Shown here: one piece after another, positions 1 through 64,000 of the stretch
Numbering within the stretch: position 1 is the stretch's first letter
Layout: every line of letters begins with the position of its first letter
Origin: Desulfatitalea alkaliphila
Lineage (GTDB): Bacteria; Desulfobacterota; Desulfobacteria; Desulfobacterales; Desulfosarcinaceae
DNA length: 64,000 nt
Direction of reading: 5' to 3'
Assembly (NCBI RefSeq): GCF_022968795.1
Contig: NZ_JALJRB010000012.1
Location: 1-64,000, forward strand
Notes under the pieces: model-generated
The model's input: the letters and a program-made list of their open reading frames with translations, nothing else
What the model was told of the DNA's origin: nothing
Database searches by the model: none
Translations under genes and position numbers: made by a program

Positions 1-176
1 TTCGATTTTCATCCGGTTTCTTTCCTGACCCGTGCAGTTGATTAACACTACTATAACACGGGTTTTTGAAACCGGATTATTCCTCCTGTAAGGGCCGCTG
101 TCGAACGAACGATACGTTAATGGCAAAGGGCAACGCGCATTGTAAAACGATGGGCTCTGAAGGCCCACACTTGCCC

Positions 177-733
177 CTATGCTTCAAACAGGAGCAGTCC
201 TTGCTGCCACTTCATTTTTGCTTTTTTCGTGAAAAACCCTGTCAAGTCTTTTTTTCTGTTTTTGAAAATTTTCCGCTGAATAGTAACTACAACGTTTAAG
301 TAAGGCATTACAAAATCAATGAATTGTTCAGCAGTTAAGCCTAATCCCGGGTTTTCGAGATGTTCAAGCACTTCGCAGCATACGATCAGATCGGCACTAT
401 CGCGGCCAAGCTTAATATCATATATACTGCATACTAAAAAAAACATCTGACGGCAGGTCGCTGTTCTGCGCATTCTACGCGCTATTCTAATGACTTTGTC
501 CGAAAAATCGCCTCCTCGCGCTTCGATACCCTGCTGGTTCCAACCGAGCACCCAGTAACCTCCTTCACATCCTATCTCGTGAATAGTGCGAGGTGCAACT
601 TTCGATATAAGGCCGAAAGCGCATCGGAAAACCCCTTCATAATCCAACGCACGATAGGGTTCCCTGAGCCGTATTTATCGTTCGCATTCACAATAATTAC
701 CCAGCCCTCTTGCATTCCACCAGAAATTTTCAT
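177..733 (-). pseudogene. Frameshifted class I SAM-dependent methyltransferase
   Basis: A methyltransferase reading frame broken by indels. Starting at the ATG at 733 the frame gives sensible N-terminal sequence (ISGGMQEGWVIIVNANDKYG, then NPIVRWIMKGFSDALSAL) and then stops. Motif I (HEIGCEGGYW) and the acidic motif (DLIVCCEVLEHLENP) lie in another frame that opens at about 674. A third frame briefly restores better sequence around 440-465 (ECAEQRPAVRCFF). The C-terminal part after about residue 130 does not look like the family. The ATG follows the stop of the upstream methyltransferase by one base, so the gene was the last member of the surface-polysaccharide operon. Sequencing error at a contig end could also give this picture; raw reads would decide. 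Confidence 0.6.
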
Positions 734-734
734 T

Positions 735-1313
735 CTATGGATTCCTCGCGAAAACGGCTAATTGATTACCCCCAAATAAAAAACGGGAGTACTTGACCAT
801 CATTAGTCCGACAGACTTACTAAGCGTAGAAAGTTCTTCTCGATCAAGCAATTTTTCATGCTCGTCATTCGCATGTTTAGAGAATAAGCCGATGGAAGCG
901 CCTATACAATGTACCCAGTCTATTGATGGGTGAGGTGTTGTGATTACGATGCGTCCATTGGGTTCATCTTTCAAGCATTGCGTGAGAGTTCTTAGAAAAT
1001 TTGCAGGATTTTGAACATGTTCAATCACTGCTAGCGACACAACAGTGTCAAATTTTTCCTTCACTGAGTGAAGTTCTTTTTGAAAAGAATGACGCGGAAA
1101 AGCATTTTCAGCAGTCTTCAATGAAGCCTCATCTATTTCAACACCAACATATGATTCGGGGTTTATCAACCCCGCCAAAGCTCCAGAACCGCAACCAACA
1201 TCTAGAATACGGCCCATGAGAAACGGCCTGACAGCCATAATTCGATGTCTACGCAAAAAAGGAGAAAGCAATCCTTCAGTACCCTGATCAGCCATTGTCG
1301 GGTGCTCCCCCAT
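735..1313 (-). CDS. Class I SAM-dependent methyltransferase
   Basis: Small single-domain methyltransferase, 192 residues from the first ATG. Motif I is RILDVGCGSGALAGL near residues 35-48, the second strand acidic residue is in YVGVEIDE, and the motif IV/V region is VVSLAVIEHVQNPANF followed by GRIVITTPHP. This is the Methyltransf_11/23 fold without a membrane segment, so it is cytoplasmic. It probably methylates a sugar or lipid-linked sugar, given its place between a GT2 enzyme and another methyltransferase. A second ATG at 1295 (MADQG) is equally possible. Both starts overlap the stop of the upstream glycosyltransferase gene, which implies translational coupling. The exact acceptor cannot be read from sequence. 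Confidence 0.85.
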   Translation of the reverse strand: MGEHPTMADQGTEGLLSPFLRRHRIMAVRPFLMGRILDVGCGSGALAGLINPESYVGVEIDEASLKTAENAFPRHSFQKELHSVKEKFDTVVSLAVIEHVQNPANFLRTLTQCLKDEPNGRIVITTPHPSIDWVHCIGASIGLFSKHANDEHEKLLDREELSTLSKSVGLMMVKYSRFLFGGNQLAVFARNP

Positions 1314-2262
1314 GAATATTCTCGTTCCGGCAAGTTAAAACATTTAAATTAAATCTCACATTCTCCAAAAGCTTCCGGTTTGCCGCCTGTAAATCGGCAA
1401 TAAAGGCAATGAGGAAAGCTTGGAACCCCATGCCCATAAGCACGCTAGCAAGAATAAGCGACTGAACGTGCCCATCACCGTTTCCCAATATAAAATGCCA
1501 AAGAAAGCGCAGCCCTATTAAAAAACCAGAACCGAATAGCACAGCACCAATTAAGCCAAAAAAACGGAAGGGTCGGTAGATCACAAAGATACGAACAATA
1601 GTTACAATGCTGCGCTTAATGTATTGCGGGATGTTCTTTACAAGGCGGGAGGGGCGAAGATCTTCATTCACCCGGATCGGTACCGATGCGATGGCCATGT
1701 TTTTCTGGCCTGCCTGAATGATGGTTTCCAACGTATAGGTGTAATCATTAAATACCATCAAGTGCTGAGCGGCAGCGCGGCTCATCGCCCGGAATCCACT
1801 GGGTGCGTCAGGGATGTCGGTCTTGCTGGCGACGCGCACCACCCAACTCCCGAGTCTCTGAAGTATTTTCTTGATCGGAGAGAAATGCTCTATGGTCTCT
1901 ATTGGACGGGCGCCTACCACGATATCAGCGCGGTGCTCCATAATGGGCCTCGTTAAGGTCGGGATGTCGTCAGCGTTGTATTGATTATCCGCATCGGTAT
2001 TTACAATGACGTCAGCACCAAGTCGCAAACAGGCGTCCAGTCCAGTCATGAAGCCTCTGGCCAGACCTTGATTGCGGGTATGGCAAACGACGTGATCAAC
2101 ACCGTTTTCACGGGCGATGCGTAAAGTTTCGTCGGTGCTGCCATCGTCGATGACGAGCCATTCAACGGAATCGAAACCGGGCACTTGACGCGGCAACGCA
2201 CCCAGAGTGATAGCAATTGTGCCAGCTTCGTTATAGCAAGGTATCTGTATAATGAGTTTCAA
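1288..2262 (-). CDS. Family 2 glycosyltransferase with C-terminal membrane anchor (DPM1/GtrB-like)
   Basis: GT-A fold glycosyltransferase of 324 residues. The nucleotide-sugar site begins IIQIPCYNEAGTI and the metal-binding DXD-type motif is in VNTDADNQY. The family signature PDAPSGFRAMSR follows. Two hydrophobic segments close the protein at roughly residues 228-255 and 265-295, as in polyprenyl-phosphate mannosyl/glucosyltransferases that load a sugar onto undecaprenyl phosphate at the inner membrane. Such proteins usually feed a lipid-linked sugar to a periplasmic transferase, which is not seen here. The gene overlaps the downstream methyltransferase and is 150 bp from the FkbM gene. That 150 bp gap holds nothing recognisable. 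Confidence 0.88.
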   Translation of the reverse strand: MKLIIQIPCYNEAGTIAITLGALPRQVPGFDSVEWLVIDDGSTDETLRIARENGVDHVVCHTRNQGLARGFMTGLDACLRLGADVIVNTDADNQYNADDIPTLTRPIMEHRADIVVGARPIETIEHFSPIKKILQRLGSWVVRVASKTDIPDAPSGFRAMSRAAAQHLMVFNDYTYTLETIIQAGQKNMAIASVPIRVNEDLRPSRLVKNIPQYIKRSIVTIVRIFVIYRPFRFFGLIGAVLFGSGFLIGLRFLWHFILGNGDGHVQSLILASVLMGMGFQAFLIAFIADLQAANRKLLENVRFNLNVLTCRNENIHGGAPDNG

Positions 2263-2412
2263 TGAGCATTTCTCCCTATCTCAGTAATATTTACCGCCTT
2301 TGCTTGATCAAAACCGGATAAATAATATTGCCCACTGATGGTGCAAGAAGGATTAGTGTACACGAAACTGCGAGGAAGCGGGTCAGTCGAATGATGCTAT
2401 GTGTATGTGCAC

Positions 2413-3678
2413 TTAAACAACTGCTACCGATGCATTTACACATTTGAACCCCATGTCTTCAAACCAGCAAATACCTTCTTGGACTACTGTTAGGATCAAT
2501 TTGAAGTCTCCCTTTTCGCTGGGCGCAACTATTTTAACAATATCCTGTACAGACTCTCCGGGGGGTACGACTTGACTCGACAGTTGTGTCCGCAAGCCTT
2601 CATAGGCATGGAAACTACCATCAATATTTTGCCAATGGTAGGAAAGGAACACTGGGTGAATACCCGAACCATCCCAAGGTTCATTGCTTTCGTTGGTTAA
2701 GGTGACTGGAATTTCAAGGACTTGTCCGATCTGAACGGAAGAAGGGATTAGTTCTGCCTTCAGTGATCCGTTTGGTATAGTTACCGTCGTTTTGTGGTCA
2801 GAATTGCTTTGTGAAATTAAACCGGTGGCCTTGTCGAAAACCGATCTTACACGCCCCACGAACGAATTTTCAATATTCATTGAAGTAGCAGCAGAAAGCG
2901 CGTTCAATTTGGCCTTAAGCGATTGATCAAATCCGCCTACAATATTTGGGAATCGCTGTCGAACCACATGTTCATGCATAACATAATAGGACCGATCTGC
3001 ATCATGAAGATCAATGATGGTTGAGTTGTCCGTGTCAATCGCAAACAGGTAAGGAAAAGCCGAGCGCATGAAATCCAGAAAATCCGGAATTGTGATCCTC
3101 TGAAGAACATCCAGACAGAAATGATTCATTTCCATTACCACCGTTGGTCTGTGTTTCTGTAGGAATCCCATTCCACCTTTAATTACATCCAGCTCGAACC
3201 CTTCAACATCAATTTTCAGGAAATTCGGTATTATTTCGGCATTGCCAAAATAATGATCGACTGTATCAATCCGAATGTTTTCTGTCACATGCCCTGTTTC
3301 TATCCTAATTTTATTACTAACAAAGCCTCCAGAGCGGTTGTTTATTGCGAATGTGATGGTCAGTGACTCAGCTATGCTACCAAATCCGAGACTAAAAGCC
3401 TCAACGTTATTTGCACCGGCCTGAAAAAGGTTCCCAATAAGGATCTTATAGGTCGATGGGCTCGGTTCAAACGCAAAAACCTTACGAGCCAAGGAAGCAA
3501 ACAATATCGCGGTCATTCCTATATTTGCACCGATATCAGCCACCACATCATTTGAACCGATGAGGGTGCGAAACAACTGCACCATGTGGGGTTCGAAGTC
3601 GACGCCCACCGCATCCAGATAATTATCATCCGACGCGATGGAATAAACTTTGTCACCTATCCTGACGTTTTTATTCAC
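2413..3678 (-). CDS. FkbM-family methyltransferase with C-terminal beta-rich domain
   Basis: The N-terminal ~230 residues are a Methyltransf_21 (FkbM) domain. The SAM site is VVADIGANIGMTAILFAS, then VFAFEPSPSTYKIL, and the family motif FLKIDVEGFELDVIKGG. These enzymes O-methylate sugars in glycan and polyketide pathways. Residues ~300-421 form a separate predominantly beta stretch (IQIGQVLEIPVTLTNESNEP and onward) resembling an immunoglobulin-like or carbohydrate-binding module; its function is unassigned. The domain order suggests a methyltransferase held on a polysaccharide substrate. The ATG overlaps the stop of the decayed glycosyltransferase remnant by eight bases, so in the ancestral operon it was directly coupled to that gene. 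Confidence 0.85.
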   Translation of the reverse strand: MNKNVRIGDKVYSIASDDNYLDAVGVDFEPHMVQLFRTLIGSNDVVADIGANIGMTAILFASLARKVFAFEPSPSTYKILIGNLFQAGANNVEAFSLGFGSIAESLTITFAINNRSGGFVSNKIRIETGHVTENIRIDTVDHYFGNAEIIPNFLKIDVEGFELDVIKGGMGFLQKHRPTVVMEMNHFCLDVLQRITIPDFLDFMRSAFPYLFAIDTDNSTIIDLHDADRSYYVMHEHVVRQRFPNIVGGFDQSLKAKLNALSAATSMNIENSFVGRVRSVFDKATGLISQSNSDHKTTVTIPNGSLKAELIPSSVQIGQVLEIPVTLTNESNEPWDGSGIHPVFLSYHWQNIDGSFHAYEGLRTQLSSQVVPPGESVQDIVKIVAPSEKGDFKLILTVVQEGICWFEDMGFKCVNASVAVV

Positions 3679-4144
3679 AGCATGTCTCCCGCAATTTACA
3701 ATTGTAGAGTTGCGCAGTAATAACGATTTTCATTAGCCATCCCGCTCTTTGCTTCCAAGTCATGAATAGCATTGCTTCCGAAAGTGGGACGCATTTTTTC
3801 TCATAAAGAGCGATCCACTCCAACACCGCGTTTTTTAACCCCTCGCAATTGTTGGCTTTGAAATAAAAAGCTTTCGCTTTTGCCACCTCAAGAAACACAG
3901 GAATATCCCTTGCAAGGTTCGAGTTCATCTGCGACTGGCTTCGAAATCCAAACAGCATTATCAAATTTGGTGATTACATTTAACCATTGTTGATGCACTA
4001 TGTCAGCGTGATGTTTCACTTCCAAAAAATGAGAGAATTTTATCGGCATCAAATCATAAACCAGGAATACTATATATACTCCCGCACGATTCATTGCTTC
4101 CAGATAACATTCATGAACTCTTGGTATATAAGGCGTGTTGGCCT
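3671..4144 (-). pseudogene. Decayed GT4 glycosyltransferase remnant
   Basis: This is a broken paralogue of the third glycosyltransferase domain of the neighbouring large protein. One frame carries GVYIVFLVYDLMPIKF and ISKPVADEL, matching GVSIHFIVYDLLPVKM and ISKVVAEEL of the intact protein. The next frame carries LARDIPVFLEVAKAKAFYFK, matching LARDIPVFREVAGEYAFYFK. The two pieces meet near 3915 and the ~160 residues between them, which hold the UDP/GDP-sugar site and the EX7E motif, are missing, with a frame change at the junction. No start codon is seen at the 5' end; a stop precedes the homologous frame at about 4143. The product cannot be an active transferase. Confidence 0.8.
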
Positions 4145-4145
4145 C

Positions 4146-7100
4146 TTATCCGATTTTCATTGCTGTCTGGGGATCTTTACTAAGAATTCTTTGCAAGAGT
4201 TGTGCAGCACTTGCTTTCCATGTCGACCAAGGCATGCTTGTGGACTTAGGATGCTTGTCTGCTGAGAGGAGTGTCAGCCATTCCGTGACCGCCTGCGCGA
4301 TACTTTCTGGTGATTTACCCTTGAAATAAAAGGCATATTCGCCTGCAACCTCTCGAAATACAGGGATATCACGCGCAAGTATAGGCAGTTTGTGCTGAGC
4401 CGCTTCAATAAGTGGCAGGCCGTAACCCTCACCATAGGATGCAGCGATTAAGCAGGTACTGGTCGAATAAAGCTCTTCAAGGTTAGTATCTGTAACGGAA
4501 TCCAACCAAAAAAGATGATTATCTAGTTCAGGGTGGGTTACAATGCGTTCGATTATCTGAGGAATGTCGCGGCGCAATTCTTCAGGTATACCTTTCCAGC
4601 CTTCTTTGCCAACAATTACCAGGTTTACATCAAGACCCTTGTTCCAAAGATGGCTGAAGCCTTCAATCACCTGAGTATAGCCTTTGCGAGGCTCAATTGT
4701 ACCAACCATAATGAATGTAGGTCTTGTTTTAAATTGGTCTATTGCCCATTGAGGGGTGTCGTTGAATCCTTCTATAAAAGGAAAATTGTTGAAATCAGCG
4801 CCGAGGTGAAACCAATCTATTTTGAAAGTTCGTTCACTCGAAACACCATTCTCTTCAATCCATTCACTAAGCTCTTCAGCCACCACTTTTGAAATGCAAA
4901 TGGCCCCCTCTGATTTCGCCACGATTTGCAGCCAGTTATTATGGGATATGTCCGCACCCGGCGGAAAGAACTGAGGCATTTTGACAGGCAATAGATCATA
5001 CACAATAAAATGAATTGAAACACCGGTGTTTCGATAGAATTTCAGTAATCCTTGAGCTTCCGCATCGATTAACATTTGTCCGGACAAGTCGACGCATAAC
5101 AAGATGTCTCCATTAATTGGCTCTACCACCTCATCATGAAATCCGTTGGTGGGACATTTAAGCAACTCCAAGGTGTACATAGTGGCATACCTATAATGCC
5201 AGAAACCACCCCTATCACATAAATAGACGGGTTCTACCCTGTACCCTTCTAATGGTCCTTCAATCAGACCCTTTACCAATGCTGATACTACACGCTCAAT
5301 GCCAGTTTTCAAATATGTTCTGCATGTGGCCGATATATCGACCAGGATTTTTTTTGCCGGTTGCTTAAGAGGAAAAGACTGCGCGATTGATTGGGACAGC
5401 GACTTGCATTCATCGTCTGTAGGCTGGTGGCTGTCCAGGTTGATGATGAAATCGAGCAAGGCATGCGTATCACATAGCGATGCGGTATGGAAATTTTCAA
5501 TGGCTTCAGCAAATTGTTGAGCGCAATTGCTCGGAGAATGGCGATTCTGGATATATTCTTGAGAACGCTTTCCGAGCAATTTGCATCTTTCTCTATCTTG
5601 TCTCAGGTGTTCAAGTGCCTCTGTAAGTTGGCGTACTTCGAAATTTTCCGGAAGCATCCACACTGCATCGAAAGGTAATTCAGCCATGGCACCATTAGCA
5701 TTTACTATTGTAGGTACCCCGTGATTCATGCAATCCAGCACTGTTCCAGATGTCTCACCACGTGAAGTTGAACGTAGCTGGACAGCGATATCGGTAGCGG
5801 AAAGGTAGGTCCAGAAGGTCGACATGTCCACCCATCCAGTCATTCGAACTCCTTTATCCGAATCGCTGGAATTTAGAATTTTGTTAAGAAGGGCACCATA
5901 CTTTCCACCATGCTTGGCGCCAACGAAGATCAGCACGCAATTTTTGTCTTTAGCTAAATTCGAATGTATCCAGGCATCCAAAAGGAGGTGGTTCAGTTTT
6001 GAAGGATCCATTCCGCCAAAACAGCATACCACAAAATCATGCATCCCGAGACCGAGTGCTGCACGGCTTTGGGCACGGTCGCGTTGTGCAATGAATTTCC
6101 GAGGATGAGGTACTACTTTCCAATCATTATCAAAAACCGCCCCGTACCATTCCGTTGCTAAACTGCGTGAATATTCAGAGTGCACTATAATACCCTTTGC
6201 GCACTGAAGAACATCAAAATTGGCTGGATATTTAACCTTTACATCATAAGAGTTATCAGAATGGTAGCGTTCTTTAGTGGCAGGATATCCATGAGAAAGG
6301 TAAAGCGATTTGGCCCAGCTGTTTTGGCCAACTCCGTTTTCTTCCAGGTAGCCCAGCATTGAACTAAGAAAAAAATCGTGGAGCACCACGGTGCCAGGAA
6401 TGTCTATAATTAGGGACAGCATGTGTTGATGAAAGGGCGAATTGCCGATATGGTATAGAACACGATCCAAATTATGGGCATTTTCCCTTAACCATTGTAC
6501 ATCCCGGATAGGACAATTGCTATGCACCCATTCATCGGTAACACTTTCTTGATTTACGACTGCAACGATGTCGTAATATTTGGTTAGCGCAGGTATAAAT
6601 TCAGCACTATAATTGGCAATTCCTGTTTGTTCAGGGGGAAGAGGCGAAACGTATGCTAACTTAGGACGATGATTTGGTGTTGCGATTGCGCGTCTTTCTG
6701 ATTTGTTTGCATAAAGCTTCTCATAAGCTGCAATTGCCATCTTTGCGCAATGATCCCATGAAAACATGCGTGATTGCCTGAGACCATGCAACCTGAGCTC
6801 TTTCCTGAATTCTACCGAATCTAATATTTGGGCGAGTTTTTGTGTAATTGCTGCTTCATCATAGGGATCGAAAAGTGCATCCTTGCAATTTAAAACCTCT
6901 GGTATGCTTGTAACATTGGCACCAATTACCGCCGCTCCGCAGGACATTGCTTCCAGTGCAGTTAGCCCAAAACCCTCGTGCAAAGACGGAAGCACGAAGA
7001 CCGTACACAAATTATAAATTTGAGCCAGAACTTCATCGCTAATGTAACCCGTGAATAGTAAGCGATCTTTACTAAGGTTTATCGACTTGGCCAATTGCTG

Positions 7101-7925
7101 CAGCTCAGTCATTTCGTTGCAGTTGATTTTGCCTACCAATACCAATTGATGTGTTTCGTACAAAGATTTTGGCAAGTGCGCGTAGGCTCGGATCAACCGT
7201 TTCAAATTTTTCCGTTCATCTGCCCCGCCTGAATACATAATGAAAGGTTGCGTGATCTGAAAATGATTGAAAAGTTTATGTTTTTCAATATTAGAAATTT
7301 CTATTGGACGAAAAATTGAGTCGCAGGCGCTGAATATATTCACAATTTGATCATTGGAAAACTTCAACTGGCTTCGTGCTTCTAATGCTGCCGATTCGGA
7401 TATAGCTAAAAGCATCCTTGCCCGTTTTAGGCTCTCAATCTTTCGATGATAGTAGCTTGAATATACAGGGTTAGGCTTGAGATAAGTATCTTCTTGCAGT
7501 AAGGGAATTAAATCATAAAGTATTACAGCCGTAGGACAATGAGAGGAAAAAACCCCGATACTCGTCACAGCATCATCAACATAACCTTCAAACAAGCTTG
7601 ATATTTGCACCACGTCAGGGTTTAAGCTGGATAGAAATGCTTCACGGATACCCTCTGCAACTTTTCTCCGCCAAGAATTGCCGGATACACAATCACGCAC
7701 TGGTCCAGGAGCGTGCCACGTCCGTATGTTAGTTTGAGGCAATATATTATCGAAGGTTTTGCGTATCGATTCGATTGTGTCAGGAAACAGCCCACTTAAA
7801 GCTAAAATAATTTCATTATTTCCCCTATTTTGAGCAATAGCCTTGGCAAGTGACATTGTGTATCGGCCGATACCGCGAAACCGGCTTTCCGATTGTGCCC
7901 CCTGCATGTCGATAACAATCCTCAT
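4146..7925 (-). CDS. Three-domain GT4-type polysaccharide glycosyltransferase (WbdA-like role)
   Basis: A 1259-residue cytoplasmic protein made of three GT-B glycosyltransferase units. Unit 1 (about 1-400) starts MRIVIDMQGAQ and has the acceptor/donor motif HEGFGLTALEAM. Unit 2 (about 420-800) starts KLAYVSPLPPEQTGIANYSA and has the more degenerate RGETSGTVLDCMNHG. Unit 3 (about 855-1259) starts KKILVDISATCRTYL and has GEGYGLPLIEA. Multi-domain GT4 polymerases such as E. coli WbdA build homopolymeric or short-repeat O antigens, and a WbdD-like terminator gene lies directly upstream here. The start overlaps that gene's stop as TAATG, so the two are translationally coupled. Sugar and linkage specificity cannot be deduced. 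Base composition is lower in GC than the central part of the window, common in O-antigen loci and suggestive of transfer. Confidence 0.88.
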   Translation of the reverse strand: MRIVIDMQGAQSESRFRGIGRYTMSLAKAIAQNRGNNEIILALSGLFPDTIESIRKTFDNILPQTNIRTWHAPGPVRDCVSGNSWRRKVAEGIREAFLSSLNPDVVQISSLFEGYVDDAVTSIGVFSSHCPTAVILYDLIPLLQEDTYLKPNPVYSSYYHRKIESLKRARMLLAISESAALEARSQLKFSNDQIVNIFSACDSIFRPIEISNIEKHKLFNHFQITQPFIMYSGGADERKNLKRLIRAYAHLPKSLYETHQLVLVGKINCNEMTELQQLAKSINLSKDRLLFTGYISDEVLAQIYNLCTVFVLPSLHEGFGLTALEAMSCGAAVIGANVTSIPEVLNCKDALFDPYDEAAITQKLAQILDSVEFRKELRLHGLRQSRMFSWDHCAKMAIAAYEKLYANKSERRAIATPNHRPKLAYVSPLPPEQTGIANYSAEFIPALTKYYDIVAVVNQESVTDEWVHSNCPIRDVQWLRENAHNLDRVLYHIGNSPFHQHMLSLIIDIPGTVVLHDFFLSSMLGYLEENGVGQNSWAKSLYLSHGYPATKERYHSDNSYDVKVKYPANFDVLQCAKGIIVHSEYSRSLATEWYGAVFDNDWKVVPHPRKFIAQRDRAQSRAALGLGMHDFVVCCFGGMDPSKLNHLLLDAWIHSNLAKDKNCVLIFVGAKHGGKYGALLNKILNSSDSDKGVRMTGWVDMSTFWTYLSATDIAVQLRSTSRGETSGTVLDCMNHGVPTIVNANGAMAELPFDAVWMLPENFEVRQLTEALEHLRQDRERCKLLGKRSQEYIQNRHSPSNCAQQFAEAIENFHTASLCDTHALLDFIINLDSHQPTDDECKSLSQSIAQSFPLKQPAKKILVDISATCRTYLKTGIERVVSALVKGLIEGPLEGYRVEPVYLCDRGGFWHYRYATMYTLELLKCPTNGFHDEVVEPINGDILLCVDLSGQMLIDAEAQGLLKFYRNTGVSIHFIVYDLLPVKMPQFFPPGADISHNNWLQIVAKSEGAICISKVVAEELSEWIEENGVSSERTFKIDWFHLGADFNNFPFIEGFNDTPQWAIDQFKTRPTFIMVGTIEPRKGYTQVIEGFSHLWNKGLDVNLVIVGKEGWKGIPEELRRDIPQIIERIVTHPELDNHLFWLDSVTDTNLEELYSTSTCLIAASYGEGYGLPLIEAAQHKLPILARDIPVFREVAGEYAFYFKGKSPESIAQAVTEWLTLLSADKHPKSTSMPWSTWKASAAQLLQRILSKDPQTAMKIG

Positions 7926-10549
7926 TACCTTACTTCTCCATTCCTTTCTATAGCGATTTTGAGATCATTGTAAATCCTTCTCGTCCTGGGCGTAAAATTT
8001 TGTATATTCAACAATCTTTCGTTTTCTTCGAAATAAGAATTTTCGACCTGTGTTGTAAAAGCATCTTTGGGGGCATCGACAAACTTATTATCACTAAAAC
8101 AATCCCTTTCAGAAATATGACAAGAATTGTCATGGGCAACCAAACCTTGATTGCAGGCGAATAGTTTGAGATGAGCATGTATTAAAGGGTAACCGCTTAA
8201 TCTTCTATTCAACCAATTCCTTAAGTAAGGTTTGTTGAAAATTCTCCGCATCGTCACCCGTAATAGCTGCCGCGCAATGGCTTTGAAAAATCGTATCGGA
8301 ATCCTGCAAAACCACCTTAAACCAGCCGTCAGTATACGCAATGGCCATGTGATACGCCAAGAGTTGCTTTGCAAAATGGCTTGCACACGCTCTTCATGAG
8401 AAGTTGCGAGTACTCGCCAATGATTGGACGCTTCGAGTGATGCGGTCAATTGCGCTTGCAAGGTTTGAACTTGCGCCTCTTTTTCTTGAGCCTTAACGTA
8501 CCAACTATGTGTATTGTCTAGCGAGGCTCTGTGGTCCTCCTGAAGTTTGAGAAGTTGCTCCTGCAGAGATTCTTGATTTATCCGCGCTTCATCAACCCTA
8601 CCGATGGATAGTTGCAATTCTCGGTTTGTTTCCTCTAAGCTTGATTCTAAACGAACAATTGTTTCTCTATTTTTGGATGCTTCCTTTTTAAGAACGTCTC
8701 TTTCTTCCTTCAGTACGCCTATATTTTCATTAAGTTCCGCAAACTCTCTTTCCAGCTTGCGGATTTTCGCATTTGAATTTACTAAAATATCTTCAATCTT
8801 TTGCTTTTCGGTCAGCAGATTCTTGATTTCCGATTTTGCCTGTTGTTCCGTTTCCCTCTCCCGGGTCTCTGCGGCAATAGCTCGCTGCTCAAGCTCAGCA
8901 GCACGCGTCTCGGTTTGCAACAAGCGATTTTCCATGCGGGAAAATTGATCCTTGGACCACGCAACCTGTTTCTCGAGATGTTCAGCAAGGGAAAACCTGT
9001 CTCTGAGGGAATTACCTATGTGGGATATGGATTGGCTTAGGGTGGTGATTTCTCTTGCATAGGTCTCCATGGAGGCTTGCACTGTGGCGCCCACTCGATG
9101 CTCCCCTTCGTCCAGCCGATGCTTTAGGTGCTGCATATACAGCTTTTGCGCCTGTAAGGCTTCTTCAATCGCTTTGAACCATATGTCGGAGCTTTCCGGA
9201 GGTTGAGTCTCATTTTCCCTGATCGGAATTGCATCAAGCGTGTCGCGCATCAGTTTGAAGCACCATTCCTTTAGCGGTCTTTGCCACAGCAGAGCGGCCC
9301 ATCCCTGGAATGGTTGCGGCAAGGTGAAAGGGCTGATGGAAACGGTGCGTAATGGATCCGGATCATCCACAACCCCTGTGGTTAGTTCTCTGACGAAAAT
9401 GAAAAAGGATAAGAAGAGGTTTTCAGGCCAGACGCAATCTTGGGCAATAGATGAGATCGATCCGTAATCGATCAGGCTTGCATTTCCATTTTGGGCGATA
9501 AGAATATTCCAGGTTCTAACATCGTCATGATACAAGTTTTCAGCTTCTAGTGCTGCAAGTTGATCCAAGATGTCTCGTAGTATGGAGATGGGGTCATAAT
9601 GAGCGCCCTCACGTATTAAATCCAGCAGCAATTTGCCCTCATCACGGGCTATCACAACCCATCCTTCACTTTCATTTGAACCTGAAACAATGCATTGCGA
9701 TGTGGGAAAACAGGGTGGCGGATTGGTAAGAAAGAAGGTTTCGCGACCGAATTCCGCTCTGTTTTTAGGTCCGAGGCGGTGTTGGAAATTGTAAAATTTC
9801 AAAATTTTATTATCACTGAAGTAGTAGCGCCGGCTTCCGGCGTGGGCTCCCCTGGCCATGAAATGCGGATCGGTTGTCCATTCATCGAATCGGTCCGCAT
9901 AACCACCCAGGACCCAACACAAATTACTCGCGATGCACAATGGACGCTTAATCGGGGCAAGGTGGGTTTCATGTCGTGCCAATTCATGAACGAAGGCGCA
10001 ACCCTCCAATAGGCTGCGAGGGTCCTCGGGCTGGGAAGGGCCCCAGTAGAGCGGCTCTTCCCGCAACGCCAGCTCCAGGATCATGGCGCCGGCTTTGTCG
10101 AGCGTTTGATGAATCAGGTTTTTTGCTGCATCCACACCCGACTCATGTATAATGTGGTGAAATACGCTGAGCCCAAGAACAAGGTCGTATTGATCTTTCT
10201 CAATCCGTCCGAGTACGTTCTCCACGCGCCCGATTTCAAATGTCACTTTCATATCGGGATTTTCAACGGCCACCGCATTACAGATTGCAATGTTCTTATC
10301 CAGGTAGTCGACCCCGTGGACGGTAGCGCCCCTGGCTGCAAGGCTCAAGCTGAAGAACCCCTGGGCGCATCCGAGATCAAGAACTTTAAGAGGTCGATCA
10401 ACAACCTTTTGCAGAGCGTCGTAAACGCTGATGATGGTCGCTAACCGATCCGTACAAGGCCTTGCAACAGCCTCCGACAACTCGGGGTGCCCATAAATCG
10501 GCTGGTAGACCTCGGGAAGTTCCTTGACAAGTACTGTCAATGGGTTCAT
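7925..10549 (-). CDS. WbdD-like bifunctional methyltransferase/kinase with coiled coil (O-antigen chain terminator)
   Basis: Domain order matches E. coli WbdD, which caps the growing O-antigen with phosphate and methyl and measures its length. Residues ~55-160 are a SAM methyltransferase (VLDLGCAQGFFSLSLAARG). Residues ~240-450 are a protein-kinase-like fold with the catalytic loop HDDVRTWNIL (341-350) and DYG (361-363) replacing HRD and DFG. Residues ~480-730 are a long heptad-rich coiled coil, the molecular ruler in WbdD. The last ~130 residues are basic with amphipathic stretches (WPLRILTAGLRWF), probably for membrane or transferase contact. The ATG overlaps the preceding stop as ATGA and the stop overlaps the next start as TAATG. 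Wzt in the same operon carries the extension needed to recognise such a cap. Assignment rests on architecture; the exact cap is unknown. Confidence 0.82.
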   Translation of the reverse strand: MNPLTVLVKELPEVYQPIYGHPELSEAVARPCTDRLATIISVYDALQKVVDRPLKVLDLGCAQGFFSLSLAARGATVHGVDYLDKNIAICNAVAVENPDMKVTFEIGRVENVLGRIEKDQYDLVLGLSVFHHIIHESGVDAAKNLIHQTLDKAGAMILELALREEPLYWGPSQPEDPRSLLEGCAFVHELARHETHLAPIKRPLCIASNLCWVLGGYADRFDEWTTDPHFMARGAHAGSRRYYFSDNKILKFYNFQHRLGPKNRAEFGRETFFLTNPPPCFPTSQCIVSGSNESEGWVVIARDEGKLLLDLIREGAHYDPISILRDILDQLAALEAENLYHDDVRTWNILIAQNGNASLIDYGSISSIAQDCVWPENLFLSFFIFVRELTTGVVDDPDPLRTVSISPFTLPQPFQGWAALLWQRPLKEWCFKLMRDTLDAIPIRENETQPPESSDIWFKAIEEALQAQKLYMQHLKHRLDEGEHRVGATVQASMETYAREITTLSQSISHIGNSLRDRFSLAEHLEKQVAWSKDQFSRMENRLLQTETRAAELEQRAIAAETRERETEQQAKSEIKNLLTEKQKIEDILVNSNAKIRKLEREFAELNENIGVLKEERDVLKKEASKNRETIVRLESSLEETNRELQLSIGRVDEARINQESLQEQLLKLQEDHRASLDNTHSWYVKAQEKEAQVQTLQAQLTASLEASNHWRVLATSHEERVQAILQSNSWRITWPLRILTAGLRWFCRIPIRFFKAIARQLLRVTMRRIFNKPYLRNWLNRRLSGYPLIHAHLKLFACNQGLVAHDNSCHISERDCFSDNKFVDAPKDAFTTQVENSYFEENERLLNIQNFTPRTRRIYNDLKIAIERNGEVR

Positions 10550-10953
10550 TGCCGCACCCCTTGCGCTTGAATGACGACAACGTCATCCACCAGGTCCTCT
10601 TCGATAATGAAACATGGAGGCCCTAATCGGTCCAGTGCGTTTTTAACCGTCGGAAGTAGGTCCGGCCGGTCATGAACAAGGTCGCCCAGAAATACGACAA
10701 AATCGAACGGTTCTTCCTGATGCAAGCGATTCAGGGCTTCAATCAATTTGTTGTAATCCTGTTCAAACGGGGTATCGGGTTGCCCCCAATGCCCATCGGC
10801 GGCAACGGCGAAACGCAATTTGGTATCATGCCCGCTTTCGTGGGTTTCCGAAGCGCATGCCGTGATGTGCAGGAAAAGCAGTACGATTTGCACAAATGTC
10901 GCGATATGTTGAAGTCCGATCTTGGCGCGCCTTTCAGTTGCAGGTGTGGCCAT
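10546..10953 (-). pseudogene. Truncated calcineurin-like phosphoesterase lipoprotein
   Basis: The 135-residue frame begins with a hydrophobic signal and a lipobox-like ITAC (Cys near residue 33), then LRFAVAADGHWGQ and FVVFLGDLVHD. These are the first two metal-binding blocks (D-x-H/D-type and GD-x-x) of a metallophosphoesterase. The family's GNHD block and the C-terminal histidines are absent: after DRLGPPCFIIEE the frame runs out in unrelated sequence and stops, overlapping the WbdD-like ATG as ATGA. Family members are normally over 200 residues, so this is a 5' fragment and should lack activity. It may persist only because translation through it couples wzt to the next gene. Confidence 0.65.
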
Positions 10954-12253
10954 TCAGTTGCCTTTGCTGTTCGATGGTTTCAAAAGAGGCGGTGAGGTCG
11001 ACGAGCCCCCAAAACTGTATCGTTCGGCCGACATGTATCATTACGGAATCGTAGCGACGCTCGATGGGCTCCAAATTCGTGAGCGGGTCTCCAGATGAAA
11101 TGCCGAAGGAAATCAGGTAGTGGCCTTCATTGAGTGCCATGGGCAGGGAAAACCGGAACACTTTGATGTTGCCGGCTTCGGCGGCGAGGTGCGACCGGCC
11201 TTCATTGGCGATAAAGGAGTTGGTGCCGTAGAGAAAGATGCCCTCGAGGGTTTTAATTAGAAAACCGGGTACGACGCTGGAAAAATCATTGTCGAAACGA
11301 ACCTTAAAATAGAAATCGGTTTGTGCATTGCTTTCTATGCGCGAGGGGTAATGCTCGCCCTGGGCCACGATGAGATAATCGAGAATAGCGCCGCCGCCCT
11401 GTCCCCAGCGATGCTCTTCCACGCAATACCCAGGCCTGGTGTGAAAAACATCATCGTCGCCATTGAGCATTTGGGTGCCCGCGCAGCCGAATTGACAAGA
11501 ACCTTGAACCTCAGGGCAAGGGGACTTGCCGAAGAGTTCGTCCAGGTATCGGTTGGTGACTTGTCGCGACGACCCATCCTGTTCGACATGCCCGTTTTTG
11601 AGCAGGATTGCGCGTTCGCAGTGCTTTACGATGTCACCCACGCTGTGGGAGACAAGCAAGAGGGTTGTTCCCTGTTGCTTGAATCGGGCGATTCGCTGAA
11701 AGCATTTTGCTTGAAAATAGGCATCGCCAACGGCCATTGCCTCATCGATGATCAGGGTGTCCGGGCGAACGGCGGTTGCGGCGCTGAACGCCAGTCGCAT
11801 TTGCATTCCGCTGGAATATATGCGCACCGGTTGATCGATGTAGTCGCCGATATCGGCGAACTTTTCGATTTCCGGCAGCAAGTCTTTGATCTCATCGATG
11901 CCCAGACCCATGAGTTGCCCCGCCATGAAAACATTTTGGCGGCCTGTAAAATCGGGGTGAAAGCCCATGCCCAGTTCCAACATTGCCGCCAGGCGCCCGT
12001 GGGTCTGAACAGTACCCGTTGAAGGCTGGAGAGTGCCGGTGATCAGTTTGAGCAAGGTGCTCTTGCCTGCGCCGTTGACACCGACAATGCCCACCGCCTC
12101 TCCGGGGTCGATGGTGAAGTTGATGTCCTGCAAGACCCACTTGGGTATGTGATGGGGGCGGTTTCCCGGCAAAATCCATTCGGCAAGCCGTGCCCAACGC
12201 GTGGGATAATGTTTGAAAGCTTTGCCAAGGCCGTCGACGGCGATTGCAACCAT
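10934..12253 (-). CDS. wzt: O-antigen ABC transporter ATP-binding protein Wzt with C-terminal carbohydrate-binding domain
   Basis: ATPase of the Wzm-Wzt polysaccharide exporter, 439 residues from the ATG at 12253. Walker A is VGVNGAGKSTLLKL, the signature is YSSGMQMRLAFS, and Walker B is DTLIIDEAMAVGD, all in the first ~240 residues. The C-terminal ~180 residues (FHTRPGYCVEEHRWGQGGG and following beta strands) resemble the Wzt-C domain that binds the capped non-reducing end of the O-antigen. This fits the WbdD-like terminator two genes downstream. The ATG overlaps the wzm stop as TAATG. A longer upstream frame exists but only as an artefact across wzm, so it was not used. Confidence 0.92.
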   Translation of the reverse strand: MVAIAVDGLGKAFKHYPTRWARLAEWILPGNRPHHIPKWVLQDINFTIDPGEAVGIVGVNGAGKSTLLKLITGTLQPSTGTVQTHGRLAAMLELGMGFHPDFTGRQNVFMAGQLMGLGIDEIKDLLPEIEKFADIGDYIDQPVRIYSSGMQMRLAFSAATAVRPDTLIIDEAMAVGDAYFQAKCFQRIARFKQQGTTLLLVSHSVGDIVKHCERAILLKNGHVEQDGSSRQVTNRYLDELFGKSPCPEVQGSCQFGCAGTQMLNGDDDVFHTRPGYCVEEHRWGQGGGAILDYLIVAQGEHYPSRIESNAQTDFYFKVRFDNDFSSVVPGFLIKTLEGIFLYGTNSFIANEGRSHLAAEAGNIKVFRFSLPMALNEGHYLISFGISSGDPLTNLEPIERRYDSVMIHVGRTIQFWGLVDLTASFETIEQQRQLNGHTCN

Positions 12254-13074
12254 TATAGTTCGTCCACCATTTCGCCGGCACTTCTGCGGAAAAGCAACAT
12301 GCCCCAACTGCACAGCAAAAGTGCCAAGGCTGTTACCGGCCAGAGCGAGATCCAATCGGGCCATTGGCCGGTGACAAGAATAGTCTGGTAGGCAGCCATT
12401 AGTTGGGTCATCGGGTTGAAGGCGATCATGCCGCGCACTCTCTCCGACAGAATGGAGATGGGATAAACGATCGGGGTGAGCCAGAACCAAAACTGCAACA
12501 CCACGGTAAACAGTTGGCCGACATCGCGAAAGAAGACATTGAGGACGCCAATAACAATGCCAAGACCGATGGCAAAGGCGATTTGAACGGCCAGCACCGG
12601 TAATAGCGCCAGATAGGTCCACCCGGGAAAGTTGCCGGAGAGAATCAGAAAACAGGTGAAAAGACCGAAGATTATGGCAAAGTTCAAACCTGCGCCGGCC
12701 ACCACGGTTACCGGCAGGCAGAGCCGGGGAAAATTGATCTTTTTAAGTAGATTGGCATTCTCGAGAAATATGTTTTGCGCCCTCGTGGTGATTTCGGCAA
12801 ACAAGCCCCAGGTCAACAATCCGGCGCAAAGGTATATACTGTAGGCAAAGGTGCTGTCCACCTCGGGAAGCTTCATGCGCATGATTTGCGAGAAGATCAC
12901 CGTATAGACGATGATCATCGCCAGGGGGTTGAGGAATGTCCACGCTGCCCCCAGTATCGAATTGCGATATTTAAGCTGAAACTCCCGCTTAACGCTGCCG
13001 GCGATGAAGCTTCGATAATTCCACAGAGCATGAAACATCGGAAGAAACGGGCGGCTTTTGACAATCGAGCTCAC
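12253..13074 (-). CDS. wzm: O-antigen ABC transporter permease Wzm
   Basis: ABC-2 type membrane permease with about six hydrophobic segments, starting with the amphipathic LWNYRSFIAGSVKREFQ and the family block YRNSILGAAWTFLNPL. It forms the channel through which undecaprenyl-linked O-antigen crosses the inner membrane, with Wzt. I chose GTG at 13074 (VSSIVKSRPFL), giving 273 residues, because it overlaps the stop of a small upstream frame as GTGA. An in-frame alternative start at 13158 would add 28 residues that do not look like Wzm. The wzt ATG overlaps the stop codon. Confidence 0.9.
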   Translation of the reverse strand: MSSIVKSRPFLPMFHALWNYRSFIAGSVKREFQLKYRNSILGAAWTFLNPLAMIIVYTVIFSQIMRMKLPEVDSTFAYSIYLCAGLLTWGLFAEITTRAQNIFLENANLLKKINFPRLCLPVTVVAGAGLNFAIIFGLFTCFLILSGNFPGWTYLALLPVLAVQIAFAIGLGIVIGVLNVFFRDVGQLFTVVLQFWFWLTPIVYPISILSERVRGMIAFNPMTQLMAAYQTILVTGQWPDWISLWPVTALALLLCSWGMLLFRRSAGEMVDEL

Positions 13075-13313
13075 TGGGACGCAACCTTTTTGTGATCGGT
13101 CAAGATGGTAATGCGCGTCAATGAAAGGCCGAGGCGGCGGGGAACCACCAAAAACCAACGTTGCCGGCGCGATCCGCTGGACGAGACGATGGCGCAGTGC
13201 CGGTATTTGTCTTCGAAGCTGTGGCGCCGGATGCGGCCCGAGCGGGTCGATGATGGCGGAGATGTTGTCGAATCGCTCGCGCTTGCGGGTAGTGGCTGTT
13301 TTGTATTGCTCAT
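13071..13313 (-). CDS. Small hypothetical protein upstream of wzm
   Basis: An 80-residue Ser/Arg-rich frame with no recognised domain. Support comes from context: an ATG preceded by AAGAGA at a workable distance, GC-rich third positions in the second half, and a TGA that overlaps the proposed wzm GTG start as GTGA. The central stretch RRHSFEDKYRHCAIVSS is the only part that looks like folded protein. It could equally be the remnant of a larger gene lost between the regulator and wzm. Confidence 0.4.
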   Translation of the reverse strand: MSNTKQPLPASASDSTTSPPSSTRSGRIRRHSFEDKYRHCAIVSSSGSRRQRWFLVVPRRLGLSLTRITILTDHKKVASQ

Positions 13314-13358
13314 GATCTCTTGTTGCCCGTCACCCGTGGCGCCATGTGCCGGTGCGGA

Positions 13359-13937
13359 CTAATATTGAATCATGGGTACTTGTTTTTTGCGTGGCACGGG
13401 CAATGGTTTGTATTTGCCGCCTTCCGGCGGGATCCGGGTGTCCAGCAGTCGATCGAAATGGAGGTCGATGAGCGCGCTTGCGGGGATGACGGTTTGACCC
13501 AAAAAAAGCTGGCCTGCTTTTTCGTCGTCGATGACGGCCGCAAGCTCCAGGTTGGTTTGCTTGAGGGCCAGGTAGGCGATTTCGGCGATTTCGTTGGAAC
13601 CGTAGAGTACAATGGTGCGCACGCCTTCTTGTTCCAACTGCTTCAAGGTGTTCTCGAGTTTGGATTTGGCCATTCTGTAGAAATCAAGGGAGTGCTGGAT
13701 AAAGTCGCAGGTCAGGCGGGTTTTTTCCAGCAGGCCCTTGGGGGTGAGCAGGTACCCTACCCTGTTCCTGGGATAAGTGCGAATTTTAAAATAGCTTTTT
13801 TGCACCAACTGCTTGATGTAGAGGTTGACCAATCCCAGGGAGACATCCAGTCGTTCTGCCAGTTCCCGCTGGGTGGGCGGATTCTCTTTGTCCATTTCCT
13901 GCAGTAGTGTGAGGGTGCGGATGTCGCGCAGCTTCAT
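13359..13937 (-). CDS. Winged-helix regulator with Rossmann-like C-terminal domain
   Basis: From the ATG at 13937 the protein has 192 residues. Residues ~1-70 form a winged helix of the MarR type (TQRELAERLDVSLGLVNLYI is the helix-turn-helix, then a wing with RTYPRNRVGYLLTPKG). Residues ~110-190 contain a Rossmann-like strand-loop (TIVLYGSNEIAEIAYLAL) and AAVIDDEKAGQLFLGQTVIP, as in sugar O-acyltransferase PglD-like or CoA/nucleotide-binding domains. Such proteins sit at the head of O-antigen loci, so it probably regulates the wzm-wzt operon just downstream. The ligand is unknown. A longer frame extends to 14174 but the added sequence looks non-coding. Confidence 0.78.
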   Translation of the reverse strand: MKLRDIRTLTLLQEMDKENPPTQRELAERLDVSLGLVNLYIKQLVQKSYFKIRTYPRNRVGYLLTPKGLLEKTRLTCDFIQHSLDFYRMAKSKLENTLKQLEQEGVRTIVLYGSNEIAEIAYLALKQTNLELAAVIDDEKAGQLFLGQTVIPASALIDLHFDRLLDTRIPPEGGKYKPLPVPRKKQVPMIQY

Positions 13938-14245
13938 TGGGTCGGAGTCGGTGTCGAATTTGCGGGGTTGCTGGTGAGCTGGAGGTAGCTCCGCCTGGTG
14001 GATTACGGATACAGATCCAGTCGATGAGAGGGCCGCGGTCGTGAGTTCATCGGCATCATGTCGCCTTCGTCCATGGCACGGTTCCATCCGGAAGCGCGAA
14101 TATGATGGGCTTGAGAATGTGTTCAGCGCTTCTTGTTCATCAATTGAACATGATTCGCATTGAAAGGCAAGCAAAAAATGATGCGTATTTTTCCGTTCAA
14201 TATTCTTTTCACTTCTCAGGCTTCAAAAGGCGGTGTAAGAGGCAG

Positions 14246-14276
14246 GGCGCCCGGCATGTTCATCGTGCCGGGCGCC
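14246..14276 (-). terminator. Strong hairpin after the phospholipase gene
   Basis: Perfect 11-bp GC-rich inverted repeat (14246-14256 with 14266-14276) around a 9-nt loop, starting 14 bases beyond the stop codon of the minus-strand phospholipase-like gene. No long T-tract follows, so termination may be partly Rho-assisted, or the hairpin may protect the mRNA 3' end. Confidence 0.6.
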
Positions 14277-14289
14277 TTGCGGAAACATT

Positions 14290-16704
14290 TTAATTAAAGG
14301 ATCCGTCGACACGGGTACTTTTGTTGATTGAAGGGCTGACGTGTATGTAAAATTGAGCTCGTTGCCCCTGGGCTACGGGTACGGATATGTTGAAGTTCTC
14401 CAGCGTGCCGGGCATGAAACGCTTCTCATATCTTTGTTCGGTTTGTGACCAGGCCCGGACATCCAGGTAAGCCTCCCGCACACTGGGGCCGGAAGGCAAG
14501 GGAACGTATACCGTGCCGGAGATGGTCAGCGCCTCGCCATCCATCATCCCGGTGAAGGTGCGCGTTCTCTGGTTCGCCTCCCACCATTTATCTGATTCCG
14601 GGGAGTCGACGTAACTGGTATCGCCGGCGCCGGTGATGGTGTAACTGATCCATGGCAGGTCGTCACTGGGTCTGAAAGTACCGGAAGTGGTGGACCCCTG
14701 TCCGGAGTCACTTGCCTGGGTGATGTTGATGGTCATCGAATCCACTGCCAGAAATACCCTGTCAACTGTTTCGAGTGTGACTTCGGGGTAGAAGCGATCA
14801 CCGGCGTTCAAGTTGTAATAGGTGTGGCTGGCCCGCGACGTTGCACCGGGCTGCACGATCTCGGTGAAGGTGTTGCCGTCACCGAATTTCCAGGTAAACC
14901 GATAGGTGGCTTCGGGGCGCCCCACCGCCTCGAAATTATGGGTGACCCGGGTTGCACCCCGTTGCAATTCATAGGTCACGATACGGGGCGGCAAAATGGT
15001 GACGGTGGCCTCTTCGGATTCAAACAGGAACGATTCGCTTTGAAAATGACGGGTTCCGGCTTTGATCTCGATATGCACCGACTGGAGGTTTTCGATGCGG
15101 TAGAATTCTTCTTCTTCGGTCAGCGCCTCTCCCGCTAAGGGTGCGTAAAGCTGCAAATCCCTTCGTTCCAGGGAGCCGTCGGGCATTTCGATCTTGTCCA
15201 GCTTGCCATTCCTGAAATACAGTTCGCGTGTTTTGACCGCGTTGTCCTCTTCGCTGATGACCAGCTTGGCCGCGCCGGTGTATTCGACGAGCAATTCGTA
15301 GTCGGACCAGGCTTTGTCCCTTGCCTGATAATGCTCCATTTCAGCGTCGATGCGGATCACGTTGCGGGAATAATTATTGCGGCCGGGCGCATTGCCCTGC
15401 TGAATCCCTTCGTCGGTGTAGGTGGCTTTCAGCTCCAGGGTCGGGAAAAACATGTCCATGAGATCCGCATTGGCGTAAATCGCAATGGGCAGCAGCACCT
15501 TGGCCTGATCCGGGGCGTAAGCGTTGGGTATGTGGTACCGGCCGTGTTTACCAAGTAAGCGCCCCGCTGATTCCAGCGGGTCTACCAAGACCGACTGGTC
15601 CGGATCGAACCAGTGAAAGCTGAGGCGCTCTTGGGCCATGGTCATGAGCATCCAGTCGAACGCACCGCCTTTTCCTTCATATCGCTTAACTCTGCGTTGG
15701 ATCAGGTAGCCTTGAACCCGAGTGTATCGTTCCTGCAAGTCGGCAAACTGCGGAGACGGATAGGGAAGCGCCAAAAACCTGTCGTAATGATTGGGTATGA
15801 CATGGGAGGGTTGGTCGTAAATGGTGTCGGCGGAATAGAAATTCTCGTTGATAAAAGTGGCTACCCGGTGAAAAAGTGCCTCCGGTTTCTGTTGGGTGCC
15901 TCCCGCGCCGGCGAGAAAGGGGGTTAGGCGGGGATCCAACAGGGGATCCCGGGCTGCGCTGCGCACATGCTCACTGAAAACCCTGGATTCGATGGGCTCA
16001 TCCAAGGCGTGGGCATCGTTGCGAACATGGGCCGGCTGGGTCATGTCGGCCAGCATGTGCATGGATTCACCGAGCGCACGGTAGGCCAACGCCAGGTAAG
16101 TTCGGCGCTGATCGGCATGATCGACCGGGACCAGGTTCAGATTGAGCTTGAAGTGGCTCTGCGAAAGCATCGGCGGCAGGGGACGTTCATCATCCACTTC
16201 CATGGCCAGTTTGTAATAAACAAGCCCCTGCTTGAAACTGAATGGGTTGTCCGGATGATCCAGGGCCCATGTTCTTGCGTCAATTTCGGGCGATTCGTAA
16301 AGAACGCCATGGACGATCCACCCATCCGTCAGATAGTGTTCAACACGGCCCAACGGATCATAAAAATGGCGGAGAGATGCATACAGATGGGGCTCGTCGG
16401 CCCAGTCTCCCCCCAAAACAATCCACTGCGCCATTGTGTAATTGCCAAGTGTTAATTGATAATCCTTTACATACAGGCATGAGCTGTCAACAGCGATACC
16501 CCGGTAGGGCTCGTTGCGCAGGTCGCGGGTTATGGGGCTCAGACTGTATTTTTCCTTGTTTTGCATCTGGGACAAAAACAGGTTGACGGCCTCGTGGTTG
16601 ATTTGCCTGTGCGTTCCCTGATTCCATGCAGAAGCATTTTGGGTCATAGACGGTATAAGGAAAGCACAAAGGAACATGCATGTAAGCAATCTCGAATTCA
16701 TCAA
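14290..16704 (-). CDS. Secreted zinc-dependent phospholipase C/S1-nuclease-like protein with PKD-like domain
   Basis: 804 residues with a classic Sec signal peptide (hydrophobic core about residues 5-20, cleavage after NASA). The mature N-terminus begins with Trp27 (WNQGTHRQINHEAV), as in zinc-dependent phospholipase C where the N-terminal Trp binds zinc. The motif ALGESMHMLADMTQPAHV near residue 215 matches the family's H-x3-D-x3-P-x-H block. The N-terminal half therefore looks like a Zn_dep_PLPC hydrolase. Around residues 610-660 a PKD-like beta domain appears (FTWKFGDGNTF), which often mediates surface or matrix binding. The remaining C-terminus is beta-rich. It lies 14 bp after the lipoprotein gene and is probably co-transcribed with it. 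Substrate is not known. Confidence 0.78.
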   Translation of the reverse strand: MMNSRLLTCMFLCAFLIPSMTQNASAWNQGTHRQINHEAVNLFLSQMQNKEKYSLSPITRDLRNEPYRGIAVDSSCLYVKDYQLTLGNYTMAQWIVLGGDWADEPHLYASLRHFYDPLGRVEHYLTDGWIVHGVLYESPEIDARTWALDHPDNPFSFKQGLVYYKLAMEVDDERPLPPMLSQSHFKLNLNLVPVDHADQRRTYLALAYRALGESMHMLADMTQPAHVRNDAHALDEPIESRVFSEHVRSAARDPLLDPRLTPFLAGAGGTQQKPEALFHRVATFINENFYSADTIYDQPSHVIPNHYDRFLALPYPSPQFADLQERYTRVQGYLIQRRVKRYEGKGGAFDWMLMTMAQERLSFHWFDPDQSVLVDPLESAGRLLGKHGRYHIPNAYAPDQAKVLLPIAIYANADLMDMFFPTLELKATYTDEGIQQGNAPGRNNYSRNVIRIDAEMEHYQARDKAWSDYELLVEYTGAAKLVISEEDNAVKTRELYFRNGKLDKIEMPDGSLERRDLQLYAPLAGEALTEEEEFYRIENLQSVHIEIKAGTRHFQSESFLFESEEATVTILPPRIVTYELQRGATRVTHNFEAVGRPEATYRFTWKFGDGNTFTEIVQPGATSRASHTYYNLNAGDRFYPEVTLETVDRVFLAVDSMTINITQASDSGQGSTTSGTFRPSDDLPWISYTITGAGDTSYVDSPESDKWWEANQRTRTFTGMMDGEALTISGTVYVPLPSGPSVREAYLDVRAWSQTEQRYEKRFMPGTLENFNISVPVAQGQRAQFYIHVSPSINKSTRVDGSFN

Positions 16705-16718
16705 TCACCGCCCTTTCT

Positions 16719-17522
16719 TTAGAAATCCATCAGCATCCAGGTGTCGTCGTGTTTCATCCAGCGCACATAGAAGGTGAATCCGTCGATCTCAAGCGCATAC
16801 TCCGCCGTTCTTTGCGTTGAATCGGCCGCGGGCTCCGCCGGAGGGCTGAGAAAACCCATCCGGGCGCGATCCAGCAGCACACCGAATGCCGGCATGGCAT
16901 CGGGGTTGTGGCTGAACAGTGCCTGGTACACATCCCTTTGGTCTTCTTGGATGAACGCCACGGCGCTATGGATATCCTTGTTGCGGGCAGCCTGCTGAAA
17001 TCCGGCAAGCCGTCTTGAGATGGCTTGCGTTTCAGCTGCGAGATCCGGGGCCCTTTGCCAGTCCCAGTCGTCGATCCCAAGCAAATCCTCATCGGGTATG
17101 CGGGCGCTGACGATGACAGGTCTGGATCTGTGAATTTGACCGGACGGTGTTTCTGCTTCCACCTGAACCCAGTATCTGTGGCCACCGGTGAGTCCACTGA
17201 CGGTCACTGGAGATACGTGATCGTTTTCAACCATGGCGCTCCTGTCGGAAAAACAATCCTGGGAACGACCGATCAGCGAACCGGACTCGGGATGCTCCTC
17301 GGTCAGGCAAACGTTGAAAACGGCTCCTGGAAAACGATCCTCGTTCCAGTGCAGTTCCGCACCGAATTCCAATGACGTCGCCTCGAGAACAAGGAGAGAC
17401 CGTTCATACACCGGCACCGGCGATGGTTCCGTTCCGCCGGATCCGCCGTCTCCGCCACCTCCACCGCATCCGATCAACGCAAACCAGAAAGCAGCAACTA
17501 CAATCCACGATTTGAGCTTCAT
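16719..17522 (-). CDS. Lipoprotein with fibronectin-like region
   Basis: 267 residues from the ATG at 17522, which is preceded by AAGGAGAG. The signal peptide ends in a lipobox ALIGC followed by a Gly-rich tether (GGGGGDGGSGG), so the protein is lipid-anchored to a membrane. Residues ~45-140 have fibronectin type III-like strands (LHWNEDRFPGAVFNVCL, HRYWVQVEAETPSG). The C-terminal ~100 residues form a separate domain resembling NTF2-like or SnoaL-like folds (FYVRWMKHDDTWMLMDF), though this is a weak impression. It is followed immediately by the secreted phospholipase-like gene. No function is assigned. Confidence 0.75.
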   Translation of the reverse strand: MKLKSWIVVAAFWFALIGCGGGGGDGGSGGTEPSPVPVYERSLLVLEATSLEFGAELHWNEDRFPGAVFNVCLTEEHPESGSLIGRSQDCFSDRSAMVENDHVSPVTVSGLTGGHRYWVQVEAETPSGQIHRSRPVIVSARIPDEDLLGIDDWDWQRAPDLAAETQAISRRLAGFQQAARNKDIHSAVAFIQEDQRDVYQALFSHNPDAMPAFGVLLDRARMGFLSPPAEPAADSTQRTAEYALEIDGFTFYVRWMKHDDTWMLMDF

Positions 17523-17567
17523 AAATCTCTCCTTATACAAGCGTCTAAGCGCATACCGTGCCGTCAC

Positions 17568-18215
17568 GGAATTATGCGCATTGGTTTGCCGGAGGTCTTA
17601 TAGAACAAGAATGAACCGCCTTCAACTCTCGCTCCTGCTTACTCGCAGTCTCTTCCAATCATGAATTTTTCGGAAACCGGTTTGATTGAATCCGATTAGC
17701 ATTAGCAGGATTCAACTATACGAATCATTAACGCGATTATTATCGGCACAAGGGAGGAATTTCTTGAGCTTTAATTTGACTACCGAGGAAATCACCGCTA
17801 CCGAAGCAACCAAAGCGCAACCAATCCATCGAATTAGAATATTACACCAAGGGATATAAAGGAAATTCCGGTTCGTCTTCTTGAGGTGCGATTCCGTATT
17901 GCCCCTCTCAGTACTCCTGATTTACCGTTTGGTGTGTTTTATGCTCTCGTTTTCAACCGAATGCAGCCGTCGGTTGATTTGGACAGCAGCGCGCCGTCGG
18001 ACGCTTCCATGATCGGCTCGTCGGTGGGCAGGGTTTTAGAAAGACGGTGGATTTGTCGGCGCGCTCGGAATTTTCAGCAGAAGACGGATTGGGTCGCTTT
18101 GGAGTCTGATGAACAGAAACTGAATATCTGAAGAACGTCCCTAAACTCCCTCCCTAAACTCCCTAAACTCCTTAACCGTGCTCTTCTAAATGCATGAAGG
18201 GGATGGTGTCAAGGA
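17568..18215. other. Non-coding stretch of about 650 bp with short tandem repeat
   Basis: No convincing gene. A 31-residue TTG frame at 17764-17859 has a good AGGGAGG upstream but no recognisable product. At 18138-18172 there is a tandem CCCTAAACTC-type repeat of about four imperfect units, close to the 3' end of the minus-strand gene at 18216. Confidence 0.5.
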
Positions 18216-20015
18216 TTAATGTGCCGGTTCGGGTACGGGCACGGCCACGGGTGTGATGCGTTCGATCTCATCGCGCAGCTTTTGCAGTTCCTGAAGGAAT
18301 TTTTCCTGTTTCTCCTTGAAGAAGCGGCACGCCAGGTCCTGGTAGTAGTCGGTGCCTTCCAGAAGGCTCTTTTTGAAAGATTCGAAGTAGCTCCAGGGCC
18401 GGTTGGAGATCTGATGGGTGAAACGCTTGATTTCCACGCACAGGTACTCTTTGTTGAGGCGCATCTCTTCCAGGAACATGTGGGAGCGCTCATGGTTGAC
18501 CATGACGCACAGGCGACCGTAGATGTGATTGACCATCTCATCCAGGGAGAAGGTGCGGCGGAAATTGCGGATGTTGGGGCCGCAGCAGACCGCCGGCGCC
18601 ACCGCCTTGTGCCCGTTCCGGCTCAAGCTGACGCTGCCGCCCAGGTCGTGACAGATGCATGCCTTGGCCAGCACCGCTTCACGCACCATGGCCTGCGCCG
18701 CCTCGGAGAGTTCCTCCTCGGGCAAGTGGGACAGCTTGAGGGCCACGTATTCGCGGGAGGCGGTGCAAATGGGTTTATCCGTAAACTCGCTGTTGATGCG
18801 CGCATACCCTTTGGGGCAGTCACTGCCGGGTCGGCCGGTGGCGATCCGGCGCTGCCGCTGCCGTTCGCTGGCCGAGGTGCGCAGATTCCAGAACGGAACC
18901 CCCAGAGGAGACGCGTCGCTGAGGTAGATATCTTCCTTGTTCGCATTGCAGAGCCGCTCCAGGTGAACGGAATCCACATTGGTCACTTCGGGCACCACCA
19001 TGAAGGGGGTGCCCCAACCCGTGCCGTCCACCTGGTAGTATTGCAGAAGCATGTTGTTTTCCTCGGCCGTACCGATGCCGCCCTGGACGGTGACGCGGAT
19101 CGGAGGCGGCTCGGTCGGGGCATGCCGCCCCATGCCCGCCAACGCCTTTGCGTAGATCCGGAAGAGACATTCCGTCAGCTCTTGGCGATTCTGTTTGAAC
19201 AGCTCCAGTACGGGTCCCATCAGGTTGCAGTCGGCCGCGAAGGCGTGCCCGCCGCAGTTGAGGCCCGACTCGATGCGAAACTCGGAGATCCACAAGCCCC
19301 GCTTGGCCAGGAATTTCCCCTGGACCAGCGCCGAGCGGTAGTCACTGACCTTCAGAATGATGCTTTTGACGGGGCCGGCGGTGTCGCAGGGGAAAAAATC
19401 GTCAAAGCAGGCGGCGTAGGTGTAAAGGCGCTGGTTGATGCCGGCGGAGAAGACCATGGCGGATCGCAGCGTGCTTTTGGCGAAGCCGCGCAGGGCGGCC
19501 ATTGCATCAGCGAATTCGGCGGGCAGCTTGGCGCCGTTGCGATAGCGGTCCATGTCCAGCTTGGTCATGATGTTCACATCGATGCGGCCGGGTACGATAT
19601 GACGGCGCAGCTCGGCCTGCAGGCTCTGAAGCTCGCGGGTGTCGGTCACGGTTTGCATTTGCAGGTATGCGTCGCGCAACGGCGAAGGGGGCAACAGCTC
19701 AAAGTAGCGGCAGATGTCACTGCCCGCATCGAAGGGCGCCTGCCGCAGTTGCCGCACCTGGCGAGCCACCAGCTCATCGACCAGGTCCAGGTAGGCCGTG
19801 ATGCGCCGGGCCCTCGCGTCGGGTGCGGAAGCCTTTATGGCAGTGAACGGCAATTGGTGCTGTCGGCTATGATATTTGCGCGCCTGCTCGATGATCACAT
19901 CATCCACCAAAGAGATGACCGAAGTGATGCCGTACCGGGCGACGCGCAACGGCGTGTCCAGCGTGAACCCGGTGCCCATGACCGGGATGTGAAAGGAGTG
20001 GGGGCTGGAAAGCAT
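18216..20015 (-). CDS. Large conserved protein divergent from the PUFA-synthase gene; possible PfaD-like enoyl reductase
   Basis: About 599 residues from ATG 20015 (GAGA upstream). The N-terminus HIPVMGTGFTLDTPLRVA resembles the phosphate-binding first strand of nitronate-monooxygenase/PfaD TIM barrels, and VQGGIGTAEENNMLLQYY near residue 335 resembles their GGIGTP block, followed by YLSDASPLGVPFWNL. A Cys-rich stretch ACICHDLGG...AVCCGPNIRN lies near residue 515 and the C-terminus is helical and charged. Pfa-type systems need an FMN enoyl reductase (PfaD), which the neighbouring megasynthase lacks, and this gene is divergently placed 230 bp away. I infer, without certainty, that it fills that role. 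It could instead be an unrelated conserved protein of the same locus. Confidence 0.7.
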   Translation of the reverse strand: MLSSPHSFHIPVMGTGFTLDTPLRVARYGITSVISLVDDVIIEQARKYHSRQHQLPFTAIKASAPDARARRITAYLDLVDELVARQVRQLRQAPFDAGSDICRYFELLPPSPLRDAYLQMQTVTDTRELQSLQAELRRHIVPGRIDVNIMTKLDMDRYRNGAKLPAEFADAMAALRGFAKSTLRSAMVFSAGINQRLYTYAACFDDFFPCDTAGPVKSIILKVSDYRSALVQGKFLAKRGLWISEFRIESGLNCGGHAFAADCNLMGPVLELFKQNRQELTECLFRIYAKALAGMGRHAPTEPPPIRVTVQGGIGTAEENNMLLQYYQVDGTGWGTPFMVVPEVTNVDSVHLERLCNANKEDIYLSDASPLGVPFWNLRTSASERQRQRRIATGRPGSDCPKGYARINSEFTDKPICTASREYVALKLSHLPEEELSEAAQAMVREAVLAKACICHDLGGSVSLSRNGHKAVAPAVCCGPNIRNFRRTFSLDEMVNHIYGRLCVMVNHERSHMFLEEMRLNKEYLCVEIKRFTHQISNRPWSYFESFKKSLLEGTDYYQDLACRFFKEKQEKFLQELQKLRDEIERITPVAVPVPEPAH

Positions 20016-20248
20016 TTTTCTGTCTCTTAGCCGATGTTCAAAAGAGTTGAGGCGGGTGCGCCGCGTGCAAGGCAGACAAAGGTAAAGCCCACCCACCATA
20101 TCCCGCAATGGCTTTGGTTACAAGGAATAGATGGGCAGGAGTTTATGGTTTCGATACCGATTTAAATCCAAACTCGAGTTGCATTAAAGGTCTAAGTCGG
20201 ATATATGGTCTATTTTTAATCAAATCAATGCAGTAAGTGGGTTTTTGT

Positions 20249-23200
20249 ATGGAAAACAAACCGTTTGTGGCCGTGGTGGGAATGTCCGGGGTTTTTCCGG
20301 GTGCGATGGGTGTCGGGCCGTTTTGGGATAACATTAGCGGTAAAGTGGATGCCGTGGCAGAGGTGCCGGCGGCGCGTTGGGGCACGCTGGTGGATTGGGT
20401 CTACAGCGACAAGCCGGCGCCGGACCGCACCTATTCCCGCCGGGCCTGCCTGGTGAATACATTTGAATGGGACGGCGGCGGTACGGCGCTGGATCCCGCT
20501 TTTTTACAGCGCCTGGAGCCATGGTTCCAGTGGGTGGTTTACGGGGCGCGCGAGGCGCTGGCCGATTGCCGCACGGAAGGCTTGGACCTGGCGCGGGCGG
20601 GGGTGATCCTGGCCGCCATCGCGTTGCCCACCGCTGCATCTTCCCTGCTTTCGCGCCAAATCCTTTCCGAACCGCTGTTTGCCGGCATCGGCCGCGCTGC
20701 CGCAGACGCTGCTGTACCGTCGGCCGAAACCCGGTTCGCCGCCCGGGTGGTCGCGCGACCGGCGGCCCTGGTGGCCCGGGCGCTGGGGCTGGGTGGCGAG
20801 GTGTACACCCTGGATGCGGCCTGCGCTTCCTCCCTTTACGCGGTGCAGTTGGCCTGCACGGCCTTGCAGGCGGGGCGGGCCGACCTGATGATCGCCGGCG
20901 GGGTCTCCGGAGCGGACAATCTTTACACCCAGATCGGCTTCAGCCAGTTGCGCGCCCTCTCCCCTTCGGGCCGCTGCGCGCCCTTCGACAAGACGGCGGA
21001 TGGTCTGGTGGTGGGTGAAGGGGCCGGTGTGGTGGTGCTCAAACGCTTGGACGACGCGGTGCGGGACGGGGATCCCGTTTACGGTGTGATCCGGGGCATC
21101 GGCCTGTCCAACGATATGCGGGGCAATTTGCTGGCGCCGGAATCGGACGGCCAGTTGCGGGCCATGCGGGCGGCCTATGCCGCTGCGGGCTGGCGGCCCT
21201 GGGATGTGGATTACATCGAATGCCACGGGGCCGGCACACCGGTGGGCGACGCCACGGAGCTGCGCAGCCTGCGCGCCTTGTGGGCCGATGCCCCGGCCGC
21301 GGCGGGTCCCTGCGCCCTGGGAGCGGTCAAGTCGATGATCGGCCACCTGCTTACCGGCGCCGGGGCGGCGGGCATGATCAAGGTCCTGCTGGGATTGCAC
21401 CACCGCACCCTGCCACCTTCTCTGAAGTTTACGGCGCCGGCGGCGGACAGTCCGCTGCGCGACGGACCCTTCCGGGTGCAGACCGAGCCGGTGCCCTGGC
21501 CGGAACGGGATGACCGGCCGCCGCGGGCGGCGGTGAGCGCTTTCGGTTTCGGGGGCATCAACGCCCATCTGTTGCTGGAGGGCTGGCCCGCGGTGGCGGC
21601 GGACAAGCAGTCTGCGGCGGTGGCCGTGCAGCCGGTCCCGCCGGATGAATCGCCCCGGATGGCCGTCGACGATGAAACCACAGCCGTGGCCATCGTGGGC
21701 ATGGATCTGCACCTGGGCCGTTTGGATGGCCTGACCGCTTTTGAACAGGCGGTGTTCGGCGGCCGCACGGCCATGATCCCGCCGCCCGAAGGCCGTTGGA
21801 AGGCGTCTGAAGCCGTTGACCGCCGGCTGGGCAAACCGTTGGCCGCTGCGGGCTTTGTGCAGGAGGTGGCGGTGAAAATGGGCGCCTTCCGCATACCGCC
21901 CGGGGAAATTCCCGACATCCTGCCCCAGCAGTTGCTGATGCTGCAGACGGCGGCCGGCGCCTTGCAGGATGCGGGCTTGCCCCTGCACCAGCACCGGGAA
22001 TCCATGGGCGCGGTGATCGGCATCGCCTTCGACCAGGAAGCGGGGAATTTTCATTTGCGCTGGGTGCTGCCGGAGCTTCTGCAGCGGTTGCAGGACGGTG
22101 AAGGCGGCACGGAAAACGGCGCAGGCATCATCGGTCGACATGACGATCCGGCCCATGCCGACTGGTGGGCGGCCGCCCGGGAAGGGTGCGGGCCGCCCTT
22201 GACCGCCACGCGGACCTTGGGCGCCCTGGGCGGCATCGTGGCCAGCCGCATCGCCCGGGAGTTTCGTTTCGGCGCGCCCTCCTTCGTGGTGTCGGCCGAA
22301 GCGGCATCGGGATTGCGGGCGGTGGCCATCGCCGCCGATATGCTCCGTTCGGGCCGCGCGGACGCCATGTTGGTGGGGGCGGTGGATCTGACCTGTGACG
22401 AACGGAACCTGGCCACGCTTTACGATCGCACCACCCTGAGCACGACGGGGCGGGTGCGACCCTTCGACGCGGCGGCGGACGGTGGGTTGCCCGGCGAGGG
22501 CGCTGTGGCCCTGGTGCTCAAACGGTTGTCCGATGCCAGGGCGGACGGCGACCGCATCTATGCGTTAATCCGGGGCGTGGACGGTGCCCACGGCGGCAAT
22601 GGCGATGCCACCCATCCCACCGTGTCCACCTACGCCCGTTCCCTCCAGGCGGCCCATCGGGCGGCGCAGGTGCCGGTCGAAGCCGTCGGGCTGGTGGAAA
22701 CCCACGGCAGCGGGATTCCGGCCGAGGATGCCATCGAGGCCGAAGCCCTGCAACAAATGTTCAAATCCGGCGACCGTCCGCCGGAGCGGCGGGTGGCGGT
22801 CGGGGCGCTCAAACCCCTGACGGGCCACACCGGTGTGGCCGCCGGGTTGGCCTCCCTGGCCAAGGCGGCCCTGTCCCTGCACCACCGCCTGCTGCCGCCC
22901 CTGCCCCACTTTTTCGGACCCCGCCACGAGGGGTGGTCCGCCGATCATTTCCATTTTCCCCGTTCGGCCGCATACTGGGCCGCCGACCGCGACGACGGGC
23001 CGCGCACCGCCTGTGTGGGCGCCATGACGGCGGACGGCGGCTGCATGCACGCCATTTTGCAGCAGGCCGACGATGGGCAACCGGCGCGGACCCAAGCTAT
23101 CCCGCCGGCGTCAGCACCCAGCCGTCCCATGGGCCCCCTGCCCTACGGGCTCTTCCTGCTCCACGGCGCGGAGACCGATGATCTGGCGGCCCGCCTGGAT

Positions 23201-26200
23201 CAACTGGAAGCCATGGTGAACAAGGATACCGCCGTCCCCGCAGACAGCGCGATGGAGCGGCTTGCCCACCAGTGGTTCAGGCGCGATCCCGAACCGCACC
23301 GAGGCGGTCGTCATATGGCCCTCCTGGCACACAGCCCCCAAGAGCTGCGACAGCACATCGCCACGGCACGTCGCCTTCTGCAAAACAATGAAGAACGCTT
23401 GATGGGCGGCCGGGGCGGCGTGTGCTACCTACCCCGCTTCCAGGCGCAAGGCGACGGGGCCGGCGAAGTGGCTTTCGTCTTTCCGGGGTCGGGCAACCAC
23501 TATGTGGGCATGGGGCGTCACCTGGGGACCCACTGGCCTGAAGTGTTGCGACAGATGGAGCATCGCACGGAGCAGCTGCGTTCCCAGATGCTGCCCCACC
23601 TCTTTGACCCCTGGCGCATCGAATGGGGACCGGGGTGGCAGTCCGAGGCCTACGAAGCCCTGGTGGCCGATCCGTTACACACCATTTTCGGCCAGGTGGT
23701 GTTCGGCGGTCAGATGGCCCGCCTGCTGCGCCGGTTCAACCTGCGGCCCGATGCGGTCATCGGCTACAGCCTGGGCGAGTCGGCCGGCCTCTTCGCCCTG
23801 GACGCCTGGCCGGACCACGGCCGCATGCTGGCCCGCCTGGCGGATTCCGACCTGTTCCGCACCCAGCTGTGCGGCCCCTGCGAAGCGCTGCGCCGGGCCT
23901 GGCGACTGCCGGCCGAACGGCCGATCCAATGGCGGGTGGCGGTGGTCAATCGCCCCGCCGCGCAAGTGGACGCCGCCCTGGCCCATACGCCCCATGTGCG
24001 ACGCTTGATCGTCAACACACCCGGAGAATGCGTCATCGGCGGTCTGGAAGAGGAAGTTGCCGCCGTGGTGGCGCGGCTCAAATGTGAAGCCCTTTACCTG
24101 GACGGCGTGGTCACGGTGCACTGCGACGCGGCGCAACCGGTTGCCGAGGCCTACGCGGCGCTGCACCGCTTCCCGACCACGCCGGTGGCAGGGGTGCGGT
24201 TCTACAGCGGCGCGGCCGGGGCCGCCTACCCGGTCTCGGAGGAAGCGTGCGCCGCATCCATCCTGCGCCAGGCGCTGGAAGGCTTCGATTTTCCGCAAAC
24301 CATCCGCCAGGCCTACGCGGACGGCGTACGGCTGTTCGTGGAGGTGGGTCCTCAAGGCTCCTGCACCCGCATGATCCGCCAAATTCTGGAGGACAAACCC
24401 CACCTGGCGGTGGCGGCCAATGCACGGGGCGAGGACGAGTGCCTGCCTCTGCTCAAATGCCTGGGCACCCTGGCCGCCGCGGGACAGCCGGTGGACCTGG
24501 CGCCGCTCTTTGGTTACGCGGAAACCTTCTTCGGTCGGCCTGGTCCGTCGGGCGGACAGGTGATCCGGGTGCCGGTGGGCGGACAAGCCCCCGTGCTGCC
24601 GCCCCTGCCTTCGGCGGCCCGAGAATCAACGACGGCGGCCGATGCAGCCGCTGAACCGGCGAGGACCGCAACTGCCGGGGCTGATGCCGTGTCCGCATCC
24701 GGGCCGCAGGCCGAGCGACCCGCGCCACCACGGCAAACGCCCGAACCACACCCGCAATCCGTGCCGGAATATCCCCATCGTGAAGGGCCGCCGCCCACCC
24801 CGCCCTACGGCCGCGCGGACGACCCCGACGTTGCGCAGGATGCCGAAGCCCGGGCGCTGCAGGCCATGATCGACGAACTCAGCGACAATGCGGCCGCCAC
24901 GGCGCGGGCCCACGAGCAGTTTCTGGACCTGACCCGGGACATGACCCGCCAGATGAGTGAAGCGTTCCAGATGCAACACCAGTTGCTGGAGATGATGGCC
25001 GACATGGGATTGGGCCCCCAACCGCCGCGGTTGGACCCCGGGGGGCCACCGCCGCCTGCCGACCTGCCCGATCCCTATGTCACCGCGTCGCAGACGGCTG
25101 CGGCACCTTCGCCCGGCACGCCGGCCGGCCCGGCAGTTGCGCCGCAGGCGCCCGCCTTCACCCGCGAACAGTGCATGGCCTTCGCCGTGGGCGCGGTGGG
25201 AGAGGTGCTGGGCCCCGATTTCGCCGTCATCGACACTTACAAAGCCCGTGTGCGGCTGCCGGACGAACCGCTGATGCTGGTGGACCGCATCCTGCGGGTG
25301 GAAGGCGAAAAACGCAGCCTGGGCAGCGGCCGGGTGGTCACCGAGCACGATGTGCGCCCCGGCGCCTGGTACCTGGACGGCGACCGCGCGCCGGTGTGCA
25401 TCTCGGTGGAGGCGGGCCAGGCGGACCTGTTCCTGTGCAGCTACCTGGGCATCGATCACCAGGTCAAAGGCGAACGCACCTACCGCCTGCTGGACGCCAC
25501 CATCCGCTTTCATCGCGGCCTGCCCCGGCCGGGGGAAACCATCCGCTACGACATCCAGATCGACAAATTCGTGCGCCAGGGGGAAACCTATCTATTCTTC
25601 TTCCGTTACGAGGGACGCATCGGGGATCGCCCGTTGATCACCATGACCGACGGTTGTGCCGGGTTCTTCACCGAGCAAGAGGTGATCCAATCGGGCGGCA
25701 TCCTGCTCTCCGCCGAGGATCGCGCGCCCGGGGCCCGGGTCGACGGCGCGCCGTTCACCCCCCTGGTGCCCCTGGCCGACACCACCTGCGACGATGATCA
25801 GGTGGAGGCCTTGCGCCGGGGCGATGCCGGCGCCTGCTTCGGTCCGGCTTTTGCCGGCGTCCGTCTGCCGCACGCCCTGCGCCTGCCCGGCGGGCGCATG
25901 CGCCTGATCCATCGCATCGTACAACTGCAACCCGGCGGCGGACGGTTCGGCAAGGGCTATGTCAAGGCCGAAGCCGACATCCACCCCGACGACTGGTTTC
26001 TCACCTGCCACTTCGTGGACGACCAGGTGATGCCCGGCACCTTGATGTACGAATGTTGCGCCCATGCCCTGCGGGTGCTGCTGCTGCGCCTGGGCTGGGT
26101 CACCGACCGCGCGGACACGGCCTACGAGCCGGTGCCCGGCCTGCCATGCCGCCTCAAGTGCCGCGGCCCGGTGACGCCCCGCACGCGCAAGGTGCACTAC

Positions 26201-27580
26201 GCGGTGGAAATCAAGGAGATCGGCTACCGCCCCGAGCCCTACGTGGTGGCCGATGCCCACATGTACGCCGACGACCGCTACATCGTTTTCTTCAAGGACA
26301 TGTCCATGCAGCTCACCGGCCTGGACGAGCCAACCATCGCCGACTTCTGGCATCGCCTGCACGGCGCTGCCGTGGACACGGGGCGATCCGCCGCCGTGCC
26401 GTCTTCGGAACGCCCGGCGGATGCGGCGCCGGTATCGACAACGCCCCTGTTCGGCCATGACCGGATCCTGGCCTTCGCCGTGGGCAACCCTTCCGAAGCC
26501 TTCGGCGAACCGTACCGGGTGTTCGACCGGCAGCGCACCATCGCCCGCCTGCCCGGTCCGCCCTACTGCTTCCTGGACCGCATCAGCGCCATCGAACCGC
26601 CGCCCTGGGAACTCAAGGCCGACGGTTGGGTGGAGGCCGCCTACGACGTGCCGGCCGACGCCTGGTACTTCGCCGCCGACCGCAGCGGCGTGATGCCCTT
26701 TGCCGTCTTGCTGGAGATCGCCCTGCAGCCCTGCGGCTGGCTGGCGGCCTATGCCGGCTCGGCCCTGCGCAGCGAAAAGGATCTCAAGTTCCGCAACCTG
26801 GGCGGCCAGGCCACGCTGCACCACAACATCCCGCCGGCCGACCGCACCCTGATCATGCGCACCCGCATAACCAAGGTGTCCGAAGCGGCCGACATGATCA
26901 TCGAACATTTCGATTTCCAGGTGCTCTCCGATGATCGCCGGCCCATTTACACCGGCAGCACCTACTTCGGCTTTTTCACCGCCCGGGCACTGCAAGATCA
27001 GAAGGGCATGCGCACCGCCGTTTATGAACCAGCGGCGCCGCCGGCGGCCGATGCCGTCGTCGATCACCCCCTGCCCGTCGCCCCGCCCCGGAATCCGGAC
27101 CAGGTGCCCGAGGCCACCGTCTTTTCCGCCGACGGCCTGCAAATGCCGGCCAAGGCCCTGGCCATGATCGACGTCATCGACCGGCTCGACCCTGCCGGTG
27201 GCCCCCAAGGCCTGGGCTATGTGCGCGGTCACAAGCGGGTCGATCCCGATGAGTGGTTTTTCAAGGCCCACTTTTACCAGGATCCGGTCTGCCCCGGCTC
27301 CCTGGGTATCGAATCCTTCATCCAATTGTTGAAGTTTTATGCGATACACCGTTGGCCCGACAAAATATCCAGCCACCGGTTCGAAATGGTCACCAGGCAG
27401 CCGCACCAGTGGGAATACCGCGGCCAGGTGATCCCCACCAACCGCAAGGTGACCGTGGAGGCCATGATCACCGGGGTCGACGACGGGGATGCCCCCTCCT
27501 TGACCGCCGACGGTTGGCTGCATGTGGACGGCTTGTGCATTTACAAGATGACGGGATTCCGACTGAGGTTGCAACGATGA
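20249..27580 (+). CDS. PUFA-synthase-like megasynthase, KS-CLF-AT-DH-DH
   Basis: 2443 residues from ATG 20249 (a GTG at 20237 would add four). KS at ~6-450: AACASS Cys192, His326 in CHGAGTPVGD and His366 in SMIGHLL, all intact. A second KS-like unit at ~478-940 has Ala685 in place of Cys (VSAEAASG), so it is a chain-length-factor type. An acyltransferase at ~1074-1420 has GYSLGES with Ser1174. A Pro/Ala linker with a helical patch follows (~1450-1660). Four hot-dog units come next: 1666-1806, 1876-2025 (CHFVDDQVMPG, His1921), 2099-2246 and 2296-2443 (AHFYQDPVCPG, His2341). Units one and three lack the His, so they form two FabA/PfaC-type dehydratase didomains. I see no ACP (no DSL/DSI phosphopantetheine motif) and no KR. 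The arrangement equals thraustochytrid OrfB plus OrfC without enoyl reductase. It overlaps oleA as ATGA. Confidence 0.9.
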   Translation: MENKPFVAVVGMSGVFPGAMGVGPFWDNISGKVDAVAEVPAARWGTLVDWVYSDKPAPDRTYSRRACLVNTFEWDGGGTALDPAFLQRLEPWFQWVVYGAREALADCRTEGLDLARAGVILAAIALPTAASSLLSRQILSEPLFAGIGRAAADAAVPSAETRFAARVVARPAALVARALGLGGEVYTLDAACASSLYAVQLACTALQAGRADLMIAGGVSGADNLYTQIGFSQLRALSPSGRCAPFDKTADGLVVGEGAGVVVLKRLDDAVRDGDPVYGVIRGIGLSNDMRGNLLAPESDGQLRAMRAAYAAAGWRPWDVDYIECHGAGTPVGDATELRSLRALWADAPAAAGPCALGAVKSMIGHLLTGAGAAGMIKVLLGLHHRTLPPSLKFTAPAADSPLRDGPFRVQTEPVPWPERDDRPPRAAVSAFGFGGINAHLLLEGWPAVAADKQSAAVAVQPVPPDESPRMAVDDETTAVAIVGMDLHLGRLDGLTAFEQAVFGGRTAMIPPPEGRWKASEAVDRRLGKPLAAAGFVQEVAVKMGAFRIPPGEIPDILPQQLLMLQTAAGALQDAGLPLHQHRESMGAVIGIAFDQEAGNFHLRWVLPELLQRLQDGEGGTENGAGIIGRHDDPAHADWWAAAREGCGPPLTATRTLGALGGIVASRIAREFRFGAPSFVVSAEAASGLRAVAIAADMLRSGRADAMLVGAVDLTCDERNLATLYDRTTLSTTGRVRPFDAAADGGLPGEGAVALVLKRLSDARADGDRIYALIRGVDGAHGGNGDATHPTVSTYARSLQAAHRAAQVPVEAVGLVETHGSGIPAEDAIEAEALQQMFKSGDRPPERRVAVGALKPLTGHTGVAAGLASLAKAALSLHHRLLPPLPHFFGPRHEGWSADHFHFPRSAAYWAADRDDGPRTACVGAMTADGGCMHAILQQADDGQPARTQAIPPASAPSRPMGPLPYGLFLLHGAETDDLAARLDQLEAMVNKDTAVPADSAMERLAHQWFRRDPEPHRGGRHMALLAHSPQELRQHIATARRLLQNNEERLMGGRGGVCYLPRFQAQGDGAGEVAFVFPGSGNHYVGMGRHLGTHWPEVLRQMEHRTEQLRSQMLPHLFDPWRIEWGPGWQSEAYEALVADPLHTIFGQVVFGGQMARLLRRFNLRPDAVIGYSLGESAGLFALDAWPDHGRMLARLADSDLFRTQLCGPCEALRRAWRLPAERPIQWRVAVVNRPAAQVDAALAHTPHVRRLIVNTPGECVIGGLEEEVAAVVARLKCEALYLDGVVTVHCDAAQPVAEAYAALHRFPTTPVAGVRFYSGAAGAAYPVSEEACAASILRQALEGFDFPQTIRQAYADGVRLFVEVGPQGSCTRMIRQILEDKPHLAVAANARGEDECLPLLKCLGTLAAAGQPVDLAPLFGYAETFFGRPGPSGGQVIRVPVGGQAPVLPPLPSAARESTTAADAAAEPARTATAGADAVSASGPQAERPAPPRQTPEPHPQSVPEYPHREGPPPTPPYGRADDPDVAQDAEARALQAMIDELSDNAAATARAHEQFLDLTRDMTRQMSEAFQMQHQLLEMMADMGLGPQPPRLDPGGPPPPADLPDPYVTASQTAAAPSPGTPAGPAVAPQAPAFTREQCMAFAVGAVGEVLGPDFAVIDTYKARVRLPDEPLMLVDRILRVEGEKRSLGSGRVVTEHDVRPGAWYLDGDRAPVCISVEAGQADLFLCSYLGIDHQVKGERTYRLLDATIRFHRGLPRPGETIRYDIQIDKFVRQGETYLFFFRYEGRIGDRPLITMTDGCAGFFTEQEVIQSGGILLSAEDRAPGARVDGAPFTPLVPLADTTCDDDQVEALRRGDAGACFGPAFAGVRLPHALRLPGGRMRLIHRIVQLQPGGGRFGKGYVKAEADIHPDDWFLTCHFVDDQVMPGTLMYECCAHALRVLLLRLGWVTDRADTAYEPVPGLPCRLKCRGPVTPRTRKVHYAVEIKEIGYRPEPYVVADAHMYADDRYIVFFKDMSMQLTGLDEPTIADFWHRLHGAAVDTGRSAAVPSSERPADAAPVSTTPLFGHDRILAFAVGNPSEAFGEPYRVFDRQRTIARLPGPPYCFLDRISAIEPPPWELKADGWVEAAYDVPADAWYFAADRSGVMPFAVLLEIALQPCGWLAAYAGSALRSEKDLKFRNLGGQATLHHNIPPADRTLIMRTRITKVSEAADMIIEHFDFQVLSDDRRPIYTGSTYFGFFTARALQDQKGMRTAVYEPAAPPAADAVVDHPLPVAPPRNPDQVPEATVFSADGLQMPAKALAMIDVIDRLDPAGGPQGLGYVRGHKRVDPDEWFFKAHFYQDPVCPGSLGIESFIQLLKFYAIHRWPDKISSHRFEMVTRQPHQWEYRGQVIPTNRKVTVEAMITGVDDGDAPSLTADGWLHVDGLCIYKMTGFRLRLQR

Positions 27581-28617
27581 TCTACAACGATGTCACCATT
27601 GCCGGCTTGGGCTACGAACTGCCCCCCAACGTGATCACGTCGGACGATCTGGAGCAGCGCCTGGCGCCGGTATACGAAAAACTGCGCATCCAACCCGGCC
27701 AACTGGAAGCCTTGACCGGCATCGCCGAGCGGCGGTTCTGGGACCCGGGCTTTCGCCTCTCCCACGGCGCGGTGGCGGCGGGACGCAAGGCCCTGGCGGC
27801 GGCCCGGATCGCACCCCATGAGATCGGGCTGCTGATCTATGGCGGGGTGTGCCGCGAAAACCTGGAGCCGGCCACGGCCTGCGCGGTGGCCGACGGCCTG
27901 GGCATCGGTCCCCGGGCCCAAATATACGATGTGTCCAACGCCTGCCTGGGGGTGCTCAACGGCATGGTGCAGGTGGCCAATGCCATCGCCCTGGGGCAGA
28001 TCAAGGCCGGGCTGGTGGTTTCCTGCGAATCGGCCCGCGCCATCGTGGAAGCCACCGTGCAGCGGCTGCTGGACAATCCCAGCATGGCGGTCTTCAGCGA
28101 GGCCCTGGCCACCCTCACCGGCGGATCGGGCGCCGTGGCGGTGGTGCTGTGCCACGCCTCCCTGGCTGCCGACGGCCACCGTCTGCTGGGCGGGGTGGCG
28201 CGCAACGCCACGCAACACCACCGGCTGTGCACCTGGGGTCCGGACGCCGGCTTTTCCTGTGGCGGCGACCACATGATGCGCACCGATGCGGTGGGGGTGC
28301 TCAAGCACGGGGTGGCCCTGGGCATCGAAACCTTCGAGGCTTTCCGCCGCGAGCTCTCCCTGAGCGCCGATCAGCCGGACAAGGTGGTGTGCCACCAGGT
28401 GGGATCGGCCCATCAGAAAACCATTTTGAACGCCTTCGGCATCGATCCGGCCCGCGATTTCGTCACCTACCGCTATCTGGGCAATATCGGCACCGTTTCC
28501 CTGCCCATCACGGCGGCCATCGCCGCCGAGCGGCAATTTTTGCAGCCAGGGGATCTGGTGGGCCTGCTGGGCATCGGCAGCGGGTTGAATTGCCTGATGC
28601 TGGCGGTGCAGTGGTGA
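27577..28617 (+). CDS. oleA: OleA, acyl-CoA head-to-head condensing thiolase
   Basis: 346-residue thiolase-fold enzyme that condenses two fatty acyl thioesters by non-decarboxylative Claisen condensation to a beta-keto acid. The nucleophile is Cys123 in SNACLGVLNG, with His273 (VCHQVGSAHQK) and Asn303 (YLGNIGTVSLP) completing the triad. Glu97 in NLEPATA matches the OleA-specific glutamate that abstracts the alpha proton and is absent from FabH, which separates it from a FabH annotation. The start ATG overlaps the megasynthase stop as ATGA, and the stop overlaps the oleB GTG. It is thus co-translated with the PUFA-type synthase, which implies that its acyl donors come from that enzyme. Confidence 0.93.
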   Translation: MIYNDVTIAGLGYELPPNVITSDDLEQRLAPVYEKLRIQPGQLEALTGIAERRFWDPGFRLSHGAVAAGRKALAAARIAPHEIGLLIYGGVCRENLEPATACAVADGLGIGPRAQIYDVSNACLGVLNGMVQVANAIALGQIKAGLVVSCESARAIVEATVQRLLDNPSMAVFSEALATLTGGSGAVAVVLCHASLAADGHRLLGGVARNATQHHRLCTWGPDAGFSCGGDHMMRTDAVGVLKHGVALGIETFEAFRRELSLSADQPDKVVCHQVGSAHQKTILNAFGIDPARDFVTYRYLGNIGTVSLPITAAIAAERQFLQPGDLVGLLGIGSGLNCLMLAVQW

Positions 28618-29552
28618 CGGCCATGGATCAATCCATCGACATGCGGCCCTTCGCCCATCTGTACCCCTTTCGTTCCCATTACCTGCCGCTGCGCGGGGGG
28701 CTGCGCTACCACTACCTGGACGAAGGCGCGGGCAGCCCCATGGTGATGGTGCACGGCAACCCCACCTGGTCCTTCTTCTTTCGCCGCCTGGTGACGGCCT
28801 TTCGCGACGAGTTCCGGGTGATCGTGCCCGACCACATGGGGTGCGGATTGTCGGACAAGCCGGATGCCAAGCGCTACGGCTTCCGCCTGACGGACCGGGT
28901 GGCCGACCTGACGGCCCTGCTGGACCATCTGGCGCCCCAAGGCCCCGTCACCCTGGTGGTGCACGACTGGGGCGGCATGATCGGACTGGCCTGGGCCCTG
29001 GACCACCTGGACCAGGTGGAACGTCTGGTGATCATGAACACCGCCGGTTTCTTTCCACCCGGCCGCAAAGCCATTCCCCAACGGCTGCGCCTGCTGCGCA
29101 CCCCCAATCCACTGATGGACCGCCTGGTGCTGCACGCCAACCTGTTCGCCAGGGCCGCCCTGTACATGGCCCCTCGCCGACGCCTGGCCCCCGATGTCAA
29201 GGCGGGACTGATCGCACCCTACAACTGCCCCCGCCACCGGTTGGCAACTTTGAAATTCGTGCAGGACATTCCCCTAGGCCCAAGAGATCCCAGCGGCGCC
29301 ATCGTGCAGCGGGTTTCCGACAATCTGGCGCGCATCGGCGACCGCCCCGTGCAACTGATCTGGGGCGCCCACGATTTCGTGTTCGATCGGTCCTATTACG
29401 AAGAGTGGCGGCGGCGGTTGCCGCTGGCGGAGGCGCATTGGATTTTTGAGGCGGGACATTATTTGATGGAGGATGTGCCGGAGGTTGTTGTTGGGATGAT
29501 GCGGAATTTTGTTAGTGAAAATAGAGTTTTAAGTTTAAAGTTTAAAGTTTAA
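28614..29552 (+). CDS. oleB: OleB, beta-lactone decarboxylase (alpha/beta hydrolase)
   Basis: Alpha/beta-hydrolase close to haloalkane dehalogenases. The oxyanion-region motif is VHGNPTWSFFFRRL, the nucleophile elbow VVHDWGGMIGLAW carries Asp118 rather than Ser, and the terminal EAGHYLMEDVPE holds the catalytic His. OleB uses this Asp to open the beta-lactone made by OleC and release CO2 and a cis-olefin. I start at GTG 28614, which overlaps the oleA TGA; ATG 28623 is an alternative, giving 309 residues. It is a free-standing OleB, not the OleBC fusion found in some bacteria. A repeat-rich gap separates it from oleC. Confidence 0.9.
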   Translation: MTAMDQSIDMRPFAHLYPFRSHYLPLRGGLRYHYLDEGAGSPMVMVHGNPTWSFFFRRLVTAFRDEFRVIVPDHMGCGLSDKPDAKRYGFRLTDRVADLTALLDHLAPQGPVTLVVHDWGGMIGLAWALDHLDQVERLVIMNTAGFFPPGRKAIPQRLRLLRTPNPLMDRLVLHANLFARAALYMAPRRRLAPDVKAGLIAPYNCPRHRLATLKFVQDIPLGPRDPSGAIVQRVSDNLARIGDRPVQLIWGAHDFVFDRSYYEEWRRRLPLAEAHWIFEAGHYLMEDVPEVVVGMMRNFVSENRVLSLKFKV

Positions 29553-29735
29553 AGCAAGGAATGCTGTCGATTGTAAGGGGGGTGTGGGTGGACGAGGTGA
29601 TGTGTGTTTCCAAGGGGTTGTGATAATCGGTATCGAAATCGGTAATGTCGATGGCCTTCTGCTGCGCTACACGATCGAGTACCCCCGTAGGGGCACGGCA
29701 TGCCGTGCCCCTACGGGTTGGTTGCGTGATCACAA
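29525..29735 (+). repeat. Composite intergenic repeat between oleB and oleC
   Basis: Starts with an AT-rich TTTAAAG array followed by GGAATGCTGTCGATTG. It continues with a block that recurs inverted at about 50970-51245, and ends in a perfect 34-bp GC-rich palindrome (29684-29717, centre between 29700 and 29701). The block at 29642-29666 also occurs exactly inside flgK (53485-53509). No gene is present. Confidence 0.75.
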
Positions 29736-29825
29736 TCCTTTCCACTTGATTCCTGCAAGCGATTGCCCTGGGAGTTTGGCTTCGTGTCTTGTATCGGGTG
29801 GCTTGGGGGTGGTATTAGGGCGGGC

Positions 29826-31523
29826 ATGCATACTTATTTTGAAATTGAACCTGATGTGACGACGCCGGTGGCCGAGACGACGGTCAATGTGGCGTTACGC
29901 CTCAAGGAGATGGCCCGGCGGCAGCCTTACCGTCGGGCCGTTGTGTTTCCGGCGGCCCGGGATGCCAATGGGCGGGTGGCATACAGCCATCTCACCTTCC
30001 GGCAATTGGACCGGGAGTCGGACTGTTTCGCGCGGGGTTTGGCCTCGGTGGGGATCGGGCGCGGCACGCGGACGATTTTGATGGTGCGGCCCAGCCTGGA
30101 ACTGTTCGCCCTGACCTATGCCATGCTCAAGGTGGGGGCGGTGTTCGTCATGGTGGATCCGGGCATGGGGGTGCGCCGCATGCTGGCCTGTTTGCGCGAG
30201 AGCCGCGCCCAGGCCATGATCGGGGTGTCGGCGGCCCACGCCCTGCGCACCCTTGCGCCGCGCTATTTCAAAGGGGTCAAGACAGCCGTCACCATTGGCC
30301 GCCGCTGGTTCTGGCGCGGTCCGACCCTCAAGGAGATCCGTCCCCTGCCCTGGCAGCCGTTTCCCGTGGCCGACACCGACCCCGACGAGATGGCCGCCAT
30401 TCTCTTCACCACCGGCAGCACGGGCGCGGCCAAGGGGGCCGTTTACACCCACGGCACCTTCGATGCCCAGGTGCGGCTGATCCGGGACCGGTTCGACATT
30501 ACGCCCGACGACATCGATCTGCCCACCTTTCCGTTGTTCAGCCTGTTCGACGCCGCCCTGGGCATGACCGCGGTCATCCCCGACATGGACCCCACACGGC
30601 CCGCCGACGTGGATCCGCGCAAAGTGGTCGAGGCGGTGGTCAACCAGGGAGTCACCAACATGTTCGCCTCGCCGGCCCTGCTCAACACGGTGGGGCGCTT
30701 CGGAGAGGAGAACGGCATCAAGCTGCCGTCCCTCAAGCGGGTTATCAGCGCCGGCGCCCCGGCGGCGCCGGCCAACATCGCCCGCTTCGCCGGCATGCTG
30801 GACGAAGGCGCGGAAATCCACACCGGTTACGGCGCCACAGAGGCCATGCCGGTCTCTTCCTTCGGCAGCAAGGAGATCCTTGGCGAGACCGCGGCCCGCA
30901 CGGCCCAGGGCTTCGGCATCTGCGTGGGTCGCCCGATCCAGGAGCTGGACGTGCGCATCATCCGCATCAGCGACGAACCGATCCAGGAGTGGTCCGACGA
31001 CCTGGAGGTGGCCGAGGACGGCGAGATCGGTGAAATCGTGGTGCGCGGCGCCATCGTCACCCGGCGCTATTTTCAACGGCCGCGGCAGGACGCCCTGTCC
31101 AAGATCCGGCAAGGAGAGGACATCTGGCATCGCATGGGGGATCTGGGATGGATGGACCGCAAGGGGCGCATCTGGTTCTGCGGCCGCAAGAGCCACCGGG
31201 TGATCACCCCCCACGGCACCCTCTTCACCATCCCCTGCGAAGCGATTTTCAACAACCACCCGGCGGTCTTTCGCAGCGCCCTGGTGGGCCTGGGCCAACC
31301 GCCCCGGCAACGGCCAGTGATCTGCATCGAGCTCGAGCCGGATCACCGCAAGGATGATCCGGAAAAATTGCACCGCGAGCTGATGGCCCTCGGCGCCGGG
31401 CATGTGCTCACCGAGAAGATCGAAACATTGCTGTTCCACCCCGCCTTCCCCGTGGATATTCGCCACAATTCGAAAATATTTCGGGAGAAGTTGGCGGAAT
31501 GGGCTGAGAGGAAGGTTGGTTAA
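29826..31523 (+). CDS. oleC: OleC, beta-lactone synthetase (AMP-dependent)
   Basis: 565 residues from ATG 29826 (AGGGCGGG upstream). ANL-superfamily adenylating enzyme with the P-loop FTTGSTGAAKGAVYTHG, the GYGATEAMP motif, and the hinge region MGDLGWMDRKGRIWFCGR. In the Ole pathway OleC adenylates the beta-hydroxy acid and closes it to a cis-beta-lactone rather than forming a CoA ester. Evidence that this is OleC and not an acyl-CoA ligase is its exact placement between oleB and oleD and OleC-like features such as the long C-terminal domain with DIRHNSKIFREKL. It is separated from oleB by the composite repeat, so it may have its own promoter. Confidence 0.9.
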   Translation: MHTYFEIEPDVTTPVAETTVNVALRLKEMARRQPYRRAVVFPAARDANGRVAYSHLTFRQLDRESDCFARGLASVGIGRGTRTILMVRPSLELFALTYAMLKVGAVFVMVDPGMGVRRMLACLRESRAQAMIGVSAAHALRTLAPRYFKGVKTAVTIGRRWFWRGPTLKEIRPLPWQPFPVADTDPDEMAAILFTTGSTGAAKGAVYTHGTFDAQVRLIRDRFDITPDDIDLPTFPLFSLFDAALGMTAVIPDMDPTRPADVDPRKVVEAVVNQGVTNMFASPALLNTVGRFGEENGIKLPSLKRVISAGAPAAPANIARFAGMLDEGAEIHTGYGATEAMPVSSFGSKEILGETAARTAQGFGICVGRPIQELDVRIIRISDEPIQEWSDDLEVAEDGEIGEIVVRGAIVTRRYFQRPRQDALSKIRQGEDIWHRMGDLGWMDRKGRIWFCGRKSHRVITPHGTLFTIPCEAIFNNHPAVFRSALVGLGQPPRQRPVICIELEPDHRKDDPEKLHRELMALGAGHVLTEKIETLLFHPAFPVDIRHNSKIFREKLAEWAERKVG

Positions 31524-31571
31524 AATTATTGGGGCCCTTGCGGGCAGTGTTAAGTTTTGGCCCTGGCGGGC

Positions 31572-31738
31572 AGTTTTAAGTTTTAAGTGTTAAGTTTTAA
31601 GTTAATGTATTCTATCGATTTTATTTTTTTTTAAGGGATTAAGAGGAGATTGGGTTGAGCGGTTGATTGGGTCCAAATCGGGATCGGGATCGGGATCGTC
31701 TTTGATTTTATCAATTTTTTCGATTTCGATTTCGATGG
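31572..31738 (+). repeat. AT-rich and hexamer repeats upstream of oleD
   Basis: A TTTTAAG/TGTTAAG array (31572-31620) ends in TTCTATCGATT, matching the family seen at 29525, 38904, 50883, 51199 and 53604. Hexamer runs of GGGATC (31677-31702) and GATTTC (about 31720-31738) follow. This is the whole gap before oleD; no gene is seen. Confidence 0.7.
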
Positions 31739-31786
31739 GTGGAGAAGGTGTTGTGGGGTTTGGTGTGATTTGGTTGGGTTGATTGG

Positions 31787-32887
31787 ATGGAGCGGGTGAT
31801 GGGTATGAGTGGTGGTGGTGGTGGGGATGGTCGGCGGGTTTTGTTGGTTACGGGGGGTGGCGGGTTTTTGGGGGGCGCCATCGTTCGGTTGTTGGTGTCG
31901 CGTGGGGAGCGGGTGCGCAGTTTTTCGCGGGGATTGTATCCGGAGCTGGAAGCGCTGGGCGTGGAGCAGGTTCAGGGGGATCTGGCCGACGGCGTGGCGG
32001 TGCGGCAGGCTTGCAATGGGGTGGCGGCGGTTTTCCATGTGGCGGCCAAGGCGGGGGTCTGGGGCCCCTACGAGGACTATCACCGGGCCAACGTGGTGGG
32101 CACCGAGAATGTGATCGCCGCCTGCCGGGCGTGCGAAGTGGGACGATTGATATACACCAGCTCGCCCAGCGTGGTGTTCGATGGCCGGGACATGGCGGGC
32201 GTGGACGAATCGGCACCCTACCCCAAACGGTTTGCAACCCATTACCAAAGCACCAAGGCGCGGGCCGAGCAGGCGGTGGTTGCGGCGGCGCGCGCGGGAC
32301 TGCCGGCCGTGGCCCTGCGGCCCCATCTGATATGGGGGCCGGGGGACAATCATCTGGTGCCCCGCATTCTGGCCCGCGCCAAGCGGCTGCGGCAGATCGG
32401 GAACGGCAGCAACAAGGTGGACACCATCTATATCGACAATGCGGCCTACGCCCACGTGCTGGCGGAGGAGCGTCTGCGGGAGAACCCCGAACTGTCCGGC
32501 CGCATCTATTTCATCAGCCAGGACGCGCCCATCGCCTTGTGGGAGATGGTCAACCGCATCATCATGGCAGGTGGCGGGCCGCCGGTGGAAAAGCGGGTCT
32601 CGCCCTTCGTCGCCCGGACGGTGGCCGGGCTGCTGGAGGCGGCCTACAAGATGCTGGGCATCGGTTCGGAGCCGCCCATGACCCGCTTCGTGGTCAACGA
32701 AATGGCCACCGCCCACTGGTTCGACATCCAAGCGGCCAAGCGGGATTTGGGCTATGTGCCCATGGTGGACACCGAGGAGGGGTTGCGGCGTCTGGCGGCC
32801 CACCTGCAACCCAAGGGCAGCACAGGCAGCGTCCACGGCGGGCAGCAACAAGGCGACCCACGACCGGCGGCGGTCGGCGCAAAATAG
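31787..32887 (+). CDS. oleD: OleD, NADPH-dependent beta-keto acid reductase
   Basis: 366-residue extended short-chain dehydrogenase. The nucleotide site is VLLVTGGGGFLGGAIV, the active site is YTSSPSVVFDG with YQSTK as YxxxK, and the substrate side includes RPHLIWGPGD. OleD reduces the 2-alkyl-3-keto acid from OleA to the beta-hydroxy acid used by OleC. With oleA, oleB and oleC it completes the four-enzyme olefin pathway. ATG 31787 is used; ATG 31799 is also possible because the Gly-rich lead (SGGGGGDGRR) is variable. The C-terminal ~30 residues after HLQPKGS look unstructured. Confidence 0.9.
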   Translation: MERVMGMSGGGGGDGRRVLLVTGGGGFLGGAIVRLLVSRGERVRSFSRGLYPELEALGVEQVQGDLADGVAVRQACNGVAAVFHVAAKAGVWGPYEDYHRANVVGTENVIAACRACEVGRLIYTSSPSVVFDGRDMAGVDESAPYPKRFATHYQSTKARAEQAVVAAARAGLPAVALRPHLIWGPGDNHLVPRILARAKRLRQIGNGSNKVDTIYIDNAAYAHVLAEERLRENPELSGRIYFISQDAPIALWEMVNRIIMAGGGPPVEKRVSPFVARTVAGLLEAAYKMLGIGSEPPMTRFVVNEMATAHWFDIQAAKRDLGYVPMVDTEEGLRRLAAHLQPKGSTGSVHGGQQQGDPRPAAVGAK

Positions 32888-32911
32888 CGATAGCTGCCGA
32901 TAGCTGTCGGA

Positions 32912-35827
32912 TCAAAGGGCCAGCGGCACCCTGAACCGGATACCCTGCCGGTCGCTGTAAATCAAGTGGCCTTTTTCCAGTGCATAGCGGTAGAGGTCGC
33001 GGGTGATGCGGACGTCTTCGCGGCAGTAGTCGATGATCTGATCCATGCGGCCCTCGCGCCACCAGCGCAGGGCATCCAAACCGTCGGCGCTTTTCGTGGC
33101 GCCCAGGGTGGCCCGGGCCAGGTGGTCCAGTGAGAGCCGGTGGCCCAGGGTTTGCCGCACCAGGGTCAACAGGTCCACGGTCTGCAGGCGTTCGAAATCG
33201 AAAAGGGTGTATCCGGCAAGCACCTGGTAGTCGAAGCGCACGATGTTGAACCCCACCACCCTCTCCAGCCGGGAGAGGTGCTCGACCAGCGCCGCCATGT
33301 CCTTTTCCAGATAGACGAAATAGTCGTCCGCGCGGCTGTCGTACACCACGCCGCAGCTCATTTTCATCTTGCGGGCCATGTGCCAACCGCCCACATCCTC
33401 CGCCGAACGCTGGGTCTCCAGGTCGAAAACGCCGTAGTGGTGCTGTTGCGGGTTGCGGCGGGAGCAGGTCACGACGGTGGGCGCCGGCGGTGTTGCAGGC
33501 ATGGGTGGCGGGGCGGTTGCCGGCGGCGGCGCCAGGGCTTCCAGCAGCAGACGGGCGCCGTGTTTGTCGATGGGCTGATTGCCCGATCCGCATTTGGGCG
33601 AATGCACGCAGGCCGGGCAGCCGTTGTCACAGTTGCAGCGCTCGATCACTTGCAGGGCGCGGTGCAGCAGGTCGACGGCCCGCACGAAGGCTTCCCGGCT
33701 GAAGCCGGCGCCGCCGGGGATGCCGTCGTAAATGAAGATGGCGGCGCTGCCGGTGTGGGGATGGTAGTTGGTGGAGAGGCCGCCCAGGTCGTTGCGGTCG
33801 GCCAGCACCAAGAGGGGCATGATGGCAATGGCCGCATGTTCGGCGGCATGCAGGGCGCCCATCGTGTCCGACCCGGCGGCGGTCACCGCCCGCAATGCCG
33901 CGGCCGGCACCTCGAACCAGATGCCCTCTGTATCGAATACGTGGGCCGGGGCATCCAGGGGAATCCGCTGCATCGGCCGGCCGTTGGCACTGCGCACGGT
34001 TTCATATCCGGTCACCTGATCGGTCACCCGCAACCGGCCGATGCACACCCGGCAGGTGGCCAGGTCGTGGCGCGCTTCCTCCTGCACCACGTCCACATCG
34101 GATCGCGCCAGCACCCGCGTGTAGTAATCCACCTGCATCTCACTTGCGTAAACCACCTGGTGGGGCGGGTCCACCGTTTCCACCCGGTAGGTCACCCCCT
34201 CGTGCAGGTAGATGGCACCGGGGTGGGCCTCGCGATAGAGGCGCAGGTCATCGATCTCGCCGATGGTGCTGTTGCTGGCCGGATCCACGATCCGGTGGCG
34301 CAACCCGCTGCCCCGCAAATGGACTTTCAAGTGGGGCCGGCGGCGCGCGGCATGCCATTGCAGTCCGTCGGCCGTGGTGCGCAATTCTCCCGTGGATGCC
34401 AGCTCCGCCACGACGGCCGCCACGGCGGGCAGCCCGATCCATGGCTCGTCGACGGCAAGGGGCAGCTCCGCGGCGGCGCAGACCAGGTGGGCCGCCAGCG
34501 CCGTCCGGTTGATGGGATTGACCACCGCCGCCTCGGCCCGGCCCTGGAAAAAGGCCTCCGGTGTGGCGATGAAGTAGTGATCCAGGGCGTCCTGCCCAGC
34601 GATCATGATCAATCCCGCCGGCTGGCCCTGGCGCCCCACCCGCCCGCTGCGCTGCCAGGTGGCGGTCATGGAACCGGGATAGCCCACCAGGATGCACAGA
34701 TCCAGATCCCCGATGTCGATACCCAGTTCGAGGGCGCTGGTGCTGACCACCGCCAGCAGGTCGCCGCTTTTCAAACGGGCTTCGATCCGCCGCCGCGCCT
34801 CGGGCAGCAGCCCCGCGCGATAGACATTGACCTTGGCGGCTTGCGGGTCGCGGCCTTCCTGCACCCACAAGGCGATCAACTCGGCCATCTTGCGCGACTG
34901 GGTGTAGACGATGGTGCGCAGGCGCCGGGACAAGGCCGCTTTGAGCAATTGGATGGCCGCGCGGGAGGGGCTCTCTTCCGGGTCGATGAGGGCCAGATGG
35001 CGGCCTCCCTGGGGCGCGCCGCTCTCGTTGATGGTGGTGACCGGAAGGCCGATCAACTGCTCCGCCAGCCTTCCCGGATCGGCCACGGTGGCCGAGGCGC
35101 ACACGAAGACCGGCGCGGCGCCGTAATGGTCGCAAACCCGCCGCAGGCGCCGCACCACCTGGGCCATGTGGGCGCCCAGCATGCCGCGGTAAGTGTGCAC
35201 CTCGTCGATCACCACCAGTTGCAAATGACGGAAGAAGGGCGCCCATAGGTCGTGGTGGGGCAAAAGGGCGAGGTGCACCATCTCGGGGTTGGTGATCACC
35301 ACGCTGGGCGGCGCACGCCGGATCTTGCGTCGCTGGTAATCGTTGGTGTCGCCGTCGTAGATGGCGGCGCCGGGCGCCCGGGACGGGTCGTCCACCTGCC
35401 CGGCCCAATGGACCAATGTGTTGAACTGGTCCTGGGCCAGCGCCTTGAGGGGAAAAATGTAGAGCGCCCGCGCATGGGGGTCGCGCGCCACGGCATCCAA
35501 GAGCGGCACGTTGTAGATCAGGGTCTTGCCGCTGGCAGTGGGCGTGGCCACCACCGTGTGGCGCCCCGCCAGAACGGCCGACAGGGCGGCTGCCTGGTGG
35601 CTGTAAAGCCGGTCGAAGCCGAGCCGTGTCAGCACGGCCTTGACGCCGGGGTGAAGTTCCGCGGGCATGGGCGCGAAAGCAGCGGGGCGACCCGCCATGA
35701 AGCGATAAGCGGCCACCTGGCGGCCGAAACGCTCGGACCCACGCAAAGCCTGCATATATTCATCAACTGAATTGGGGGACGTCCTGAACTTTTTAACTTT
35801 GGCGTTTATCGCGCTCATGATTTCCAT
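32912..35827 (-). CDS. MrfA-like DEAD/DEAH helicase fused to an MrfB-like DEDD exonuclease
   Basis: 971 residues. The N-terminal part is a superfamily 2 helicase: Q-motif region LGFDRLYSHQAAAL, Walker A ATPTASGKT (95-102), DEVH box VVIDEVHTYRG, and helicase C motifs including SALELGIDIGDLD and GYPGSMTATWQRSGRVGRQG. A DUF1998 zinc cluster follows (RCNCDNGCPACVHSPKCG). Residues ~795-971 form an RNase H-fold 3'-5' exonuclease with GVFDLET, GFNIVRFDY and YCREDVRITRDLY, the DEDDy catalytic set. In Bacillus subtilis the helicase MrfA (YprA) and exonuclease MrfB (YprB) are separate genes acting in mitomycin C damage repair. Here both activities are one chain. It is probably a cytoplasmic DNA repair enzyme. 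M4 is an alternative start. It is convergent with oleD, only 24 bp apart. Confidence 0.9.
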   Translation of the reverse strand: MEIMSAINAKVKKFRTSPNSVDEYMQALRGSERFGRQVAAYRFMAGRPAAFAPMPAELHPGVKAVLTRLGFDRLYSHQAAALSAVLAGRHTVVATPTASGKTLIYNVPLLDAVARDPHARALYIFPLKALAQDQFNTLVHWAGQVDDPSRAPGAAIYDGDTNDYQRRKIRRAPPSVVITNPEMVHLALLPHHDLWAPFFRHLQLVVIDEVHTYRGMLGAHMAQVVRRLRRVCDHYGAAPVFVCASATVADPGRLAEQLIGLPVTTINESGAPQGGRHLALIDPEESPSRAAIQLLKAALSRRLRTIVYTQSRKMAELIALWVQEGRDPQAAKVNVYRAGLLPEARRRIEARLKSGDLLAVVSTSALELGIDIGDLDLCILVGYPGSMTATWQRSGRVGRQGQPAGLIMIAGQDALDHYFIATPEAFFQGRAEAAVVNPINRTALAAHLVCAAAELPLAVDEPWIGLPAVAAVVAELASTGELRTTADGLQWHAARRRPHLKVHLRGSGLRHRIVDPASNSTIGEIDDLRLYREAHPGAIYLHEGVTYRVETVDPPHQVVYASEMQVDYYTRVLARSDVDVVQEEARHDLATCRVCIGRLRVTDQVTGYETVRSANGRPMQRIPLDAPAHVFDTEGIWFEVPAAALRAVTAAGSDTMGALHAAEHAAIAIMPLLVLADRNDLGGLSTNYHPHTGSAAIFIYDGIPGGAGFSREAFVRAVDLLHRALQVIERCNCDNGCPACVHSPKCGSGNQPIDKHGARLLLEALAPPPATAPPPMPATPPAPTVVTCSRRNPQQHHYGVFDLETQRSAEDVGGWHMARKMKMSCGVVYDSRADDYFVYLEKDMAALVEHLSRLERVVGFNIVRFDYQVLAGYTLFDFERLQTVDLLTLVRQTLGHRLSLDHLARATLGATKSADGLDALRWWREGRMDQIIDYCREDVRITRDLYRYALEKGHLIYSDRQGIRFRVPLAL

Positions 35828-36104
35828 TGATTCGGAGTGATGCTTTTTTGATCGATTATTGTTTCAAAATCCCTTGAAGTTATGCTATAAAATCGACATT
35901 CTAAAACGGCACCCACGGCAGCGCGCAGAGTGCCTTTGTCGGGAGGAAAAAGCAAGTCTTGGATGACGACCCCCATTTACCGGGTTGGAAAACACCTTCT
36001 GAGCATCTGAACCACCCCCCTGCCTCTCCATTGCGCCCCACCACCTCAAGTGGGCCGGCGGCGTCGATGTATTTTTGTGCATTCTATCCAGGAAACGGAA
36101 CCCA

Positions 36105-37370
36105 ATGACCGATCAAGTCGTTCTTCTATTGATCCTGCTGATGCTTTCGGGTTTTTTCTCCTCATCGGAGACGGCCCTGTTTTCCATCAGCCGCAGCAAG
36201 GCGCGCCACATCTCCAAACAGAAAGGCCGGGCCAACGCACTAATTTATCAATTGAAAAACAATCCTCACCGGTTGCTCTCCACCATTCTGATCGGCAACA
36301 ACATCGTCAATGTGGCCGCCTCGGCCCTGGCCACCAAGCTTGCCCTGGAAATGTTTCCAGGCTACGCGGTGGGTGTGGCCACCGGTGTGATGACCCTGCT
36401 GATTCTGGTCTTCGGCGAGGTATTGCCCAAATCGGTGGCCACGCGCAACAACATTCTCATCGCCCGCATGGTCATCTTCCCCATCTACTGGATGTCCATC
36501 CTGTTCCGGCCGGTGGTATTTTTTCTCGATTTCATCCCCAAGCTCACCGGGCGCATCAAGCGCACCCCGTCGGTCACCGAGGAGGAGCTGATCACCTTTG
36601 TGGAGGTGGTGCGCGAAGAGGGTGAAATCAAGGAGGAAGAGCACAAACTGATCCACCGCATTTTCGAGTTCGACGACACCAACGCCTCGGAAATCATGAC
36701 CCCCCGGGCGGACATGTTCGTCATCCAGGCCGAAGCTCCCCTGGATCTGCAAACCATCACCGATTCGGGTTTCACCCGCATACCCGTTATCGAGGATACC
36801 ATCGACAACGTGGTGGGGGTGCTCAACATCAAGGATGTGCTGGCCCACCAGGCCAAAACCAACGGCATGCCCACTGTGCGCGATCTGATGCGCCCGCCCT
36901 ATTTCGTGCCGGAACACAAGAAGCTGGACTCACTCTTGAGGCAATTTCAGAAACGCAAAACCCACATGGCCATCGTGGTGGATGAGCACGGCGGGGTATC
37001 GGGTCTGATCACATTGGAAGATGCCCTGGAAGAGCTGGTGGGGGACATCCGCGACGAGACCGACAAGGAAGAGAAGCGGATCGTCAAACGCAAGAACAAA
37101 GAGTGGATCGTGATGGGCAAAACCGAAATCGACGAGGTCAACGAGGTGATCGGGATGAACATCCCGGAGTCCACCGAATACGACACCTTCTCGGGCTATG
37201 TATTGGAGCAGATCGGACGCATCCCCCAAGTGGACGAGACCATCGCCCTCGAAGGTTTCGAAGTGGTGGTCAAATCCATGGCGGGCAATCGCATCAAGGA
37301 GTACCTGGTGCGCCAACTGGAAACCACTCCACGCCTGATCGAGGCGCCCCGGCCCTTGCCCGAGCCCTGA
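36105..37370 (+). CDS. CNNM/CorC-family transporter-like protein (DUF21-CBS-CBS-CorC_HlyC)
   Basis: 421 residues from ATG 36105, preceded by AGGAAACGG. The N-terminal DUF21 region has about three to four membrane segments (VVLLLILLMLSGFFSSSETA, then segments around 65-90, 95-110 and 130-150). Two CBS domains follow (IMTPRADMFVIQ to DVLAHQ, and LMRPPYFVPEHKKLDSLL to ALEELVGDI), and a C-terminal CorC_HlyC domain. Family members are implicated in magnesium or cobalt homeostasis; the older hemolysin label is misleading. It is convergent with efp at 30 bp spacing. A short 10-residue upstream extension is in frame but lacks support. Confidence 0.9.
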   Translation: MTDQVVLLLILLMLSGFFSSSETALFSISRSKARHISKQKGRANALIYQLKNNPHRLLSTILIGNNIVNVAASALATKLALEMFPGYAVGVATGVMTLLILVFGEVLPKSVATRNNILIARMVIFPIYWMSILFRPVVFFLDFIPKLTGRIKRTPSVTEEELITFVEVVREEGEIKEEEHKLIHRIFEFDDTNASEIMTPRADMFVIQAEAPLDLQTITDSGFTRIPVIEDTIDNVVGVLNIKDVLAHQAKTNGMPTVRDLMRPPYFVPEHKKLDSLLRQFQKRKTHMAIVVDEHGGVSGLITLEDALEELVGDIRDETDKEEKRIVKRKNKEWIVMGKTEIDEVNEVIGMNIPESTEYDTFSGYVLEQIGRIPQVDETIALEGFEVVVKSMAGNRIKEYLVRQLETTPRLIEAPRPLPEP

Positions 37371-37399
37371 GCGCTCGTCCTATCCCGTCCAATTTTGTC

Positions 37400-37963
37400 C
37401 TATCCCTTGACCCGCTCTACATAATCACCGGTGCGGGTGTCGATACGAATCATCTCGCCTTCGTTGACGAAGGGCGGCACTTGCACCACATGGCCGGTCT
37501 CCAGGGTGGCCGGCTTGGTGCTGCCTCCGGCAGTGTCGCCTTTGGCCCACGGTTCGGCCTGGGTGATGCGCAGTTCCACGAAGTTGGGCAGGGTGATGCC
37601 GATGGGCTTGCCCTGGAACAACAGCACGTCGCACACCGTGTTCTCCTTGAGGAAGACCTTGGCGTCGCCCACCTGCTCGGCACTGAGCATCTCCTGATCA
37701 TAGGTGGAGTTGTTCATGAAACAGTATTGGCTGCCGTCGAAATAGAGGTACTCCATGGTCACCTCTTCCAGATCGGCCGGCATGAATTTCTCACCGGAGC
37801 GGTAGGTGCGGTCGAACTGGTTGCCGGTGAGCATGTTTTTCAGTTTGCACTTGTACAGTGCCTGTCCCTTGCCCGGCTTGACGAATTCGAACTGCACGAT
37901 GACGTAAGGCTCACCGTCGATCTCGAGTTTCAAACCTTTTCTTAAATCTCCACTTTCAAGCAT
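37400..37963 (-). CDS. efp: Elongation factor P
   Basis: 187 residues, the normal EF-P length, with the KOW-like N domain and two OB domains. EF-P enters the ribosomal E site and rescues stalling at polyproline. The modification loop is FVKPGKGQA with Lys32 at the tip, so a lysine-type modification (as with EpmA/EpmB) is expected rather than arginine rhamnosylation; no modifying enzyme gene is in this window. It follows the TrpF-like gene by 24 bp on the same strand and is probably co-transcribed with it. Confidence 0.96.
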   Translation of the reverse strand: MLESGDLRKGLKLEIDGEPYVIVQFEFVKPGKGQALYKCKLKNMLTGNQFDRTYRSGEKFMPADLEEVTMEYLYFDGSQYCFMNNSTYDQEMLSAEQVGDAKVFLKENTVCDVLLFQGKPIGITLPNFVELRITQAEPWAKGDTAGGSTKPATLETGHVVQVPPFVNEGEMIRIDTRTGDYVERVKG

Positions 37964-37987
37964 TGTACAGGATCTCCCTTCCCGTCA

Positions 37988-38803
37988 TCATATCGTTGGT
38001 CGTTGAACGTTAAAACGCTGCTGTCCTATCGATGCATCGCCGCCCGCCAGGGCCACCGTCTCGCGAACAGCGCTCACCATGGCCCCCACTTTGCGCGGGT
38101 CTTTTTTGAAACGGATGGGGCGTCCCCGGGCATCAACGGCGTTGGTCAAGGTACAACTGTCCACCCCTGCCGGCCCCACCTGCGCGATGCCCGCACGCAC
38201 GTTATGAGGGCCGATACCGCCGGCCAGAATCACCGGAACGGCACTGCGGCGCACCAGTTCGCGGGCCACCCCCCAATCGCAAATGCGACCGGTGATGCCC
38301 ACGAATCCGCTGACCGGCTGCTCGTCCGGCCCGTCGCCACCATTCTTGTCGCACAACACGGTGTCGGTCAGAAACCAGTCGCTCAACGGTTCGAACAGTT
38401 CCGCCAGCGCCAGGGACGGCAAGGCATCGCCACGGCCCTGCTCGCCGATGGCAATGGAGCGCATGACGGCCACATCGGGAAACCGCCGGCGAATTTGCCG
38501 CTGCAATTCGAGGGCCGCGGCCACCGTCGGATCTTCTACGTTGGCGGAAGGCAAGGCATCACAGAAATGGATAATGTCGGGATGGTAAAAATCAATGGCC
38601 CGGCCGATGACGTCCACGTCTTGAAACAAGGGAATCAAACTGCTCTTGGCCCCTGCCGCCCGAACCGTCGCAATGGCCTCCTGCAACGGTTCGTCGCGCC
38701 ACTGGTCCGAGGAAACCAGCACGCTGCCGATGTGGTCCACGCCCAGTTCCAACATGGTCCGGGCCTCGGCAACGGTTTGAATTTCGTAGATCTGAATTTT
38801 CAT
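37988..38803 (-). CDS. TrpF-like (beta-alpha)8 barrel protein lacking the canonical catalytic Cys
   Basis: 271 residues related to phosphoribosylanthranilate isomerase. The barrel ends AVPVILAGGIGPHNVRAGI and GVDSCTLTNAVD match the phosphate-binding strands 7 and 8. The start, however, reads MKIQIYEIQTVAEA, where true TrpF has KICGLT with the catalytic Cys; here Gln-Ile-Tyr-Glu replaces it. VLCDKNGGDG sits near the position of the general acid. No other trp genes are adjacent; the neighbour is efp. It may be a repurposed sugar-phosphate isomerase or an unknown barrel enzyme. I would not assign tryptophan synthesis from homology alone. Confidence 0.75.
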   Translation of the reverse strand: MKIQIYEIQTVAEARTMLELGVDHIGSVLVSSDQWRDEPLQEAIATVRAAGAKSSLIPLFQDVDVIGRAIDFYHPDIIHFCDALPSANVEDPTVAAALELQRQIRRRFPDVAVMRSIAIGEQGRGDALPSLALAELFEPLSDWFLTDTVLCDKNGGDGPDEQPVSGFVGITGRICDWGVARELVRRSAVPVILAGGIGPHNVRAGIAQVGPAGVDSCTLTNAVDARGRPIRFKKDPRKVGAMVSAVRETVALAGGDASIGQQRFNVQRPTI

Positions 38804-38903
38804 TTATACCTCGTGATATGGCGACTGCTGGTAGCATAAACGTTCGGGGATGACAAGGGAGGATTGGGGTGCGTTGGTTGGCAGGTTAGATCGTTATAAA
38901 GAC

Positions 38904-38951
38904 AGTTTAAAGTTTAAAGTTAAAAGTTTAAAGCAAGGAATGCTGTCAATT
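38904..38951 (+). repeat. AT-rich TTTAAAG repeat
   Basis: TTTAAAG array ending in GGAATGCTGTCAATTG, nearly identical to the start of the 29525 repeat. It lies just upstream of the guaA promoter. Confidence 0.75.
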
Positions 38952-38967
38952 GAAAGATGGTTTGTGC

Positions 38968-38996
38968 TTGACTTTTGCGGCGGGTTCTTTCATATT
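38968..38996 (+). promoter_or_regulatory. Sigma-70-type promoter for guaA
   Basis: TTGACT at 38968-38973 and CATATT at 38991-38996 with a 17-bp spacer, ending 62 bp before the guaA start. Five of six and four of six positions match the consensus. No guanine riboswitch-like structure was recognised. Confidence 0.55.
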
Positions 38997-39058
38997 CGCC
39001 GTGTCTTGAAAGTGGTTTAACTGCTTTTCTTTATTGTATAAATTCAAAAAGGCCTTCC

Positions 39059-40588
39059 ATGATTCTGATCATCGACTTCGGATCGCAGTTCAATCAGTTG
39101 ATCGCCCGGCGCGTGCGTGAATGCGGGGTTTATTGCAACATCGAGCCGCCCACCGTCTCCCTGGAGCGTATTCGGGAGCTTGATCCCCAAGGCATTGTGC
39201 TCTCCGGGGGGCCATCGAGCATCTACGCGGCCGACAGCCCGCGCATGGACCCCGGGGTTTTCGATTTGGGATTGCCGGTTTTGGGCATCTGCTACGGCAT
39301 GCAGTTCATGGTGGACACCCTGGGGGGCGAGGTGCGCAAATCGCAGAAACGGGAATATGGTTTTGCCGAGCTGCGGATTCAACACACCGACCCCCTTTTC
39401 AAGGATGTGCCGGATCGCAATACGGTTTGGATGAGCCACGGCGATTCCATTTCCCGCGTGCCCCAAGGGTTTGCCGTCACCGCCGATACCGAGAACACGC
39501 CAGTGGCGGCGGCGGCCGATTATGGCCGACGGTTCTACGGCCTGCAGTTTCACCCCGAGGTGGTGCACACCCCCAAGGGCAAGACGATGTTGCGCAACTT
39601 TCTGTTCGATGTGTGCGGCTGCAAACGCAACTGGACCATGAAGGCCTTCGCCCGCCGGGCGATAGCGGATATACGGCGCCAGGTGGGTGATCGCAAGGTG
39701 ATTCTGGGATTGAGCGGCGGGGTGGACTCGTCGGTGACCGCGATGCTGATCCACAGAGCCATCGGCCACCAGTTGACCTGCATTTTCGTGGACAACGGGT
39801 TGCTGCGAATGGACGAGGCCAGGAAACTCAAGAAAACCTTTAAAGATCACTTGCAGATCAACATTCGCTTCGTCAATGCGCGCAGTCTGTTCTTGAAGGC
39901 CCTGGCCAAGGTGAGCGAGCCGGAACGCAAGCGCAAAATCATCGGCAAACGTTTCATGGAGGTGTTCGAAGCCGAAGCCCGCAAGATCGAGGGGGCCGAT
40001 TTCCTGGCCCAGGGCACCCTCTATCCGGACGTGATCGAGTCCCGCTCGGCCTTCGGCGGCCCCTCGGCGGTGATCAAGTCCCACCACAACGTGGGCGGCC
40101 TGCCCAAACGGATGAAGCTCAAGTTGATCGAACCGCTACAATACCTGTTCAAGGACGAGGTGCGCAAGCTGGGCAAGCAGCTGGGCCTCGATCCGGAGCT
40201 GGTATGGCGACAGCCCTTCCCGGGGCCGGGCCTGGCGATCCGCGTCATCGGCGAGGTGTCGGAGAGGCGCTTGAACATTCTGCGGGAAGTGGATCATGTG
40301 CTGGTCGAAGAGATCAAGGCGGCCGGCTATTACCGCAAATTGTGGCAATCTTTCGCCGTGCTGCTGCCCATCAAAAGTGTCGGCATCATGGGCGACAGCC
40401 GCACTTACGAGCACATCGTGGCCATCCGGGCGGTTACCAGCAAGGACGCCATGACCGCCGACTGGGCGCGTCTGCCCCACGACCTGCTGGGCCGTATTTC
40501 CAACCGGATCATCAACGAAGTACGCGGCGTGAACCGCGTGGTCTACGATATCAGCTCCAAACCGCCAAGCACCATCGAATGGGAATGA
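39059..40588 (+). CDS. guaA: GMP synthase (glutamine-hydrolysing)
   Basis: 509 residues from ATG 39059 (AAGG seven bases upstream). Converts XMP to GMP using glutamine and ATP in the cytoplasm. The N-terminal class I amidotransferase has the nucleophile in GICYGMQFM and the His-Glu pair in FHPEVVHTP. The ATP pyrophosphatase has the P-loop [14 protein letters not shown]. The C-terminal dimerisation domain ends in the conserved [10 protein letters not shown]. Length and all catalytic motifs are normal. A longer frame upstream to 38975 reads through the promoter and was rejected. Confidence 0.97.
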
Positions 40589-40595
40589 CAGGATC

Positions 40596-41465
40596 ATGAC
40601 GGACAGACCGGACGACAAGGACCCGTTGGAGGAAGGCGGCGAACAGTTCAAGATGCGCATCGATGCCAACGGCGATGACGTGGAGGAAACCCCCGTCGCA
40701 TCGGAAATCAACGAGCTGCGGCTGGAAAAGATCAGTCAGCGGGTGACCCTGATCTCCATCATCATCCCTGTACTGATCGTGGTGGTGTTGGTGATTGCCT
40801 ACCTGGACATGAAAAAACGGGTGGTGCAGACGGAAGACAGCGGCGCCATCGAGTTTCGCAAGCTTTCCAGCGACCTGGAATCCCGCTTTTCCTCTCTCTC
40901 CTTGCGCCAGGCGCAGTTGGAGGAGGATCTGGCGCAACTGACCGCCAGTAACGACCACGCCATGGCCGGCATCCAGGTGCGTTTCGAAAAGATGCATGAC
41001 GCCTTGAACGAACTGCGGGGCATCGCCCTGGACCAAAAGCGCCTGGACGCGGTGCGGGCGTCACTGGAGAAAGAAATCCAGGCGGTAGCCGCGACGGTGG
41101 CGGCCGCCGACAAAACCGCCAAGGAAAACAACGCCTTGATGAAAGAGTTGCAGACCCAGGTGGTGCAACAGGGCGAAACGCTCTCGACCACCGCGCCGCG
41201 CATGGCGGAACTGGAAAAACAGCTCAAGGCGATGGACGAGCGCAAGCTCGACAAGCAGGGGCTGGACTTGCCGCTGCGGCTGGAAGCCCTGAAGATCGAA
41301 ACCAATCTCAAGGCGGAGATCAATGCGCTCCAAAAGCGGCTGGAGGCGCTGGAAGGCAGGCTGTCACAGACGCCAACCCGCACGCCTGCACCCGCCCCAC
41401 CCGCCCCGTCGCCCGCACCGCGGTCCGCCCAGGACGAGGAATTGGAGACACAGGTAATCGAATAG
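40596..41465 (+). CDS. Membrane-anchored coiled-coil protein of unknown function
   Basis: 289 residues, seven bases after guaA, so likely in its transcript. Residues ~1-50 are acidic and cytoplasmic. One transmembrane segment spans ~52-70 (LISIIIPVLIVVVLVIAYLD). About 170 residues of heptad-like coiled coil follow (LESRFSSLSLRQAQLEEDL and onward). The C-terminal tail is Pro/Ala-rich (TPAPAPPAPSPAP). The topology suggests a bitopic inner-membrane protein with a long extracytoplasmic coiled coil. No family was recognised; a scaffold or cell-envelope role is only a guess. Confidence 0.8.
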   Translation: MTDRPDDKDPLEEGGEQFKMRIDANGDDVEETPVASEINELRLEKISQRVTLISIIIPVLIVVVLVIAYLDMKKRVVQTEDSGAIEFRKLSSDLESRFSSLSLRQAQLEEDLAQLTASNDHAMAGIQVRFEKMHDALNELRGIALDQKRLDAVRASLEKEIQAVAATVAAADKTAKENNALMKELQTQVVQQGETLSTTAPRMAELEKQLKAMDERKLDKQGLDLPLRLEALKIETNLKAEINALQKRLEALEGRLSQTPTRTPAPAPPAPSPAPRSAQDEELETQVIE

Positions 41466-41484
41466 CGGCGGGTGGCCGGTTGGT

Positions 41485-41662
41485 GCTCGCGAAAAAACAA
41501 CTTCCCCTTTTATGCATCCCTGCTTCAGGCCGTCTTGGTTTGATCAGCGGATTCAAAATCCTCGGAATAGCTCGCTATGCCTCCGGTTTTGAAACCGCTG
41601 ATCAAACCAATCCGATTCAAATCCGGGCGCCTAAAATGCGAATTTATTCTTTCGCGAGCCCT
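41485..41662. mobile_element. MITE-like element, copy A
   Basis: About 178 bp, nearly identical over its length to the element at 54659-54839. Ends are inverted repeats (GCTCGCGAAAAAA at left against TTCTTTCGCGAGC at right). An internal pair of 24-nt arms (41535-41558 and 41587-41610) pairs at 23 positions around a smaller ATAGC/GCTAT hairpin. No coding capacity. It sits after the guaA unit, before the convergent acyl-CoA synthetase gene, and could act as a terminator there. Confidence 0.75.
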
Positions 41663-41711
41663 GAGTCGTCGCAAGGGTGCGGTATACGGTGCCTGTAGGG
41701 CTTCGGTGCAA

Positions 41712-41731
41712 GGGCACGGCATGCCGTGCCC
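41712..41731. repeat. GC-rich palindrome copy
   Basis: Perfect 20-bp palindrome with the GGGCACGGCA half-site shared with the palindromes at 29684 and 51060. It lies 5 bp beyond the stop of the minus-strand acyl-CoA synthetase gene and may serve as its terminator hairpin. Confidence 0.7.
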
Positions 41732-41735
41732 CTAC

Positions 41736-43454
41736 CTATACCTCCACCGCCTTGGCCAGAAATTTGTCCAGGCGGTTGCGGATGAGGCGCTTGCTGAATT
41801 TGCCGACGCTGGTTTTGGGAATCTCGTCGACGATGGCCACCAGCTTGGGCAACATCCACTTGGTGATTTTGCCCTTTTCGACCCCCTCGGCTTTGAGGAA
41901 AGCGATCAGGTCGTGGGGCCCTTTGTCGCTGCCGGCCACCAGCTTGACTACGGCCATGGCCTTCTCCCCCCACACTGGGTCCGGAACGCCCACCACCGTG
42001 GCCTCCAGAACAAAGTCGGCCATGGCGGCCAGGTTTTCCAGTAAAACGGTGGGCACCATCTCCGAGCCGCTGCGGATCACGTCGGACATGCGGTCGACGA
42101 TGGTCAGAAACTGCTCGTCGTCAACGGTGGCCAGATCTCCGGTGTGAAACCAATCGCCATACCACACCTCGGCGGTCTTGCGCGGGTCCTTGAAGTATTT
42201 TTCCATCACCCAGGGGCCGCGCACCACGATTTCGCCGATGGTTTTATTGTCCCGCGGCACCGGTACGCCATCGCCGTCCAGCACCTCCACTTCCAGGCCG
42301 GGAACGGGCAATCCGGTCTTGACGCGCACTTGATCCAATTTCTCCACGGGCCAGTCGTGCATGTGCTTCTTGACGAAGGCGGTGACGGAGACCGGCGCGG
42401 TTTCGGTCATCCCGTAGCCCGAGGCGGCGCGCATGTTGGGGATCCGTTTTTCGATTTTTTCCTTCAGACCCAGCGGCAGCGCACCGCCGCCGACGCCCAG
42501 GGACACCAGACTGGACAGGTCGTAGCGGTCGATCTCATCGGATTCCAGTAGCAGCGCCAGGATGGTGGGCACCACCGCGGCATGGGTCACCTTCTCGGTC
42601 TGCACCAGGTCGCAGAAACCTTCAACGGTGAAAGTACCGGGCAGGACGATCTTGGCGGCCCGGAAAACATAGGCGAAGGGCTGGCTCCAAGCGTGGATGT
42701 GGAACATGGGGGTGGTGATCATGGGCACATCGTTCTCCCCCAAGCGCTCGGTCTGCGGGTCGTTGTTGAAGTTGGCCAGTGCCGTCAGGTGCAGGGTTTG
42801 CAGGTAAAGGGCGCGATGGGTGAACATGGCGCCCTTGGGTTGTCCGGTGGTGGCGGTGGTGTAGCAGAGGGTGGCGTAAGTGTCTTCGTGCAGATAGGGC
42901 CAATCGAAATCGGACGGTTCCGCGGCGATCAGCTCCTCGTAGGCGTACAGCGGCTCGATGACGGTTTCGGGCAAACCGGGCTGGTCGGACATGTAGACGA
43001 AGGCTTGCACCGTATCCTTGATGCGGTCGTAGACGCTTTCCACCATGGGCAGCAGGACATCGTCGAAAAACAGTACCTTGTCTTCGGCGTGGGTGATGGT
43101 GTACACCACGTGTTCCTCGGCCAGGCGTACATTGATGCAGTGCAGCATGGCGCCCGAACACGGCACGGCGTAGTAGAGTTCCATGTGCCGGTGGGTGTTC
43201 AACGCCATGGTGCCGATGCGATCGCCCGGCGCTTCCGGCTTGCCCGCATGAACGCCCAAACGAGCCAGGGCATTGGCCAGGCGACAAGTGCGCGCGTACC
43301 ACTGTCGCCAGGTGAAGCGTTGGTATTCGGCGCTGATGTGGTTGCGATAGACCAAACCGATATGGTCCGGATAGAGCCGTACCGGTCGTTGCATGAAGGT
43401 TTTGAGCAGCAGGGGGTAATGGGTACTGAACTCCGGATAGGTGCGAACCACCAT
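41736..43454 (-). CDS. Long-chain fatty acid--CoA ligase (AMP-binding)
   Basis: 572 residues from ATG 43454, preceded by GAAGGAG. ANL-family enzyme: P-loop YTTATTGQPKGAMFTHRAL, GYGMTETAPV, hinge HTGDLATVDDEQFL and the C-terminal catalytic lysine in PKTSVGKFSKR. It activates medium- or long-chain fatty acids to acyl-CoA. It follows kdsB by 71 bp on the same strand. Activated acyl-CoA could in principle feed OleA, but nothing in the sequence links them. The longer upstream frame overlaps kdsB and was rejected. Confidence 0.92.
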   Translation of the reverse strand: MVVRTYPEFSTHYPLLLKTFMQRPVRLYPDHIGLVYRNHISAEYQRFTWRQWYARTCRLANALARLGVHAGKPEAPGDRIGTMALNTHRHMELYYAVPCSGAMLHCINVRLAEEHVVYTITHAEDKVLFFDDVLLPMVESVYDRIKDTVQAFVYMSDQPGLPETVIEPLYAYEELIAAEPSDFDWPYLHEDTYATLCYTTATTGQPKGAMFTHRALYLQTLHLTALANFNNDPQTERLGENDVPMITTPMFHIHAWSQPFAYVFRAAKIVLPGTFTVEGFCDLVQTEKVTHAAVVPTILALLLESDEIDRYDLSSLVSLGVGGGALPLGLKEKIEKRIPNMRAASGYGMTETAPVSVTAFVKKHMHDWPVEKLDQVRVKTGLPVPGLEVEVLDGDGVPVPRDNKTIGEIVVRGPWVMEKYFKDPRKTAEVWYGDWFHTGDLATVDDEQFLTIVDRMSDVIRSGSEMVPTVLLENLAAMADFVLEATVVGVPDPVWGEKAMAVVKLVAGSDKGPHDLIAFLKAEGVEKGKITKWMLPKLVAIVDEIPKTSVGKFSKRLIRNRLDKFLAKAVEV

Positions 43455-43525
43455 AATGGGATTCTCCTTCCCTGGAAATGAAAATGATGTAATTTTTATA
43501 GCGCGGAACGGCGGTAAAGGCAATG

Positions 43526-44263
43526 CTACATGGCGGTCAGCATCTTCTCGATGCGTGCAATATCCTCGGGAAGATCCACCTCGGGGGAGTCGTAAGGGGT
43601 GATCACCACTTTGATGGTGTGGCCGTATTCCAGCGCCCGCAGCTGTTCCAGTTTTTCCATCCGCTCCAGGTGCCCGGTGGGCAATTGACGGAAAACATCC
43701 AAAAAACGCCGGGTGTAGGCGTAGACCCCCAGATGTTTGAAGGCTTGCATCTCGGGCAGGCCGTCGCGGTCGAAGGGGATGGCGGCGCGTGAGAAGTAGA
43801 GGGCGTTGCTGTTTTGGTCCATGACCACTTTGCAATCCTTGGGATTGGTGTACTCTTGCCAATCCCGGATGACGAAGGCCAGGGTGCTCATGCCCAGATC
43901 GGCATCCGCCAACAACGGCGCCACAACGGCGTCGAAACACGCGGACCGCACCAGCGGTTGATCCCCTTGCACATTGATGACGATATCGTCACCCGCCAGG
44001 GCCATCTGCTCGGCAACTTCGGCGACACGATCCGTACCGGATCGGTTTTCAGCCGATGTCATGCGCACCCGTCCGCCGAAGCGCCCCACCGCATCGGCGA
44101 TGCGTTGATCGTCCGTGGCCACCACGACCTCCGACACCCGCTGCGCCCGCGCGGCGCTCTCGTAAACATGCTGGATCATCGGTTTGCCGGCAATCGGCGC
44201 CAGCGGTTTGCCTTCGAAGCGGGTGGAACCGTAACGGGCGGGAATAATGGCCACAATACGCAT
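43526..44263 (-). CDS. kdsB: 3-deoxy-manno-octulosonate cytidylyltransferase
   Basis: 245 residues from ATG 44263. Activates Kdo with CTP to CMP-Kdo for lipid A-core assembly, so the host makes Kdo-type LPS. Motifs are IIPARYGSTRFEGKPLAPI at the N-terminus, IVINVQGDQP for the CTP/metal site, and SRAAIPFDRDG and KHLGVYAYTRRFL later. Length is typical. It heads a two-gene unit with the acyl-CoA ligase. This supports the surface-polysaccharide locus earlier in the window being an O-antigen. Confidence 0.96.
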   Translation of the reverse strand: MRIVAIIPARYGSTRFEGKPLAPIAGKPMIQHVYESAARAQRVSEVVVATDDQRIADAVGRFGGRVRMTSAENRSGTDRVAEVAEQMALAGDDIVINVQGDQPLVRSACFDAVVAPLLADADLGMSTLAFVIRDWQEYTNPKDCKVVMDQNSNALYFSRAAIPFDRDGLPEMQAFKHLGVYAYTRRFLDVFRQLPTGHLERMEKLEQLRALEYGHTIKVVITPYDSPEVDLPEDIARIEKMLTAM

Positions 44264-44370
44264 GGATGCCGTCCTTGATTTTCGGGAAATGGTGTTTGGG
44301 TGCTGGGTATACCTTTTGCTGCAATTCAATGCAAGGGGCGGTGGAGCGATGCGTAGCCGGTGGAAAAAAT

Positions 44371-44394
44371 AGTTTAAAGTTCAAACTTTAAACT
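44371..44394. repeat. Short AT-rich inverted repeat
   Basis: AGTTTAAAGTT pairs with AACTTTAAACT across two bases. It is a compact member of the TTTAAAG repeat family, located between divergent kdsB and larB. Confidence 0.6.
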
Positions 44395-44449
44395 ATCTCT
44401 GATACATAGCCGAGAAGGAAATACAATTCAGGCACTATCAGAGGTGTAA

Positions 44450-45199
44450 ATGAACAAAGACATATTGACTGATATTCTGAAAGCGGTTGCCGACGGTGGC
44501 CTGGACATCGATGCGGCCCGGCAGCGCTTGGCGGATATGGCCATGGAGGATATCGATTTTGCGCACATCGACCACCACAGGAGTTTGCGCAAGGGGTTTC
44601 CGGAGGTGATTTTCGGCGAGGGCAAATCGGCGGCGCAGATCGTGGGGATCATGGAGCGGATGCAGCTTCAGGAGCAGGTGTTGCTCGTGACGCGGGTGGA
44701 TGCCGTCAAGGCGGCGGCGGTGTTGGAGCGGTTTGCCGAAGCGCGCTACGATACCGAGGCGCGCATGATCGTTTGGCAGCGGGCGCCGCTGCCCAAGACC
44801 GGGCTGGGCACAATCCTGGTGGTTTCGGCCGGCACATCGGACATTCCGGTGGCGCGGGAGGCGTGCCTTACGGCCGATGCCATGGGCAATGTGGTCAAAT
44901 CGGTGTTCGATGTGGGCGTGGCCGGTATTCACCGTTTGATGGCCCATCGGTCCTTGCTCGAAGAGGCGCGGGTATTGATCGTGGTGGCCGGCATGGAGGG
45001 CGCCCTGCCCAGCGTGGTGGCCGGCATGGTCAGCCGACCGGTGATCGCCGTGCCCACCAGTGTCGGTTACGGGGTGAACCTGGGCGGTCTGACCGCCCTT
45101 TTCGGCATGCTCACCAGTTGCAGTTCCAATGTGGCGGTGGTCAATATCGACAACGGTTTCGGCGCCGGCTACATGGCCGCCAGCATCAATCAGCCCTGA
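44450..45199 (+). CDS. larB: LarB, nickel-pincer cofactor biosynthesis carboxylase/hydrolase
   Basis: 249 residues. PurE-like C-terminal domain with TILVVSAGTSDIPVAREA and VAGMEGALPSVVAGM, plus the LarB N-terminal helices and VIFGEGKSAAQIV. LarB carboxylates the pyridinium ring of nicotinic acid adenine dinucleotide and hydrolyses the phosphoanhydride, the first step to the nickel-pincer nucleotide used by lactate racemase-type enzymes. larC, larE and larA are not in this window, so the pathway must be split. The 3' end overlaps the convergent HD-GYP gene by ten bases. Confidence 0.92.
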   Translation: MNKDILTDILKAVADGGLDIDAARQRLADMAMEDIDFAHIDHHRSLRKGFPEVIFGEGKSAAQIVGIMERMQLQEQVLLVTRVDAVKAAAVLERFAEARYDTEARMIVWQRAPLPKTGLGTILVVSAGTSDIPVAREACLTADAMGNVVKSVFDVGVAGIHRLMAHRSLLEEARVLIVVAGMEGALPSVVAGMVSRPVIAVPTSVGYGVNLGGLTALFGMLTSCSSNVAVVNIDNGFGAGYMAASINQP

Positions 45200-46578
45200 T
45201 GGGGGTTCAGGGCGACCTTCACCGTTTCGTCGATCATTCCCCGCTGTCCGATGGTTTGGATCGAACGGATGGATGAAGCCGTCAAACGCGCCCCGCGAGT
45301 CAACAGCAGGCGGCCGTCCTTGAGCCGCAGGTCTTGGATCAACACCATATCCGCTTGCAAGCGATCCAGGGGAAGAGCCATCTCAGGCAATTCGCGCCCA
45401 ACCGTGCCGAGCTGTGCAATCAGCGCATTCACCACCTTGACGTCATATTTTTTCCCCGCCTCCAGGAGCAATTTGCGCTCCGCCATCTCATGCACCAGCG
45501 TTTCGGGATCTTGATCCAACGCGACCTCGCCCACCACCGCGGGGTCGAAACGGCGTCGAATCATAGCGGCCAGTTTCTTTTCCTGCCGGGGCCATGTGGC
45601 CAGCATGTGGCAATAGTCGGAAACCGCCAGAAGCACCCGCGACGCCAAGGGAATTTGGTCCGCCTGCAAGCCGTTGGGGAATCCGTTGCCGTCTGCATGT
45701 TCATGGTGATGGAGCACGATCTCCCCCACGGCGGTCAGTTTCTCCACGCGCGATAGAATCAGCGCGCCGATCCGGGGGTGTTCGATGAACTGTCGGCGCT
45801 CTTCCTCCGAGAGCTGCTCATCCTCCTTGCGCCACAAGGCTTCCGGCAGATGGATCAGCCCGATGTCGTGAATCATGCCCGCCATTTCCAAAGTATCCAG
45901 CTCGCTGCCGGACAAGCCGAGGGCCTCCCCCACCCTACGGGACAGCGGCGCCACTTGCCGCATGTAACGACCCAGGTCAGGGTTCAGCACTTCCACGGTG
46001 GAAGAGAGCAGGCGCACCACTTCCATGAAACTCTCTTCGAGCATCCGGTTGGCCGCTGCCAGGGCTTCGCTTTTCTCCACCACTTGGCGAGTGCGTTCCG
46101 CCACCTTGCCTTCAAGCTCCTGGTTGAGCCGGCTGAGCTGCTGGTTCTGCGCAATGGTCAGCTCGGTCAAGCGCTGGTTTTCGGAAAGCAGCTCGAAGTG
46201 TTCCAACGACTGGCGCACCTGCAGCAGCAGGTCTTCATCGTTCCAGGGTTTGGACAGATAACGATGGATCTCGCCCCGGTTGACCGCCTGGATGACCGCT
46301 TCCAGATCCGAATAACCGGTGAGCAGATAACGAATGGCACGGGGTTGCAGATCCTTGGCCTGCTCCAGAAATTGGGCCCCGTTCATCACCGGCATGCGTT
46401 GATCCGATATGATCATGGAGACGGGCGGCTCCTGCCGGCCGAGCACTTCCAAGGCTTCGGGACCGCTCTGGGCCGTCAGGATCCGGTACCCCTCCTTGCG
46501 AAACAATCTTTGCAAGGCCCGGGTGATGGAAATCTCGTCATCGACAAGCAGCAAAGTGTGATCGCGGGTCAATGGCAC
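45190..46578 (-). CDS. Response regulator with HD-GYP-type output
   Basis: 462 residues. The receiver at ~8-125 has phosphoacceptor Asp59 (MIISDQRMPVMNG) and Lys110 (RYLSKPWND). A coiled-coil linker spans ~130-185. The HD-GYP domain at ~190-390 has MIHDIG (His-Asp at 237-238), and LHHHEHADGNGFPNGL, where the GYP triad reads GFP. HD-GYP proteins hydrolyse cyclic di-GMP, often lowering it to favour motility. The gene is 15 bp downstream of a receiver-histidine kinase gene, which may be its partner. Confidence 0.9.
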   Translation of the reverse strand: MPLTRDHTLLLVDDEISITRALQRLFRKEGYRILTAQSGPEALEVLGRQEPPVSMIISDQRMPVMNGAQFLEQAKDLQPRAIRYLLTGYSDLEAVIQAVNRGEIHRYLSKPWNDEDLLLQVRQSLEHFELLSENQRLTELTIAQNQQLSRLNQELEGKVAERTRQVVEKSEALAAANRMLEESFMEVVRLLSSTVEVLNPDLGRYMRQVAPLSRRVGEALGLSGSELDTLEMAGMIHDIGLIHLPEALWRKEDEQLSEEERRQFIEHPRIGALILSRVEKLTAVGEIVLHHHEHADGNGFPNGLQADQIPLASRVLLAVSDYCHMLATWPRQEKKLAAMIRRRFDPAVVGEVALDQDPETLVHEMAERKLLLEAGKKYDVKVVNALIAQLGTVGRELPEMALPLDRLQADMVLIQDLRLKDGRLLLTRGARLTASSIRSIQTIGQRGMIDETVKVALNPHQG

Positions 46579-46593
46579 GGTGCCGCTCCTCCC

Positions 46594-47901
46594 CTACCCG
46601 TCCATCACCGGCAAGCGCACCGTGAAGGTGGTGCCGCACCCCGGCGTACTGTCCACGTCAATGGCGCCGTTGTGCTTGTGGATGATGTTGTAAGCGATGT
46701 TCATGCCCAATCCCGTTCCCTTGCCCACATCCTTGGTGGTGAAAAAGGGGTCGAAGATTTTTCCCAAATGTTCAGGGGCGATGCCGCAGCCGTTGTCCTC
46801 AATGGTGACTTCGACAAAGCGATCAACGTGCCGTGTGCGCACCTTAATGCGGCCTTTTTTCTCGATGGACTGGGCCGCGTTGACCAGGATATTCATGAAG
46901 ACCTGGTTCAACTGGTGCGGATAGCCCTGCACCATGGGCAACGTGCCCAGATCGGTTTCCACGACGGCCTTGTATTTAAGTTCGTTGTTGACCACATTGA
47001 GCGTGGCATCCAACCCTTTGTTGATATCCGTTGGTTGCAAACGATCCTCGCCCGGGTGGGCGAAATCCTTCAGGTCCAACACAATCTTCTTGATGCGGTT
47101 GGTGCCTTCCCGACAATCGCCCATCAGGTCGGTGATATCGGACAACAGGTAATCCAGATCGATCTCTTTCTCATAATCGACCGCGGCGGCCACGGCCGTC
47201 GCGAGGGCTTCATCACCAATGGGTGATCGGGCTTCGCGCGCCTGCAAAGCCGCCAGCAACTCGCGGTATTTGGTAATCAGCGCCACCAGCTCTTTCTGGT
47301 AGTCGCCCAGGGTCTTGAGATTACTGCTCACGAAGCCGGTGGGGTTGTTAATCTCGTGGGCCACGCCCGCCGCGAGCTGGCCGATGGAGGCCATCTTTTC
47401 CGAGTGAACCATTTGCGCCTGGGTCTCCTCCAACCGCTTGAGCGTATTCTCCAAGCGTTTGTTTTTTTCTTCGATCTGGGCGGCGTAGCGCAGCACCTCG
47501 TGTTTCATGCGGCGGTGGTCCTCTTCGAGGCCGACCACCCGCAGACCGGTTTGCAGGCGCGCCCGGAGCTCATCCGGATCGAAGGGTTTGCTGATGTAAT
47601 CGTCCGCGCCGGCTTGAAAAACCGCCACCAGGTCCTTTTGATGATCCCGCGAGGTCAGCATGATGATGTAGACATACCGGTCCAAACGAGCTTCGCGGAT
47701 GTTGCGGCACAGGGTCAGGCCATCCATTTCGGGCATCATCCAATCGGTGACGACCATGCGCACCGATCGCTGCCGGACTTGCTCCCAAGCCTGGATTCCG
47801 TTTTCGGTGACCACCACCCGGTGGCCCATTTCCTCGACCATTTTTTTCAGCAAACTGCGCGAAAGCAGGTCATCTTCGGAGATCAGAATTTCCATCGACA
47901 T
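46594..47901 (-). CDS. Receiver-histidine kinase
   Basis: 435 residues from ATG 47901; ATG 47895 or GTG 47913 are alternatives. Receiver at ~1-120 with Asp53 ([13 protein letters not shown]) and Lys in [12 protein letters not shown] coiled coil leads to the HisKA box [16 protein letters not shown] and an HATPase with [22 protein letters not shown] and [10 protein letters not shown]. It is soluble with no transmembrane segment, a receiver-first hybrid as used downstream of another kinase. It is in an apparent two-gene unit with the HD-GYP regulator and divergent from the next HD-GYP gene. Confidence 0.9.
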
Positions 47902-48176
47902 TGCGGATTTCACCGTTTAGGGAATAGGTGTGTCGAAATTTTGGTCGGTCAGCTCCCTTTCATGATTTCCATTGTAACGCATATCGGCCGAAATGCCCAA
48001 ATGCTTTAGTCAACCCAAACAAGTCCGCCCGCACAAAGGGCACCATCAAGGGTTCCTCCCCGTTGCCCCTCCCTCAAGTCCCCGCCCTTATCAACCGATA
48101 TACAAGTGAGCTCCACGGCTGCGGTCGCTGCGCAAGTCGGTTCCGCAGTGGATATCAGGGCGAAAGGAATCGGTCC

Positions 48177-49337
48177 ATGCACATAGTTGCAGTTGGTTTG
48201 AGTACGGCCCTGGCCGCGACTTCGGAAAAAATTTTGACCCAATGGGGGCACACCGTAACGGCGGTGACCGCGACGCGTCGGGCGCTGGACACCATTGCGG
48301 CCGATGGGGTCGACATGGTCATGGCCGCCTATCCACTGCCGGATGGGCAAACGAACGAATTTTTAACCGGACTCAAAGAGGCGGCGAACACCCGCACGCC
48401 CTATCTGCTGCTGTTGACGGAAGGCGCCGCGTGGCCGGATGGGGACAGTGCCTATCCCGTCCTCGACCTCCACGATGTGAGTGCCCACCCCATCGATGCC
48501 GCCCTCCTGCGCAGCAAGACAGCCCTGGCGGAACGTCTGTCCGCCCTCGGGCAGGATCTGGACCGCAAGTTGCTGGTCATTCGTCGCAACTATTACCAGA
48601 CCGTGGAAACCCTCAGCCGCCTGATCGAGGCCTACGACGAAAGTGTCGGCGCCCATTGCCGCCGCGTCGGCCGCTTGGCCCTCCACTTGGCCAAGCGGCA
48701 TCCCGCAGTGGATGCCGCGGCCTACCCGGTCGTCGAAGCCGCCGGGATGCTCCACGATATCGGCATGGTCGGTCTGCCGGCGGCGGTCCTGAAGAAACGG
48801 CGCACGGAACTGGCGGGCAGCGAAGGCATGCTGTACCGCTCCCACGCCGAACGGGGCGAAGCGGTTCTGGGCGCCACGGACCTGCTGCGGCCGGTGGCCC
48901 GCTTGGTGCGCTCCCATCACGAACAACACAACGGCCGCGGCTTTCCCGACGGCCTGAAGGGAGACCGGATTCCCGTGGGTGCGGCCATCGTGTCGGCGGC
49001 CTCGCTTTACGACGACCTGGTGCACAGAGAGCGGGTCGACCCCAAGCGGGTGCCCGAACAGCTGCAACGCTGCCGGGGCTATCAACTGCGGCCCGATTTA
49101 ATAGGGCTGTTGTTGGAGGCCAACTTGGAGTTGATGCAGAAAGAAAACCAACGGGTTGATCGAATGGTGGATATTGAATCGCTGGAAGCCGGCATGGTGC
49201 TGTCGCGAGAGGTGCTGATGAAAAGCGGCGCCTTTTGCATGGCGCCCAATACACCGCTGAGTGAAGAAATCATCAAAAAACTAAAGCATTATTACGAAAT
49301 GGGCAATATAGCCAACAAGGTGTTTGTCAAAAAATAA
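48177..49337 (+). CDS. HD-GYP-type protein with degenerate receiver
   Basis: 386 residues from ATG 48177 with GAAAGGAAT upstream. The N-terminal ~115 residues have receiver-like spacing (HIVAVGLSTALAATSEKIL) but the phosphoacceptor strand reads VDMVMAAYPLPDG, with Ala where Asp should be, so it is a pseudo-receiver. The HD-GYP domain has MLHDIGMVGLP and SHHEQHNGRGFPDGLKG, again GFP in place of GYP. It presumably degrades cyclic di-GMP independent of phosphorylation. It is nine bases upstream of motA, so it probably shares the stator transcript and may tune motor output. Confidence 0.88.
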   Translation: MHIVAVGLSTALAATSEKILTQWGHTVTAVTATRRALDTIAADGVDMVMAAYPLPDGQTNEFLTGLKEAANTRTPYLLLLTEGAAWPDGDSAYPVLDLHDVSAHPIDAALLRSKTALAERLSALGQDLDRKLLVIRRNYYQTVETLSRLIEAYDESVGAHCRRVGRLALHLAKRHPAVDAAAYPVVEAAGMLHDIGMVGLPAAVLKKRRTELAGSEGMLYRSHAERGEAVLGATDLLRPVARLVRSHHEQHNGRGFPDGLKGDRIPVGAAIVSAASLYDDLVHRERVDPKRVPEQLQRCRGYQLRPDLIGLLLEANLELMQKENQRVDRMVDIESLEAGMVLSREVLMKSGAFCMAPNTPLSEEIIKKLKHYYEMGNIANKVFVKK

Positions 49338-49346
49338 GGAAGCGTC

Positions 49347-50141
49347 ATGGACATCGCAACCATCATCGGCCTGGTCAGCGGCACCCTGCTGATCGCATCG
49401 GCCATCGCAATGGGGGGCTCGGCGATCATCTTCGTCAACCCGCCGAGTTTGCTCATTGTGGTCGGAGGCACCATCGCCACCACCTTCATCAAGTTCAAGA
49501 TGAGCGATGTGATCAACTCCATCCGGGTAGCCTTGAAGGCCTTTGCCTTCAAAGCCTCCGATCCGGAAGAGATCATCCAGGAGATGGTGGGGTTCACCCG
49601 CATCGCCAAAAAAGAAGGCCTGATCGCCCTCGAAAAGGAGACCGCCACCGACCCCTTCGCCGGCAAAGCCCTGCGCTATTTGTCCGACGGATTCGATGAA
49701 GGGTTGATCGAGGACATGCTCAACAAGGATATCCGCCTGACCGTGCGCCGTCATGAAATCGGTCAGAATGTGTTCAAAGGAATGGCCGAGAGCGCACCCG
49801 CTTTCGGCATGATCGGCACCCTGATCGGTCTGGTGAAAATGCTGGCTTCCATGGACGATCCGTCCAACATCGGTCCGGCCATGGCCATCGCCCTGTTGAC
49901 CACGCTTTACGGCGTGCTGCTGGCCAACTTCCTGTTTCAACCCCTGGCCGAGAAATTGAGCTTGCGCAGCGAACAGGAGCAACTCAACAAGAGCATCATC
50001 GTGGAAGCGGCCATCGGCATCAACCGCGGTGTCTCGCCGCTGGTGCTCGAAGAGTCCCTTAAAATCTTTCTTTCCCCCAAGGAACGCGACAGGGAGAAAG
50101 AAGTCGAAGCACAGGCCGAACCGGTGGCCGAGGTGGAATAA
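49347..50141 (+). CDS. motA: Flagellar stator protein MotA
   Basis: 264 residues with four membrane segments: two near the N-terminus (IIGLVSGTLLIASAIAMGG; SLLIVVGGTIATTFIKF) and two near residues 150-170 and 180-205 (FGMIGTLIGLVKML; MAIALLTTLYGVLLANFLF). The cytoplasmic loop holds charged residues that touch FliG (RRHEIGQNVF). With MotB it forms the ion-driven stator. AAGGA precedes the ATG. The stop overlaps the motB start as TAATG. Confidence 0.95.
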   Translation: MDIATIIGLVSGTLLIASAIAMGGSAIIFVNPPSLLIVVGGTIATTFIKFKMSDVINSIRVALKAFAFKASDPEEIIQEMVGFTRIAKKEGLIALEKETATDPFAGKALRYLSDGFDEGLIEDMLNKDIRLTVRRHEIGQNVFKGMAESAPAFGMIGTLIGLVKMLASMDDPSNIGPAMAIALLTTLYGVLLANFLFQPLAEKLSLRSEQEQLNKSIIVEAAIGINRGVSPLVLEESLKIFLSPKERDREKEVEAQAEPVAEVE

Positions 50142-50869
50142 TGGGCGCTTTTCTCGAAGCAAAGCCCAAGCAGGAGAAAGGGGCCGCCAAATGGGTGGTC
50201 ACCTTCGCCGACCTGATGAGCCTGCTGCTCTGCTTTTTCGTCCTGCTGCTCTCCTTTTCCGAAATCGACCGTCAAAAATATAAACAGGTGGCCGGCTCCC
50301 TGCTCAACGCCTTCGGCGTGCAGCGCAAGGAGCGGGTGATGGAGATGCCCAAGGGGATGAAAATCATCGCCAAGGATTTCGACCAGCAAATCATCGAAAC
50401 CCGCATACGCGAAGACCTGGGCCGGGAGATCGACGATATGCTCTCCACCCAGCTGGAGTCCTTCAATGATCAAGTCGATCTGGAGGTGGACGAAAACCAG
50501 ATCCTGCTGCGCTTCATGGGCGAGAGCACCTTCGAATCAGGTCGTGATGAGATCCGCGATCAGCTCAAACCCCTGCTGCGGGACTTGGCCCGCGTGCTGG
50601 CCAAGGAACCGGGCGACATCGTTGTATCCGGCCACACCGACAATGTACCCATCCGCGGCGGCCGCTACCCCACCAACCTGCGCCTGTCCATCGCCCGCGC
50701 CGCCGCAGTGGCGGAATTCATGCTCTCCAACTCCGACATGGACCCCGGACGCGTCTCCACCATGGGCTTCGGCGAATACCGCCCCATCGCAACCAATGAA
50801 ACGGGTAGGGGGAGGGAGAAGAATCGGAGGGTTGAGATTATTTTGAGTAATTTGCCGCAGGCGAGGTAG
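50141..50869 (+). CDS. motB: Flagellar stator protein MotB
   Basis: 242 residues. One membrane helix at ~22-42 carries the essential ion-binding Asp in VTFADLMSLLLCFFVLLLS. The C-terminal OmpA-like domain binds peptidoglycan (VSGHTDNVPIRGGRYPTNLR, LSIARAAAVAEFML). It anchors the stator to the cell wall. Translation is coupled to motA by TAATG. Whether protons or sodium drive it cannot be said from this motif alone. Confidence 0.95.
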   Translation: MGAFLEAKPKQEKGAAKWVVTFADLMSLLLCFFVLLLSFSEIDRQKYKQVAGSLLNAFGVQRKERVMEMPKGMKIIAKDFDQQIIETRIREDLGREIDDMLSTQLESFNDQVDLEVDENQILLRFMGESTFESGRDEIRDQLKPLLRDLARVLAKEPGDIVVSGHTDNVPIRGGRYPTNLRLSIARAAAVAEFMLSNSDMDPGRVSTMGFGEYRPIATNETGRGREKNRRVEIILSNLPQAR

Positions 50870-50882
50870 GTCAAAAGAAAGC

Positions 50883-51246
50883 GTTTTAAGTGTTAAGTTT
50901 TAAGTTTTAAGTTAAGGAATTCTATCGGTTAGAGATGGTTGGGGGTTGTTCGGGCAGATGGGTTCTTTCACGCAACCAACCCGTGGGGGCACGGCACGCC
51001 GTGCCCGGGTAGCCCCGTTCAACCCATGCGGGCAAACCTCACACCGTAGGGGCACGCACGGGCACGGCATGCCGTGCCCCTACGGGGGTACCCGACCTTG
51101 TAGCGCAGCAGAAGGTCATCGGCATTACGGATATAACCATCCGAGAGCAGTCAAAAGAACTTCAAAAGCCACATCAGCCCATCCACCCCACCGCCTACAA
51201 TCGATAGAATTCCTTAACTTAAAACTTAACACTTAACACTTAAATC
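50883..51246. repeat. Inverted-repeat-bounded composite element
   Basis: About 364 bp filling the gap between motB and flgL. The ends (50883-50931 and 51199-51246) are inverted copies of the TTAAG array plus GGAATTCTATCG. Inside are two GC-rich palindromic segments near 50984-51010 and 51049-51087, one of them interrupted by an extra GGCACGCACG. The half from about 51245 to 50970, read on the minus strand, matches the oleB-oleC repeat. No gene is seen. The element separates convergent motB and flgL transcription units. Confidence 0.75.
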
Positions 51247-51257
51247 TATCTTTATCT

Positions 51258-52133
51258 TTATCGCAGAAAATCAACCAAACTCGGCTGAATCATCTTAGCC
51301 GAGGTCGCCAACGTACTTTCATACGCCGTCTGGTGCAGTTGCCAGTCGATGATGGCCGCGGCCAGGTCGGTATCCTCGGTGCGGGAGAGCATGTCTTCGG
51401 TGTTGACTTTGAAGTGTTTGTTGTGGTTTTGGGTGGCGACCAGCCGTTGGTGCTGGCCGGCGTTGGTGGCCCGGACGGCGTTCAGGTTTTCGATGACCGC
51501 TGTCATGCGGCCCATTTGATCGGTGATGGCTTGGCCGTCGTCGGCCCGCAGGCCGTCTTCCAGTGCCATCAGGACGTCGAAGACATCTTCCTCGCCCTGG
51601 AAAATCGCCGCGCCGTCGGTCAACAGGCCCAATTGCAGCCCTTCGCCGATCATGTAGTCCTTGGTGCCGCTGTCTCCGTTGTAAATATAGCCATCTGCGA
51701 CCGGGTCGAAGACAAAGGGCTCGGTGTGCACCTGATGACCGGCGAACAGATAGTTGCCGTTGTGCTTGGAGTTGGCCAGTTGCACGACCTGTTCGCGGAT
51801 GTTGGCTACCTGGTCGGCCATTGTGTCCCGCATGTTCGGATCACTGTCGGCGGCGATCTTCTTGGCTTGGGTCAGGAATTCGGTCACCGCATCGAGAATG
51901 CTCTCCATGTTGTCGACCTGCACCTTGCCGTTCTCGATGTTCCGGTTGTACTGTTCCAGGTTGCTGATGGATTGGCGATAACCGAGCACCTGGCCCATGC
52001 CGATGGGGTCGTCCGAGGGGCGATTGATCCTTTTTCCGCTGGAGATGCGCTCCTGTGCGCTGAGCAGGTTGCGGGTGTGCTGCAACAGGTATCCCTTGAT
52101 GTTGGACGCCATCATGGCGTTGCTGATTCGCAC
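51258..52133 (-). CDS. flgL: Flagellar hook-associated protein 3
   Basis: 291 residues, flagellin-like ends. The N-terminus MRISNAMMASNIKGYLLQ and RISSGKRINRPSDDPIGM are the D0/D1 helices, and the C-terminal helix is DTDLAAAIIDWQLHQTA. FlgL joins the FlgK junction to the filament. It follows flgK by 27 bp, the usual order, and is the last gene of the flgM-N-K-L unit. Confidence 0.95.
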   Translation of the reverse strand: MRISNAMMASNIKGYLLQHTRNLLSAQERISSGKRINRPSDDPIGMGQVLGYRQSISNLEQYNRNIENGKVQVDNMESILDAVTEFLTQAKKIAADSDPNMRDTMADQVANIREQVVQLANSKHNGNYLFAGHQVHTEPFVFDPVADGYIYNGDSGTKDYMIGEGLQLGLLTDGAAIFQGEEDVFDVLMALEDGLRADDGQAITDQMGRMTAVIENLNAVRATNAGQHQRLVATQNHNKHFKVNTEDMLSRTEDTDLAAAIIDWQLHQTAYESTLATSAKMIQPSLVDFLR

Positions 52134-52160
52134 GGTACTCTCCTTCAGGCCTATCGCGGC

Positions 52161-53558
52161 CTAGCGCACCAGACCGATGAGGGTCTGCATCAGTTCGTCG
52201 GTGGTGGTGATCAGTTTGGCCGCCGCATTGTAGGCGTGCTGATACTGCACCAGGTTGACCATCTCTTCGTCCAGGGAAACCCCCGCCACCTCTTCGCGGT
52301 AATTGCTCAAATGCTTCATCATGGCGGTCTGGTGCCCGAAGTTCAATCCGGCGCGGCGGGTGTCGTTACCCACATCCCCCACCAGCGCGGCATAAAAATC
52401 ACCGAAGGTGGAAGCATTCTCGGACATGGTGAGCGCGTTTTGCAGTTCGGCCGTGGCGATGGCGTTGCTGTTGTCGCCGGGGGTAAAAGCCTGGCCGGCG
52501 GCCGCGATATGGTTGACGTTGCCCACGATCTCCGGGTTGATGGCGATGGACAGGGCGTTGCCGTCGCTTTCCGGAACGAAAAACGGGCGCTGCACATCAT
52601 CATCGATGCCGTACCCGCTGCCGTGAAGGGCGTTGACCTCCGAAATCATATTCTCGGCCAGCACGTTCAGGCGGCCCAGGTAGCCCTCGATCACCCGATC
52701 CCTCGCCTCGATCCACCCTTTCAGCTCGCCCGATTGGATGTGGGTGGTGATGTCCAGGGTGTTGCCGCTGCTGTCCTTCCAGTGCACATTCTGCTTGCCC
52801 TCGATGTTCTCGGTGACCAGGTCCCAGGTGAACGCCCGCTCCACAAGCGGCTTGCCGTTGCCCACCGTGATGGTCATGTTGCCGTCGCCGTCCTCGAAAC
52901 TTTCGATGTCGATCAGCTTGGCCAACTCCAGCACCAGCAGGTCCCGCTGATCGCGGTAGTCGTTGGCGTTGTGGCCCGTCACCTCCACCTTGGTGATCTT
53001 GCCGTTCAATTCGGCGATCTGGTCGGCCATACGGTTGATGTCCGTCACCACGGAGTTGATGCTGGTGTTGATATCCTTCTGGGCGTTCTGGATGTTCTTG
53101 CTCAACTGGTTGAAGGTGCTGGTCAGGTATTGGCCCGCCGAAAGCACGCTGTTGCGCTCCACATGGCCGGTGGGGTTGTTGGACAGATCCTGCCAGGAAT
53201 TCCAGAAGCCCGACATGGCGGTGCTCAAACCGTAGCCGCTCACCTCGTCGAACAACACTTCGATCTTTTCCAGGGCGGTGCGCTGGGCTTCCCAACGTCC
53301 CAGGTTCTCGTTTTCGGTGTTCATCTGGGACTGGACGAACTGGTCGTGAAATCGCTGGATCTTCTGCTGGGCGACCACCCCCGTGCTCATGGTGGTGTTG
53401 AGCACCCGCACCGGCGTCGCCTGTTCCATGTTCAACCGCTGGCGCGAATAACCGGGCGTATTGACATTGGCAATATTGTTGCCCGTAATGTCGATGGCCT
53501 TCTGCTGCGTCAACAACGCACTCCGACCAATCTGAAGAAGTCCCGCTATATTCGGCAT
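52161..53558 (-). CDS. flgK: Flagellar hook-associated protein 1
   Basis: 465 residues. The N-terminal rod-hook motif is IGRSALLTQQKAIDITGNNI followed by ANVNTPGYSRQ. The C-terminal helical end is DEEMVNLVQYQHAYNAAAKL followed by ITTTDELMQTLIGLVR. It forms the first hook-filament junction layer and is secreted by the flagellar export system. Its 5' coding sequence at 53485-53509 is exactly shared with the intergenic repeat near oleC. Confidence 0.96.
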   Translation of the reverse strand: MPNIAGLLQIGRSALLTQQKAIDITGNNIANVNTPGYSRQRLNMEQATPVRVLNTTMSTGVVAQQKIQRFHDQFVQSQMNTENENLGRWEAQRTALEKIEVLFDEVSGYGLSTAMSGFWNSWQDLSNNPTGHVERNSVLSAGQYLTSTFNQLSKNIQNAQKDINTSINSVVTDINRMADQIAELNGKITKVEVTGHNANDYRDQRDLLVLELAKLIDIESFEDGDGNMTITVGNGKPLVERAFTWDLVTENIEGKQNVHWKDSSGNTLDITTHIQSGELKGWIEARDRVIEGYLGRLNVLAENMISEVNALHGSGYGIDDDVQRPFFVPESDGNALSIAINPEIVGNVNHIAAAGQAFTPGDNSNAIATAELQNALTMSENASTFGDFYAALVGDVGNDTRRAGLNFGHQTAMMKHLSNYREEVAGVSLDEEMVNLVQYQHAYNAAAKLITTTDELMQTLIGLVR

Positions 53559-53603
53559 AACCCCACCCCCAAAAATAACCCAATCAACCCAACAAACTCT
53601 AAA

Positions 53604-53649
53604 CGACAGAATTCCTTAACTTAAAACTTAAAACTTAACACTTAAAACT
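53604..53649 (-). repeat. AT-rich TTAAG repeat
   Basis: TTAAG array followed on the minus strand by GGAATTCTGTCG, the same family as at 50883 and 51199. It lies between flgN and flgK and could hold weak secondary structure. Confidence 0.7.
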
Positions 53650-53658
53650 ATCTTCTAT

Positions 53659-54159
53659 TTACCCCTGCACCACCAACCGTCCGACCTGCAACCCGCTATT
53701 GCACATATTTCCGGACTGCCCATACACATCGGTGGTGCCGGACCAGTGTTGGAAAAATCCCAGGTTGCTTTTGACCAACCGCAGGCAGTGATCGATCACG
53801 CCGCGGCACTCACGGTTGGCCTTGGCGACATCTTCGATGAGGGGTTGCAGCTCGTTTTGCAGTTGCTGCAGCCGTTCTTGTTGCCCTGTTTCAACACGCT
53901 CCGTCAGGACGGAAAGCCGCATTTGGTCAGGGGGCAAGCCCAGCATCCCGGCCAGGCGGTGCATCACTCCGGCACGCCGTTGCTCGAGCTTTTGAATGTG
54001 GGCCACCACCGCTTGTTTCTGTTCGCCGGAAGCTGTGATGGCCCCCAGGTCGGCGCGGATAGCGGCATCGTGCTCGGCGCGGATGATGCCCGGCAGTTGG
54101 CCGTAAGACGCCATGGTTTGTTCCAACACCTCGATCAGCTGTTCCACCCATTGCTCCAT
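53659..54159 (-). CDS. flgN: FlgN-family flagellar export chaperone
   Basis: 166 residues from ATG 54159, four bases after the flgM stop with CAGGGTG upstream; a start at 54180 would overlap flgM. The protein is almost wholly helical (MEQWVEQLIEVLEQTMASYG; then heptads through AKANRECRGVIDHCLRLV), matching the FlgN coiled bundle. FlgN escorts FlgK and FlgL to the export gate, and both follow directly. Sequence is weakly conserved, so the call leans on position and helical pattern. Confidence 0.85.
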   Translation of the reverse strand: MEQWVEQLIEVLEQTMASYGQLPGIIRAEHDAAIRADLGAITASGEQKQAVVAHIQKLEQRRAGVMHRLAGMLGLPPDQMRLSVLTERVETGQQERLQQLQNELQPLIEDVAKANRECRGVIDHCLRLVKSNLGFFQHWSGTTDVYGQSGNMCNSGLQVGRLVVQG

Positions 54160-54163
54160 TTGC

Positions 54164-54502
54164 TTACACCCTGACATCAATGGATTGGAGAACCATTTCG
54201 TTCTCCATGGATTCCTTCAACATGGCCGTGGCCGCCTGCTCGCCGTTGACATTGTAGGTGCCTTGGGCCACTTCCATTTTGACCTGCGCCACTTTTTCCT
54301 CGCGCACCTCGGGCAATGCCTGCGCTGCCCGTGAGGCCTGCTGCACTTCCCGTGCGCGCTCGGACAGCTCCACGCGATCCCCTTCCGCCACCGGTCGGGT
54401 CTCCTCCTGCCGCTCGTAGCCGGCCGACGCCGCGCGTTGCCGCTGCACATTCTGCAGGTAGGCGCTCAGCTCCACCGTACCGTTATTGCCGTCCACTTTC
54501 AT
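54164..54502 (-). CDS. flgM: Anti-sigma-28 factor FlgM
   Basis: 112 residues from ATG 54502 with a strong GGAGGT. The C-terminal half has the FlgM-type sequence GDRVELSERAREVQQ followed by helices EEKVAQVKMEVAQGTYNVNG and AATAMLKESMENEMVL. FlgM holds FliA inactive until it is exported through the completed hook-basal body. fliA itself is at 60633-61391 in this window. A sigma-28-like promoter lies about 130 bp upstream. Confidence 0.92.
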   Translation of the reverse strand: MKVDGNNGTVELSAYLQNVQRQRAASAGYERQEETRPVAEGDRVELSERAREVQQASRAAQALPEVREEKVAQVKMEVAQGTYNVNGEQAATAMLKESMENEMVLQSIDVRV

Positions 54503-54631
54503 TCCGGACCTCCTTTTGCCATCGTGTTCCATGCGGTTGCGCTTCCGTTTCGAATCAGTACGCCTGCGAACCGGACCGGCCGGTTCTCCACCCGCTGTCG
54601 GGCGTCGGCAGTTGTACACCGCTCGTTACGG

Positions 54632-54659
54632 TCATCGGCAACCTACAGAACAAACTTTA
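54632..54659 (-). promoter_or_regulatory. Sigma-28 (FliA) type promoter for flgM-N-K-L
   Basis: On the minus strand TAAAGTTT (54652-54659), 12 bp, GCCGATGA (54632-54639). This matches TAAAGTTT-N11-GCCGATAA except one base and a spacer one longer. It is the expected class 3 control for these late genes. The MITE-like copy B ends exactly at its -35 box. Confidence 0.7.
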
Positions 54660-54839
54660 GGGCTCGCGGAAAAATAACTTCCCATTTTATGCATCCCTGC
54701 TTCAGGCCGTCTTGGCCCGATCGGCGGATTCAAAATCCTCGGAATAGCTCGCTATGCCTCCGGTTTTGAATCCGCCGATCAAACCAATCCGACCCAAATC
54801 AGGGCGCCTAAAATGCGAATTTATTTTTCCGCGAGCCCT
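54659..54839. mobile_element. MITE-like element, copy B
   Basis: About 181 bp. Left terminal sequence AGGGCTCGCGGAAAAATAA is repeated in inverted form at the right end, the homology running for about 30 bases with few changes. Internal arms (54712-54735 and 54764-54787) form a second hairpin. It is nearly identical to copy A. It fills the gap between flgJ and the flgM promoter. Confidence 0.78.
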
Positions 54840-54853
54840 TAGCAAAATCTGCT

Positions 54854-55174
54854 TCACATGCGATCCTTCAATTGGCGGAACAACACCGCCGCCAGCCCCA
54901 TGCCGCGGTGGCGGGCAATGGACTGGGCCATCTCGCTGTCCAGCATGGCGGTGTACATCTCCTCCGCCCGACCGCCGCCGAAGAGGTCCCCCTCGGGTAC
55001 GGTGCGGCGCATTTGCTGCATCATGTGCTGAATGAACAACGCTTCGAAATCCTGGCAGGTCCGCTCCAACTGTGCGGCACTTTGCTCCGGCACCTTGTTG
55101 TCGACGCCGGCCACCCGCATCGCACCCGGTGGTGCATACCCCAGGGGACCGAAACCGTGTATCCCGTCGGTCAT
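54854..55174 (-). CDS. flgJ: Rod-binding protein FlgJ, N-terminal domain only
   Basis: 106 residues. The rod-binding motif is CQDFEALFIQHMMQQMRRTV, then YTAMLDSEMAQSIA. The muramidase domain of enterobacterial FlgJ is absent, as in many other bacteria, so peptidoglycan cutting must be done by another enzyme. The ATG overlaps the flgI stop by one base. It is the last gene of the flgF-G-A-H-I-J unit. Confidence 0.9.
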   Translation of the reverse strand: MTDGIHGFGPLGYAPPGAMRVAGVDNKVPEQSAAQLERTCQDFEALFIQHMMQQMRRTVPEGDLFGGGRAEEMYTAMLDSEMAQSIARHRGMGLAAVLFRQLKDRM

Positions 55175-56310
55175 CAGATCACCTCCAGTTCCGCCTGCAA
55201 GGCGCCGGCCGATTTGATGGCCTGGAAAATGGCGATCAAATCCCGCGGCGACACCCCGAGGGCGTTGAGCGCGTTGACCACCTCGCCGATGCTGGTCCCC
55301 TCAGGGAGCACCACCAACTGGTTTTCCCCCTCGCCGATGGACACCTGGGTGTCGGGCACCAGAACCGTTTCACCCTCGGAAAAGGGCAACGGCTGGGACA
55401 CCCGGGGATACTCCTTGACGATGATGCTCAGGTTGCCGTGGGCGATGGCGATGGTGTTGATGCGCACGTTTTCGCCCATCACCACGGTTCCGGTGCGCTC
55501 GTTGATCACCACCCGGGCCGTCACGTCCGGCGTCACTTCCAACGCCTCGATCATGGCCACCAGTTCCACCAGCTTGCCCGCGTAGCTGGGCGGCACCTGC
55601 AACTCGATGGTGCCGGCGTCCGCGGCGGCGGCGATGGGATCGAAAAACAGCCCGTTGATGGCATCGGCCACCCGCGTCACGGTGGTGAAGTCGGGTCGCT
55701 GCAAGCTCAGGGTCAGGGAGGTGCGCTGATTGAAATCGGCGTGAATGTCCCGCTCCACCAGGGCCCCGCCGATCAGACGGCCCACCGTGGGAAAGTTTTT
55801 GCTGATGCTGGCGCCGGCACCGCTGGCCTGGAACCCGCCCGTGTTCACCGGTCCCTGGGCAACGGCATACACCTGGCCGTTGGCGGCCCGCAGCGGCGTG
55901 AGCAGCAAAGTGCCGCCCTGCAGGTTCTGGGCGTCGCCGATGGAGCTGACCAGGGCGTCGATGCGCCCGCCGGCCCGTGCAAAAGGCGGCAGATCGGCGG
56001 TCACCATCACCGCCGCCACATTTTTGACGCGCACATCCTTGGCGTCCACGGTGACCCCCATCTTTTCCAGCATGCTGACCATGGACTGCACGGTAAAACT
56101 GGAGCGGTTGCCGTCACCGGTGCCGTCCAGGCCCACCACCAGCCCGTAGCCCACCAGTTGATTGTTGCGCACCCCTTTGATGTTGGCGATGTCCTTGATG
56201 CGCACCGCGGCCGCTCCGGCAGAGCCCACCAGCAACAGGATCAACAGCGCCGCCAGCGCCGCCGTAGCGAAACGTCTTGTGCAATGTCTTCCGGCCTGAT
56301 TCATGGCCAT
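55174..56310 (-). CDS. flgI: Flagellar P-ring protein FlgI
   Basis: 378 residues with a Sec signal peptide (hydrophobic core ~18-30, cleavage after GSAGA). The mature protein begins VRIKDIANIKGVRNNQLVGY then GLVVGLDGTGDG, and ends with GVSPRDLIAIFQAIKSAGAL, both highly conserved in FlgI. It assembles the peptidoglycan-level ring of the basal body, confirming a Gram-negative host. M3 is an alternative start. Confidence 0.97.
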   Translation of the reverse strand: MAMNQAGRHCTRRFATAALAALLILLLVGSAGAAAVRIKDIANIKGVRNNQLVGYGLVVGLDGTGDGNRSSFTVQSMVSMLEKMGVTVDAKDVRVKNVAAVMVTADLPPFARAGGRIDALVSSIGDAQNLQGGTLLLTPLRAANGQVYAVAQGPVNTGGFQASGAGASISKNFPTVGRLIGGALVERDIHADFNQRTSLTLSLQRPDFTTVTRVADAINGLFFDPIAAAADAGTIELQVPPSYAGKLVELVAMIEALEVTPDVTARVVINERTGTVVMGENVRINTIAIAHGNLSIIVKEYPRVSQPLPFSEGETVLVPDTQVSIGEGENQLVVLPEGTSIGEVVNALNALGVSPRDLIAIFQAIKSAGALQAELEVI

Positions 56311-56364
56311 CGGTCCACCCCTTCCACATCTGCAAATCCGTTGATCGATGCCAACGGGTATTTT

Positions 56365-57129
56365 TCAAAACGGCCACACCTTGTCCAAGGCCCGCACCAG
56401 CCAACCGGGCTTCTGGCGGTCGTTGAGCACCCCCTTGCCGCTGTAGGCGATGCGGGCGTCGGCGATATAGGTGGACTGAATCACGTTGTTCGCCGAAATG
56501 TCCCGCGGACGCACCAGGCCGGTGAGGGTGATCAACTGGTTTTCATGATTGACGCGTACCTCCCGGTTGCCCTCGATGGCCAGCGTGCCGTTGGGCAGCA
56601 CGTCCACCACCCGGGCCGTCATATAGGCGGTCAAGTCGCCCCGTCGCTCCGTCGATCCGGTGCCTTCGAAATCGCTGCCGATGTTGCCGGCGACCTTGCC
56701 GAAGGGATTGAAAAAGGGTGAATCCGCCGGATGGCGCTTTTCGGCCCCGAAAAAGCTGTCCAGCCCCGCCGACAAAGAGGTGCTGCGGTCGGTCTTGGTG
56801 GTGGCCTTGTTGGTGGCCGTGGCGCTCTCCACGATGCGCACGGTGACGATATCCCCCACCTGCCGCGCTTTGTTGTTGGCGAACAGGGTCCCCAGGCCGC
56901 CGCGCTCATCCCACAAGGAGCCGTCCGAAGGCCCCACCGGCGCGGCCGCTGCCGGCGCGACCGCATGGGACGACGGCACCCGCACCGGCTCGGCCATCGC
57001 CTTGGCGCCGGACCCCGCGCAACCCGTCAGCGTTCCGGCCGTCAACACAACGACCGCCATCATCACGAGCGCCAAGGCGGACCCATTGCGCACATTGCTC
57101 TTATTGTGTGTATCGTAAACCCGAATCAT
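56365..57129 (-). CDS. flgH: Flagellar L-ring lipoprotein FlgH
   Basis: 254 residues from ATG 57129. Signal peptide with lipobox LTGC (Cys about residue 36), then the conserved SLWDERGGLGTLFANNKARQ, IVTVRIVESATATNKA, and the ending TYIADARIAYSGKGVLND. It forms the outer-membrane ring. Upstream in-frame codons exist to 57330 but they translate the hexamer repeat into Asp/Phe/Thr runs, so they are not used. Confidence 0.95.
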   Translation of the reverse strand: MIRVYDTHNKSNVRNGSALALVMMAVVVLTAGTLTGCAGSGAKAMAEPVRVPSSHAVAPAAAAPVGPSDGSLWDERGGLGTLFANNKARQVGDIVTVRIVESATATNKATTKTDRSTSLSAGLDSFFGAEKRHPADSPFFNPFGKVAGNIGSDFEGTGSTERRGDLTAYMTARVVDVLPNGTLAIEGNREVRVNHENQLITLTGLVRPRDISANNVIQSTYIADARIAYSGKGVLNDRQKPGWLVRALDKVWPF

Positions 57130-57165
57130 ACCCCTATCCCCCGGCATTATGCATTGTCCCATTAA

Positions 57166-57215
57166 TTGAAAATCGAAATCGAAATCGGTATCTGTATCGG
57201 TATCGAAATCGAGCC
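57166..57215. repeat. Hexamer tandem repeat between flgA and flgH
   Basis: GAAATC/GGTATC-type hexamers, about eight units, similar to those at 29625-29640 and 31677-31738. In-frame translation gives alternating Asp-Phe and Asp-Thr upstream of flgH. Confidence 0.7.
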
Positions 57216-57262
57216 TGAAGACGGAACAGCATCGATCGCCAAAACGATGGATGGGCGACCTT

Positions 57263-58261
57263 CTAATAAGCGATTTCAACCGTCTGCCCATCCACCACCC
57301 GGGCATGGATGTCCATGCGGGAACGGGCATTGAGCAATCGAATGGTCTCGCCGACGGCGCCGTTCTCCTGGGCCACGGCCTGGGTGGTGATGCGCAAACG
57401 CTCGCTTTCGACCACCACTTGCACCACGTCCCCCCGACGGATCACCGGCGGCTGGTGAATATGATCGCTGCGCAGCACGCTGTTGGCCGCAAGAGGGCGG
57501 CTGGTCCGCTGTCCCAGCACGTCTTGCGGGTCGAAAACGGCGCTGGTCGGCACCCGCGCGAGATTCATGCGTTCGGTTTTCAAATCCGCCGCCGTGATGG
57601 GTTGATTGCGCCCCAAGGGTTTGGCCGCCAACACCACCTCCTGCCACACCTCGATGTAAGTGGGCACGCTGACCCGCTGCGCCACCTGGCCGTCCACCAG
57701 GATGTTCACCCGGAACGGCACGGCGCCCAGCCAATTTACGTGTTTGGGCGCGTTCACCTGAAAAGTGACCCGGCCCGGCGGCACGCGATGGTCCTGGTGG
57801 TATCGGATCGGACGCAAGGTCATCTGTTCGGCGCTCCAGGGGGCATGGGTTTCGATGTGCGAACGCACCGCTTCCACAATCCGTTCGGCTGTCACGCCAT
57901 GGTGATTGCGCAACACTTTCACCGGGCCGCTGTCCCGGATATCGAATCGGGCCGGGTCCAGATCGTTTTGCTTGAGCCGCATCTCTATTTGGCCCCGGTG
58001 GACCAAGAGGGACTGGCCCGGCAGCGGCGAACGGCCTACCTCGACGGCCTGCAACCGCTCCAGCGCCGCACCGTCCAACCCCAGGATGTCGGCCACCGTG
58101 CCGAGGGTGATGACATCCTCATCCACCGTGGCATCGGGGCTCAGCACAATGCGGATCGGATCGGTCGCCGTGGCCGTCATGCCGACAGCGGGCATGAGCA
58201 ACAATGTGACCGTCAAAATCAATATAGCAATATGACTGTAATTTTGGTGTTTTTTGCCCAT
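57263..58261 (-). CDS. flgA: Flagellar P-ring assembly chaperone FlgA
   Basis: 332 residues with a Sec signal peptide (hydrophobic ~11-28). The C-terminal SAF-type region PLGRNQPITAADLKTERMNL and the ending VRLLNARSRMDIHARVV-like block (IRLLNARSRMDIHARVVDG) are typical. FlgA is periplasmic and helps FlgI polymerise. It is longer than enterobacterial FlgA because of an extra N-terminal domain. It lies eight bases after flgG. Confidence 0.92.
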   Translation of the reverse strand: MGKKHQNYSHIAILILTVTLLLMPAVGMTATATDPIRIVLSPDATVDEDVITLGTVADILGLDGAALERLQAVEVGRSPLPGQSLLVHRGQIEMRLKQNDLDPARFDIRDSGPVKVLRNHHGVTAERIVEAVRSHIETHAPWSAEQMTLRPIRYHQDHRVPPGRVTFQVNAPKHVNWLGAVPFRVNILVDGQVAQRVSVPTYIEVWQEVVLAAKPLGRNQPITAADLKTERMNLARVPTSAVFDPQDVLGQRTSRPLAANSVLRSDHIHQPPVIRRGDVVQVVVESERLRITTQAVAQENGAVGETIRLLNARSRMDIHARVVDGQTVEIAY

Positions 58262-58269
58262 TATCTCAA

Positions 58270-59058
58270 CTATCGCTTCAAGTTGTTGGCCACCTGCAGC
58301 ATGTCGTCGGCCGCCTGAATGGCCTTGCTGTTGATCTCGTAGGCGCGCTGGGCCGTGATCATGTTGACCATCTCGTCCACCACGCTCACGTTGGACATTT
58401 CGAGATAGCCCTGGGCCAAGGTACCGTAACCCTCTTCGCCCGGCTCACCCAAAATGGCATCGCCGGAGGCATCGGTACGCACGAAAAGATTGCGCCCGAT
58501 GGCCGACAGGCCGGCCGGATTGACGAAGCGCGCCAGCTCGATGTTGCCGATGTCCACCGGAATCTCCTGTCCGGCCTGCAAAATGGAAACGGTGCCGCCC
58601 GTGCCGATGGAAACCGCTACCGTATCGATGGGGAAATTGATTTCCGGTTCGATGAGAAAGCCGTCGGGGGTGACCATGCGCCCCTCGCCGTCGATTTTGA
58701 AGTTGCCGGCGCGGGAATAGGCGATTTCACCATTGGGCTGAATGATCTGAAAAAAGCCCGACCCTTCGATGGCGATATCCAGATCGTTCTGGGTGTGCTG
58801 GAAATCGCCCTGGGTGAACAATCGCTGGGTGGCCACCGGCCGGGTGCCGTGACCCACCTGGATGCCGGTGGGCACCTGGCTGTCCCCCGCCGTTGTGAAT
58901 CCCGGCGGCCGCATGGTTTCGTACAGCAGATCCTGGAACTCGGCACGGCTGCGCTTGAAACCGGCGGTGTTGACGTTGGAAAGGTTGTTGGCGATCACAT
59001 CGATGTTCAATGTTTGCGCCTGCATTCCCGAAGCGGCGGACCAAAGACTGCGGATCAT
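58270..59058 (-). CDS. flgG: Flagellar distal rod protein FlgG
   Basis: 262 residues, the standard length. N-terminal [20 protein letters not shown] and [18 protein letters not shown]; the C-terminal helix contains [20 protein letters not shown]. It forms the distal rod that passes through the P and L rings. It follows flgF by 63 bp. Confidence 0.97.
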
Positions 59059-59121
59059 GGCGTTTACCTCTTGATGGTGTGTTCCGTTTGGCTCATGTGA
59101 TCGGCGATTCGCATGAAACGT

Positions 59122-59862
59122 CTAGCTCGCCTTGCCGACCTCGTTCACGGTTTTGGCCGTGGCCTCGTCGGCGGTGCGGATGATGCGTTGATAAGCTTCG
59201 AAAACCCGCATCGTCTCGATGATTTCGGTCATGGTGCGAATGGGGTCCACATTGGAGCTTTCCAGGTGCCCCGGCACCAGGTGCATCTCTTCCGGCGCGA
59301 CGGCTTGCGCCGCCTCGCCCTGTTGGGGCACGAAAAGGGTGTCGCCTTGTTTGGTCAGGGCATAGGGCTCGGCAAAATCGACAATCTGCAGCTCTCCCAC
59401 GCCCTCTCCGTCCACGAACACCTCGCCCCGCTCGTTGATTTCCACCCGGCCGCCGTCAATGGCGATCTCCCCGCCCTGCCCCACCACCGGCCAACCCTCG
59501 GGCGTACTCAACACCCCTTCCGCGTTGACGGTGAAATGGCCCTTGCGGGTGAATTTGGGGCCCTCCGGGGTCTGGACCTCGAAAAAGCCCTTGCCGGCAA
59601 TGGCGACGTCCAAGGGGTTTCCCGTGCGGGTGAGGGCGCCGCCACGAAAATCGGTGCGGGCCTCCATGGGCGGCGCGTAGGGGGAGATGCGCCCGGGCCC
59701 CATGGCCGGTGGATCGGGCATCTCCGCTTGCGGCATGCGAAAAATCGGCTGGTCGGCCTTGAAGCCGGAGGTGTTGACATTGGCCAGGTTGTTGGAGAGC
59801 ATGTCCAGGCGCATTTGTTGCAGCAACGCACCGGCTGCCGCTTGATATATGGTGCCGCTCAT
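59122..59862 (-). CDS. flgF: Flagellar rod protein FlgF-type
   Basis: 246 residues with rod-protein ends: YQAAAGALLQQMRLDMLSNN, then LANVNTSGFKADQP; C-terminal RTMTEIIETMRVFEAYQR. Its position before flgG and shorter length fit FlgF. It is the first gene behind the sigma-54-like promoter at 59914. Confidence 0.92.
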   Translation of the reverse strand: MSGTIYQAAAGALLQQMRLDMLSNNLANVNTSGFKADQPIFRMPQAEMPDPPAMGPGRISPYAPPMEARTDFRGGALTRTGNPLDVAIAGKGFFEVQTPEGPKFTRKGHFTVNAEGVLSTPEGWPVVGQGGEIAIDGGRVEINERGEVFVDGEGVGELQIVDFAEPYALTKQGDTLFVPQQGEAAQAVAPEEMHLVPGHLESSNVDPIRTMTEIIETMRVFEAYQRIIRTADEATAKTVNEVGKAS

Positions 59863-59913
59863 GGCCTTCCTTTCATGGCGAAGAGGCGTGTTGAAAATGT
59901 CCTATGGATAGAA

Positions 59914-59930
59914 TTGCAACCATTATGCCA
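59914..59930 (-). promoter_or_regulatory. Sigma-54-type promoter for the flgF operon
   Basis: On the minus strand TGGCATAATGGTTGCAA, with GG and GC separated by exactly ten bases as required for -24/-12 recognition, 51 bp before flgF. A hierarchical flagellar cascade with RpoN at the middle level would fit, but the RpoN activator gene is not in the window. Confidence 0.65.
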
Positions 59931-60076
59931 GCACCTATTTAATCATATCTTTCTGTAATTAATGGACTATTTATTGTTCTCCGCTGTCATGACCGTCATT
60001 CACCCGGCAACATTTGCCGGGCCGCCGTCAAAAGGGCCGGGTCGTATCATGCGTTCAGGTGTCCTTCCGTTGTGCT

Positions 60077-60619
60077 TCAGGCGACGGCCTCCAGGCGTCC
60101 GCCCTTGGCACGGGTGTCGCCGGCGTGCATTTTGAGAGCGATGTGGACCTCCATGGTGGAGAGGCCCAAACGATAAGCAATCTCCTCGGCGGGCAGACCT
60201 TCGTCGGCCAAGAGGAGGACCTGTTGGGCCACCGGCAGTTCCTGTTCGTCCGGCTCGGGCGCAGTGCCGGGTGACGGTGTCGCCGGCTTTTCCGCGGCAG
60301 GGACGGAACGCGCCGGCGCATGCATGGTCTCGGTGGGCATGGCATATGTGATCAAGGCGTGCAGCTTCATGCGTTCGGCTTCGATCATGGCCATCAGGCC
60401 GTCGAACACCGTGTCGATCTGCTGCTCGAGCAGTTGACGGTGGATGGTGGCCGTCACACTCCGGGCGGAAGCCGGATTTTCCACCGGTCGAGGCGCACCG
60501 GCGAGGATTCGCCGTTTGCGCCGCGTGCGCAACAGCCCCAAGGAAAGCAGCAACAGGCACAGGGTCGGAACGCCGGCGGCGGTCATCACCAGCCATAGGG
60601 GAATGGACATGCTCAACAT
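60077..60619 (-). CDS. Membrane-anchored protein with helix-turn-helix-like C-terminus, downstream of fliA
   Basis: 180 residues; GGAG precedes the ATG. One N-terminal membrane helix (~6-28), a basic stretch RTRRKRRIL, a helical region, an Ala/Pro linker, and a C-terminal LADEGLPAEEIAYRLGLSTM motif that resembles a helix-turn-helix (DUF6115-like). It follows fliA by 13 bp, a common position for this family in flagellar loci. Function unknown; the C-terminal motif may bind protein rather than DNA given the membrane anchor. Confidence 0.8.
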   Translation of the reverse strand: MLSMSIPLWLVMTAAGVPTLCLLLLSLGLLRTRRKRRILAGAPRPVENPASARSVTATIHRQLLEQQIDTVFDGLMAMIEAERMKLHALITYAMPTETMHAPARSVPAAEKPATPSPGTAPEPDEQELPVAQQVLLLADEGLPAEEIAYRLGLSTMEVHIALKMHAGDTRAKGGRLEAVA

Positions 60620-60632
60620 AGCAACTCCTTTT

Positions 60633-61391
60633 TTATTCGCTCAGTAATCCGTCTTTGCGCAATTTGCCGCGCAAGCGCAGAACGGCCTGGGAGTGGATCT
60701 GGGAGACCCGCGACTCGGTGATCTCCAACACCATGCCGATCTCCTTCATGGTCATCTCGTCGTTGTAATACATGGAGACCACCAGGCGCTCTTTCTCCGG
60801 CAACTGCTCGATGTGCCGGGCCAGGGTGCTTTTGACCTCCTTGATGGTGGTCAGGGAAAGGGCGTCGTCTCCGTCGCTGTTGACCAGGCTGTTGAGAAAG
60901 CCCTCCTTCTCGTCCCGGGCCGTGTAACCCAGCTCTTCGAAGCTGACGAAGGAGATGCTGGACATACGCTTGACTTGGTACAGCTGGTCCAGATCCATCT
61001 CCATCTCCTCGGCCACCTCATCATCGGAGGCTTCGCGGCCCAACTGTTGCTCCAGCTTCAGGCAGGCCTTTTCCAGCGCGCGGATCTTTTTGCGGGTGGT
61101 GCGGCCCAGGAAGTCGCGGGAGCGCAATTCGCTCAACACCGCCCCCTTGATGCGGAAAACCGCATAGGTCATGAACTTGTTGTCCCGGCTGGGATCGTAA
61201 CGCTCGATGGCTTGAATCAAGCCGATGATGCCCACGTTGATCAAATCGCCCACCTCAACCGTCGGCGGCAAATGGGTGGCGATGCGGTTGACGATGCGAT
61301 TCACGTAAGGCAGGTATTCGGCGATGATTTCATTGCGCAGGAGGTGATCGTCCTTGTCCAGCGTTTTGAGTTGGGTATCATTCACTGACAT
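60633..61391 (-). CDS. fliA: Flagellar sigma factor FliA (sigma-28)
   Basis: 252 residues from ATG 61391 with GGGGAG upstream. Region 2 includes VEVGDLINVGIIGLIQAIER followed by YDPSRDNKFMTYAVFRIKGA; region 3 and region 4 follow with PEKERLVVSMYYNDEMTMKE and the recognition helix VLEITESRVSQIHSQAVLRL. It directs RNA polymerase to late flagellar promoters such as the one upstream of flgM at 54632. It is downstream of flhF-flhG. Confidence 0.95.
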   Translation of the reverse strand: MSVNDTQLKTLDKDDHLLRNEIIAEYLPYVNRIVNRIATHLPPTVEVGDLINVGIIGLIQAIERYDPSRDNKFMTYAVFRIKGAVLSELRSRDFLGRTTRKKIRALEKACLKLEQQLGREASDDEVAEEMEMDLDQLYQVKRMSSISFVSFEELGYTARDEKEGFLNSLVNSDGDDALSLTTIKEVKSTLARHIEQLPEKERLVVSMYYNDEMTMKEIGMVLEITESRVSQIHSQAVLRLRGKLRKDGLLSE

Positions 61392-61460
61392 GCTGCTCCC
61401 CGGTTTTGTCTGAAGGGTCCGGTTCATCCGGCCCTTGCGAAAGGCTTTTGCAATAGTGCC

Positions 61461-62357
61461 TCAGGGCAATTCGGTCATGTTCCACTGCCGCATCCGTCCG
61501 CTGCGCGCCGAATGGGGGGCGGCGGCGATCTTGCGCGCCAGCGCCGCGAAGTTGCGGCTGGCTTTGGACAGGGGCGCCATTTCGGTGACGGCCTTTTGCC
61601 GCCGAACGCCCTTGCGGACCTGTTCGTCGGTCAGGATGCAACCGTAATATTCCATTGAAATATTGAGGAAACGATCCGCCACCAGATTCAACTGGCGATA
61701 CACCTCCTCGGCCTCCTGGTCCGTGGCGGCGGCGTTGACCAGCAACTTGAAATGATCGGTGCCGTACTTGACCGACAACACCTTCATCATGGCATAGGCA
61801 TCGGTGATGGAAGTGGGCTCCGGCGTGGCCACCAGCAGGATTTCATCCGCATTGATGTTGAAATAGAGCACATTGCTGGAAATCCCGGCGGCCGTATCGA
61901 TGAGCATGATATCGAAATCCTGAATGTAGGCTTCCAGTTGGCCGAACACCCGTTGGCGCTCTTCCATGGTCAAGGCGGTCAGGTCCTGGATGCCGGAGGC
62001 CGCCGGCAGGATGCGAATGCCGCCGGGTCCGGTCACCACCACTTCGGCAAGCTGCTTTTCGCCCCGCACCACGTGGGACAGATTGTAACGGGGGGTGAGC
62101 CCCAGCAGCACGTCCAGGTTGCCCAGTCCCAGATCGGCGTCGAAGATCAGCACCTTCTTGCCGAAGCGGCGCAGGGTGTAGCCCAGGTTGGCGACGATGT
62201 TGGTTTTGCCCACCCCGCCTTTGCCGCTGGTGATGGCGATGATTTTGGGAAACCGCTGCCGGCGTTCGGTGGGCGGCTCCTCCGTGGACGGGGTCCATGC
62301 CGGTTTGCGGGAATCGAGACGAATCACTTTACTGTTGGAGGCATCGCTGCAGTGCAT
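61461..62357 (-). CDS. flhG: Flagellar number regulator FlhG (MinD-like ATPase)
   Basis: 298 residues from ATG 62357, four bases after the flhF stop. Deviant Walker A is ITSGKGGVGKTNIVANLGY, Walker B ILIFDADLGLGNLDVLLG, and the C-terminal region has an amphipathic basic patch (RKGVRRQKAVTEMAPLSKAS). FlhG works with FlhF to set flagellar number and place. An N-terminal DQAxxLR-like FlhF-activating motif is not evident; the first 35 residues are HCSDASNSKVIRLDS and onward. The long upstream frame over flhF is an artefact. Confidence 0.93.
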   Translation of the reverse strand: MHCSDASNSKVIRLDSRKPAWTPSTEEPPTERRQRFPKIIAITSGKGGVGKTNIVANLGYTLRRFGKKVLIFDADLGLGNLDVLLGLTPRYNLSHVVRGEKQLAEVVVTGPGGIRILPAASGIQDLTALTMEERQRVFGQLEAYIQDFDIMLIDTAAGISSNVLYFNINADEILLVATPEPTSITDAYAMMKVLSVKYGTDHFKLLVNAAATDQEAEEVYRQLNLVADRFLNISMEYYGCILTDEQVRKGVRRQKAVTEMAPLSKASRNFAALARKIAAAPHSARSGRMRQWNMTELP

Positions 62358-62361
62358 AGGG

Positions 62362-63840
62362 TTACTTCCTGCCACCGGCGTATCGGGCTTGCGCCGGCCG
62401 ATCAATGGTTTTGGGAGCGAGAAGGGAGGCGCAGCACATGCGGCAGGGCTTGAATCCCTGGGCCATGGCGTCGGTGCCGTCCCTGAACAGCCAGACATTG
62501 TCATCGTTGATGCGCTTGACCGCTTTGCAGTCGCGCTGGTGAAAGATGTCGGAATTGCGGTTGGCCACATATCGCCCTTGCACCGATGATTGCGACGGCG
62601 GCCGGGTAGCGTCGGCGTTGTCCGTTTCCGGGTTCGCTTGCAGCCCCTCGTGCTGCTCCTGCACATTGTTGAACAGCCGTTCGGCCACGGCACGTGCCCC
62701 GGCCACCTGCAATCCTTCAGGCAGGCGGGCATCGCAACCCAGGTACACCAGGGGCCAACGACGGCTTGCCACCTGCTCCAGAACCGGCCCGAAACGGTCG
62801 CACCAATCCAGATGGGTGGGCAGCAGACGGGTGACGCCCAGTGGTCCGAAAAAATCGCTCACCCGCTCCATGGTCCTGGATTGGGTCGTTGCATTGAACA
62901 CCAGGTGGACATCGGCCTGGTCCAATGTCATCAGCATCCCAGCCAGCCGTTCCCGTGGTGCCAGGGCAAGGGGATCCAAACCCGGGGTGTCGATCACCAC
63001 CAGGTCGCAATCGTCAAAACAAGCCAGGGCCGACTGGAGTTGATCGCTGTCGCGCGCCGTTTGCAAGGCGACGCCCATGAGGTTGCAGAACCGTTCCAAT
63101 TCCACGGTGCCCGCTATACGCTGGTCGTCCAGGCTGATGACCCCGACCGACTGTTTGGCATAGAGCACGGCATGGCCTGCCATTTTGGCCGCCACGGCGG
63201 TTTTGCCGGCGCCCGCGGGTCCCACCAGCACCACGATCCGGCGCGCTTTGCGCATCGCTCCGCGCACCGGCGCCACCCAGCCGCGGGCCTCGATGATCTG
63301 AACGGCGGCGGCCAATGTCTCGTCGGGATCCGTTTGATCGTCCGCCGCCACTGCGGTGATCTGGTCGGCCAGTTCCGTCGCCAAGGCGCGGCCCATACCC
63401 CCTTCGCGCAACCGATCATAGACGGACACCGGGGCATTCGCGACGGGGTCGGCCACCGGCCGATCGGCGGACTCGGTCATCAAACGAATGAACTTGGGCT
63501 TGAGTTTCTCTTGTCCCGTGCGGGTGATGGGAGTGTAGCGCTGCAACAGATGGGCGATCCCCCCCGCCGGCCGGGCGCCGTTGCCTTGCCCGGAGGCTGC
63601 GGCCTTTTGACCGGATACGGTATCCGCTGCGGCCGAGACCTCGTCGAGCGGGTCCGGCGCCACCGCCGCCGGATCGATGGCGGCCGTGACCACCACCTGC
63701 CCGCCGCGCTTGCCGCCCAGCAACCGCCCGGCCTTGCCGGCGGTCTTGGCGGAAAGAATGACGGCCTCCTCGCCGAACTCCTTTTTCACCATGCGCAGGG
63801 CCTCGGACATGCTCGAGGCTTCGAAACGTTTAATCTTCAT
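62362..63840 (-). CDS. flhF: FlhF flagellar SRP-type GTPase with C-terminal Ada-like zinc module
   Basis: 492 residues. B domain start MKIKRFEASSMSEALRMVKK, a low-complexity linker, N domain around 135-190, and the G domain with P-loop VLVGPAGAGKTAVAAKMA, DTPGLD for G3 and LPTHLDWCDRFG for G4. These are more divergent than usual FlhF (DTAGR, TKLDE). After the GTPase there is an added ~50-residue module at ~423-472: RYVANRNSDIFHQRDC then GFKPCRMC, resembling the Ada metal-binding fold (His434, Cys438, Cys466, Cys469). FlhF normally lacks this. It overlaps flhA by 11 bases. Confidence 0.88.
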   Translation of the reverse strand: MKIKRFEASSMSEALRMVKKEFGEEAVILSAKTAGKAGRLLGGKRGGQVVVTAAIDPAAVAPDPLDEVSAAADTVSGQKAAASGQGNGARPAGGIAHLLQRYTPITRTGQEKLKPKFIRLMTESADRPVADPVANAPVSVYDRLREGGMGRALATELADQITAVAADDQTDPDETLAAAVQIIEARGWVAPVRGAMRKARRIVVLVGPAGAGKTAVAAKMAGHAVLYAKQSVGVISLDDQRIAGTVELERFCNLMGVALQTARDSDQLQSALACFDDCDLVVIDTPGLDPLALAPRERLAGMLMTLDQADVHLVFNATTQSRTMERVSDFFGPLGVTRLLPTHLDWCDRFGPVLEQVASRRWPLVYLGCDARLPEGLQVAGARAVAERLFNNVQEQHEGLQANPETDNADATRPPSQSSVQGRYVANRNSDIFHQRDCKAVKRINDDNVWLFRDGTDAMAQGFKPCRMCCASLLAPKTIDRPAQARYAGGRK

Positions 63841-64000
63841 CGGTCAGCTCCGCGACGCCTATGGATTGAATGCGCGTTGTCGGCAGGATCTCTTCGTAAG
63901 CCAACACCACCATCTGGGGGATGAAGCGATCCACCAATTTTTTGAAATGCCCCCGCAATTGGCCCGAACAGAGTACCACCGGCTGCAGATTGCGGTGGGC
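63830..64000 (-). CDS. flhA: Flagellar export apparatus protein FlhA (C-terminus, cut by window edge)
   Basis: The last 56 residues of FlhA before a TAA at 63830. The sequence QPVVLCSGQLRGHFKKLVDR followed by ANFIP-like FIPQMVVLAYEEILPTTRI matches the C-terminal domain of FlhA that docks chaperone-substrate complexes. It precedes flhF with an 11-base overlap, placing flhA-flhF-flhG-fliA in one operon. Confidence 0.93.
   Translation of the reverse strand, partial: AHRNLQPVVLCSGQLRGHFKKLVDRFIPQMVVLAYEEILPTTRIQSIGVAELTDED

Follow-up and report, generated by a model that had tools for sequence, protein, structure and literature searches.

pfaBC-oleABCD of Desulfatitalea alkaliphila as the probable half of a two-locus secondary-lipid synthase

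Introduction

What is made by a megasynthase whose stop codon runs into a complete set of olefin genes? The question is posed by a window of 64,000 nucleotides (the whole stretch of DNA analysed, positions 1 to 64,000 of contig NZ_JALJRB010000012.1) from the sulfate reducer Desulfatitalea alkaliphila, in which a PfaBC fusion is followed by oleA, oleB, oleC and oleD (Table 1). We consider it probable that pfaBC-oleABCD is half of a two-locus, Type I-like synthase of a secondary lipid, yielding a C31 polyene hydrocarbon. The pairing itself is real but, because it has already been described in related bacteria, is a good example and no discovery; pfa-ole linkage was published by Shulse and Allen in 2011 (PMC3098273) and by Yoshida in 2016 (PMC4882568). 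The original prediction was unsure whether the linkage had been described, a doubt answered by the 2011 paper and, in the case of a strictly anaerobic member of the phylum, by the available part of PMC4882568; its view that pfa and ole lie at separate loci is not general, since the two have been known as linked since PMC3098273 and are adjacent in Photobacterium profundum according to the available part of PMC6463001.

Table 1. Features of the two loci; positions are those of the window unless contig C20 is named, and residues are those of PfaBC.
Feature	Location	Strand	Remarks
Conserved protein, no family	18216..20018	-	divergent from pfaBC
PfaBC fusion	20249..27580	+	2,443 aa; Pfam, NCBIfam, PDB matches
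PfaBC KS	residues 7-456		
PfaBC CLF (second KS-like unit)	reaching residue ~880 or further		
PfaBC AT	residues 1159-1385		
PfaBC FabA-like stretches (n=4)	best: residues 2300-2434		
oleA, thiolase-fold condensing enzyme	27577..28617	+	346 aa; PRK09258
oleB, beta-lactone decarboxylase, haloalkane-dehalogenase fold	28614 (GTG) or 28623 (ATG)..29552	+	profiles, 8ckp alignment
oleC, olefin beta-lactone synthetase (AMP-binding enzyme)	29826..31523	+	Pfam, NCBIfam
oleD, 2-alkyl-3-oxoalkanoate reductase (SDR)	~31787..32887 (start approximate)	+	Pfam, NCBIfam
PfaD enoyl reductase	C20:43106-44752		TIGR02814 610 bits, above cut-off
PfaA homologue (KS, MAT, tandem ACPs, KR)	C20:45651-52448		2,265 aa; three PP-binding domains

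The pfaBC-oleABCD locus

The megasynthase open reading frame spans 20237-27580, with ATG 20249 as its likely start. Pfam profiles reveal two KS stretches, an AT and four FabA stretches, i.e. KS-CLF-AT-(FabA)4, so that the fused pfaBC (KS, CLF, AT, DH), a feature of Type I Pfa-like synthases, is present. Matches to the NCBIfam PfaA and PfaB models are partial and under cut-off (516/1010 and 93/144 bits), and the top PDB match of the KS-CLF region is 6riw, 'ORF10' (E 2.3e-117); in the alignment to this structure the KS retains Cys/His/His and the CLF is without the Cys. Both catalytic FabA halves carry a His and, 14 residues later, an acidic residue in 18/18 aligned rows. No ACP, KR or ER match was found within PfaBC by the Pfam and NCBIfam profile searches, and the protein would therefore require PfaA and PfaD from another locus. 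In this respect the original prediction was incomplete: PfaD and PfaA lie on another contig.

The cluster had also been taken to start at 18216, a position that falls in a minus-strand gene showing no link to it. The product of this gene matches no Pfam or NCBIfam family at E<=0.01 (weakly PF04778 only, E 0.19), and the gene is present in 10 of 198 genomes of the phylum, the source genome included. It was rejected as a cluster member, there being no tblastn match in the relatives' loci examined or in the best 80 named loci listed.

All four genes of the OleABCD olefin pathway are present, with open reading frames. As predicted, the megasynthase stop overlaps oleA, the TGA at 27578-27580 sharing four bases (ATGA, 27577-27580) with the oleA ATG at 27577. 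The predicted overlap of oleA and oleB stands if oleB begins at GTG 28614 (GTGA, shared with the oleA stop) and falls if it begins at ATG 28623, which leaves a gap of 5 bp. oleC and oleD do follow downstream on the same strand, but gaps of 273 bp (oleB to oleC) and 263 bp (oleC to oleD) leave them uncoupled, and the spacing thus points to translational coupling at the pfaBC-oleA junction and possibly at oleA-oleB. The start of oleC at 29826 is backed by an alignment to locus L123 that begins at residue 1.

OleA scores 482.7 bits against a cut-off of 285 for PRK09258, and aligns over its full length to 3fk5, with 3row next, both of which we take to be structures of Xanthomonas OleA. Cys, Glu, His and Asn are retained in this alignment, of which the last three are presumably catalytic residues. 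The Cys is given as catalytic in the available part of PMC6463001. The best matches of OleB are haloalkane-dehalogenase models, below cut-off (146.5/241 bits), and alignment to 8ckp shows that the Asp of HDWGG and the His of GHY are retained. OleC is above the PRK09274 cut-off (736/478 bits) and under those of the olefin beta-lactone synthetase models (627/900 and 582/850 bits), while OleD best matches the OleD models NF042422 and NF042423, again below cut-off (409/580 and 402/580 bits); these OleC and OleD equivalog models may be narrow, as their names point to Xanthomonas and Shewanella.

A second locus carrying pfaD and pfaA

The pfaD-pfaA and pfaBC-ole loci occupy different contigs (C20 and C4) and are both mid-contig, with ~20 kb of other genes before pfaBC and 11.6 kb beyond the end of pfaA, so the single cluster of Type I is not what is found. 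Two PPTase-family genes lie on contigs C12 and C35. Among the 19 places matched in the genome there is no other KS-AT protein of such size, and PfaA is alone among ten ACP matches in having tandem ACPs; we infer that the two loci are partners. The same split is seen in a relative assembled as one contig of 4.46 Mb (G161), where the loci are 1.1 Mb apart, and we found no published description of a two-locus split of this synthase in the Desulfobacterales clade. Repeats of TTAAGTTTTAAGTGTTAAG precede oleD and a similar stretch stands directly before pfaA; their candidacy as an operator common to both loci was rejected on 169 genome-wide matches (<=1 mismatch), with 0 for the reversed control.

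Recurrence of the PfaBC-OleA linkage

OleA lies <=500 bp downstream of PfaBC in 62 of 76 evaluable loci, and not in the other 14, among the best 80 named loci of the matches listed, which were ranked by the PfaBC DH region and are no unbiased census. Four of the 80 with <1.5 kb downstream were left out of the 76; tblastn omitted some second segments (e.g. G098), and L151 was counted via separate fragments. The PfaBC-OleA gaps, extrapolated like the OleA starts from alignments, are <=20 bp in 36 and negative in 17 (61 linked of 75 evaluable, best 80 listed). OleB, C and D are also present in 40 of the 45 linked loci of this list with at least 6.5 kb downstream; in two planctomycete loci (L142 and L148) OleA follows PfaBC, but OleB, C and D have no match within ~10 kb. 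Where both sides could be read (49 of the best 80 listed), PfaBC adjoins OleA only in 13 loci, PfaA only in 7, both in 27 and neither in 2. Record titles of PfaBC-OleA loci among the matches listed name Planctomycetota, Elusimicrobia, Verrucomicrobiota, Acidobacteria, and Beta- and Gammaproteobacteria. Nine loci from genomes outside the window's order, picked for adjacent PfaBC and OleA, all have pfaD and pfaA collinear upstream, and oleB, C and D follow in eight, the exception being G098.

Natural variants were also seen, namely split, AT-less, OleA-less and OleBCD-less forms; the Desulfosarcina widdelii cluster (L147) is one in which no oleA is seen.

A draw of 395 genomes of the phylum gave a similar picture: PfaBC is present in 17 of 18 genomes with an OleA of at least 57% identity, and OleA lies within ~350 bp of it in 15 of these 17, whereas only 9 of 26 genomes with an OleA of <=46% identity hold PfaBC, in none of the nine on the same contig. 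One genome (G079, 85% complete) has an OleA of 57%, yet no PfaBC <=3 kb upstream or at any other place matched in the genome search.

Trees were quick ones, made without bootstrap. The OleA tree places 76 linked OleAs on one side of a branch (support 100) and 22 unlinked ones opposite, which fits a dedicated line; its labels (76 linked, 6 far, 22 unlinked) require six changes, the 22 being drawn from the 26 distant OleAs (five of them from genomes with PfaBC on another contig), and 16 of 79 named loci, having no OleA or too short a one, are missing from it. In the PfaBC tree (LG+G4; 39 rows less than half filled) the window groups with Desulfobacterales rows, away from Geobacter-like rows, and PfaA-less rows fall mostly in one clade. 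The idea that adjacency of pfaBC and oleA is more durable than that of pfaA and pfaBC, which would have hinted at direct hand-off, was not supported, with 12 label changes for OleA (92 rows) against 6 for PfaA (64 rows); states of relatives outside the named loci were assigned by hand, the PfaA state of G105 was left undecided though its pfaBC begins on the pfaA contig, and G351, with pfaA and pfaBC near each other on opposite strands, was scored PfaA-less.

Proposed route and product

PfaD, PfaA and PfaBC would together assemble, on the ACPs of PfaA and with no need of oxygen, a polyunsaturated chain that is probably 16:4. OleA, whose gene comes straight after pfaBC on the message, would accept the chain and join two head to head; OleD would reduce its product, OleC would form the beta-lactone ring, and OleB would expel CO2 to leave a C31 polyene, e.g. 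hentriacontanonaene. OleA does take polyunsaturated chains from a Pfa synthase, the 31:8 ketone having been demonstrated in E. coli (PMC6463001, available part). A C31 polyene is accordingly a likely product here, and a hydrocarbon appears likelier than a ketone, since both the Asp and the His characteristic of the fold family are retained in OleB. The originally predicted dedicated line from synthase to OleA is a probable one, supported by the linkage in 62/76 loci (best 80 listed), the OleA tree and the retained catalytic residues; the prediction left out PfaA and PfaD, which are encoded elsewhere. We found no published lipid chemistry for D. alkaliphila or a close relative.

Alternative readings

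It is unlikely, in our view, that PfaBC, PfaA and PfaD make PUFA for phospholipids, with oleABCD downstream for co-transcription and often silent or acting mainly on ordinary FAS II chains. Such a reading can draw on Shewanella, where a single Pfa synthase supplies both EPA and hydrocarbon, and on P. profundum SS9, where pfa and ole operons are adjacent and EPA is made but polyunsaturated hydrocarbon is undetectable (both in the available part of PMC6463001), so that adjacency is no guarantee of product; the OleA of Xanthomonas, moreover, condenses ordinary fatty chains (PMC7064751, available part). It is opposed by the co-occurrence of near OleAs with PfaBC in 17/18 genomes of the phylum draw, by the clustering of linked OleAs in the tree, and by the statement that C31:9 is produced without long-chain PUFA in certain bacteria, among them strict anaerobes (PMC4882568, available part). 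Distinctly unlikely is the proposal that the Desulfobacterales PfaBC is a finishing module that is produced along with the Ole enzymes and docks OleA directly, in a synthase wholly committed to hydrocarbon and making no PUFA, with PfaA-PfaD made apart.

We think it very improbable that OleB or OleC is inactive and the end product a ketone or beta-lactone: OleB, C and D do fall under strict NCBIfam cut-offs, and the planctomycete loci L142 and L148 suggest that a ketone variant may exist elsewhere, but here each of the four ole genes has an open reading frame, OleB still has its Asp and His, and the full set is kept in 40/45 linked loci (best 80 listed). That the split is an assembly or binning error hiding a true order pfaD-pfaA-pfaBC-ole is scarcely credible, even in a draft genome of 98 contigs with 3.02% contamination, given the flanking genes on C4 and C20, the genome's own 7-bp repeat on both contigs, the single-contig relative, and the absence of PfaA <=3 kb upstream of PfaBC in 15/49 evaluable loci (best 80 listed).

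With a two-locus hydrocarbon synthase as the preferred reading, the pfaBC-oleABCD unit is exemplified in a sulfate reducer, and the variants seen are useful for probing how OleA gets its substrate. The spread of the unit across phyla fits the suggestion, in the available part of PMC4882568, that hydrocarbon supply is a primary role of pfa genes.

Comparison with known systems

Type I Pfa-like synthases (Geobacter, Pelobacter, Desulfuromonas and Gemmata) have a pfaBC fusion, are often linked to ole, and have been proposed to supply olefin synthesis (PMC3098273). D. alkaliphila shares the fusion, the PfaA and PfaD homologues and the ole linkage, but differs in having pfaD-pfaA and pfaBC-oleABCD at two separate loci. 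Type K, from Desulfococcus oleovorans, is reportedly of similar configuration (PMC3098273) and may be nearer to the D. alkaliphila cluster. The strict anaerobe Geobacter bemidjiensis has tandem pfaD-A-B-C-oleA-B-C-D-pfaE and produces a C31:9 hydrocarbon (available part of PMC4882568, which cites Sukovich 2010); it is an obligate anaerobe of the same phylum with the same genes, pfaC then oleA-B-C-D, in a single cluster that includes pfaE, whereas here the PPTase-family genes lie apart.

The pfaABCDE and oleABCD of Shewanella and Photobacterium differ in that pfaB and pfaC are separate genes and EPA is also made, although P. profundum SS9 shares the adjacency of pfa and ole. Xanthomonas likewise has OleA, B, C and D for olefin formation, and OleA aligns to 3fk5, 3row and related structures throughout, but ordinary chains are used and the ole neighbours described in the available part of PMC7064751 are two small-domain genes and no megasynthase, whereas in D. 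alkaliphila PfaBC adjoins oleA.

Identity and layout of the cluster

The KS-CLF pair of the megasynthase upstream of oleABCD matches PDB 6riw (chain name ORF10; E 2.3e-117), which we take to be the PfaC didomain of Moritella. The first KS retains a Cys, His, His set and the second has lost the Cys, which we read as a KS motif and a chain length factor trait, respectively, while two of the four FabA-like units carry a His with an acidic residue 14 positions on, presumably the FabA motif, kept in 18/18 rows. These features make the megasynthase a PfaBC fusion. A Pfam search of its 2,443 residues detected neither a carrier protein nor a ketoreductase or enoyl reductase, so PfaBC should not build a chain alone. 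In alignment OleA retains the Cys, Glu, His and Asn of 3fk5, and OleB keeps its Asp and His. All five genes have homologues, so the cluster is not a chance reading.

As the original prediction had it, the pfaBC stop overlaps the oleA start (ATGA), and oleC and oleD follow on the same strand; the oleA–oleB overlap that it also described holds if oleB starts at the GTG and is lost with the ATG. The gaps before oleC and oleD contain simple repeats. Its cluster start, 18216, has to be moved, as it falls in a divergent gene. The product of that gene occurs in 10/198 phylum genomes, its own included (44-60% identity in the other nine), and a PDB search gave it no match better than E 0.07.

Coordinates of the cluster, its neighbours and related genes elsewhere in the genome (C12, C20 and C35, other contigs)
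Feature	Position	Strand	Remarks
Polysaccharide export/modification genes	2413-13158	-	FkbM methyltransferase, large glycosyltransferase, Wzt-like ABC ATPase, permease
Conserved protein, 600 residues	18216-20018	divergent from pfaBC	no sign of cluster membership
pfaBC	20249-27580	+	2,443 residues; two KS units, acyltransferase, four FabA-like stretches (Pfam)
oleB	start GTG 28614 or ATG 28623	+	GTG overlaps oleA stop; ATG just past it
oleC	29826-31523	+	273 bp gap upstream
oleD	31787-32887	+	263 bp gap upstream
Helicase	32912-35827	-	RNase H-like, MrfA Zn-binding and HRQ1 winged-helix domains
pfaD	C20:43106-44752		adjoins pfaA
pfaA	C20:45651-52448		KS-AT-ACPx3-KR-DH
PPTase-family genes (two)	C12 and C35		

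Arrays built from a 7-bp unit (TTAAGTT/TTAAGTG and similar forms) lie at 29525-29554, 31572-31603, 50883-50913, 51216-51244 and 53618-53649; a 19-base form has 169 genome-wide matches with at most one mismatch, against 0 for the reversed control. The palindrome GTAGGGGCACGGCATGCCGTGCCCCTAC, between oleB and oleC (29687-29714), has near copies in the window at 41708-41735 and 51056-51083 and looks like a dispersed palindromic repeat.

The cluster's nearest named relative among the matches listed is that of Desulfatitalea sp. BRH_c12 (61% identity for PfaBC over residues 1-2441, 74% for OleA and 76% for OleC); upstream of its pfaBC, the ORFs resemble, by eye, an ABC exporter similar to the one at 2413-13158 in the window.

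A second locus in the same genome

The source assembly is a 5.07 Mb draft in 98 contigs (99.68% complete, 3.02% contamination), in which the window makes up the opening 64 kb of a 121,490 bp contig, C4. The host is most likely a sulfate reducer, since a profile search finds dsrA at 625.8 bits against a cut-off of 392.85. The genome carries pfaD and pfaA together on C20, and as both this locus and pfaBC-ole lie well inside their contigs, the split is not caused by a contig end. The 19 places in the genome that match the PfaA model include no second KS-AT protein of PfaA size, and the seven carrier-protein matches other than PfaA's are all in short frames.

Beside pfaA lies a convergent, minus-strand gene for a Cys-rich protein (C20:52452-53117), with matches in G072, G232, G351 and L130 (three phylum genomes and a further locus); no Pfam family was found for the G232 homologue. 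Between pfaD and pfaA, a minus-strand 184-residue reading (about C20:44752-45300), MerR-like by eye, has matches in G351 and in the Desulfosarcina widdelii locus. On C12, a 917-residue frame (190825-194073) with KAS III C-terminal and ketoreductase-like matches is possibly a fused enzyme.

Recurrence of the linkage

Among 395 Desulfobacterota genomes, OleA was found in 44 (E<=1e-40) and the PfaBC DH region in 31 (E<=1e-25). An OleA at least 57% identical to that of the window occurs in 18 genomes, its own included, and PfaBC in 17 of these; the genome search of the remaining one, G079, found none. The neighbourhood search that had been proposed as a check bears out the association: in 15/17 genomes the KS-CLF-AT-DH protein adjoins oleA, within about 350 bp upstream, the exceptions being G072 and G370. 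More distant OleAs (<=46% identity) occur in 26 genomes, nine of which have PfaBC, never on the same contig (0/9). PfaD and the PfaA region were each found in 31 of the 32 genomes asked.

Nine adjacent loci were read from genomes outside the window's order; trees place these nine with Geobacter/Desulfuromonadales rows. All nine have pfaD and pfaA collinear upstream, and oleB-C-D follow in eight; the ninth, in G098, has restriction-modification-like ORFs by eye. Within the window's order, G232 has the full set of seven on a single contig, where ~2.6 kb occupied by other genes separates pfaA from pfaBC, G161 has two loci 1.1 Mb apart on one contig, those of G254 and G295 are split, and G105 is interrupted by a contig end. 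One genus of this order (G072, G370 and G351) has PfaBC away from ole and without the AT segment, with no match to the query between residues ~945 and ~1520 (L114, L116 and L117-L118, respectively); G351 gave no OleA match at E<=1e-40.

In named genomes, scanned at one per species, the best 80 PfaBC loci among the matches listed include 76 with at least 1.5 kb readable, and 62 of these have OleA within 500 bp downstream. In a count with 61/75 linked, 36 loci had an extrapolated gap of <=20 bp and 17 a negative one; OleB, C and D are also present in 40 of the 45 linked loci that extend 6.5 kb or more downstream. Record titles, some of them doubtful for MAGs, span Desulfobacterota, Planctomycetota, Elusimicrobia, Verrucomicrobiota, Acidobacteria, and Beta- and Gammaproteobacteria. 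In Desulfosarcina widdelii (L147:12394-22364), oleB, oleC and oleD come immediately after pfaBC and pfaD lies 3.6 kb further on, while a search of the 22 kb locus gave no OleA match. In two planctomycete loci (L142 and L148, downstream of 12386-13556), OleA lies directly 3' of PfaBC and nothing matches OleB, C or D over about 10 kb, possibly a ketone-only variant.

In an OleA tree of 104 rows, a branch with SH-aLRT support of 100 separates 76 linked and six detached-but-close OleAs from 22 unlinked phylum OleAs; five of the six detached have PfaBC at another place in the locus or genome, and for the sixth, G079, none was found. This fits one old pfaBC-ole unit, widely spread and later detached in places, while a single origin is not proven by the tree, as its linked rows were picked via PfaBC or nearness to the window and its unlinked rows come from this phylum only. 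Stricter conservation of the pfaBC-oleA junction than of pfaA-pfaBC would point to a physical hand-off. Raw counts lean that way, as among the 49 named loci readable on both sides only OleA is adjacent in 13, only PfaA in seven, both in 27 and neither in two. The PfaBC tree goes against it, with 12 changes for the OleA junction versus six for the PfaA junction, over different row numbers, and we make no such claim.

Proposed route and comparison with known systems

In the route we propose from the gene families, PfaA, PfaBC and PfaD would elongate an acyl chain attached to the carrier domains of PfaA and dehydrate it, so that several double bonds remain with no need for oxygen. Two such chains would then be joined by OleA, after which OleD would reduce the product, OleC make a beta-lactone and OleB remove CO2 from it. 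Translational coupling across the pfaBC-oleA overlap fits the dedicated synthase-to-OleA line that the original prediction drew from it, and is not proof of channelling. Our best guess at the product is a C31 polyene, because PMC6463001 reports a 31:8 ketone from Shewanella pfa and oleA in E. coli lacking fadD, and PMC4882568 reports C31:9 from Geobacter bemidjiensis with its tandem set. Against this, Photobacterium profundum SS9, with adjacent operons, had no detectable polyunsaturated hydrocarbon (PMC6463001).

Linkage of pfa and ole is already in print, from Shulse and Allen 2011 (PMC3098273) onwards, while searches of open-licence papers gave no account of the two-locus form in Desulfobacterales. 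That oleABCD can cluster with pfa is stated in PMC6463001, with P. profundum as the adjacent case, and PMC4882568 raises the possibility that pfa genes primarily yield hydrocarbons. Another sulfate reducer, Desulfotalea psychrophila, makes C31:8 and C31:9, and a reviewer in PMC2649909, which reports this, describes it as lacking the polyketide PUFA route, so there may be a further route to C31 polyenes. In the obligate anaerobe G. bemidjiensis, as described in Yoshida 2016 (PMC4882568), pfaD, A, B and C, oleA, B, C and D, and pfaE stand in tandem, whereas the genome studied here divides the set between pfaD-pfaA on C20 and pfaBC-oleABCD on C4.
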